Shown one piece after another: positions 1 through 36,154 of a DNA stretch of 36,154 bases (within the stretch, counting starts at the first letter, position 1; every line of letters starts with the position of its first letter). The position numbers and the translations under genes were made by a program. The DNA is from a virus, in IMG/VR virus record IMGVR_UViG_3300042935_001093, positions 1 through 36,154 of that record. One strand, given 5' to 3'. Under the pieces are notes generated by a model. It had not been told where the DNA came from and made no database searches. It saw nothing but the letters and a program-made list of their open reading frames with translations.

Positions 1-399
1 TAACGGCATACCCTTAAACTCAGCAAAGAAAACATCATCTGACTTTCTCTTGGAAAGACGACGAGCAAAGTCTGCGTCACTCCAGTTTTTTAGTTTTTTG
101 AGTTTTCCTTTGCAGTTCTTCATGCCTGGGTGGTGGCATCCTTCGTTTGGCCACAAGCCGGTTGTTTCGTGGTGCAGCCATGCACAGATTCGTTCAAGTG
201 GATAAAGTTCTGGGTGATTTGCAAGAATTACCCTGCAACGACGAAAACCACCTGGCTTACGCATGATTGGTCTCCAGTAACGCAAAAGACGCTCAAGATT
301 CCCTCTTCGTGGACCATATCCTCGAGTACGAGCAGTAACGATTTCTTGTGGAACAAGACCACCAAGAGGGCCGCCAGCCTTGATTTCAAAATCTGACAT
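1..399 (-). CDS. Phage structural-region protein, 3' end outside window (partial)
   Basis: An open frame runs from an ATG at 399 leftwards to the window edge without a stop, giving 133 residues. The ATG directly follows the stop codon (402-400) of the upstream gene, so the two are probably translationally coupled. The N-terminus is MSDFEIKAGG. A central block reads RYWRPIMRKPGGFRRC, then HPELYPLERICAWLHHETTG. It is rich in Arg, Trp, His and Cys, and looks like a small conserved module I associate with virion genes of actinobacteriophages. No enzymatic function can be assigned. Cys and His residues near positions 54-87 could bind metal, but this is a guess. The gene is the last visible member of the leftward head-gene cluster. 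Confidence 0.75.
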   Translation of the reverse strand, partial: MSDFEIKAGGPLGGLVPQEIVTARTRGYGPRRGNLERLLRYWRPIMRKPGGFRRCRVILANHPELYPLERICAWLHHETTGLWPNEGCHHPGMKNCKGKLKKLKNWSDADFARRLSKRKSDDVFFAEFKGMPL

Positions 400-798
400 T
401 TATGGCCTCTCATTCATTTGCATCATTAATATTGCCACCTTTGTCTGCATTTCCATTGCACCACTTGAATTCTTTGGCTTTGGGACACCAACTTGAATTG
501 ATTGGATTGGTGTGGTGTCAAGGATTTCCTTGTCAAAGGGAACTTTTCTATTAACAAAAACATCGGTCCATACCCGTAGGTCTTCACCTTGTGGTTCGCT
601 CCATAGGGTCTGTTGAAATTCGTTTTCTTGCATTTCCTCAAGGTCATTCCTAGAGCCAACCCAAGCCCAGAATGGGACTAAGAACTTTTTCCCATCTTTC
701 TTGACGACGATGCCTGTTTTTTCCGAACTGGTTCCCTCTTCAACAACGAAGTAGACCTTGTCCCCAAGCGATGTTCTTGCCACAAGTACGGAGTTCAT
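400..798 (-). CDS. Hypothetical protein in the head-gene cluster (132 aa)
   Basis: This 132-residue protein begins at an ATG that overlaps the stop of the 1,440-aa gene in an ATGA arrangement (798-795), indicating translational coupling. I do not recognise the family. The first half looks like a small beta-rich fold (alternating hydrophobic strands around VYFVVEEG and KKFLVPFWAWVGSRND). The C-terminus is a Met-rich helix (VAILMMQMNERP). No signal peptide, membrane segment or catalytic motif is visible. Its place between a head metallopeptidase-like protein and another small virion-type gene suggests a minor structural or assembly role. Confidence 0.7.
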   Translation of the reverse strand: MNSVLVARTSLGDKVYFVVEEGTSSEKTGIVVKKDGKKFLVPFWAWVGSRNDLEEMQENEFQQTLWSEPQGEDLRVWTDVFVNRKVPFDKEILDTTPIQSIQVGVPKPKNSSGAMEMQTKVAILMMQMNERP

Positions 799-3700
799 AT
801 CTTTATCTCTGCAAGTTCGTTTCTTGTCTTCTGAATCTTCTTCAATGCGGCCTTTAGTTCATCATCAATCTCGGTTTGGATACGTGTGCGGAGAATATCC
901 TCAACATCGCCTTCATCTTGATTTGACAATGAATACGCCCTAGGGGAGAGCATGTCCATCCCGTGCTTATGGGAGAACTGAACCTCAGGGATACCCATTT
1001 TTTTATATCTGTCGCTAATTTCTTGGCTCTTTCTGTATGCACGTAGTTGTTGCATTGCAGAAGTATTGATTGAGCCGAGTGAATTACCATTGAGCGAGTA
1101 GAAGTACTGGATTTCTTCTGGGCTGAAACCAAGTCGTGACAACTTCTCAGAAATTGGCTCTTGCTGGATTGCATCTGAAATATCCATGTCTTTTGACGAA
1201 CTCTGAATCTTGCTCCAAGGGTGAACCACTGCGGAAATCTCTTCTTTCTTATAACCACCCATGATGTGAGCTCCAAGTGGTTGTTGACCAGACAAATCAG
1301 CATTGAACTTGTCAATCTCTGTTTCGTAATCAGGACTTGACTTGGGTGGTCTGACCGAGTCTGTATTCAAGAATGAACCCAAATCGTTATCTTCTGTCGA
1401 AATCAATGCATTGGCAAATCTTGCTTGATAGTTCTGTGCTGTTGGGTGCAGTAATGCGTCCATGATGTCATCAGGGTCGTCGGAATTCATCCATACAGGG
1501 CGAGTTTGCTGGTCTGGCCCACGACCAAATCCATAGGCAGTTCTCCCAGACACCTCTGGTCTAAGGATTAATTCAATGTCACCGTCCGCTCCAATATTCC
1601 CGTAGGGGGTATTTTCGGATTCATATTCAAATGGCATGTCTCCGGCGACAATGCCTTTCTTCTTAAGTGCATTGACTGTCATATCGCGTTGCGACTTGTG
1701 GACTACGTATCCAGAAACTGGTCTGTCTTCATCCGGGGTGTCGGGATGGATGCCAATCCGTGAGTGATATTCAACAGCATTTTTTCTTGCCATCCCAGAA
1801 GATGAGAAAATTTCTTCAAATCTTCTCTTTCTATCAATTTCTTTTTGAATGTCCGGATTCCCCGAACCATCGTAAGGTTGAATTTTTGGAATGTCGGTCA
1901 TGTCTAAATCAAAATCTTGAAGAAGTCGTTCTGAGTCTGTTCTTACTCGTGGCCTTCTGTCGATAGTGTCATGCAAGTCAAAAACCATTTGCTCAACTTG
2001 GGAAAATGTGTCTTCATTTATTGAAGAAGGGTCAATATAGTCACGAATTTTTGGATGCTTCCATAATTCTTCATTCCCAATATCGGCAAGCATTTTTTCA
2101 AAAAGTTTGTCCCTGTCAATGCGCCGCTCAATCGGAGTTGAGACTGGCCCTAATGCGTCGTCAAATCCAGACGATGCATAATCCGCATTGGACGCAAGAC
2201 CGTCAACATACTCACGGTCTGGCCTTGTTGGCTTTCCACCATTTCTTCTTACCCTGTCAACAATGTCCGTATTGTTTTTTCTAATTTCTCTGGCAAGAAT
2301 TGGATTACTTCTGCCATCTGGAAGAGTTTCTCCACCAGATGCTCGTATTTTCTCGTTGTGGTTGTCAACAAGTTTTTGTACAGATGCTTTTTCTCTTCTT
2401 AGTATTCCGTCCTCAAATTTTGAATCACCTTTTGCTGGCCAGTTATCAATCATTCGTTGTAGAGACTGACTGCTTGTTTCTTGGTCAATAAGTCTTGCGG
2501 TAACTCGCCCATCCGCATCTGTTCCAGTGATGACAATGCGCCCAGGTGGAAGCATAACTCGACCAAATTTTCCAGACTCATCGACGGATGAATCAAACGG
2601 ACTGCTTGGGACCAGAATTCCTCTTGCATCTGTGCCGAGTTCAATTGAGACCGTTCCTGGTGGTAAACCTAGGTCGTCATGCTCTAATTGAAAACTTCTC
2701 AAATCTGGGATAGAAATTATTTCTCCTTCGCCGCCAGTAGATTTTGGCTGAAACCTAACCACCAAATTACCTGGGAGTTTTGTTTTATCTAATGCAGAAA
2801 GAGTTGGAATTAATGTGTGTTCTACTTGTTCACTTACTGAACCCTCATTAATATCAAATTTGTCTGGGATGACACCCATCCGTTTCAAGCGTTTATTATC
2901 CTTGTGTATAGCCAGAATATCTCCGGCTGGATTTGCGCTAATCAAAGATGCGACACGAGTATCAACGGGGTCGCCTATTCTTTCTATCGCCCCACCTTCT
3001 TCTTCTGCAAGTTTTTTGATTGCACTTCTTCTAGTCTTTTTCCCGAATTCGTCTGCATCTTTTTTACCAACGAATTTGGTTGGTGGTTTCTTCGGAGTCT
3101 TGGGTGTATCTTCATCTGATGGAAAGTCTGGTCTATCTCCATCCATTAGTGGCTTTGACATTTCCTTTTCCACCAATGCCATTTGACGCTTGCGCGTGTT
3201 CGCACGGTGAGTTGAGTCCTTGGCTTTGGCGGTTCTATCCATCCACTCAAGTGCAGCATCAACATCATCGCCCTGAATGATGTCCATATCCCTCAGGGCA
3301 TAAAGTTCTGCTGAAAGTTCAATCGCCCATAGCTGGGTGATTCCATCTTTTTCGTATTCGCTCAATGGATATTTTCCACCAAGTATTGCCACTGCCTCAA
3401 GGGACTTGAGCGTGACATTGAGGTCGGCCATGTCAATACCATCACCAAGCTCCTTCATGCTGTTCATAATTTCTTGGCTGGTCATCTCTGAAAGTTGCTT
3501 GTTTGAGTACTTTGCCCTCATAACTTTCTTCCATTGCATCATCTGTATGACGTGTCCTATTTCGTGCGCGGCGGTATGGACCCCTTTTCCAACACGACCA
3601 TCTACGGCAATTGCTGCCGCCATTCCTCCAGCGAACATGTCTTGGCTTGCTACAAAATCCGCAATTGCAGCGGCACGTTCTTCTTCTGTCTTGGCTCCCT

Positions 3701-5117
3701 CTACATTTACGCCGAGTCTTTGACCCTTTTTTACTTCAGGAATTTGTGCTGCTGCATTTGATGTCATAAGACCAATATCAAATCGAAGACCAAATTTTGC
3801 ATCTGATATATTTGCATCAGGGTTCGTTATGTATGCCATTGCTTCAACGCCGCTTTGAAGTGGGTTCTCCCGTGGGTCATCTGAAATCATTCCGGTAAAA
3901 TCAATACTGTTGATTTCTTTTGCTACATGAGGGTCTCTGAGATATGTTTCAAGAACACGATTAAGAACACCTCTTTCCGTTGCTAAGACAGTCTTTTCTG
4001 TAATTCCTTTTTTCTTTAAGAAATCGCGTTCGTCATCACTTAATGCCGCGAACTTGGCTTTGACATTAGAAAGGTCATTGGATATTTCGATATCCCATAG
4101 CCCCATTTCTTTGAGTTTGCGGAATGCCATGTGTAGGTGTAGGTTTTGGGCTCGTTCCTCTGGTGTTACGTCAATGCCAAGTTCTTTTATAAGGTTGTCA
4201 ACAGCCCCTTCCATTTCCGCCATGCGAGCTTGACCACGTGTGCGAGCATTCTTGAGCCATCTTGCTTTTGGTCTTGCTAATTCTTCCCTATAGGACCTAG
4301 CGTCAAGTATGAAATTTCCAGATTCATCAAGAAGATGTCTTCTTCCAAATCCAGTTGCTCTTTGATGTTCCCACCAACCACCAAGGGACTCTAAACCTCT
4401 TTGTGCAATTGCCCTAATTTCTCCTGCGGATATAGCGAAGCATGTGCTTCCAAACTTGTCTGTAAATTGATTCGCTTGAGGCGTGCCCGGTGGGCACCGG
4501 AATTTTCCCAAGTCGTCCACCACCACCTTGAATTTTTTTGCGGCTCTTTGTGCGAGACCACCAGTGGGATTTGTTTCACGAATTGAACGACCAATTGATT
4601 TAACTGATTCAGCATTCTGTTCTTCAACTTCACGTTTGCTCAGTTTTCTTTTTGGTTCTCCATCTTTATCAACTTCGTATACATCAAGTGATACTTGTGG
4701 CTTTTCCATTTCAAGACGAACTGCCTCTTGAAAATTTGTTGCTGTAGTTGGTGTTGTTTTTTCAACCCAACCAAAGTTTGCATTTTTGTTTAAACCTTTT
4801 CTGACACTCATCGGTGGGAAAAGGTTGAGTTCCATTCCCGGACCACCCTTGGCAGAAGGGTCATATCTCCAACCATCTTGGTTCTTTATTCCGGGGAGTT
4901 CTTGTTCTTGTTCCTTCGGTTGTTTGTCTTGATTTTTTTGACCGACGGTCTTGCCAATTCCCTTAACCATGATTTCATCACTATTGGAGATTGACTTTAC
5001 TGAAAGTTCAAGCCCTTGAATAAAATCAGCGACGGCTTCTTCCAACCTGTTCTGGTCGTGCCCCATAGCACGCTGAGAGATGATAAACCGATTCATTCGC
5101 TGATTATTGCTGTCCAT
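795..5117 (-). CDS. Large multidomain head-associated protein with zinc-metallopeptidase motif (1,440 aa)
   Basis: This is a long polyvalent-type protein in the head operon. Around residues 208-228 is a motif of the form RCPPGTP, about four variable residues, FTDKFGSTCF, a Cys-flanked signature I associate with actinophage capsid-region proteins. Residues 518-522 read HEIGH (3552-3566), the zinc-binding HExxH of gluzincin/metzincin-like peptidases. A helix about 90 residues later carries ELSAELYAL, whose Glu could be the third ligand. A beta-rich stretch near 780-880 ends in MLPPGRIVITG and resembles the last strands of ADP-ribosyltransferase folds, but the usual ExE pair is not obvious. Residues about 1130-1300 (GYVVH, DIELILRPEVSGRTAYGFGRG) form another conserved-looking module. 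The C-terminus is a charged helix. Thirteen bases separate it from the upstream gene. It is probably packaged or injected, and is comparable to MuF-type fusion proteins. The peptidase motif is seen; the remainder is inference. Confidence 0.8.
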   Translation of the reverse strand: MDSNNQRMNRFIISQRAMGHDQNRLEEAVADFIQGLELSVKSISNSDEIMVKGIGKTVGQKNQDKQPKEQEQELPGIKNQDGWRYDPSAKGGPGMELNLFPPMSVRKGLNKNANFGWVEKTTPTTATNFQEAVRLEMEKPQVSLDVYEVDKDGEPKRKLSKREVEEQNAESVKSIGRSIRETNPTGGLAQRAAKKFKVVVDDLGKFRCPPGTPQANQFTDKFGSTCFAISAGEIRAIAQRGLESLGGWWEHQRATGFGRRHLLDESGNFILDARSYREELARPKARWLKNARTRGQARMAEMEGAVDNLIKELGIDVTPEERAQNLHLHMAFRKLKEMGLWDIEISNDLSNVKAKFAALSDDERDFLKKKGITEKTVLATERGVLNRVLETYLRDPHVAKEINSIDFTGMISDDPRENPLQSGVEAMAYITNPDANISDAKFGLRFDIGLMTSNAAAQIPEVKKGQRLGVNVEGAKTEEERAAAIADFVASQDMFAGGMAAAIAVDGRVGKGVHTAAHEIGHVIQMMQWKKVMRAKYSNKQLSEMTSQEIMNSMKELGDGIDMADLNVTLKSLEAVAILGGKYPLSEYEKDGITQLWAIELSAELYALRDMDIIQGDDVDAALEWMDRTAKAKDSTHRANTRKRQMALVEKEMSKPLMDGDRPDFPSDEDTPKTPKKPPTKFVGKKDADEFGKKTRRSAIKKLAEEEGGAIERIGDPVDTRVASLISANPAGDILAIHKDNKRLKRMGVIPDKFDINEGSVSEQVEHTLIPTLSALDKTKLPGNLVVRFQPKSTGGEGEIISIPDLRSFQLEHDDLGLPPGTVSIELGTDARGILVPSSPFDSSVDESGKFGRVMLPPGRIVITGTDADGRVTARLIDQETSSQSLQRMIDNWPAKGDSKFEDGILRREKASVQKLVDNHNEKIRASGGETLPDGRSNPILAREIRKNNTDIVDRVRRNGGKPTRPDREYVDGLASNADYASSGFDDALGPVSTPIERRIDRDKLFEKMLADIGNEELWKHPKIRDYIDPSSINEDTFSQVEQMVFDLHDTIDRRPRVRTDSERLLQDFDLDMTDIPKIQPYDGSGNPDIQKEIDRKRRFEEIFSSSGMARKNAVEYHSRIGIHPDTPDEDRPVSGYVVHKSQRDMTVNALKKKGIVAGDMPFEYESENTPYGNIGADGDIELILRPEVSGRTAYGFGRGPDQQTRPVWMNSDDPDDIMDALLHPTAQNYQARFANALISTEDNDLGSFLNTDSVRPPKSSPDYETEIDKFNADLSGQQPLGAHIMGGYKKEEISAVVHPWSKIQSSSKDMDISDAIQQEPISEKLSRLGFSPEEIQYFYSLNGNSLGSINTSAMQQLRAYRKSQEISDRYKKMGIPEVQFSHKHGMDMLSPRAYSLSNQDEGDVEDILRTRIQTEIDDELKAALKKIQKTRNELAEIKI

Positions 5118-5130
5118 TGGACTCGCTTAA

Positions 5131-6513
5131 TTAGATGTCTTGTGATTCGTCGCTGAGGAGTTGAAATTCAATGAGTGAGCGCTTGAATTCTTCGTCCTCG
5201 ATATTTGCAGCATCATCTTTCTGGCTCATCACCCAGCTTGAAGGAATTAGTTTTTCAAGACCAAGCGATTTTGCACGCTTCATGATGTGACGCTTTGTCG
5301 CCTCTTTGTCTTTTGCTCTACCGAACGCTTGAATCGCATTCTTTAAATCGCCTTCGCTCTTGATTGGGTACGAACCATCTGGAAGAGCCAAGCCACTATT
5401 GGCAAGTTCTTCACGACTCTCGTCGGAGAATGCTCTCTTTAGTGCGATTTCAGCCGCTTCAGCCTCAATCTCTTCGGCTTCTTCTTGTTCGTACTTGTCG
5501 TAGCCAAGAACTTCGCCATCAAGAGAAACGAAAACGTCATAAGACTTACCGTCAAGAGCTTCAATTTCAACCGCATACGAATCAATCCCTTCAAATGAAT
5601 CCGGCTCAATGCTAATAACTTCGCCTTCAATTGACTTTGTGGCAATATCTCCGGCTTCGTCAAATGTTACAAGAAGTAATTGGTCTGACTTGGTTTGAAT
5701 ACTTCCATAACTGTCGGTCAAGCGATGACCATGAATCTGTCCGGTTGTTCCATTGATGAATACATCAAATGTTTTTCCATCTTTTCTCTGAACACCGACT
5801 ACATACATGTCTGCATTTGCGACGTAACCAGAATCAACTATTTCACCCTTGACTAGAGTCTGTGCATAACCCTCTGCATGTAATAGGGTCATCTGACCCT
5901 TTGTCCCCATGCAACCACCTGGGCACGTAGCGCATGCTGGTGTTCCGCCAGGATACACCTTGCTATCACTTGCGCACTTGTATCCGCCCGCACCTGCATC
6001 AATGGATTTAATTCCCATCTGTGAAAGACGTGCTTGACGGAATTTTTGCATCATTCCAACTTCTTCGTCTTCAAGCAATTCTTCTTCTTCTTCTGGCTCT
6101 TCCTCGGACTCATCTTCGTCAGCCATTTCGCCTTCAGCATTTTCTTCCGCTGCACGTGCACCCTCTGGCATTGACTCTTCTTCTTCTTCCTCTTCATAAG
6201 GAACTTCAGCAGTCTCATCATCTTCGGTCATTGCGTCTTCCATCGCGCGCGGGCGAGGCTTCTTTTTCTTTGGCTCATCCATTGAAGCCATCGCCTCATC
6301 GGCAGCCTTCATGTCAAGAGCTTTTTGAAGCAAGTCGTACTCTTCGGCACGAAGAACTTTCATCTCAATTGGGAGTGCACCACATTTACCGCATACTGGC
6401 GAGCCAGCACTAAAGCCGCATTCTGCTGAGCCAAGTCCTTTTGCGCACTTAAGGACATTGCCCTCTGCATCAACACTGACACCGGTCACTTGATTCGGGC
6501 TATTTGAGTCCAT
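5131..6513 (-). CDS. Acidic Cys-containing head-region protein with PepSY-like and DUF6582-like segments (460 aa)
   Basis: Start ATG at 6513 is preceded by AAAGGA at a suitable distance. Residues about 23-45 hold four Cys in a knuckle-like pattern (C..C then VCGKCG). Residues 95-155 are an extremely Glu/Asp-rich linker. A second Cys group (ACATCPGGCMG) lies near 195. Two similar beta segments follow (KTFDVFINGTTGQIHGHRL and SYDVFVSLDGEVLGYDKY), resembling PepSY-type repeats. The region near 375-430 (LALPDGSYPIKSEGDL, then AIQAFGRAKDKEATKRHIMK) matches the module I know as DUF6582, common in phage capsid-assembly proteins. It sits directly downstream of the protease gene, where scaffold or capsid genes normally lie. 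A scaffold or decoration role is plausible; I see no HK97 major-capsid signature. Confidence 0.75.
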   Translation of the reverse strand: MDSNSPNQVTGVSVDAEGNVLKCAKGLGSAECGFSAGSPVCGKCGALPIEMKVLRAEEYDLLQKALDMKAADEAMASMDEPKKKKPRPRAMEDAMTEDDETAEVPYEEEEEEESMPEGARAAEENAEGEMADEDESEEEPEEEEELLEDEEVGMMQKFRQARLSQMGIKSIDAGAGGYKCASDSKVYPGGTPACATCPGGCMGTKGQMTLLHAEGYAQTLVKGEIVDSGYVANADMYVVGVQRKDGKTFDVFINGTTGQIHGHRLTDSYGSIQTKSDQLLLVTFDEAGDIATKSIEGEVISIEPDSFEGIDSYAVEIEALDGKSYDVFVSLDGEVLGYDKYEQEEAEEIEAEAAEIALKRAFSDESREELANSGLALPDGSYPIKSEGDLKNAIQAFGRAKDKEATKRHIMKRAKSLGLEKLIPSSWVMSQKDDAANIEDEEFKRSLIEFQLLSDESQDI

Positions 6514-6590
6514 GAAACCAATCCTTTAGAAATTATTAATTTATAACACACTAGTATAACTCACTGTTTTATAGTGGATTAATGAAAGTG

Positions 6591-9500
6591 CTATTCTGAA
6601 CGGAACTTATCAAATTCTTCTGAACTAATTCCCAGCTTCTCCAAGAGCAGTTGTATCTGTGCTGGGCTCATGGAAAGTGGGTTTCTCCCAGTTGCCTTGC
6701 CAGATGACCGTGGGTTGTTTATGAAGTTCTTTGCAGTAGAGATTGATGGGCGACGACCCGTGACTTCGGCAATTGCCTCAACCACTTGTTGTGGGAACCC
6801 TCTTTTGCCTCTAAGTGAGTCAAAAGCCTGATTACTAAAGACATCCGCCAGTGGCATGCTGTCGGTTCTTCTAACAGAAGTAGCAATTTCAGTTGCATCG
6901 CCGTATAGGTCAGAAGCCTTCTTCTTGGACTTCTTTGCCTTCAATAGGGCATCAACCTCTCCTGCGGTGATACCACGGCTCAGAATTCTCTTCCAAGTCG
7001 TTTCACCGAATATGTCAATGTTTTCCTTGATAATCGAATACCGTGAAGCATCCCTGTCAATTCCAACCTCTTCAAGAACTGCACTAGCGTCTAGGTAATT
7101 TCTTGACTCTGTTGACCTTGGGGCGCGGGTACCGGGGACATCTGGAGCCATATCACCAGTATCTGGGATGTTTGCTTCAATGTCTATTGGTTTGCCAGAT
7201 TCGTCATAATACGAGAGTGGGTCTTTTCCTACGCCCCATAGATTTCTGTCACCATCAACTTGGATACGAAGCCTGTCAAGAAGGTAGACATCTCGTGTTC
7301 GTGCACCTGGCTTGCGCATCTTTCGCGCCACATCAACTGGCACGCCTAGTTCTGCGGCAAGTTGCTCGTCTGTCATGTTCTGTTTTCCGCCAAACCTTCT
7401 GGCAGCACGATTGACGATTGGCTCAAATCCCCACGAGCGACCACCAGAACTCTCTTCACCAACGACGATGTCGCTTGGGAGGATGTCAATTGGTTCGCCT
7501 CGTGAACCAAACCCATACTCTGATGCATCTGGTCCGTTACGGCGTTTGCCTGGTCGCTTTTTGGAGCGCAATCTATCTCCGTCAACATAACTCTGTCTAT
7601 CTTCTGGGGTCCAATTGGTTTTTGGCACACGTGGACGCTTTTTGTCGCCACGGGAGGCAAGACCGCGCGTATTTCTGACGTATTGGTCACCTTGCTTGCG
7701 CAATGTCATCCTATTGAGTGCATCCCACTGCTTGTCTGACAGTTCACCATTTCTGTCATACTGTCCAACGACACTTGTCGTGAACCTATTACCCATTCTT
7801 CTGGCAATAGCGATAATTTCATTCTTCTCTTCTCGGCTGAGATTCATTCTGCTCGCAAAACCATCTTCTGGAGATGGTCCTTCTGGCATCATGTCTTCTT
7901 GTTCCATCATGTAATCTTGGGCGGCATCATAAGCCCAGTCCATTGCATCAAGTTCGTCTGGGTCCATTGAGTCCCCACCAGAAGCAAGACCGTTTTCATA
8001 GACCCGACCGTTTTCGTCAAGTAATGAACCAGTTTGTGGGTGGTCAAATGCTTGAGCCCATACAACCTTGTTGTCGTCACTCAGCATTGAAGGCTTTAAT
8101 GATGCTTGGTATGAGGTTTCGCCGAGTTCGTCAGCATAAACATTGTCCCACTGACCAAGGACTCTTGTCTTTCCCTTGTCCTTGCCACTAGTGATGATTT
8201 GCTCTGCTCTTACGAAGTATGTGTCGCTTCCGCCGTCGTAACCAACAATCACTTGCTGATTTCTATTTACAGGAAGAACCATCTCGTTATTGCGCTTCTT
8301 TGCTCGTGTTCCAGAGATTGCCATGAGATTTCCACGACCGATTTGGGAGAGTGCTGTTCTCATATCAAATTCACTTGGCTCATATCCACCAGATGTCGGC
8401 CAGTCGCCACGAGATGCAAGACCTTGAACGGAAACTGCTGGGTTTCCAACAACAGCGATTTCTGGTGTTTCAAACTCAGCCTTTTCACCGTTAGAGAACT
8501 TACTCTTTGCATTAGGTGAAATATCCAAGACATAGTTGACTGCCTTTTGGGCATCGGTCATTGCTTTTTCCAATGCCTCTGGGTCGTCCTTCAACTTCTT
8601 CAACCAAGATGCGAGGTACGGTCCATGATTCTCTTGAATGTTTGGTTCGATGTTGTGCGAAGCCATGAACATTGCAGATGCAATTTCCGCTACGAGTTCT
8701 TCGTATGCATATTCAGGTGTTCCGAAGGTGCCCATTTGTTCTCTTCCGAGACGACCATTTCCACCAGTCCAGTGCATCAATTCATGTGCAACTGTTGAGT
8801 AGTAGCTTCTCGCATCATTAAAGTTCTCAAAGTCTGGAACTTGAATAAAGTCGCCACTTGGTTGGAAGAATGCCTTATCTCCACCATTTTTAATAACAGC
8901 AGGAATCTCGGAAATAGTTTTCTCCAAGTCGGCAACTCTTTCTGCTTCTGGGAGAATTTCTTTCTTATCAAAATCATCAGGCATTCCATCAATTTGCTTA
9001 AGGTTGAATACCGTTGCAACCTTGAACATGATTCTTCCGTCAGTGGATGTACCATCGGCTTTTTCTTTGCCTTTAATAAACATCGGAACAAAGATTGTCG
9101 TTCCCTTTTCGCCCTTGCGAACCTGACCGCCAAGACCCTGCCACTGGTTGTATGTTGCCCACTTGTTTGAATCAAACCCACGAGCATCAGCAATTACGGA
9201 TAGGAAGAACCAGTTTGAACCTGAATACTTTCTTCCAGTCGTGCCGTTTTCTGGCATTCCCGTTCTTCTCCATGGAAGTTTCCACTTACCAAGGTTTTCA
9301 GAATCTTCTAGTGCAGCAATGAGTTGTTTTTGCATTTCTGCAAAAACTTCTTCCTTGGTCTTTCTCTTTACACCGCTCTCTCCTCTTGAAGAAAATCCAC
9401 GAGGGGTCAGTCCAAAGACATCACCATCTGAATATCCTCCAAGAACCGAGAGCGGGTCAACTTTTGGGCGGTCGCCGCCGGTCTTTGGGGTGGAAGGATT

Positions 9501-12500
9501 TGTTCCTAAGCCAACGATTTTTCTGCGCTTATTTTCAAGGTCGGTTGCTAGTGCGGCCATCTCAAAGGCATCCATGTTCTTCGCAAACAGTTTTTCAAAA
9601 TCGTCTAACGATAGACCTAAATCAGCGAGCATTTCTTCAATTTTGTCTTCACTCAAACCTGGATTACTTCTTTCAAGCATCTTTCGTGCCGACTCGTAAT
9701 AGTCATCCTTGGCTTGTTTGAGGTTTCGTTCAAGGGCAATCAAATTTGCCTTTGCCTCTCCGTCGTAAATTCTTCCTATTTCTTTGTCAATTTCTCCCAC
9801 TGTTGCACCATCACGGTCCATTTGGTTAAAGTATGCGCGATTGTTATCAATCATGTCTTCGGCAACTCTTCTTTTTTGACCTGTTGTCATCTTGGACCAC
9901 GGTACGGTATTGATTGATGGCTTATATTCTGCCGAATCATCCCAAGTTCCACCCCCAGCTGGTGGGAGAGCTCTGTCAAGAGCATTGAAGATTGAAGCAT
10001 TATCATCAAGCGGTGTGTCAACAGACATGGCAGATTGGTAATCCCTATCCAACTTTGATGTTCCGCCGCGTGACGCGAATCCTTCGCCAGCAGTGCGCCC
10101 GCGTTTACGTTCCCAATATGCCTCGTTGTCTAGTTCGCGTTGCCTTTCGATACGAATATCTTCATCTAGTTTTTTTCGCTCGTCGTCTGGTAGTCCATTA
10201 ATGAAATCAGCGTAATCTTCGTAGGTGAATTCAGTGTCTTCGTAAAAGCGGTCTATGTCTTCGTCGGTTGCATAGTTTCCACCATCAACAAATCCTTGTG
10301 CATAAGAATCAAGTAAGTCTTCGCTTGGTTCACCATAGGTCGCATCGTATATTTCTTTTTTGGTAACCCAATCATTGAGGGTATTAACTGTTGCATCATC
10401 AATATCGTCGGCTGTCAATTTTTTACCACGTGAAGCGAATCCGTCTGGTGTGATGTCATTTACATCGTAAGCGAATGATGCTGCTCGGTCAATTGCTTGC
10501 TCCAAAGCCGCACTTCGCTCTTCAATTCCACCGTCATGATTTTTAGAAAGTTCTTCAATGTATGGAACTGCACCGCTAAATTGCCTTAGGTACTCTCTTT
10601 CACCAAGGATTTCTCTTGCCACTTTTTCTCTTTCATTGATGAAATCAAGCAACTCATCATTGGTTCTATCTAATGCATCAGATGCATCTGCTTCATCCAT
10701 TCCTTCAACATCTGGCATCATCGGTACACGAACACGCTTGCTTCTTGGAGCAGCTGGCTTGGCAAATATCTTGGGTCCGTAGAACTCAATCAATTCGTCA
10801 ATCCTTTGCTTTCGCTCTTCTGGGTCAGTGATTTCGGCAAGGGATTCTCTGTCATCAGAATGCATTCTTGAAGGAACAATCCTTTGACCAGTACTGCTCT
10901 CGTTGATTGATGCACGAGAGGCGAATCCATCACGACCATTGCGTCGTGCATTCACCTTCTGAATATCACCAGTCGTGTATGCACGCTTGTTATAGTTTGT
11001 GGCCTTGCCATTTTCGTCAAGGTAGAAACCGTTCTCGTTTGTGCGGTTTGTGATTTTTGGATTTGACCGCTCAGCTGGTTCTCCCATTGAGTAGAAAGCT
11101 GACTGAGGAATTGCTTCTTCTCTTCTAAAGTCAAAGTCATCTCGCACTCGGCGCAATGTTGCACCACGGCTATCTGATGCTTCAAGGTCGTCAACTACTG
11201 ATTGTGGGACATTTTCATAGATGTAGAACTCGCCGGTTCCTTTTCCATCTCGTCCACGGTATTCGACGCGGAGTTCACGCTTATCTGGGTCGTACTGAAC
11301 TCTGTTAAGTGCGGCGCTAGAGCCAACGTCAACGTTTCTGTAACCCATTCCAAGCGACTCTGCTTGCATTTCCATCATTGCGATTTGACGGTCATCGTAT
11401 GCTCGTGCTTTTGCATCAGCAGTGATTTCGTCAGCTGATGTTCCGCTTCCTGCGTTGATTGCTGAATCTACTGCTCGTGTAAAGTAGCGACTCTGCTCGT
11501 CTGGCCCAATTTCGTTCCAATGCGAGTCAATCTGTGCCTCATATGAACCTTCACCAAGTTCTGCACTTGCATCTGCATCTCTATCGGTTCTGTCTGAGCC
11601 ACTTGCCCTTCGTACCGACTTGGATGCTTTAATTTTGTTGATGACTTTACCCTTTGAACTTGAACTAGCAAGTTCTTGAGCTTCGTCAGAAGTTACGCCT
11701 TCATAGATGTAACTTCCACCAGCATTGCCATCCTTGTCCTTGAAGGTAACAACCAGTTCTTGGGTATTCGGGTCATAGTACGACCCGTAAAGAGCGGCAC
11801 TTCTGCGAACATCAATGTCCTGAATTTTTGATGGCTTCTTCCCTGCGGATGCAGGCTTAGGTGAGCGAGACTCAAAAATTTGAATCATTCTTTCTTGGAC
11901 TAGAGAATTTGGTTCGCCGTATTCGTCGCTAAGTTCGTACCCATCAAAACCATCACGCGCAAGACTACGTCTAGCTTCATCTGCCAAGTCAGTCAAATCT
12001 GATTCAGACAAACTTCCTATTTCGTCACGGAGTTGCAAAACTTGTTCAAGCATGTCGTCTGATTCGGAATCTCCACGACCATTGATTGCATCAATCGTGC
12101 TTGACTTTGTAATCTCAACATCATGATTTCTCTTGACATCATTGATTACTCGACCAATTGAACTAGAACCTGCTACTTCGTTGTCAAAGTAATCAGGTGA
12201 AACATCTGAGTATGTGTAGTACCTTGCTTCCCCACCAGTTTGACCTGGCTTAAACGCAACATGGAGTTCACGAGTTTTTCTGTCATAGTGAACTGCTTCA
12301 ATTGCGCTTGAGTTTGGAGTCTCAACAGTGTCAAAGCGTGAACTGCCGCGTGATGCGAATCCACTCGTTGATTTACCACTGCTTGAGAAGAGTCTGTCTT
12401 CGGGGTAATCAGCATCGTAACCATCTACGCTTGGAATCTCATCAGTATCATACTCAAGGTCTTTGTAGTTACCTTTGGCAATAGATTCTTCTCTTGAAAT

Positions 12501-15500
12501 AATAAAACTCATTACATCATTGGCTTCTTCAAGAACCTCCGCCAAATCGTCGCCTTGTTCATCTTTCTTTTCACCGGCACGAATGAGTTCGTCAACAAGA
12601 TTAATTGTGTCACGAATCTTTTCTTTCTCATTCTCTGACTCCCACAATGAGGAACCGTCGTAATGTTCAAGAGCATCAATTTCCTCAAACCTTTTGGCGA
12701 GTTCGTTCAAGTCTGACTCAAGACCACCCTCTCCGTCGTCGCCATAAAGGTTGATTGAGTTTGATTCCAAGTCTTGAATTTTTGCCCAAATGTCACTTGC
12801 TTCATCAACCTTTGCTAATTGTGCGGTGCGATACTCGCTATTTCTTTCAATATTTTCTGTTGCTTCAGAAATTGCTTCATCTAGGCTCTCAAGGAGGTCA
12901 ATGTCGTCGTCATCATCTGTTACATCGTAAATTGTTGTACTAGAGTCAATCTTTACACCATTGGCTTCTGCAATTTCTCTAGCGATTCGACTGCGTGTTT
13001 CGATTAGTTCTTTGCGCTGTTTAAGCAAGTCAGCATGACGAATGTCCATGTTTGAAGAGTTGCCGTTGTCTAGTGATGGAATATCCAACAAGTCAGAAAC
13101 TTCTTCCTTGTATTCATCAGTTGATTTACGGCCACCACGTGAGGCGAATCCAGAGGTGTCATTATCCTCCATGATGTATCGAAGTTCATCATCAAGTGCG
13201 CTGAACTTTTCGTTCTTGTATGCATGTGATTGCCATGCAGATTCAAGAACCTCAAGAAAATCTTCGTCGCTTAAATTGGTTCTTTCGCTAATTTGTGAAT
13301 CAGCAAAAGCCTCATTTTTTTCAGATGGTGTCAAACCATTCCAGTTTTCTACTAGAGCTTTTGAGTATTCACGTAAAGGTTTTGGAATTCTTGAATCATC
13401 CTCTCGTGCGCCAAGTCTGTCTGAGATGAGTTCTTGTAATTTTGCTGCTGATGGTGGTTTACTTCCGCGTGATGCAAGGCCCATGTCGCCAGCATCGCCA
13501 AAGTCAACAAAGTCTGGATGGATTTCTGGGTTGTCCTGCAAGAATTCGTCATAATCAAAACCACCTTCTTCCAATACATTTTTTACTATGTCCCATCGTC
13601 CTTGGTCATATAGGTCGTCTTGAACTTGTTCAAATAACTTTTCTTTTTCCTTACTAGTGAATTCATCGTATGGACGCATTTCTGGCGTGGTATCACCACG
13701 TGAACCAAATCCGCGCTGACGCTCGTTGTAATTATCCGCCGCTGCATCAAGGTAGTTGTCGTAGGCAAGAGCCATTGCATACAGGGAATCGCCGTCTGCT
13801 TCTTTTAGATACTCGTCATGGATTGCATCATTTTCAATCCAGTAGTCGGCAACTCTTTCTGCTTCATCCCTATCTGCACCGCTCCCCTTGAGCGCTTCAA
13901 TTGCTTCTTTTCTGAAGTCTTTTGCAAATCCGTATTTCTCTGGATTCGCCATGAGGTCTTCAATCATCGCCTCAGAGGAATGGTCGCGTGCGCCTGGGCG
14001 TGGGCTACCAGGGTTGTCTAGATAGTACTGTGCGTCAAGTTCTCCGAGCAAATCATCATTGGAATCAAGAAATTCTTGGACATCTTCTGGCAACCATTTG
14101 CCGAGGTCGTTATTCTTTCCAGGAACATCAAGTCTGTCGCCTCGTGAGGCGAATCCACTACCCCGAAGATTTGCATAGCTATTAACGTTGTTTAGGACTT
14201 CGTTGATTGCAAAGCGTTCGTTTGGCTTTATGGTTGGTCTCATCTTATAGAGGTTGGCGAGTTTTCTGATGGCGGCTTCCTCTTGTGGGCTTACCTTCCC
14301 ATCACCTTTTCTCACCTTGTCCAGTCCACTCATTGCCATTCTGTACTCACTCGGTGAGAACTCGTCAGAAAGGAAGTCTCTGTTCCCTCTCTGTAGAATT
14401 CGTTCGCCATCATTTGGCATACGTGAAGCAAAGCCATCTGTTGGCTTGCCATCTCTGCTCTGCGCCTTACGTACGAATATGCGTTCAATTGCATTAGCGC
14501 GAGTCTCACGATTAGAGACACCCTCTGCTTCGTAGTCGCGCCCAATAACGCCAGCGTCACGTTGGAGAAGAACGAATCTTGCCTCGCCGTATTCGTTGCG
14601 TGCTTTTTCAAGTTCCTTCTCAAGTTCAGGAAGTGACATTTCCATCAATGAGCGGTAGTCGGATTCCATCTTTTCGTTGCGTCTAGAGTCCTCTTCGTTG
14701 AGTCTAGGGTCAAGGACACTCGTCCTCTTTGCGGGTAATAGGTCGGCAATAAATTCTTCATCAGACAGGTCTAATCTTGCCTGTTTTTTGACCTTCTCTG
14801 CTTGCTTTGCTTTTCTTTGTTCGTTAAGAAGCAGTTTCTCAAGTTGAAGCCGTGTTTCAACACCCTCAAATTTATCTTCGCGTCCAAAGAAGTTAAACTT
14901 GTCATCATTCGTAAAACCTCTGCTGGTCTTGATTTTTTCGAGGGCATTGACGGACTCACTTAGATTCCTAGAGGCACCCAGTTCATTGAGTTCTTCCTTG
15001 CTGACATCTTGGAGAACGTAAGTCCGAATTTCTGTGCGTGTGTATTGAATTGCCCCACTTGCATCTGGCTCCCCCGCCTTCCATCCTCCACCGGTGGAAA
15101 CAAATAACTCTTTGCTTTTATCGTCGTAAATAAGGTCATTAACAATTTCATCGCTTAAATTAATTTCTTCGATGGCTCCATCATCTACGACGCCTCTGAC
15201 TCTACCTGGCTTGATTCTACTCAAAGAGGCAAAGCCATCTACTTCGTCATCTCCTGCATCATCTGCTGCCATGTACAATTCGTCGTATGTATTCTCGTCT
15301 TTGCGCAACCGTTTGACAAATGCATTTGCTTCACTGCGACTCATTCGGTAATTTCTCATCACCTCTTGCTTGACTTCTTCGTCAGACATTTGCGTGTAAT
15401 CCATGTAGTCAACGCCATACTCAGAGTCAAGGTAGTTTTCAAAAGAACGTAATTCTTCCTTCGGTGTTGGCTTGTCGGTTAGTGAGGCCCCGCGTGAGTC

Positions 15501-18308
15501 AAATCCGCCACGGCTTCTTTCGTAGTCTTCGTAGTCGGGTTCGTACTTGGAATTTTGAGCATCAACCATGTAGTCGTATTGGTCGTCTACGAGGTCACTG
15601 AAGAAACGTGAAGCTATTTCATCACTTGCTATTGCCCTAATGGCATCGTCATCAGACTGGTATCTGTCAAATAAATCTTTGAGTTCAGAATCACTCAGTG
15701 GTTCTTTGCTTCGATTATTAAAACTTTCCAACTTGTCAAATTCAACTTCACCATCACCGACATGGTCAATTATGTATTCTTCAATAAACGAGTCATCAAG
15801 TTCGTCGTCATCTGGGTCAATGCCCATATTTGAACCCCAAGGTCCATTACCCTCACCACGCGATGCAAGACCACGAGCACTATCACGACCTTGTTCAAGG
15901 ACTAGGTCTTGCTCATCTGCTGAGAGCTTGTCAAAGTCATCTTCTGCGAACATTTCGCCTTGACCAGCAGCTCGCTGACGGTCACGCTTTGCCTTTGGAG
16001 TGTCAAGGTCTGCTGGATTTACTAGGTCAGCAAACTCTTTATCAAGTTGACCGTAGAAGCCTTCTTCGTATGATGCAAAAATATCTTCAGCATCTGCTTG
16101 AAGTTTTGAATCAGTTGACCAGTCGCCCTCAGGAAGAAGGTCACCAATTCTGTCGCTCCAAAGATTTTCCCCGCCCCACTCACTGGTTAGTGGACCATTT
16201 CCGTCCTGAAGCAAAAATGAAACAATTCCATTTTCACGAATGAAGTCTTTATCTTCATCACTTAGATTCTTCATGTTGTCTGCAAGAATCTGAGCCCTTC
16301 CAGATGCAATGTCTGAACCACGACGACGTGAAGTATCAATTCTGTCCTGTTGTTCTGGCGTTACATCACCACGACTACCGAATCCACGCTTTGAACGATT
16401 TTTTTGATATTCGTCAAGGAATTCTCCATATTTGGGTTTCTCGTAGCGTGGATTATTGCGACCACTGAAACCATATCCGAGACGAGTGTCTTCTGCAGCA
16501 GTTCCTTCTGGCAAGATGTCACGAACTCCACTGACATCAAATGTTTCTTTGCCGGTTGATTCTGTTCTCTTTGGTGGAACGAAATCTTTTCCGAACTGTT
16601 GCTTGTAGGCATCACGACGTGAGAACTCATGCGAAAGTTTGAAGAGTTCTGCATCTGTCTTTTCTCTGTCTGAACCGGTTTGTCCACGACGAGCAGCAAC
16701 AAGTTTCTGACCTTCTGCACGGAGACCATCTTCTGACATGTCCCAGTACTTTGCGAGTCCTTCGTTTTCTGGTCGACGATTAGCAAGGAACGAAATGTCG
16801 TCCATCGTGCGTGGTTGCAGTTCTCCTGCAGCCAATGCTTCTTGACGCTCCGTACCAGAGAGAAGACTCGGGTCCTTCGTCGGCTTCTTGCCGGTTCTGA
16901 TTGTCGGCTTGTCAAGTAGCTCATTTGAGTCACGATTCTTTCCACCAATATCTGGAAGATTCATGTCTGGCTTCTTAATAGGAATGTACGGTCTCTGGAA
17001 TGCAGTACCGTCTTGCGCAAATCCGTCGTTGTCGCCGTCAATTGCAAATGGGTTGAACGACTGTGAGAGGGTTCTTAGGTTCCCAACCGACTGACCGATT
17101 GTTTGACCAATCGCCTTAACTGCGGTCTGGAGCGCATCAATTGCTTGTGCAGAGATGCTTCCGTTTACAATAATTCCATTGTCTGAATCAGTTGTTGAAA
17201 GATTGTGATACTTGAATACCGGCTGAAGCATGCTCTTGGCTTGCACAATGTGACCCTGAGGGATTTCAATAAGGTGTGCATATGCAGACTTACCAATACC
17301 CACTTGACCACCAAGCATTGTGTTCATTTCGTCTTGGTCGTCATCTCGGTACGGAATCTGTTGTGGTTGCATTGGAACCATTGATTCATCTGCTGGCTTA
17401 ACTTCAATCTGTTGTTGAACTGGTGGCTTGTTTTGATTTCCAGAATAAGCTTCTGGCTTGCCAAACATGAATGTGTTGTAAGCGTCTGGGGTGTGGTAAC
17501 CAACTCTGTACATAGAAACTTTTCCGTCAGTTGTTGTTCTGCGGAAAACAATGAAACTATCTGTTGCTTCAACAATGTCAACCTTTGAGCCAGTTCTTTC
17601 ACTGAGCTCTGATTGGATTTTCTGTGTCTTCTCAGCATCTAATGGTTGTGCAAGACCTTCTGCAAAAATATCAAAAGGCTCGTCTTGTTCTTGTTCCTGC
17701 TCCTGTGGTGCTGCAATGACAATCATTCTTGGCTGTTGTAGTTGTTCACCCATCATTGACATGCCTGGGATAATTGGCATCATGTGATTCTTTGAATCGC
17801 TCTTAACGGAGATTGTTCCAGTCAATTGATTAGCACCATGAAGCACTGGTGACACTTCGTAGAGCTCTACTTCTCTGAGAACATTTGCTTGTTGTGCTGT
17901 ATCAAATGCACCATTGATTGTTTTGTAACCAATAGACCATTCCTGCTCTTCTCCAAAGAATGCAACGCTCGCAAATGCTTCTTTGCCTTTTTCTGACTGA
18001 AGGTTAAATTGAACCTTTGCATACAAACCGCCAATTCCAGCATTTTTCATTTTTGCTGGGAGACGTGGGTCGCCTGGTGGAACTTCGTACATCTCAAGGA
18101 CTTTTCCAATTGGGTCATTCCAACTGTGAGCCCATACAACTCTTGGCTTACGACGGGTGAGGCTCTTGGCAAACGCACCAGTTACAACGATGTCACCAAC
18201 TGAGTCCTTGTTGCCAATTCCTGCAACGAAACATTCGACAATTCCTTGCAGTTCGTCAAGAGCGATTGCTCCGCTAGCTGCTGATTTGAATTCAAATTGT
18301 TCGTTCAT
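6591..18308 (-). CDS. Giant prohead protease-polyvalent fusion protein (about 3,905 aa)
   Basis: Residues 1-170 are an HK97-type (U35/S78) prohead protease with His61 in WAHSWNDPIG and Ser125 in EWSIGYK. A linker follows with an acidic DGDNDG loop and GFAQDG (17007-17024). From residue 642 on, the chain is divided by 19 short motifs around G-[FL]-A-S-R-G into mostly acidic, helical blocks of about 37-470 residues. Recognisable blocks are a divergent KTSC-like unit (about 1054-1127), three KTSC domains (1999-2066, 2168-2234, 2329-2396), an ArdC-like unit (2980-3263, HELMH at 3175) and an AISG-core domain (about 3312-3405). The last 300 residues contain HTH-like helices (EQLAAELGVPVDVARKM). I chose ATG 18308 because the protein then starts like other proteases, GGTGG lies upstream, and a putative promoter -10 (18336-18341) would put transcription start downstream of the alternative GTG at 18347. 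The protease probably matures the capsid; the extension may be processed and packaged. Confidence 0.9.
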   Translation of the reverse strand: MNEQFEFKSAASGAIALDELQGIVECFVAGIGNKDSVGDIVVTGAFAKSLTRRKPRVVWAHSWNDPIGKVLEMYEVPPGDPRLPAKMKNAGIGGLYAKVQFNLQSEKGKEAFASVAFFGEEQEWSIGYKTINGAFDTAQQANVLREVELYEVSPVLHGANQLTGTISVKSDSKNHMMPIIPGMSMMGEQLQQPRMIVIAAPQEQEQEQDEPFDIFAEGLAQPLDAEKTQKIQSELSERTGSKVDIVEATDSFIVFRRTTTDGKVSMYRVGYHTPDAYNTFMFGKPEAYSGNQNKPPVQQQIEVKPADESMVPMQPQQIPYRDDDQDEMNTMLGGQVGIGKSAYAHLIEIPQGHIVQAKSMLQPVFKYHNLSTTDSDNGIIVNGSISAQAIDALQTAVKAIGQTIGQSVGNLRTLSQSFNPFAIDGDNDGFAQDGTAFQRPYIPIKKPDMNLPDIGGKNRDSNELLDKPTIRTGKKPTKDPSLLSGTERQEALAAGELQPRTMDDISFLANRRPENEGLAKYWDMSEDGLRAEGQKLVAARRGQTGSDREKTDAELFKLSHEFSRRDAYKQQFGKDFVPPKRTESTGKETFDVSGVRDILPEGTAAEDTRLGYGFSGRNNPRYEKPKYGEFLDEYQKNRSKRGFGSRGDVTPEQQDRIDTSRRRGSDIASGRAQILADNMKNLSDEDKDFIRENGIVSFLLQDGNGPLTSEWGGENLWSDRIGDLLPEGDWSTDSKLQADAEDIFASYEEGFYGQLDKEFADLVNPADLDTPKAKRDRQRAAGQGEMFAEDDFDKLSADEQDLVLEQGRDSARGLASRGEGNGPWGSNMGIDPDDDELDDSFIEEYIIDHVGDGEVEFDKLESFNNRSKEPLSDSELKDLFDRYQSDDDAIRAIASDEIASRFFSDLVDDQYDYMVDAQNSKYEPDYEDYERSRGGFDSRGASLTDKPTPKEELRSFENYLDSEYGVDYMDYTQMSDEEVKQEVMRNYRMSRSEANAFVKRLRKDENTYDELYMAADDAGDDEVDGFASLSRIKPGRVRGVVDDGAIEEINLSDEIVNDLIYDDKSKELFVSTGGGWKAGEPDASGAIQYTRTEIRTYVLQDVSKEELNELGASRNLSESVNALEKIKTSRGFTNDDKFNFFGREDKFEGVETRLQLEKLLLNEQRKAKQAEKVKKQARLDLSDEEFIADLLPAKRTSVLDPRLNEEDSRRNEKMESDYRSLMEMSLPELEKELEKARNEYGEARFVLLQRDAGVIGRDYEAEGVSNRETRANAIERIFVRKAQSRDGKPTDGFASRMPNDGERILQRGNRDFLSDEFSPSEYRMAMSGLDKVRKGDGKVSPQEEAAIRKLANLYKMRPTIKPNERFAINEVLNNVNSYANLRGSGFASRGDRLDVPGKNNDLGKWLPEDVQEFLDSNDDLLGELDAQYYLDNPGSPRPGARDHSSEAMIEDLMANPEKYGFAKDFRKEAIEALKGSGADRDEAERVADYWIENDAIHDEYLKEADGDSLYAMALAYDNYLDAAADNYNERQRGFGSRGDTTPEMRPYDEFTSKEKEKLFEQVQDDLYDQGRWDIVKNVLEEGGFDYDEFLQDNPEIHPDFVDFGDAGDMGLASRGSKPPSAAKLQELISDRLGAREDDSRIPKPLREYSKALVENWNGLTPSEKNEAFADSQISERTNLSDEDFLEVLESAWQSHAYKNEKFSALDDELRYIMEDNDTSGFASRGGRKSTDEYKEEVSDLLDIPSLDNGNSSNMDIRHADLLKQRKELIETRSRIAREIAEANGVKIDSSTTIYDVTDDDDDIDLLESLDEAISEATENIERNSEYRTAQLAKVDEASDIWAKIQDLESNSINLYGDDGEGGLESDLNELAKRFEEIDALEHYDGSSLWESENEKEKIRDTINLVDELIRAGEKKDEQGDDLAEVLEEANDVMSFIISREESIAKGNYKDLEYDTDEIPSVDGYDADYPEDRLFSSSGKSTSGFASRGSSRFDTVETPNSSAIEAVHYDRKTRELHVAFKPGQTGGEARYYTYSDVSPDYFDNEVAGSSSIGRVINDVKRNHDVEITKSSTIDAINGRGDSESDDMLEQVLQLRDEIGSLSESDLTDLADEARRSLARDGFDGYELSDEYGEPNSLVQERMIQIFESRSPKPASAGKKPSKIQDIDVRRSAALYGSYYDPNTQELVVTFKDKDGNAGGSYIYEGVTSDEAQELASSSSKGKVINKIKASKSVRRASGSDRTDRDADASAELGEGSYEAQIDSHWNEIGPDEQSRYFTRAVDSAINAGSGTSADEITADAKARAYDDRQIAMMEMQAESLGMGYRNVDVGSSAALNRVQYDPDKRELRVEYRGRDGKGTGEFYIYENVPQSVVDDLEASDSRGATLRRVRDDFDFRREEAIPQSAFYSMGEPAERSNPKITNRTNENGFYLDENGKATNYNKRAYTTGDIQKVNARRNGRDGFASRASINESSTGQRIVPSRMHSDDRESLAEITDPEERKQRIDELIEFYGPKIFAKPAAPRSKRVRVPMMPDVEGMDEADASDALDRTNDELLDFINEREKVAREILGEREYLRQFSGAVPYIEELSKNHDGGIEERSAALEQAIDRAASFAYDVNDITPDGFASRGKKLTADDIDDATVNTLNDWVTKKEIYDATYGEPSEDLLDSYAQGFVDGGNYATDEDIDRFYEDTEFTYEDYADFINGLPDDERKKLDEDIRIERQRELDNEAYWERKRGRTAGEGFASRGGTSKLDRDYQSAMSVDTPLDDNASIFNALDRALPPAGGGTWDDSAEYKPSINTVPWSKMTTGQKRRVAEDMIDNNRAYFNQMDRDGATVGEIDKEIGRIYDGEAKANLIALERNLKQAKDDYYESARKMLERSNPGLSEDKIEEMLADLGLSLDDFEKLFAKNMDAFEMAALATDLENKRRKIVGLGTNPSTPKTGGDRPKVDPLSVLGGYSDGDVFGLTPRGFSSRGESGVKRKTKEEVFAEMQKQLIAALEDSENLGKWKLPWRRTGMPENGTTGRKYSGSNWFFLSVIADARGFDSNKWATYNQWQGLGGQVRKGEKGTTIFVPMFIKGKEKADGTSTDGRIMFKVATVFNLKQIDGMPDDFDKKEILPEAERVADLEKTISEIPAVIKNGGDKAFFQPSGDFIQVPDFENFNDARSYYSTVAHELMHWTGGNGRLGREQMGTFGTPEYAYEELVAEIASAMFMASHNIEPNIQENHGPYLASWLKKLKDDPEALEKAMTDAQKAVNYVLDISPNAKSKFSNGEKAEFETPEIAVVGNPAVSVQGLASRGDWPTSGGYEPSEFDMRTALSQIGRGNLMAISGTRAKKRNNEMVLPVNRNQQVIVGYDGGSDTYFVRAEQIITSGKDKGKTRVLGQWDNVYADELGETSYQASLKPSMLSDDNKVVWAQAFDHPQTGSLLDENGRVYENGLASGGDSMDPDELDAMDWAYDAAQDYMMEQEDMMPEGPSPEDGFASRMNLSREEKNEIIAIARRMGNRFTTSVVGQYDRNGELSDKQWDALNRMTLRKQGDQYVRNTRGLASRGDKKRPRVPKTNWTPEDRQSYVDGDRLRSKKRPGKRRNGPDASEYGFGSRGEPIDILPSDIVVGEESSGGRSWGFEPIVNRAARRFGGKQNMTDEQLAAELGVPVDVARKMRKPGARTRDVYLLDRLRIQVDGDRNLWGVGKDPLSYYDESGKPIDIEANIPDTGDMAPDVPGTRAPRSTESRNYLDASAVLEEVGIDRDASRYSIIKENIDIFGETTWKRILSRGITAGEVDALLKAKKSKKKASDLYGDATEIATSVRRTDSMPLADVFSNQAFDSLRGKRGFPQQVVEAIAEVTGRRPSISTAKNFINNPRSSGKATGRNPLSMSPAQIQLLLEKLGISSEEFDKFRSE
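8095..8375 (-). other. Small conserved domain with AISG core
   Basis: Right after the GLASRG at 8406 comes TALSQIGRGNLMAISGTR, a strand region (MVLPVNRNQQVIVGYDGGSDTYFVRA) and NVYADELGETSYQASL. This pattern (IGRGNxxAISG, LPV, DTYxV, ADExGExxYxAS) matches a small stand-alone protein family I associate with actinobacteria and their phages, of unknown function. Finding it as one cassette of the giant protein supports the view that blocks between motifs are autonomous domains and that the host is an actinobacterium. Confidence 0.6.
8520..9372 (-). other. ArdC-like antirestriction unit (N-terminal domain plus zinc peptidase)
   Basis: Immediately after the GFSSRG motif at 9381 the chain reads as an ArdC N-terminal domain (KWKLPWRR, NGTTGRKYSGSN, WATYNQWQGLGGQVRKGEKG), normally a single-stranded-DNA-binding module. 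It continues into a peptidase-like domain with HELMHWTG (HELMH at 8772-8786) and a downstream YAYEELVAEIASAMF helix supplying the usual Glu ligand. This is the complete two-domain ArdC layout, seen in plasmid antirestriction proteins and in polyvalent phage proteins. All metal-binding residues expected by eye are present. The next motif (GLASRG, 8406) closes the block. Confidence 0.85.
11120..12314 (-). repeat. Three tandem KTSC domains
   Basis: Three related units lie at about 12314-12111 (SSAIEAVHYDRKTRELHVAF ... IGRVINDV), 11807-11607 (SAALYGSYYDPNTQELVVTF ... SKGKVINKI) and 11322-11120 (SAALNRVQYDPDKRELRVEY ... SRGATLRRV). Each has a short Ser/Ala start, a Y-D-x-x-x-x-E-L-x-V strand, a Gly-rich turn, a Y-x-Y strand and a terminal S-x-G helix, the order of the KTSC family. 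They are clearly diverged from one another, so the duplication is old. All three sit within the single 472-residue block between the motifs at 12345 and 10911. Confidence 0.8.
14929..15149 (-). other. Divergent KTSC-like domain
   Basis: The segment VNDLIYDDKSKELFVSTGG, then TYVLQDVSKEELNELGAS, then SVNALEKI follows the order of a KTSC domain (small-residue start, Y-D-x-x-x-x-E-L strand, Y-x-V-x-x-x-x-x-x-E-L, terminal helix) but has a longer insertion between strands. Its resemblance to the three clearer copies further along supports the call. The function of KTSC domains is not firmly known; they occur alone and fused to lysyl-tRNA synthetase and phage proteins. Confidence 0.5.
17799..18308 (-). 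other. Prohead protease domain of the giant protein
   Basis: The first 170 residues follow the HK97 prohead protease pattern throughout: an opening strand (GIVECFVAGIGNKDSVGDIV), GAFAKSL, the His-bearing VVWAHSWNDPIGKV, the Ser-bearing EQEWSIGYKT, and the closing ELYEVSPVLHGAN. His61 and Ser125 are the expected catalytic residues. Known family members digest scaffold and capsid delta domains inside the procapsid and then themselves. Free-standing members are usually about 180-250 aa, so this one carries an exceptionally long extension. Confidence 0.93.
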
Positions 18309-18335
18309 TTTCCACCAATCAAATAGAGTGTTTAA

Positions 18336-18368
18336 ATCATAAGACACTTATTTGATTGGGGACTGCAA
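18336..18368 (-). promoter_or_regulatory. Putative promoter of the giant protease gene
   Basis: On the minus strand TTGCAG (18368-18363) is followed after exactly 21 bases by TATGAT (18341-18336). The same layout occurs before the RuvC-like gene (24804) and the sheath gene (31008). The -10-like box lies 28 bases before the chosen ATG at 18308 and after a terminator-like hairpin that closes the portal gene, a sensible place for a promoter. The spacing is longer than for ordinary sigma-70 promoters, so a special sigma or activator may be involved. Confidence 0.45.
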
Positions 18369-18377
18369 CTAATCGCC

Positions 18378-18414
18378 AAAAAGTTTATGTTTCACTATTT
18401 ATATATAGTGAAAC
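18378..18414 (-). terminator. Terminator-like hairpin after the portal gene
   Basis: GTTTCACTAT (18389-18398) and ATAGTGAAAC (18405-18414) form a perfect 10-bp inverted repeat with a 6-base loop. The minus-strand transcript meets this stem at the last base of the portal stop codon and then a run of five U (18382-18378) six bases past the stem. The stem is A+T-rich and so weak by ordinary standards, but its position at the stop codon supports termination or partial read-through. Confidence 0.55.
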
Positions 18415-20426
18415 TAGTAAATTGAATTCCAAGCATCGTTCGTCTCTTCAAAAGCAACTTCATGACGAACTTTTCCATGAAGGTTGGCGTACATCTCAAT
18501 AATGTCCCTCTTCAGCGACTCATGTCGGGCTTCTTCGCCTGGAGTGTTGACTGCATTGATGATTGCATTCTTTACTTGACCAAACATGTCGGAGTTAAGT
18601 TGCTTGATGTTTTCAATATGTCGGTAGACCTTGACATTGATTTCAAGTTCGTTCCATGTTGCATTAGGTTGCTTTACTTCAATGGCATCTTTAACGATTG
18701 CTGATAGCACTGGCTTGATGTCTTCCTCTAGTTGTCTGTTCCATACATCTGGACTGAGGATTGATTCGGCTTCAAGAGTTCCAGCAAATAGTGCCTTGCG
18801 TGATTTGACTCCATTTGCCTTTTCCATCACGACTCGTTGCTGTCTTTCCAGAACACGCTCAAGTGAGCGGTCTAGGATTTCAACCCATCTATCCATCGTC
18901 CTTGCAGGCTCTTCTGATTTGTAACTCATCACCGAACTAGCAGAAGCCATTCCCTCTGGGAGTGGGGCAGTTGCTGTCTCGGGAGCGCCAAGTGGTGGGG
19001 ACATTTCCCCTGGGGGTGCACCAGCGCCACTAGTTGCAGCAGCCAAAGCACCAGCCATAGTGTTCGGGTCAAGACCTGATGGTGGAGCGCCCTCAACCGG
19101 TGGCATACCTGGAGGCATTGCACCCTCTGGCCCTGGTGGCATTCCTGGAGCACCAGGTGCGGCACCAGCCATCATTGGTGGCTCTTCCATCTTCTTCTTT
19201 GTGTTGGCGATTGGTGTGAGGTTTGGATTCATCAACAATGAGTCAGCCAAGTCTGCATCAACCTCTTTGCGACCGCTCATCATTCGGTATTCGTTAACGC
19301 TGATGAGACCCTGCGAGAGTTCGTCTTTCAAATATCTTTCGCGCTCTTGCTTGTAGAGCATAAGAACTGGAACAAGGCTTGTGTCAAAGTCAATGTAATG
19401 AACATCATCAAGTTCGTCAAGGGCACGAGCAATCGGTTCTAGGTGGGGAAGCATTGTCTCGGTCCAGAACACACGAATTTCTTCGCTTGCATTACTGAAG
19501 GTTCTTCCAGCCGCATTGCCGATTACCGTCTCTGGGACGCCGAATGCTGCAAGAATTTCTTCTTTCGTAATTTGTCGCATTTGAATATAGGCGGCATCAC
19601 GTGGGCTTGCGGAAACATCAACAAAGTCAACGCCATCGTCGGCAGACAGGACCGTAGTTCTTCCGGTGGTAGCGAGATTGCCTCTAAACCTGTTCTTTAG
19701 TTCTTCCTTGTCGTCATCATCAATTTCGCCCTTAACTACAAGAAGGCTTCCTGGTCGACCATCATTCATCAAAAAGTTTCTGTTATATAGTTTTGCAAAG
19801 TTTTCAATTTCAATTGCAATACCGGCTGATTCCATTGGCGTTAATGACAGGTAAGGGTCAAGTGGGTGTGGTCTTCTAACCCAGACAACATCCTCTGGTT
19901 TGAGGATTACTGGCTCACCGTTTGGCATCATCACCTCGTACCCAGAAACAAATTTCTTTGGGTCTGGGATTGGAGAAGTTGCTTGAGGCGGGAGAAGGTT
20001 TAGACCAATAATGTCGCCGTTCCTGCCTCTCACCTTTTCAATGAATGCTCCACGGGTTCCAAGAAGTAACTGTGATGAAAGCCTGTAGCGAAAGATAAAC
20101 GAGTTTTCACCGATGTTGGATTTAGTGTTTAATACTTGAAGAAGTGTTGAGTCTTCTGCTTTTCTACCAACAATGACTTCACCGTCCGGTGAATTGTCTT
20201 TACGGAGAATAATTGGGAGTCTTGCTTGGTTCCCAGCGATTACGTCAATACACCTAGCCACCCATGTGACTCGCTGCATTCCTTCTCTGTAGGCTCGCTC
20301 AATGTCCCAAGAATCCTTGTATGGCTTACCAACGAAAGATGAGTCATTGGCTATGGGCGCGCCGGGTCCAATCCCCTTGGAGTTGATATTATTGAGGGCT
20401 TTATTTGAGCCTGTGTTCCATGCCAT
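18414..20426 (-). CDS. Phage portal protein (670 aa)
   Basis: The portal forms the dodecameric ring at the capsid vertex through which DNA is packaged and where the tail attaches. Residues 1-400 follow the HK97/lambda-type portal family: ERAYREGMQRVTWVARCIDVIAGNQ at the N-terminus, then LLLGTRGAFIEK, PEDVVWVRRPHPLDPYLSLTPMESA, LLVVKGE, and EEILAAFGVPETVIGNAAGRTFSNASE near the end of the core. A long Pro/Gly/Ala/Met linker (about 420-510) precedes a helical C-terminal extension with many charged residues ending in AFEETNDAWNSIY. The extension makes it longer than the usual 400-550 aa. ATG at 20426 follows the stop of the upstream small gene by two bases. It is transcribed away from the terminase. 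Confidence 0.93.
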   Translation of the reverse strand: MAWNTGSNKALNNINSKGIGPGAPIANDSSFVGKPYKDSWDIERAYREGMQRVTWVARCIDVIAGNQARLPIILRKDNSPDGEVIVGRKAEDSTLLQVLNTKSNIGENSFIFRYRLSSQLLLGTRGAFIEKVRGRNGDIIGLNLLPPQATSPIPDPKKFVSGYEVMMPNGEPVILKPEDVVWVRRPHPLDPYLSLTPMESAGIAIEIENFAKLYNRNFLMNDGRPGSLLVVKGEIDDDDKEELKNRFRGNLATTGRTTVLSADDGVDFVDVSASPRDAAYIQMRQITKEEILAAFGVPETVIGNAAGRTFSNASEEIRVFWTETMLPHLEPIARALDELDDVHYIDFDTSLVPVLMLYKQERERYLKDELSQGLISVNEYRMMSGRKEVDADLADSLLMNPNLTPIANTKKKMEEPPMMAGAAPGAPGMPPGPEGAMPPGMPPVEGAPPSGLDPNTMAGALAAATSGAGAPPGEMSPPLGAPETATAPLPEGMASASSVMSYKSEEPARTMDRWVEILDRSLERVLERQQRVVMEKANGVKSRKALFAGTLEAESILSPDVWNRQLEEDIKPVLSAIVKDAIEVKQPNATWNELEINVKVYRHIENIKQLNSDMFGQVKNAIINAVNTPGEEARHESLKRDIIEMYANLHGKVRHEVAFEETNDAWNSIY

Positions 20427-20428
20427 AT

Positions 20429-20611
20429 TTATTCAAGACCTAACAAGAATCCGACTATTCCACATGCCAAACCTGCAACTATCAATCCAGCTGGAGGGAA
20501 TATTAAACCAGCACCGATTGCCGTTAACAGTATAAATGAAATCATTAAAAAATTAGCGATATAACCACGGTTTATTAAAGCAAGTTTAATTTTAGCAAAT
20601 ATTCTTTTCAT
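20429..20611 (-). CDS. Small two-segment membrane protein (60 aa)
   Basis: I chose the ATG at 20611 because AGGA precedes it at about eight bases; a GTG at 20617 lies too close to that site. The N-terminus is basic (MKRIFAKIKLALINR), followed by two hydrophobic segments (about 20-37 and 42-57, rich in Ile, Leu, Gly and Ala) joined by a short PPAG turn. This positive-inside, hairpin layout is typical of small phage membrane proteins, including holins, but no lysin gene is nearby in the window and no holin family can be named. It is cotranscribed with the portal and its stop almost touches the portal start. Confidence 0.6.
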   Translation of the reverse strand: MKRIFAKIKLALINRGYIANFLMISFILLTAIGAGLIFPPAGLIVAGLACGIVGFLLGLE

Positions 20612-20640
20612 GCGCACCGTCCTACATTACCCGATTAATG

Positions 20641-20657
20641 TGTTCTAATCTAGAACA
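20641..20657. promoter_or_regulatory. Perfect 17-bp dyad in the divergent intergenic region
   Basis: TGTTCTA-ATC-TAGAACA is a perfect inverted repeat (7-3-7). It lies between the leftward head operon (start 20611) and the rightward terminase (start 20680), the only divergent point in the window. This position suits an operator for a dimeric repressor or activator controlling both directions. It does not fit the common GAAC-N4-GTTC LexA box of Gram-positives because the half sites are in the opposite order. Its presence also argues against the upstream ATG at 20638 as the terminase start. Confidence 0.5.
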
Positions 20658-20679
20658 ACAATTTTTATTTGGAGATTAC

Positions 20680-21984
20680 ATGCCTGACTGGGTTGAAATT
20701 CTTGAGTACCTTGAACCGAAGGAACCACTGTATTGCCCAGAAGAAGGTTCCTTAAACCAAAGAGCATTCCTTAGATACTATGGGCTAGAAGCGCTCTTTG
20801 GTGGAGCAGCGGGTGGAGGAAAGTCTTCAGCATTGTTGATGGCAGCACTTCAGTATGTAGACATTCCTGGATATTCAGCAATTCTTTTTCGTAGAACATT
20901 TGCCGACTTGTCGCTTCCTGGAGCGTTGATGGACCGTTTCAAAGCATGGATTGCAAATTACGACGATATTCACTGGAATAACAACAGTTTTCAAGCAACC
21001 TTCCCATCTGGGGCAAGAATCTCATTTGGTTATCTAAACAATACTGGCGACTACCTTCGTTATAAAGGTTCCGAATTCCAATTCATCGGAATGGATGAGG
21101 TTACGGAAATACGTGAATCCGACTATCGCTACTTGTTCTCTCGTCTTCGCCGTCCTGCTGGTGGACCACTTTCTCAGGTTCCATTAAGAATGAGGTCAGC
21201 CTCAAACCCTGCCCCAAACTGGGTTCGCCAAAGATTTATCATTGAGGGAAAAAAGGAGGGAAGAATCTTCGTACCCTCAAAGCTGACCGACAACCCAGGA
21301 ATTGATGCCGCATCATACCGACAAGCACTTTCCGCTCTTGACCCAGTTGAAAGACGAAGACTTGAAGAGGGCGACTGGTGGGCAACCACTCTGGGTAGCC
21401 TCTTTGACAGAACCTCAATGGTGCTTATTGATGAGGGGGATATCCCTCAAATCACCTCAGCGGCCAGAGTCGTCAGATTTTGGGACTTGGCGGCAACCGA
21501 GCCATCTTCCAGCAACCCAAACCCCGACTGGACGGTTGGGACTCTTATGATGTTTGACGGCGGTGTTGCCTACATCCTTGATGTGAAGAGAGCACGGGTC
21601 AGGGGCGAGAAGGTTGAAGCCCTAATCTCACAAACCGCCTACGAGGATGGGAAAATGGTGGCAATTAGAATGGAGCAAGAACCAGGCTCATCTGGAAAAG
21701 CCCTTGTTGACCAATATGCCCGATATGTCCTTCCTGGTCATGACTTTCAAGGCTTGAGGGCAACTGGAGACAAGCTAACCAGAGCCAGACCATTTGCTGC
21801 AGCGGTGGCTAATGGAAACGTTCGAGTGATGCGAGGTGCATGGCTGACTGCTTGGCTTGACGAATTGTCCTCATTCCCTGAAGCCGCAGACCACGATGAC
21901 CAAGTTGACTCTGCAGTTGGGGCTTTTACATTTTTAACTGGCTTGGGGTTGCCTCAGAGGAAAAGAGTCAGTATCATCGCTTAG
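20680..21984 (+). CDS. terL: Terminase large subunit (434 aa)
   Basis: This is the ATP-driven packaging motor and headful or site-specific nuclease. The Walker A motif is GGAAGGGKSSALL near residue 45. The adenine-binding and arginine region follows (AILFRRTFADLSLPG), and Walker B is FQFIGMDEVTEI. The C-terminal RNase H-like nuclease shows VRFWDLAATEP and the acidic pair in DHDDQVDSAVGAFTF. Length is typical for a short TerL. I start it at 20680 because GGAG lies five bases upstream; an in-frame ATG at 20638 would add 14 residues across the 17-bp dyad and has no ribosome site. It opens the rightward gene block and is separated from the portal by strand, which is unusual; a small terminase subunit was not recognised. 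Confidence 0.95.
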   Translation: MPDWVEILEYLEPKEPLYCPEEGSLNQRAFLRYYGLEALFGGAAGGGKSSALLMAALQYVDIPGYSAILFRRTFADLSLPGALMDRFKAWIANYDDIHWNNNSFQATFPSGARISFGYLNNTGDYLRYKGSEFQFIGMDEVTEIRESDYRYLFSRLRRPAGGPLSQVPLRMRSASNPAPNWVRQRFIIEGKKEGRIFVPSKLTDNPGIDAASYRQALSALDPVERRRLEEGDWWATTLGSLFDRTSMVLIDEGDIPQITSAARVVRFWDLAATEPSSSNPNPDWTVGTLMMFDGGVAYILDVKRARVRGEKVEALISQTAYEDGKMVAIRMEQEPGSSGKALVDQYARYVLPGHDFQGLRATGDKLTRARPFAAAVANGNVRVMRGAWLTAWLDELSSFPEAADHDDQVDSAVGAFTFLTGLGLPQRKRVSIIA

Positions 21985-22017
21985 GTACTAATAGCCACTC
22001 TTACTAAAAGGAGCAAT

Positions 22018-22551
22018 GTGGACCTACACCATGCAGTTGCCAGTTTGGGCAAAGCCGTCACAGAATTAAATGAGTTAATTGAAAAAGAATTCTCTGATTC
22101 ACCAGACATGGAACCAAAAATGTTTAACGAGTATGCCGAGGCGCTGATTGAACTTCATTCAGTCAAGGCAGAACTGAAGGTTGTTTATGATTCCTTCGCA
22201 TGGAAAATCCAACCACGGATTGACGACTACGAACCACTCACACTGGGTAACGGACTTATTGAAAAGAGTTACAACACGCGTCGCACTGGTTGGCAGCACA
22301 AGGATTTGGCTAATGCAGTCGCTCAACGGATTTCTTCAATGGCCATTGATATGGATACTGGAGAAGTAAAAGCAAGCACAGAAGAAATGATTACAAAACT
22401 GCTTGACTACATTCAGCCAAACTACTGGAAGGTCGGGGAGTTAAGAAAGATTGGTTTAAACGCAGACAACTATTGCGAAACCGGTGATACAAGAATAAGC
22501 CTTATTATCCGAAAGGGAAAGCAGGAAGAATCAAATGACTACGACGAATAA
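22018..22551 (+). CDS. Hypothetical protein preceding the recombination genes (177 aa)
   Basis: GTG start at 22018 with AGGAG four bases upstream; the overlapping ATG at 22016 is in another frame. The N-terminal half is helical (AVASLGKAVTELNELIEKEF, then YAEALIELHSVKAELKVVYDSFAWKI). The C-terminal half has IEKSYNTRRTGWQHKDLANAVAQR and YWKVGELRKIGLNADNYCE. I believe similar proteins precede the Rad52/Cas4-like pair in other actinophages but cannot name a function. The gene overlaps the Rad52-like gene by 17 bases, so the two are coexpressed, and a role in DNA recombination or replication is suggested only by position. Confidence 0.75.
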   Translation: MDLHHAVASLGKAVTELNELIEKEFSDSPDMEPKMFNEYAEALIELHSVKAELKVVYDSFAWKIQPRIDDYEPLTLGNGLIEKSYNTRRTGWQHKDLANAVAQRISSMAIDMDTGEVKASTEEMITKLLDYIQPNYWKVGELRKIGLNADNYCETGDTRISLIIRKGKQEESNDYDE

Positions 22552-23173
22552 CACATACCAAAACCTATCCGAACCATTTCCACAGGAGATGGAGCGCACC
22601 CTAAACAAGGGTGGAGCAAGCCTTACGTACATCCCCGTCAGCGAAGTCCTCAACAGGATGAACAAAGTCCTCGGTGTCGAGGAGTGGTCGTTCTCAATCA
22701 AGAAGTGGGAACAACTCGGAACCTCAATCGTTGCCCATGTTGTGGTCAATGCAAACATCAACGGAAAAGTTGTTTCACGTGATGGTGTTGGTGGGCAAAA
22801 GATTAAAATCAATAAGCAGGGCGAGCCAGTAGACATTGGCGATGAAGTCAAAGGTGCTGTTTCCGATGCTTTGAAAAAAGCGGTACAGACTCTTGGTGTT
22901 GGTCTTTATCTTGCCCGTAGCGAAGAAGCAATGGAGATTGAACAAGTGATGGATGCTCCTGCACCGTCAGCGGTTGAGGTAGAGAACTTCAGCAAACTTG
23001 TTGGCATCACGAAGGCATTCTCTGATGAGCAAAAGCTCACATTGAACCAGCGATGGGTAAAAATTGCTGGTGACACACCAAAGCCACGCAAGGCTGGAGA
23101 TGTATCTTCCGACTTACTTGAACAACTACTCACCGAAGCAGTTTCCGTATCGTTTAATGCAACTGCCATCTAA
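22535..23173 (+). CDS. Rad52-like single-strand annealing protein (212 aa)
   Basis: The protein should anneal complementary single strands during phage recombination. The N-terminal 130 residues match the Rad52/22 family layout: LNKGGASLTYIPVSEVLNRMNKVLG, EEWSFSIKKWEQLG, a beta strand region with VVVNANINGKVVSRDGVG, and the diagnostic helix VKGAVSDALKKAVQTLGVGLYLAR. The last 80 residues are variable with a helical end. An AGGAAG site precedes the ATG. It is immediately followed, with overlap, by a Cas4-like nuclease, forming the usual exonuclease plus annealing-protein recombination pair. Confidence 0.88.
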   Translation: MTTTNNTYQNLSEPFPQEMERTLNKGGASLTYIPVSEVLNRMNKVLGVEEWSFSIKKWEQLGTSIVAHVVVNANINGKVVSRDGVGGQKIKINKQGEPVDIGDEVKGAVSDALKKAVQTLGVGLYLARSEEAMEIEQVMDAPAPSAVEVENFSKLVGITKAFSDEQKLTLNQRWVKIAGDTPKPRKAGDVSSDLLEQLLTEAVSVSFNATAI

Positions 23174-23975
23174 CGATGGAGGGGTAATAGTCCCTCCTCC
23201 GTATCTTTCGGCATCATCAATTGCAACATGGAAGCAATGTCCACTTAGGTACAAACTAAGTCGCATTGACAAAGTCCCAGAGGGCACTAGCGAAGCTTTG
23301 TTGATGGGCTCGTTCGTACACGAGGTTCTTGAACACTTGTACAAGCAACCTGCCGCCGAAAGAACACTGCTCAATGCAAAACAAATTTCTTCTTATATTT
23401 GGTCTGCAAATAACTGGCAACAGCAAGTTGAGCAAATCATCCATACGGAGCAGGGCATAAGACAGCTCAGATGGAACTCTTGGTGGTGTATTGAAAACCT
23501 TTGGATAATTGAAGACCCAATGCACATTGAGCCGAGTGGAGTTGAGAACGAGGTCGGTGGCGAGATTGCTACTGGTGTTGTTCTTAAGGGTTTTATTGAC
23601 CGCTATTCAGTTTCTGAAAACGGTGGTTTGAAAATCTCTGACTACAAAACCGGCAAAGCCCCAAAAATGAAAAAGTGGCTTGAGGAAAAATGGTATCAAC
23701 TTTCAATTTATGCAATGTTGCTTGGTGAGGAATTACAGAAACCAATTGACGAACTTGAATTGATATTCCTCAAAGAGGCTATAAAATTTACACACAAGCC
23801 AACGCCGGAAGACATCGAAGAAGTCAAGCAAGACATCATAAAAACACATAAAGAGATTACCGAAGCATGTGCTAGTGCGGAGTTTGAAACCAAGGTTGGA
23901 AAACTCTGCGACTGGTGCTCGTATCAGGGAATATGCCCAGCATGGGTTGGGAAGAAGAGAGGCAAGAGATGGTAA
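23157..23975 (+). CDS. Cas4/RecB-like PD-(D/E)XK exonuclease with Fe-S cysteines (272 aa)
   Basis: It probably resects DNA ends to feed the Rad52-like protein. The N-terminus has YLSASSIATWKQCPLRYKL, the opening helix of RecB-family nucleases with the first cluster cysteine. Then come the His motif in GSFVHEVLEHLY, the catalytic strand VVLKGFIDRYSV followed by LKISDYKTGK (Asp and the D-x-K pair), motif QLSIYAMLLGEE, and a C-terminal CDWCSYQGICPAW giving the other three cysteines of a 4Fe-4S site. I start at the ATG 23157, which overlaps the preceding gene by 17 bases; an upstream ATG at 23064 lies deep inside that gene. The exact start is uncertain because no strong ribosome site is seen. Confidence 0.88.
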   Translation: MQLPSNDGGVIVPPPYLSASSIATWKQCPLRYKLSRIDKVPEGTSEALLMGSFVHEVLEHLYKQPAAERTLLNAKQISSYIWSANNWQQQVEQIIHTEQGIRQLRWNSWWCIENLWIIEDPMHIEPSGVENEVGGEIATGVVLKGFIDRYSVSENGGLKISDYKTGKAPKMKKWLEEKWYQLSIYAMLLGEELQKPIDELELIFLKEAIKFTHKPTPEDIEEVKQDIIKTHKEITEACASAEFETKVGKLCDWCSYQGICPAWVGKKRGKRW

Positions 23976-24478
23976 TTGATAACGACACATTTGCGAAAAT
24001 GGTTGCAGAGGAAGTTAAGAACAAACTCTCCCCATCACAAAGAAACACCCTCTTGGAGCAACATAACTGGGATAGGTGGCAGAGTGCATTGGTTGCTCTT
24101 GCAGACAACCTCAACAATCAAATTATGTCAATTGAGGCCGACTCCGAAGCAGATACCAATAGGTATTCGTCTTTCGGGAATGATGGCTCAAAGTTGATTG
24201 AGGCATCTGAAACTGCATACACCAATCGCAAGAGAAAAATTGAACGGTTCAAATTCCATGTTGAGCGACGTCTTGATGATGTAACAAAGATGATTGAAAC
24301 TGGAGCGGTTACCGAGAGCAATGGATGGGAAGAGGTTTCGTTCTATCGGAGAGCCATTGTTCAGCATCGTTTGATGCTCCAAGAATATGACCTTGAAGAA
24401 ACCTCAATTGATAGAGCACTTTGGGCCGCACTGGACAAGAGGTGGGAATTTGACAAAGTTGATTTGTCGTCAATATGA
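23969..24478 (+). CDS. Hypothetical helical protein in the recombination block (169 aa)
   Basis: The ATG at 23969 has GAGAGG four bases upstream and overlaps the stop of the nuclease gene. The protein is predicted to be mostly helical and charged: TFAKMVAEEVKNKLS, WDRWQSALVALADNLNNQI, then a long basic-acidic helix (NRKRKIERFKFHVERRLDDVTKMI) and a C-terminal AIVQHRLMLQEYDL region. I do not recognise the family. No Cys, signal peptide or catalytic signature stands out. The overlaps on both sides place it firmly in the recombination operon. Confidence 0.75.
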   Translation: MVIDNDTFAKMVAEEVKNKLSPSQRNTLLEQHNWDRWQSALVALADNLNNQIMSIEADSEADTNRYSSFGNDGSKLIEASETAYTNRKRKIERFKFHVERRLDDVTKMIETGAVTESNGWEEVSFYRRAIVQHRLMLQEYDLEETSIDRALWAALDKRWEFDKVDLSSI

Positions 24479-24780
24479 TTCGGAAGCGAAGTGCAAAAAA
24501 GGAAGCAGAATACAAACTCCGTAGACCTTTTGTTGAAGAGATACTAACGAAATATCCAGCATGTCAAGCCTGTCCAGTATTTGCAGAACATGACGAAAAG
24601 AAAACTTATGTTAGAAACCGCTCGACCGATGTACATGAATTGATTCGTCGTTCACAGGGTGGCTCAATACTTGACCCAGACAATGTTCTGGCTGTCTGCA
24701 GACCTTGCCATACAAGAATCGGTAATTATCCACAACTTGCTTTTGACCTTGGTTTGGCGAAGCATGGGTGGGAGCGGTGA
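24475..24780 (+). CDS. Small HNH endonuclease-like protein (101 aa)
   Basis: The start codon overlaps the previous stop (ATGA at 24475). It has the compact HNH layout: a first cysteine pair CQAC (residues about 24-27), the DVHELIRRSQGG strand with the catalytic-type His, the Asn in LDPDNVLAVC, and a second pair CRPCHTRIG with the terminal His. Such small HNH proteins in phages can nick DNA, assist packaging terminases or act as homing nucleases. Here it ends the first rightward operon, not adjacent to the terminase, so recombination or modification-linked cutting seems as likely as packaging. Confidence 0.85.
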   Translation: MIRKRSAKKEAEYKLRRPFVEEILTKYPACQACPVFAEHDEKKTYVRNRSTDVHELIRRSQGGSILDPDNVLAVCRPCHTRIGNYPQLAFDLGLAKHGWER

Positions 24781-24803
24781 TATATCTTAAACTTTTTTAA
24801 TAC

Positions 24804-24836
24804 TTGCATTAATATATTTTTCACTAAATGTAAACT
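24804..24836 (+). promoter_or_regulatory. Putative promoter of the RuvC-ParB operon
   Basis: TTGCAT (24804-24809) is followed after 21 bases by TAAACT (24831-24836). The 11-mer TTGCATTAATA here recurs exactly at 31008 before the sheath gene, and the 21-base spacing recurs also at 18368. It lies in the only long gap of the recombination region (138 bases), 86 bases before the next start codon. Confidence 0.45.
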
Positions 24837-24864
24837 GGGTTTCCTTAGGACCGTTATAGGTGCG

Positions 24865-24895
24865 AAAGTCGGGTGGGGAGACTCACTCGGCTTTT
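24865..24895 (+). promoter_or_regulatory. Terminator- or attenuator-like hairpin in the leader
   Basis: AAAGTCGGGTG (24865-24875) pairs with CACTCGGCTTT (24884-24894) over 11 bp including two G-U pairs, with an 8-base loop, and the stem runs directly into a short U tract. It is flanked by direct repeats ACCGTTAT at 24850-24857 and 24904-24911. It lies downstream of the putative promoter, so it may act as an attenuator or leader structure; alternatively it is the terminator of the HNH-ended operon. Confidence 0.5.
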
Positions 24896-24921
24896 GCATG
24901 TTAACCGTTATGCTCTAGTTG

Positions 24922-25446
24922 ATGAAAATCCTTGCGCTTGACCTCTCGCTTACCTCTACTGGGTATTGCCATGATGGGCAAACCGGAGTCATTGCACTCA
25001 AGACGACTGGTGCGGAAAGACTTTCCCAGATTAAAAAAGAAGTTGAGTCACTAGCGCTCAAGTTTTCTATCAATGGCGTTGTTATGGAGGGTTATTCATT
25101 TGCTTCTCGCCACTCCCAAGCCCACTCAATAGGGGAGCTTGGTGGGGTTATTAGGCTTTTACTTTGGGAATCAGGAATCCCATACGTACTCATCCCGCCC
25201 ACCTGCCGTGCAAAATTCGCAACAGGGAAGGGTAATGCATCCAAGAACGAGGTTGTTTCTGCAGTTTCTGCCAGAACTGGAATCGTATGGAGCAACCCAG
25301 GTGCAGACGACAAATGCGATGCTTGGATTCTTGACGAAATGGTTAAAACTAATTTTGGATTGAGCGAGATTGATTGGCCGCAAGTGAATAAAGATGCATT
25401 AAAGACTGTAGATTGGTCACCACTCGAATTACTACGAAAGGACTAA
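24922..25446 (+). CDS. RuvC-like Holliday junction resolvase (174 aa)
   Basis: It should cleave branched DNA made during recombination or replication, before packaging. The RNase H-fold acidic residues are visible: Asp in ILALDLSLTSTGYC at the N-terminus, Glu in NGVVMEGYSF near residue 56, and the C-terminal pair in GADDKCDAWILDEM. YVLIPPTCRAKFATGKGNASKNEV is the usual connecting region of phage RuvC-like proteins. Length is standard. I take the ATG at 24922; a TTG immediately before it is possible. No clear ribosome site is seen, so translation may depend on the structured leader. Confidence 0.88.
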   Translation: MKILALDLSLTSTGYCHDGQTGVIALKTTGAERLSQIKKEVESLALKFSINGVVMEGYSFASRHSQAHSIGELGGVIRLLLWESGIPYVLIPPTCRAKFATGKGNASKNEVVSAVSARTGIVWSNPGADDKCDAWILDEMVKTNFGLSEIDWPQVNKDALKTVDWSPLELLRKD

Positions 25447-25451
25447 CCGAC

Positions 25452-25787
25452 TTGAGAAGTTCACCAATCAGTCAGGTTGAAATTGAAGAAGAATTATTGC
25501 GCCTTCTTGAATTATTAGAAGAACACACCGAGGCATTTGAAACACTTGCTGAAGACAATGCAAAAAAAGAAGCAAGGATGAAGGCTGAATGGGCAAAGGA
25601 ATATCTTTCAGCCAAAGGCTCAATCAAGGAGCGCGAAGCTTGGGCGGACTATAAGCTTGCTGACCAAGAATTTGAAGCAAAAGTCGCAGAAGCATTGGTT
25701 AAGGCCAAGAGAGAAAAACTACTTTCGCTTCGCACATCAATTGATGCATTGCGCACCCTGAATGCCAATGTGAGGAGTCAGGTGTGA
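25452..25787 (+). CDS. Hypothetical coiled-coil protein (111 aa)
   Basis: A TTG at 25452, nine bases after an AAAGGA site and just after the RuvC stop, gives the most sensible start; the frame also extends upstream to 25413 inside the RuvC gene. The protein is almost entirely helical: EIEEELLRLLELLEEHTEAFETL, a Lys/Glu-rich middle with KAEWAKEYL and REAWADYKLADQEFEAKVAEAL, and a C-terminal LRTSIDALRTLNANV. Similar small proteins occur near recombination genes in actinophages. No function can be given. Its stop overlaps the GTG of the next gene. Confidence 0.75.
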   Translation: MRSSPISQVEIEEELLRLLELLEEHTEAFETLAEDNAKKEARMKAEWAKEYLSAKGSIKEREAWADYKLADQEFEAKVAEALVKAKREKLLSLRTSIDALRTLNANVRSQV

Positions 25788-26545
25788 GTTACATTCATAA
25801 ATCACTCCAGGGTTCCGCCGTCAACATTGACACTCTTGTCCACTTGGAGAACAACCCAAGACGTGGCGATGTTGATGCAATCATGTCTTCATATAGGGAG
25901 TTTGGGCAAATGAAGCCAATCGTTGCTCGCAAGAATGATGATGGAACAGCAACCGTAATTGCTGGCAACCACCAACTTGAGGCTGCCATTCGTCTTGGCT
26001 GGAAAGAGATTGCATGCGTCTACATTGACGGCGATGAGGCAAGGTCTATTGCCTATGCGATTGCCGACAACAGAACAATGGAGCTTGGAAAAACAGATGA
26101 GAGAATCTTGTCTGAACTTCTTCTGCAAATTAATGACGAGTATTCAGACCTAATTGATGACCTCGGATGGGATGAATTTGAGATTGCCGCTATTGAAGAG
26201 TTTTCAAACATAGAAGAAAGCGAATTAGCGACCAGCACATCATTCACTCCTCCTGTTATGAATCAAACTCCGGTTTCCCAGTTGGTAAAAGAACTAAGAG
26301 AAGACGGAGAACTGCATGCAAACGATGATGTTGACCATAGCGAATTAGCTATAAAGGGAAGCACTGCGGCAACTGGTTCAAAGTCGGCAAACGCGATAGT
26401 CCAATACACAATCGTCTTTGACTCAGTCCAACAGCAGTCACGCTGGTATGACTTTATTAGGTGGCTCCGAAGCAATCCAAGCATTGATGGGAACACCACT
26501 TCCGAAAGACTGATGAACTTTATTGACGAGCATTGCGAGATATAG
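25784..26545 (+). CDS. ParB-like N-terminal domain protein (253 aa)
   Basis: The GTG start overlaps the upstream stop (GTGA) and has GAGGAG upstream. Residues 12-110 are a ParB/sulfiredoxin-type domain: HLENNPRRGDVDAIMSSYREFGQMKPIVA, the nucleotide-binding signature TVIAGNHQLEAAIRLGW, and YAIADNRTMELGK. A middle part rich in Ser, Thr and Glu links to a C-terminal module (AIVQYTIVFDSVQQQSRWYDFIRWLRS) probably forming an alpha-beta fold. In phages such proteins may act as CTP-dependent DNA-binding factors, nucleases or regulators. There is no ParA here, so plasmid-like partition is unlikely. Confidence 0.85.
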   Translation: MSYIHKSLQGSAVNIDTLVHLENNPRRGDVDAIMSSYREFGQMKPIVARKNDDGTATVIAGNHQLEAAIRLGWKEIACVYIDGDEARSIAYAIADNRTMELGKTDERILSELLLQINDEYSDLIDDLGWDEFEIAAIEEFSNIEESELATSTSFTPPVMNQTPVSQLVKELREDGELHANDDVDHSELAIKGSTAATGSKSANAIVQYTIVFDSVQQQSRWYDFIRWLRSNPSIDGNTTSERLMNFIDEHCEI

Positions 26546-26552
26546 GAATTTT

Positions 26553-26708
26553 GTGAGTGACACAGATAAAGATTTTCGTATAGCAGAGCTTATTCATGAA
26601 TCTGCTTACCACCAATTAAAGGCAAATCGCTTGGGTCGAGAAGTTGTAGAACTTAAAAAAGAAATTTTAAGACTTGAAGACGAAATAGAAAAATTAAAAA
26701 CAAACTAG
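26553..26708 (+). CDS. Very small coiled-coil protein (51 aa)
   Basis: GTG at 26553 follows AGGA and lies seven bases after the ParB-like stop; an in-frame TTG at 26523 lies within the preceding gene. The product is one charged helix with heptad-like spacing (VVELKKEILRLEDEIEKLKTN). No family is recognised. Confidence 0.55.
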   Translation: MSDTDKDFRIAELIHESAYHQLKANRLGREVVELKKEILRLEDEIEKLKTN

Positions 26709-26710
26709 AA

Positions 26711-27010
26711 ATGCTGATTGGGGACAAGGTGTCACAAAAGGGAACAATTGGACAAATTACTAGAGCTGGGAAAACAGAAGATTGTGTTTATGTAATCTGG
26801 CAGACACGAGACCCAGTTAATACATGGTATGTAAACATCCAAGTTAATGGCAAGCTTGCGAGATGCAAACTCCTGTCATTGATTGACAGAAGACCACATG
26901 AGATAAACAATGGATTTACCCAAGATGCATGGTCTTTTGAAATTATTGACGATAAAACTTTCTACAAAATCGCCAGTGGTGGCTTACCAATTCCACCACG
27001 AGACCTATAA
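26711..27010 (+). CDS. Hypothetical protein (99 aa)
   Basis: It starts two bases after the previous stop. The first half resembles a small beta barrel (MLIGDKVSQKGTIGQITRAG, then CVYVIWQTRDPVNTWY), perhaps an SH3- or KOW-like fold, which often binds nucleic acid or peptide. The second half contains WSFEIIDDKTFYKIASGGLP. This is a fold impression only; no family name can be given. The ribosome site is weak, and close spacing suggests coupling with the upstream gene. Confidence 0.6.
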   Translation: MLIGDKVSQKGTIGQITRAGKTEDCVYVIWQTRDPVNTWYVNIQVNGKLARCKLLSLIDRRPHEINNGFTQDAWSFEIIDDKTFYKIASGGLPIPPRDL

Positions 27011-27027
27011 ATAGACAGGAGGGGCAA

Positions 27028-27300
27028 ATGTGGTGGAGTCCTTGGGCACTTCTTGTTGACCTTGATAGTGTAAAAATTGATGAAAAAATTAAACTAAAAG
27101 CAACTAAGTTGCGTGAAGAGTGCAAATCATTATTAAATCAAAGTAAAGCAGTTACTGATAAATGGAAGATAATCGATAATACAGTTGTCATTTTGCAAAC
27201 TGACAAAATTAAAAATGACGAAATTATGGTTCAGTATAAAAAAACCATGTTGAAACTGCAAAAACTCTTAAGTCCATGGCATGGAAAGCTAAGCCGATAA
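27028..27300 (+). CDS. Hypothetical helical protein (90 aa)
   Basis: A strong AGGAGG site precedes the ATG. The N-terminus is MWWSPWALLVDLD, followed by Lys-rich helices (EKIKLKATKLREECKSLLNQSKAV and IMVQYKKTMLKLQKLL). No known motif is visible. Its codons are more A-rich than those of the flanking genes, as often seen in recently acquired or weakly conserved small phage genes. Confidence 0.6.
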   Translation: MWWSPWALLVDLDSVKIDEKIKLKATKLREECKSLLNQSKAVTDKWKIIDNTVVILQTDKIKNDEIMVQYKKTMLKLQKLLSPWHGKLSR

Positions 27301-27303
27301 ATC

Positions 27304-28443
27304 ATGACTAGACAACGATTATTTTTAGATATGAGTTGTGTTGATGCCGCCCGTGCACGAATAAGACATGTTTACGACACATTTGACACTGTTTGTATTC
27401 AGTTCTCTGGTGGTAAAGACTCAACTGCAGTTCTGTATCTAGCGAAAGAAATACATGAGGAACGTGGGCTTGGTCCAGTAAAGGTTATTTTCCGTGACGA
27501 GGAAATGGTCAGCCCGTTAGTCATTGATTATGTTATGAAGATTCGTGACTACGACTGGGTTGACATGGAATGGTATTGCCTCCCATATGGGGCAGAAGTC
27601 TGGATTCTTGGTCGGCGAGAATCTGCAATCCTTTGGAGCCAACGACGCAAAGACCTTGGCGAGTGGGTCAGACCAATGCCAGATTTTGCCATCAATGCAA
27701 CCAGTTTTGGTTTGACACACGAAACCGCTTTGCCAGAATCAATTGACTACTACACGATGCAGGGGAAACCTGGAAGGGTCGCCTTCATTACTGGAGTTCG
27801 GGCAAATGAATCCATGATTCGTTACCGTTCGTGTGTACAGAAGTTGCATGAGAATTACATTGTCTCCCCATACAAAATGAAAAAAGGGATTCCACTCAAG
27901 TTTGCAAAAATAATCTATGACTGGCAAATGGATGATGTTCTTAAATTTATAACCGAAGAACATGGTGCAGAGTACTGCGAGTACTACGATGTTGCAGCGA
28001 TGACCGGAAGTAACACCCGAGTCGGCATTCCGCTTCACTCTGTGGCAATACGAAGAATTGGTGACGTTATTGCAACGGAGCCTGGGTTCTATGACAGGTT
28101 GGTTGAGGTGTACCCAAGAATTGATTCTCAGAGGCGAATGTGGCCAGACTTTGATATTGAAGCCCTCATTGCGCTTTATGCACAAGATGGATTTGATGGA
28201 GCAGGCAAGTTCATTGACGAATACATTATTGGTCCGACCATGCAGAGAAGAGCTCGGGTTTATGTTTCAAAGTTCCGCACGAAACACATGCAAGACCCAT
28301 TTTCCTATCCAATCAACTGGCTGATTCGGAATCTTCTTCTCAATGAAATCAATGTCACATCGGCATCGCCGGTTGGTCCAGGAACAAAAGCCCATGCTGT
28401 TCGCAGCACTGAAATAGTAGAGGTGGTATTGGATGAAAGTTGA
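27304..28443 (+). CDS. PAPS reductase-like PP-loop protein, IbrA-like (379 aa)
   Basis: The PP-loop ATP pyrophosphatase signature QFSGGKDSTAVLYLAKEIHEE is near residues 36-56. RDEEMVSP follows, then a long insert rich in Trp and Tyr, GVRANESMIRYRSCVQKL, and PLKFAKIIYDWQMDDVLKFI, the usual substrate-side motif of PAPS reductase/DndC-type enzymes. The C-terminal part (IPLHSVAIRRIGD, VEVYPRIDSQRRMWPDF) fits the IbrA/DUF3440 type. The enzyme likely activates a substrate with ATP for sulfur or nucleotide chemistry, but the C-terminal Cys motif of true assimilatory PAPS reductases is not apparent. It overlaps the ParB-like gene at 28433, and this pair is the IbrA-IbrB arrangement. Confidence 0.82.
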   Translation: MTRQRLFLDMSCVDAARARIRHVYDTFDTVCIQFSGGKDSTAVLYLAKEIHEERGLGPVKVIFRDEEMVSPLVIDYVMKIRDYDWVDMEWYCLPYGAEVWILGRRESAILWSQRRKDLGEWVRPMPDFAINATSFGLTHETALPESIDYYTMQGKPGRVAFITGVRANESMIRYRSCVQKLHENYIVSPYKMKKGIPLKFAKIIYDWQMDDVLKFITEEHGAEYCEYYDVAAMTGSNTRVGIPLHSVAIRRIGDVIATEPGFYDRLVEVYPRIDSQRRMWPDFDIEALIALYAQDGFDGAGKFIDEYIIGPTMQRRARVYVSKFRTKHMQDPFSYPINWLIRNLLLNEINVTSASPVGPGTKAHAVRSTEIVEVVLDES

Positions 28444-28978
28444 AATGATAAATGTCGGAGAACTCAAGATGGCAGAATGGGCAGCAACCCACATTCTTAG
28501 ACCAGACCTCCTTACTCTTGCAGTTTCTCTTGGTGACTACGGATTTATTCAGCCGATTATTGTGAGAAAAGCAACAAATGAGATTATTGATGGAAATCAG
28601 AGATTCCTCCTTGCAATCAGTAACCCCCACATTAAAGAAAAGGTCGGGCAAGAGATTCCGGTTCATTATGTTGACTGTTCATCCGCCCAAGCAATGATGA
28701 TGCACCTTCAGCTCAATCGTGGGCGAGGTGTTCAACAGGTTCGCCGAGTATCAAGCATTATCCGAAAACTGTCAATATCAAAGGCTTATTCAACCAAAGA
28801 CTTTGCAAGACTGCTCTCAATGAGGGTTGACGAACTTGAACTCCTTTTAGATGGAACACTTATCAAAATGAGGAAAATCCCACAACATACTTATTCTCGG
28901 GCATGGGTTCCGATTGAGGTTCCTGCCGGAGAAGAGACCCCTGTATCCATTGAAAGACCGCCAAATCCAGATAGATAG
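28433..28978 (+). CDS. ParB-like protein, IbrB-like (181 aa)
   Basis: The ATG lies 11 bases inside the end of the PAPS-reductase-like gene, with GAGG upstream, so production is coupled. The protein has a ParB-type fold: LKMAEWAATHILRPDLLTLAVSL, GFIQPIIVRKATNEIIDGNQRFLLAI (the IxxGNxR signature), VGQEIPVHYVDCSSAQAMMMHLQLNRGRG, then helices with VRRVSSIIRKLSISKAYSTKDFARLLSM that could bind DNA. Together with the preceding gene it resembles IbrB of the IbrA/IbrB pair. It is the second ParB-like protein in this operon and is clearly different from the first. Confidence 0.8.
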   Translation: MKVEMINVGELKMAEWAATHILRPDLLTLAVSLGDYGFIQPIIVRKATNEIIDGNQRFLLAISNPHIKEKVGQEIPVHYVDCSSAQAMMMHLQLNRGRGVQQVRRVSSIIRKLSISKAYSTKDFARLLSMRVDELELLLDGTLIKMRKIPQHTYSRAWVPIEVPAGEETPVSIERPPNPDR

Positions 28979-29009
28979 TTCTGGAGGTATTTAATAGTGG
29001 TAAAATCTG

Positions 29010-29029
29010 AACTGTAAATATTCACAGTT
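29010..29029. promoter_or_regulatory. Near-perfect 20-bp palindrome before the head-tail connector genes
   Basis: AACTGTAAATATTCACAGTT is self-complementary except for one pair (positions 7 and 14). It lies between the IbrB-like stop and the next ribosome site (GGAGAAGG), and four bases after a TAAAAT that could be a -10 box. An operator just downstream of a promoter for the rightward connector genes is plausible. It could also fold as a short hairpin in RNA. Confidence 0.5.
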
Positions 29030-29041
29030 TGGAGAAGGTTC

Positions 29042-29233
29042 ATGCCTACACCCGGAATGGGCGGAGAAGAAGGATTCAGTCTTACGCGCCGAATTGGCCG
29101 TGCCCTTGGCATTGGCAGAAGAGGTAGGCTCCGTGATGCTGTTCGTGACTTCCGCAAACCAAGACCTAAGGCTCGTGGTCGACGTGGCGACTTGCGACGT
29201 GGCGTAAACGAAGTCTCAAGACTCGGTAGATAA
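29042..29233 (+). CDS. Small highly basic protein (63 aa)
   Basis: The ATG is preceded by GGAGAAGG. After a short Gly-rich start (MPTPGMGGEEGF) the chain is dominated by Arg and Lys (RRIGRALGIGRRGRLRDAV, KPRPKARGRRGDLRRG). Such a protein would be expected to bind nucleic acid or acidic partners. It opens the connector gene block. No family is recognised; possible roles are a DNA-condensing or internal head protein. Confidence 0.6.
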   Translation: MPTPGMGGEEGFSLTRRIGRALGIGRRGRLRDAVRDFRKPRPKARGRRGDLRRGVNEVSRLGR

Positions 29234-29247
29234 ACAAAGGAGACCCT

Positions 29248-29892
29248 ATGGCTTTGGTTTCCTTAGCCGAACTGAGGTCCTATATGGATATCAGTTTGAC
29301 AAATCGTCAGCAAGATGCAGCGGAGCTAGTCCTTGATGGTCTACAAAGCGAACTAGAGGCATATCTCAGACGACCAATTGAGATTGAAACTTTTAACGAA
29401 GAGTACACATACCCAAGTACGGATACTGGAATCCCTATGGATTCTTTCTTTAAAAATTCAAATCCATATGGCTCGTCTTTTTATAGTTCATCTGTTGGTG
29501 ACACGACCTACCTTGAACCTCCACAAACCATCTATTTAAGAAATTCCCCAGTTGTAACCGTTACTGAAGTTATTTACAAACCATTGATGGGTAATGAGCG
29601 AGAACTTGTAGAAGGTGTTGACTTCCTCATCAGGCGATACGGGATTGATGTATTCAGGGCTTTTGCAAACGACACCATTGAAGTCACCTATACGGCCGGA
29701 CTCAATGGGGCAGGTATCCCGATGTTTAAATTGATGATTCTTCGTGCTGCTACCAGAGAAATGCAGAATATGCACGACGATGTTGTTGGAATCAAAGACC
29801 TAGAAGCAAGAAATGTTGCTCCAATGCAGACTGGTTTCCTAGAGACAGAACTTATGGCTCTTAAGAAATTCAGGCGGAATCGGATTGCATAA
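29248..29892 (+). CDS. Head-tail connector protein, gp6/gp15-like (214 aa)
   Basis: It should form a ring under the portal linking head and tail. The N-terminus is the four-helix pattern of the family (LAELRSYMDISLTNRQQDAAELVLDGLQSELEAYLRRPIE). A beta segment LRNSPVVTVTEVIYKP, GVDFLIRRYGIDVF and IEVTYTAGL, a helix (PMFKLMILRAATREMQNM) and a C-terminal tail follow. This is the usual adaptor layout. AAAGGAGA precedes the ATG. Its stop overlaps the next start (TAATG), matching conserved connector-gene order. Confidence 0.85.
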   Translation: MALVSLAELRSYMDISLTNRQQDAAELVLDGLQSELEAYLRRPIEIETFNEEYTYPSTDTGIPMDSFFKNSNPYGSSFYSSSVGDTTYLEPPQTIYLRNSPVVTVTEVIYKPLMGNERELVEGVDFLIRRYGIDVFRAFANDTIEVTYTAGLNGAGIPMFKLMILRAATREMQNMHDDVVGIKDLEARNVAPMQTGFLETELMALKKFRRNRIA

Positions 29893-30374
29893 TGGCTAGG
29901 TCCACATACATCCATATCAAAGTGGATGCGAAAAAAGCAATCAAGCGAATGGTTGACATGAAGAGGCGTGGCAAAGACTTCGCCCCAGTATTCAAGGAGG
30001 CTCGTTCTGGTCTTGAGGCATGGAACTCAGCGAACTTCACCCAGAACGGTGTTCCATCTGGAAGTCCTTGGAATGCCCTCCACTCATCAACCCTTCAATG
30101 GAAAGCGATGCACTACCCTGGGGCAACACCAATGGTTAGAACTGGTAAGTTGTTTAGAAGTTTGACAAGCCTCAAAGGTCCAGCAAATACGATTGGTGGA
30201 AATGAAGCAGAATTTGGAACAAACATCAAATATGCAAAATTTCATCAATACGGAACAACCAATATGGCGGCAAGAAAACTAGTCTTTGAACCACCGATGT
30301 TTGCTAAGAGGCTTGCACGGATTGCCGCCAATTATCAGGCGCATGGAAAAGTTGGGAAAGTGACTAACTCATGA
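29892..30374 (+). CDS. Tail completion/virion morphogenesis protein, gpS-like (160 aa)
   Basis: The sequence follows the Mu/P2-type morphogenesis family: a basic start (MARSTYIHIKVDAKKAIKRM), helices with FKEARSGLEAWNSANFT, the Trp-rich WNALHSSTLQWKAMHY, MVRTGKLFRSLTS, and the diagnostic EFGTNIKYAKFHQYGTTNM followed by RKLVFEPP. Such proteins complete the head-proximal tail end in contractile or flexible tails. Start and stop overlap both neighbours, so it belongs to the same connector operon. Confidence 0.85.
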   Translation: MARSTYIHIKVDAKKAIKRMVDMKRRGKDFAPVFKEARSGLEAWNSANFTQNGVPSGSPWNALHSSTLQWKAMHYPGATPMVRTGKLFRSLTSLKGPANTIGGNEAEFGTNIKYAKFHQYGTTNMAARKLVFEPPMFAKRLARIAANYQAHGKVGKVTNS

Positions 30375-30982
30375 TTGACCTAATGCATGGACCGCAATAC
30401 GCAAAGAAGTATGTCTCTGACTACCTTGAAAGAGATATGCCAATCCGCCTTGTTGCTTATAGAAACGGCTGGAATGTTGACGACGTCACCCTGCCAACAC
30501 CGGTCAAGTACCTATCTTACGAACCAATCGCCCTTGATGATTGGCCAACGATTATTACCGTTGTCATGTCTACGAATAAGTTTGAGCGAATTGATTTTGA
30601 CCATCATGACCCTGTTTACCGAGTTACCTACTCAATGCGTACATACGTGTGGGTTAGAACTGAGTATTCAGATGAGTGCACGACAATGAGGGACAGGCTC
30701 ACCGTGGTCGTTCGCTCTGCCCTTTTGGACTATCCATGTATGCAGGCAACCGACCCACGCGAGTCGTGGATGGCTCGAATTGACGAAACATCCATCCGAG
30801 AGGAATTCTCAGATTTAACCCTCCTAAAGGGTGACAGGGTGCTTGCTGGTGCCTTTATTGGGTATGACTTAACCATTGATGAAGTGGTGGCTCGGGAAAC
30901 ACTTGGAACGGTCAGCATTATTGACTTGGACATTAAGCAGAATCCGATTTCCCCATCGGCTTCCATCACTTATAATCCATAA
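30371..30982 (+). CDS. Probable tail terminator or neck protein (203 aa)
   Basis: ATGA overlap with the previous gene. A helical N-terminus (YAKKYVSDYLERDMPIRLVAYRNGW) is followed by beta strands (WPTIITVVMSTNKFERIDF, VYRVTYSMRTYVWVRTEYSD), a helix (TMRDRLTVVVRSALLDYP) and more strands. This resembles the alpha-beta fold of tail terminator proteins, and the position between the gpS-like gene and the sheath gene is where a terminator is expected. No specific motif proves it. Confidence 0.65.
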   Translation: MIDLMHGPQYAKKYVSDYLERDMPIRLVAYRNGWNVDDVTLPTPVKYLSYEPIALDDWPTIITVVMSTNKFERIDFDHHDPVYRVTYSMRTYVWVRTEYSDECTTMRDRLTVVVRSALLDYPCMQATDPRESWMARIDETSIREEFSDLTLLKGDRVLAGAFIGYDLTIDEVVARETLGTVSIIDLDIKQNPISPSASITYNP

Positions 30983-31007
30983 CTATTAATAAGATGATTT
31001 TTAGAAG

Positions 31008-31040
31008 TTGCATTAATAATCCACCTATCTTGGGTACAAT
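31008..31040 (+). promoter_or_regulatory. Putative promoter of the tail operon
   Basis: TTGCAT (31008-31013) is followed after 21 bases by TACAAT (31035-31040). The first 11 bases (TTGCATTAATA) are identical to those at 24804. It lies in the 111-base gap before the sheath gene, whose product is needed in high amounts. Confidence 0.5.
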
Positions 31041-31052
31041 CGTATGAACAAG

Positions 31053-31069
31053 AGGCAGAGTTTTTGCCT
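31053..31069 (+). promoter_or_regulatory. Short hairpin in the sheath leader
   Basis: AGGCA (31053-31057) and TGCCT (31065-31069) form a 5-bp stem with a T-rich 7-base loop, between the putative promoter and the sheath start at 31094. It is too short and lacks a following U tract to act as a terminator; it could stabilise the 5' end of an abundant mRNA. Confidence 0.3.
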
Positions 31070-31093
31070 GTAACAAACAATTAGTGAGGTCCC

Positions 31094-32563
31094 ATGCCCG
31101 GTGTAGTGATTTCAACAGCAGTACGAACTGGTCCTTCAAGCCCAACAGTCCGTGAATCGTCGCAGGCTTTTTTCGTTGGTCTCGCCGACCGCGGCCCAAC
31201 CGACTCTGCTCTCAAGGTTTCAAGCATTGAGGAATTTGAAGACATTTATGGTGGATATGTTTCTTATGCATATCTTCACCCAACAGTCGAAACCTTCTTC
31301 GAAGAGGGTGGCACACAGTGCTACATCGCACGTGTTGCTGGCAGTGCCGCAACTACTGGCGTAAAGAACATCACGAGCAGCGGTAGCGTTGCATTCTCGC
31401 TTGAGGCAAATGGTCCTGGAGCCTGGAGCACTGACCTCAGTGTAACAACCTTGGCTGGAACTGCAGCTAATACTTTCATTGTCAAGTTGTTCCTTGGTAC
31501 AGATTTGCTCATGAGCACATTCAACTGCGCATCAAATGAAATTGCAGTTGGAAAGATTAACTCACACCCAGTTGCCAGCAAGTATGTAATTGCATCACTT
31601 GATAATGCGACAACGACTGCACTTCCAGACCCTTATGTTACAACTTCGGCATTCTCTGCTGGAGCCGACGACAGAGCATCCGTTGTTGCTGCGGACTATG
31701 TAACTGGTCTTGGATTGTTCAACGATGCACTTGGAACTGGCGCAGTATCTTGTCCTGAGAATGCATCAGCCACTGTCTACACAGGACTTGTTGCCCACGC
31801 AAACACTTATAGCAGAATTGCAATTCTTCATGGTTTGTCGGACGACACCCAACAAGACATCATTGCCTTGGCGCAAACAATCGCTGGAGGTCTTGAGGAT
31901 ACAGAGCATGCAGCCTTGTTCTATCCTTGGGTTTATGTGCCGACTGCAGTCGCTGGCATTAACCGCATGATTCCACCAGATGGTTATATTGCTGGTAAGC
32001 GTTCGGCAGCACACAATACTGCTGGCTCGCATGTTCCTTATGCTGGTCTACTTTCACAGGCAGTATTCGTAAATGGTGTTGTTACAGAAGTAAACAAATC
32101 AAACGGAGACATTCTTGATGAAGAGGGAGTGAACGCAATCCGAGTAATTCAAAATACGATTCGTATTTACGGTGCTCGTTCACTTTCCCCAGACTCCAAC
32201 AATTACCGTTACATCACGGCACAGGACATTGTGAACGGAATCGTAACTGATAGCAATCGGACTCTTGAGTCTGTGGTATTCTCGACTATTGACGGACGTA
32301 ACAACTCGTTCGCTTCTGTTGAAGCAAAACTGATTGCAGTTCTTGAGGCCGCTAGAATTTCTGGTGCACTCTACGAAGCATTTGATGCAAACGGAAAACG
32401 AATTGACTTTGGTTACACAGTCAAGTGTGATAAATCGCTCAATCCGGTAAGCCAGCTCGCAACTGGTCTTATCAAGGCTCGCGTTGGAGTAAGAGTATCC
32501 AGCGTTGGCGACAAGATTGAAGTGAACATCATCAAATCAAATCTCACCACATCAGTTGTCTGA
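31094..32563 (+). CDS. Contractile tail sheath protein (489 aa)
   Basis: This gene makes the phage a myovirus. The N-terminus (MPGVVISTAVRTGPS, then SQAFFVGLADRGP) and ALKVSSIEEFEDIYGGY are typical of sheath proteins, as is LHPTVETFFEEGGTQCYIARV. The C-terminal third has VFVNGVVTEVNKSNGDILDEEGVNAIRV, YGARSLSPDSNNYRYITAQ, ALYEAFDANGKRIDFGYTV and VGVRVSSVGDKIEVNI, the conserved sheath handshake region. The sheath surrounds the tube and contracts on infection. It is followed after 18 bases by the tube gene with a strong GAGGAG site. Confidence 0.95.
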   Translation: MPGVVISTAVRTGPSSPTVRESSQAFFVGLADRGPTDSALKVSSIEEFEDIYGGYVSYAYLHPTVETFFEEGGTQCYIARVAGSAATTGVKNITSSGSVAFSLEANGPGAWSTDLSVTTLAGTAANTFIVKLFLGTDLLMSTFNCASNEIAVGKINSHPVASKYVIASLDNATTTALPDPYVTTSAFSAGADDRASVVAADYVTGLGLFNDALGTGAVSCPENASATVYTGLVAHANTYSRIAILHGLSDDTQQDIIALAQTIAGGLEDTEHAALFYPWVYVPTAVAGINRMIPPDGYIAGKRSAAHNTAGSHVPYAGLLSQAVFVNGVVTEVNKSNGDILDEEGVNAIRVIQNTIRIYGARSLSPDSNNYRYITAQDIVNGIVTDSNRTLESVVFSTIDGRNNSFASVEAKLIAVLEAARISGALYEAFDANGKRIDFGYTVKCDKSLNPVSQLATGLIKARVGVRVSSVGDKIEVNIIKSNLTTSVV

Positions 32564-32581
32564 TAAACAGAGGAGTAAGTA

Positions 32582-33052
32582 ATGGCAAAAGTAGCTCAAA
32601 GGCAAGTTCTCGCCGACATCGCACCGGTGGACTTGAACAATCCTCAGTTTGAGGGGTTCAAATTCGCTCAAGTATCTGGTGGAGAAATCACAGCCTCTGT
32701 AGAAAAGATTTACGAAGGCGGAGCAAAGCGTCCAACAGTTCTCTGCGCACCTGCAGAAATTGGCGACATCACGCTGACTGCACACTACGACGATGAAACT
32801 AGGAATTCGGCTGGTGCTGATGGTCTTGCAAAGAAGATTTCTCTTCTTCGCGCCCTTGTCGGACAAGCATTCTACGACATCAACATCAAGAACTACGACT
32901 GTGACCTCGCAGTTCGTGGAACCGACAGAGTGTACAAGAGTTCACTTCTTGTTGGTTTGACTGAGCCAGACGGCGACTCGTCATCTGGTGCTCCTGCTAC
33001 CTTTGCCCTGACCTTCTCGGTCAGTGATGTAAGCGTAGCAACAACAGCCTAA
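32582..33052 (+). CDS. Tail tube protein (156 aa)
   Basis: It builds the inner tube inside the sheath. Length and position directly after the sheath gene are standard. The chain is beta-rich with FKFAQVSGGEITASVEKIYEGG at the N-terminus, GDITLTAHYD in the middle and ALTFSVSDVSVATT at the end, consistent with the tube fold of contractile systems. A terminator-like hairpin follows within a few bases, so sheath and tube form a strongly expressed pair. Confidence 0.85.
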   Translation: MAKVAQRQVLADIAPVDLNNPQFEGFKFAQVSGGEITASVEKIYEGGAKRPTVLCAPAEIGDITLTAHYDDETRNSAGADGLAKKISLLRALVGQAFYDINIKNYDCDLAVRGTDRVYKSSLLVGLTEPDGDSSSGAPATFALTFSVSDVSVATTA

Positions 33053-33057
33053 TCACC

Positions 33058-33077
33058 CCCCGTATCAACGGGGTTTT
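33058..33077 (+). terminator. Rho-independent terminator after the tube gene
   Basis: CCCCGT (33058-33063), loop ATCA, ACGGGG (33068-33073), then TTTT (33074-33077). The stem is short but G+C-rich with a tight tetraloop, and it begins six bases after the tube stop. It would set the high expression of sheath and tube apart from the genes that follow. Confidence 0.75.
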
Positions 33078-33167
33078 GTAAAGCAGTAGGAATAGTTCCA
33101 CTGGCATTGGGTCTGATGGTGATAGTTTGCCTATTAATCCACCCATATACCAAAAGGAACATCACCC

Positions 33168-33704
33168 ATGTCCAATAACGACCTGTATTCAGAAGTATCT
33201 CCTGAAACCAAGGAAGTAAAACAACAAGCTCGTGCAAAAGCAAATGGCGAGCCAAGCGTTCTTGAACGACTTAGCGCAACAATTGCTGCAAAAGTCAAGC
33301 GTGAAGATGTTTACATTGAAATCCCAGAACGTAAAGGTGTAAAACTTCGCATCAGCCCAAACATCTCCCAGTCACAAGTAAAAGGCTGGAGAAAGCAAGC
33401 TGGAGAAGATAGCCGTCAAGGTATGGACGGAACAAAGTTTGCTTGTTACGTAATTGGTCATACGACTGATGGAATCTTATTCAACGATGAAGAAGTCAAT
33501 GACGAAGATGGTTATCCATTGAACTTTGCATCTTCAGCAGTATTGAAGATGACTGACACAACTCGTCCAATCCCAGAGGCTGTTCGCGCATTTTTTGGTT
33601 TGGACCCACACGTAGAAGCGGCCGCAGTTGCAATTCTTGATGCATCTGGATTCGGCGACACGATTGAGGCCATGGACCCTACGAAGGAATCTTCGACGAA
33701 CTAG
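33168..33704 (+). CDS. Tail assembly chaperone, short form (gpG-like, 178 aa)
   Basis: It lies between tube and tape measure, where tail chaperones always sit. ATG follows AAAGGA. The chain has a Lys/Glu-rich N-terminus, a middle segment (VYIEIPERKGVKLRISPNISQSQVKGWRKQAG) and FASSAVLKMTDTTRPIPEAVRAFFGLDPHVEAAAVAILDASGFGD. Near its end an alternative -1 frame is open and continues past the stop, allowing a longer gpGT-like product. These proteins coat the tape measure during tail assembly and are absent from the virion. Confidence 0.85.
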   Translation: MSNNDLYSEVSPETKEVKQQARAKANGEPSVLERLSATIAAKVKREDVYIEIPERKGVKLRISPNISQSQVKGWRKQAGEDSRQGMDGTKFACYVIGHTTDGILFNDEEVNDEDGYPLNFASSAVLKMTDTTRPIPEAVRAFFGLDPHVEAAAVAILDASGFGDTIEAMDPTKESSTN

Positions 33705-33865
33705 TTGAGGATTCCAGAATCGTAACAGCGGCTCGATTGGGTGAACTATTTGGTTGTGACCCAATCCAGTTGCTGAAATGTACCGAAGAAGAATGGGTCA
33801 TTCGTCTCGCTTGTGGTAAAGTTATATCAGACGACCGTGAGGCCGAGGCAAACCGGGCTAAATAG
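33680..33865 (+). CDS. -1 frameshift extension of the tail chaperone (gpT-like, about 61 aa)
   Basis: The -1 frame relative to the upstream gene is open from 33668 to a TAG at 33863-33865 and has no convincing start codon of its own. It encodes YEGIFDELVEDSRIVTAARL, then GELFGCDPIQLL, EEEWVIRLACGKVI and a charged end. The likely slip is at the Pro codon CCT (33678-33680) re-pairing with CCC, giving ...EAMDP joined to YEGIF. The classic XXXYYYZ heptamer is absent, so the exact shift site is uncertain; the 0-frame stop at 33702 sets the limit. The fusion would have about 232 residues. Confidence 0.75.
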   Translation, partial: YEGIFDELVEDSRIVTAARLGELFGCDPIQLLKCTEEEWVIRLACGKVISDDREAEANRAK

Positions 33866-33903
33866 CAACTCCTGTGGCCATTCACCTTTTCTTGGGGCAG
33901 TAA

Positions 33904-36154
33904 ATGGCTGACGAAAAAGTTACAATCAAAATTGAAGTCCGCTCGGACGATGGCGCGATTGATAAAACTCGTCGCAAACTTGAACGCCTTTCTGGTGCTG
34001 AAGGTCGTCATTACAAGAAAAATTCTGCTCTTGCATCCAAGGGCTCTTCGGACATTAAGAACTACGGAAAAAACACTTCTGATGTTCTCAATAATGGTTC
34101 TCGTAAGTGGAAGAAGCATTTTGACTCACTAGACAAGGGCATGAAGGCTTTTGGCAGTGGGTTACTAAAACTGGTAGCAATGTCAGCCAAAATGGCGGCT
34201 ATTGAGATTGGTGCGATGGGCTTGGCTATGGTCGCCGTACATGGTGCCTTCTTGCTCGGTAAAGGTCTTGCCAAAATGTATCAAGTTGCAATGCAGGGAG
34301 CAGCAGCAGGTATTGCTGGTTTGGCGATTGCGGCAGGAACCGCCGCTGCGGCGATGCGAGAAAACCAAGCAGCGATGTTTGCATTCTCGCAAACTGGACA
34401 CAAAGAACTCGGCAATGGACTAAATCAAACTCGCGCTGCAATGCGAATGCTGACACACGATGCCGATATGGCTGCCGTTGGTGTAGATAATCTCAATGCT
34501 GCATATGGAGAAATTGTAAATAAATCAGGAAAATTCAATGCAGGTAGCGCAAAGATGCTCAAGGGATTAATGGACTTTGCTTCCGCTGGTCAGGATTTGA
34601 AGACTGGAACAAAAGCAGCTGCCACACTAGTTGCCGAACTACAAAACGTCAAAGGAACTTACGACAGCATAAAAACAGCCGCCAAAGGTCTTGGTCCGCA
34701 AATGACAAAGGCACTTGAAGCATACGAGAAAGCTGGCGGTGCAAAAAAGGGTAAAGCTGGTCTAGTTGAGGCAATCACCAGTGGCAAGCTTGCCGAACTG
34801 GGCGGAGTTGTTGGTCAGTTTGATGCAGTCAACAGCACCTTGATTAACCAAGCAAAGGCACTCTTTACAAACATCAAAAACGAATTTGGTGATTTTGGTC
34901 AACAGTTCCTTGAGCCAGTTAAATATGAATTCAAACAAGTTGGAGCAATCATAAAAGCAACGCTTCAACGCTTGAGTGGTGAATTCGGAACATTCGCCAA
35001 CAGCGGGTTCCTTGAAAATATTTCAGTGGTCGTAGAAAAAATCGCAAACGGAACAGTAAACATAATCAGAAAATATCTACCCGCAGCACAGGGAATGTTT
35101 AAGAGGTTTGGGGACTGGTGGGATAAATTCACATCGGGTTGGAAGAGGATGGTTGAGTATCTTCGCCCGTTACAAGATGGTGCCAGAGTAATTGAGGACA
35201 TGCTCAAAAATGTCATGATTCCAATCTGGGATGAACTCAAGGGAAAATTTGGAGCCTTCAACCGGAACCTTCAAAAATATCGTCAAGACTTTGAAAACTT
35301 TGGCACAGCAGTCGGAAATCTTGTTGTCAAAGTAATGCAATACGGGAGCGAAGTACAGCAGATTTTCTTTGAGTCTCTTCCGTTTATCAACAAAGTAATT
35401 GATGGCGTAACAACACTTATTGAGCACTTCACCAGTTTCTTGGGTGGATTCAAAAAAGTAACTGGTGTGGTTGAAAAGTTCCTAGGTGGAAAAGGCTTTG
35501 GAAACTTCATGCTTCTCGCTGGTTTGATTACCTACGGCAAGAAGATGAAAGGTGCCGCTGGCGGTTTTGTTTCTGGAACCAGCATGAGTGGAATCCGTGA
35601 AGCAGCCAATATGAAAATTACTGCTGGTGTTGTTAACATCAATGGTAAACCAGTTGCGTCATACGGAAGACCTGGCGTAGCCGGACACACAACTGCCACA
35701 ACAGCAACTGGTGGAACAGTAACTCGTGGAATGACCCCTACAAGTGGTGGCGGTCCATATCCTGGTGTCACCCCAGGAAGACCTGGTGCACCTGGATTTG
35801 CATCTGGTGGTGTTCCTGCCGCGATGACATCGGTTGCTGGTGCTGCCAACATGGCATCAACGGCTCTTACAACGCTTGCAGGCGTCGCTAGTGGCGGTTC
35901 TAGAGCGTCTGCGGGCGGAGCATTGCGCGGACCAAATGGTGGACATCTCATCCGCAGCGGAAAGTACAAGGGTCAAGAAATTCTGCAACAAAGAGTTGGC
36001 AACCAAAATCCAAGATATATCTACGGTGGTCCTGGAACTGGTCCAGTTGACCAAGCGCAACTCAGGGCATCTGGAAAAGAATTCAGGAGCGGTGTTTTTG
36101 TTCCCAAAGAATATCGAGTTGACGAAAAAGGTCGCAAGCGTTTCACTGCTCATG
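33904..36154 (+). CDS. Tape measure protein, 3' end outside window (partial)
   Basis: The frame is open from ATG 33904 to the right edge (750 residues seen). After MADEKVTIKIEVRSDDG and a basic helical region there are hydrophobic, Ala/Gly-rich segments (residues about 82-115 and 130-150: MAAIEIGAMGLAMVAVHGAF and AGIAGLAIAAGTAAAAM) typical of tape measures. Long helices follow (for example YLRPLQDGARVIEDMLKNV), then a Gly/Thr/Pro-rich stretch near 600-680. The protein sets tail length and is ejected at infection. Its size is unknown because the gene is cut; it follows the chaperone by 38 bases. Confidence 0.9.
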   Translation, partial: MADEKVTIKIEVRSDDGAIDKTRRKLERLSGAEGRHYKKNSALASKGSSDIKNYGKNTSDVLNNGSRKWKKHFDSLDKGMKAFGSGLLKLVAMSAKMAAIEIGAMGLAMVAVHGAFLLGKGLAKMYQVAMQGAAAGIAGLAIAAGTAAAAMRENQAAMFAFSQTGHKELGNGLNQTRAAMRMLTHDADMAAVGVDNLNAAYGEIVNKSGKFNAGSAKMLKGLMDFASAGQDLKTGTKAAATLVAELQNVKGTYDSIKTAAKGLGPQMTKALEAYEKAGGAKKGKAGLVEAITSGKLAELGGVVGQFDAVNSTLINQAKALFTNIKNEFGDFGQQFLEPVKYEFKQVGAIIKATLQRLSGEFGTFANSGFLENISVVVEKIANGTVNIIRKYLPAAQGMFKRFGDWWDKFTSGWKRMVEYLRPLQDGARVIEDMLKNVMIPIWDELKGKFGAFNRNLQKYRQDFENFGTAVGNLVVKVMQYGSEVQQIFFESLPFINKVIDGVTTLIEHFTSFLGGFKKVTGVVEKFLGGKGFGNFMLLAGLITYGKKMKGAAGGFVSGTSMSGIREAANMKITAGVVNINGKPVASYGRPGVAGHTTATTATGGTVTRGMTPTSGGGPYPGVTPGRPGAPGFASGGVPAAMTSVAGAANMASTALTTLAGVASGGSRASAGGALRGPNGGHLIRSGKYKGQEILQQRVGNQNPRYIYGGPGTGPVDQAQLRASGKEFRSGVFVPKEYRVDEKGRKRFTAH

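Follow-up and report, generated by a model that had tools for sequence, protein, structure and literature searches.

The stretch of DNA analysed here (the window) is the whole of an IMG/VR virus record of 36,154 bases. It carries on the minus strand a giant open reading frame (ORF) that runs uninterrupted from a GTG over positions 6591-18347 (3918 aa); an alternative ATG at codon 14, with GGTGGAAA ahead of it, gives 6591-18308, the 3,905-codon frame of the initial annotation. By ORF calling and Pfam the frame encodes a protease followed by motif-separated cargo modules, and PHROGs concordantly placed a head maturation protease and an anti-restriction protein in it. The same ORF is present at 100% identity in records from other metagenomes (L001, L003 and L004), and the first relatives search found ORFs of 3772-4315 aa that are 70-78% identical to it (L005-L007), so an assembly artefact is excluded. 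A nearest-DNA search of 50,697 phage records returned nothing that matched the window.

The giant ORF is flanked by the portal gene and other head genes, all encoded on its strand. The portal gene (18414-20426, minus; Pfam and PHROGs) is directly upstream, and past the giant ORF come a 460-aa acidic, scaffold-like ORF without the motif (5131-6513, minus) and a 1440-aa ORF with a HEIGH zincin signature (795-5117, minus). Towards its C-terminus (LKNAIQAFGRAKDKEA...) the 460-aa ORF resembles the C-terminus of the protease ORF of Gordonia phage GMA6 (L017:12586-14040); therefore, the extension seems to have separated the protease from what was once its C-terminal part. The coding strand switches near 20.5 kb: the portal gene and the head cargo genes are read from the minus strand, those for terminase, recombination and tail from the plus strand, and the GC skew reverses sign at the same place. 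A PAPS-reductase/DndC-like protein followed by a ParB_N-like protein is encoded at 27304-28978 (plus), with another ParB_N protein at 25784-26545; these genes are possibly a DNA-modification or nucleotide-chemistry cassette.

A Peptidase_S78 prohead protease domain (residues 37-186 in GTG numbering; 17790-18239, minus; Pfam E 3e-9) occupies the first ~190 residues of the giant ORF, and His61 and Ser125 (ATG numbering) show no variation when it is aligned with cultured Gordonia and Brevibacterium phages, as the initial annotation had proposed for an N-terminal prohead protease with these two residues. Assignment to the HK97-type proteases agrees with the S78 His/Ser pair and with a head cluster that includes a portal and an HK97-fold major capsid protein (MCP). 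No solved structure matched the protease domain by sequence. Relatives were collected by a profile search with the protease domain, and 80 IMG/VR loci of at least 432 candidates were used. A giant fusion also occurs in a cultured phage, since Gordonia phage DalanDe gp27 (L018:16425-21326), annotated as a capsid maturation protease, is 1633 aa long and has its S78 domain near residue 1200, behind an N-terminal extension of ~1100 residues without Pfam matches.

Behind the protease, three KTSC domains (approximately residues 2013-2079, 2181-2243 and 2343-2396; three stretches within 11160-12311, minus) were identified; only the third was placed by Pfam, and the limits of the first two were read from the sequence. 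A complete ArdC-like module follows (8562-9344, minus), consisting of ArdcN (residues 3002-3114, Pfam E 9e-26) and MPTase-PolyVal (3141-3262, E 7e-38). The chains of relatives also hold UvrD, RNase_T and sigma-r4 domains.

The giant ORF contains 17 copies of the motif G[FL]xSR[GMA] plus one degenerate GLASGG, which lowers the count of 19 given by the initial annotation. All are on the minus strand: GFGSRG (copy 1, residue 655; 16368-16385), GLASRG (copy 2, 826; 15855-15872), GFDSRG (copy 3, 948; 15489-15506), GFASRM (copy 4, 1305; 14418-14435), GFASRG (copy 5, 1398; 14139-14156), GFGSRG (copy 6, 1546; 13695-13712), GLASRG (copy 7, 1623; 13464-13481), GFASRG (copy 8, 1733; 13134-13151), GFASRG (copy 9, 1996; 12345-12362), GFASRA (copy 10, 2474; 10911-10928), GFASRG (copy 11, 2636; 10425-10442), GFASRG (copy 12, 2756; 10065-10082), GFSSRG (copy 13, 2984; 9381-9398), GLASRG (copy 14, 3309; 8406-8423), GFASRM (copy 15, 3496; 7845-7862), GLASRG (copy 16, 3562; 7647-7664) and GFGSRG (copy 17, 3612; 7497-7514). 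Shuffled versions of the sequence hold 0.037 copies on average and never more than 2. When patterns were searched de novo, without the motif being supplied, GF.S and F.SR ranked first, with scores of 27-28 vs 9.4 or less for shuffles.

The copies of this motif and of its counterparts in relatives, hereafter tags, fall between modules. Across nine proteins, none of 106 tags lies inside a Pfam domain, vs 17.8 +/- 3.9 expected, and 32% of 471 ends of cross-lineage similarity blocks have a tag no more than 15 aa away, vs 13.9 +/- 1.7% with shifted tags. These two tests were used in place of a conserved-block test with long BLAST segments (127 vs 144 +/- 4.8), which is weak because such segments run through tags. 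The ArdC module begins 12 residues after copy 13 and is followed by copy 14, and among 18 lineages it has tags on both sides in nearly all. In an AlphaFold2 model built on the 18-lineage ArdC alignment, residues 44-330 of the stretch are folded, both flanking tags form unfolded ends with pLDDT under 50, and the model matches ArdC of plasmid R388 (6i89) in Foldseek at E 2e-18; one motif-to-motif segment is therefore a complete known protein. An earlier AlphaFold2 model (959 aa, 4 sequences) had a mean pLDDT of 38 and was left out.

Every giant chain yielded its own repeated motif in the de novo search. The spelling GFASRG is found in the window and in L026, L036, L037 and L051; LGSRS in L042; KLSSGR in L084 and L098; RFSSG in L038, L045, L055 and L094; SLSSG in L081 and L099; GLSSG in L092 and L064; and LSSGR in L058, L067 and L093, with LRSSG and GLxSST as further lineage spellings. 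The general form is [FL]-x-S, with the next residue mostly G, R, S or T. In many lineages the giant ORF holds 9-22 tag copies, and enrichment of [FL].S[GR] reaches z = 5-9 in most giant chains and is about 0 in most protease ORFs of about 1,000-1,300 codons. At homologous boundaries the spelling is converted: PEDGFASRMNLS and PSPEDGFASRMNLS of the window correspond to NGPLGSRMNLS and SSGNGPLGSRMNLS of L042, respectively, and a further set reads DASEYGFGSRG vs ASEYGALGSRS, SDEYRELSSGK and PSAEEFSSGR. In the tree of the protease domain the SR spelling forms one clade and the short proteases another, with the SG spellings elsewhere. Streptomyces phage Gilgamesh encodes beside its protease a 4624-aa hypothetical protein (gp48; L020:5979-19853) without Pfam matches and without the tag, which is perhaps another polyvalent cargo chain.

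The initial annotation had held that the codons of the motif vary between copies and that the peptide itself is conserved, and this stands between orthologues. At orthologous sites of the window and L005-L007, the G, S and R residues are 94, 93 and 90% identical, respectively, with flanks at ~70%, and the synonymous divergence of the motif codons (0.331) is like that of the rest of the gene (0.326). Within a genome the statement holds only in part, as codon identity between the window copies is 0.40 vs an expected 0.30 +/- 0.035; the copies are therefore mildly akin at the DNA level, and some may derive from one another. Such sharing is stronger in L042 (0.50 vs 0.23) and absent in L084 (0.293 vs 0.294). 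A by-product of module shuffling, with short DNA repeats seeding recombination, gene conversion keeping copies alike and the peptide itself functionless, would account for this codon sharing in L042 and the window and for an architecture that is mosaic at the tags, modules having been gained and lost between motif copies in the alignment of the window with L005-L007. We consider that explanation very unlikely, given the conservation of G, S and R over ordinarily diverging synonymous sites, the lack of codon kinship in L084 and the unrelated DNA flanking tag copies. As far as sequence comparison can tell, selection on the tag acts at the peptide level.

The spelling is a property of the genome and not of one gene. 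Spellings were counted in the protease ORF and in other ORFs of at least 600 aa of ten genomes, whole or in large parts, and the resulting matrix of spelling by genome is near-diagonal, with each count to be set against 0.3 or fewer expected. LGSR occurs 17 times in the protease ORF and 4 times in other ORFs of G009, LRSS 2 and 18 times in G012, GLxS[STR]T 3 and 21 times in G010, and GLSSG 10 and 12 times in G017; the spellings of other lineages are at or near chance in the large ORFs of these genomes. One flavour is common to 2-5 ORFs per genome. Homologues of the window's 1440-aa ORF in other lineages bear the tag of their own genome, as does the 2354-aa homologue in G017, where a 1104-aa ArdC ORF and a 1216-aa ORF with an exonuclease domain are tagged as well. 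In the window's own lineage the tag is confined to the protease ORF, save one copy in a neighbouring ORF of L005. Three genomes (G010, G012 and G031) have a short, unfused protease ORF, which in such lineages is about 1,000-1,300 codons long, and their cargo in separate ORFs, with the tag still present; therefore cargo need not be fused to the protease, and the signal must act in trans.

The tag is thus a peptide-level, lineage-specific signal, read in trans, at the module boundaries of head-cluster cargo chains. The initial annotation's proposal of a peptide-level signal between modules of protease-tied cargo is borne out by the lineage spelling in several ORFs, the avoidance of domains, the coincidence with module ends and the conservation of the peptide.

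In L092/G017 (L125/L126), frames of 2510 aa and 1104 aa overlap, sharing seven consecutive A (AGAAAAAAAGGGTAAG) near contig position 36261, soon after a tag. Gene fission at the tag was rejected as proof of module independence, as an indel or a programmed frameshift in the seven-A overlap is equally likely. A programmed frameshift there would carry the polyprotein on into ArdC.

The MCP gene is beyond the reach of the window and was found further downstream in relatives G001-G003 (PF05065, E 1e-50 or less). The protein is a homologue of the HK97 MCP by PDB match, has an N-terminal extension of ~95 residues and is presumably a substrate of the prohead protease. Lineages with LSSG spellings have QL[ST]S[RH] in the MCP immediately ahead of an SIG/TIG segment, the SR lineages (GFASR and LGSR) have QL[ET]S[IV]G at that site, and three lineages with an unfused protease (L044, L063 and L046) have no LxS there. 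The MCP was rejected as clean proof of cut-site identity, since the site differs between lineages. The mature HK97 MCP begins S-L-G-S. That of P1 begins S-V-A-A-E-M (PMC9024508), and both starts loosely resemble the small-hydrophobic-small pattern of the tag, a likeness that may serve as a lead only.

The full lineage tag is absent from the MCPs of relatives, which counts against cutting at the tags and agrees with its main rival, capsid loading without cutting, in which the cargo would be drawn in by tags that bind the portal, the scaffold or the inner face of the HK97-fold shell. By analogy with encapsulin targeting peptides, which are short linkers of loosely similar make-up (PLTVGSLRRGG, DGSLGIGSLKG; PMC7925596), such binding would fit the homology of the MCP to that of HK97 and the position of the tags in low-hydrophobicity linkers of head-cluster cargo ORFs (the hydrophobic fraction of the tag flanks is 0.189 vs 0.268). 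In G017 one copy lies 11 residues short of the C-terminal end of its ORF, where a cut would free nothing useful, although that end abuts the possible frameshift. Loading would need one or a few copies per chain, however, and the tags track module ends and recur every 100-400 residues or so, including in chains as long as 4000; we regard loading alone as possible but unlikely.

We infer instead that the reader of the tag is the prohead protease and that the signal is its cut site, and likewise that the cargo is encapsidated and injected. The giant ORF would be a virion cargo polyprotein in which the S78 protease is followed by host-takeover and anti-defence modules (KTSC, ArdC and others). The tag would be a recognition site read in trans, at or beside which the prohead protease would cut during capsid maturation, and the separate small proteins would stay in the head and be injected along with the DNA. 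The prohead protease is favoured as the reader because it is the constant partner and tag copies track modules, because in phiKZ, SPN3US and T4 a prohead protease processes many head proteins at short motifs, which vary from phage to phage, and because the MCP of the LSSG lineages has QL[ST]S[RH] before its SIG/TIG segment. One spelling recurs in all cargo ORFs of a lineage presumably because it follows the specificity of that lineage's own reader. Several observations count against cutting: some segments between tags hold several domains, as all three KTSC domains of the window lie between copies 9 and 10; the portal and scaffold-like ORFs examined are without the tag; the mild codon similarity of copies in one genome leaves room for a contribution at the DNA level; and no exact motif was found in the cultured relatives GMA6, DalanDe, Cantare and Gilgamesh, large ORFs included, nor any repeated tag by de novo search of the cultured relatives' ORFs. 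On balance, the reading that the prohead protease cleaves cargo polyproteins at the tags within the procapsid has about an even chance of being correct. The wider proposal of a genome-wide processing code, in which the protease evolves together with its cut sites in several cargo polyproteins, all 10-30 sites of a genome change spelling jointly from one lineage to another and up to 18 injected proteins are released per chain, is tentative and falls somewhat short of an even chance.

The cuts might also be made by another peptidase, either the MPTase-PolyVal or zincin domains of the cargo or a host protease after injection. Zincin domains are common in these ORFs, and Iyer et al. (2017) propose autoproteolysis by MPTase before or after delivery (PMC5512222). 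The giant chains of L092 and L064 are nevertheless strongly tagged with no MPTase match in the same chain (in L092 it is in a neighbouring ORF), a conserved host protease would leave the spelling of each lineage unexplained, and the ArdC of plasmid pSa, MPTase domain included, is transferred at full length (PMC5512222). Another peptidase is thus an improbable reader.

The tag allows the injected proteins of uncultured phages to be listed and delimited from sequence alone, and the segments between tags can be searched for new anti-defence modules. The lineage spellings are a ready-made test of joint change of a protease (or capsid) and dozens of sites. Should the tags prove to be cut sites, a single phage chain would deliver many separate anti-defence proteins. 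Polyprotein design is known from eukaryotic RNA viruses, and we know of no demonstration in tailed phages that many separate proteins are delivered in this way.

Among known systems, the cultured Gordonia phages GMA6 and DalanDe and Brevibacterium phage Cantare share the same portal, S78 protease and MCP families with the window but lack its repeated tag. The proteases T4 gp21, SPN3US gp245 and that of phiKZ are likewise herpesvirus-protease-like, with many head or ejected substrates and a short, degenerate, phage-specific motif (AXE, SXE; PMC5694885, PMC10052503); gp245, for example, acts after A-X-E in many head proteins, and the motifs differ between phages (PMC5694885). As here, a common short motif occurs in several head-cluster ORFs of one phage in T4 and SPN3US. 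Their substrates, like those of phiKZ, are individual proteins with one or a few cuts each, mostly removing N-terminal propeptides, whereas the chains described here have 10-20 putative sites each, located between modules, and T4 and SPN3US cut C-terminal to Glu, unlike the tag [FL]-x-S-[RG], which has no Glu. The P1 Dar proteins (DarA, DarB and DdrB) are also very large antirestriction cargo in the head, some processed and one with a capsid localisation signal; they differ in having a single such signal and separate genes, and the parts of the sources consulted describe no repeated tag (PMC9024508, PMC5512222). Cargo loading into an HK97-fold shell by short linker peptides is also known from the encapsulin targeting peptides, but these usually occur in one C-terminal copy, with no protease and no modules between copies (PMC7925596). 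The closest precedent is that of the polyvalent proteins, multi-domain chains (ArdC-N, MPTase-PolyVal, helicase and others) among virion genes, for which Iyer et al. (2017) proposed that embedded peptidases release domains and which they likened to polyproteins (PMC5512222). The giant ORF agrees with these in holding ArdcN, MPTase-PolyVal and three KTSC domains in one chain and in being encoded among virion genes, with packaging presumed, and departs from them in that its peptidase is N-terminal and not C-terminal, as their assemblin-like peptidases are stated always to be; the sections consulted describe no repeated inter-domain tag or lineage spelling (PMC5512222). The initial annotation knew of no characterised system of this form; the concept does have precedents, and a search of the open-licence literature found no report of the tag itself. 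Polyvalent cargo with peptidases was already known, and the new part is a lineage-specific, genome-wide tag.
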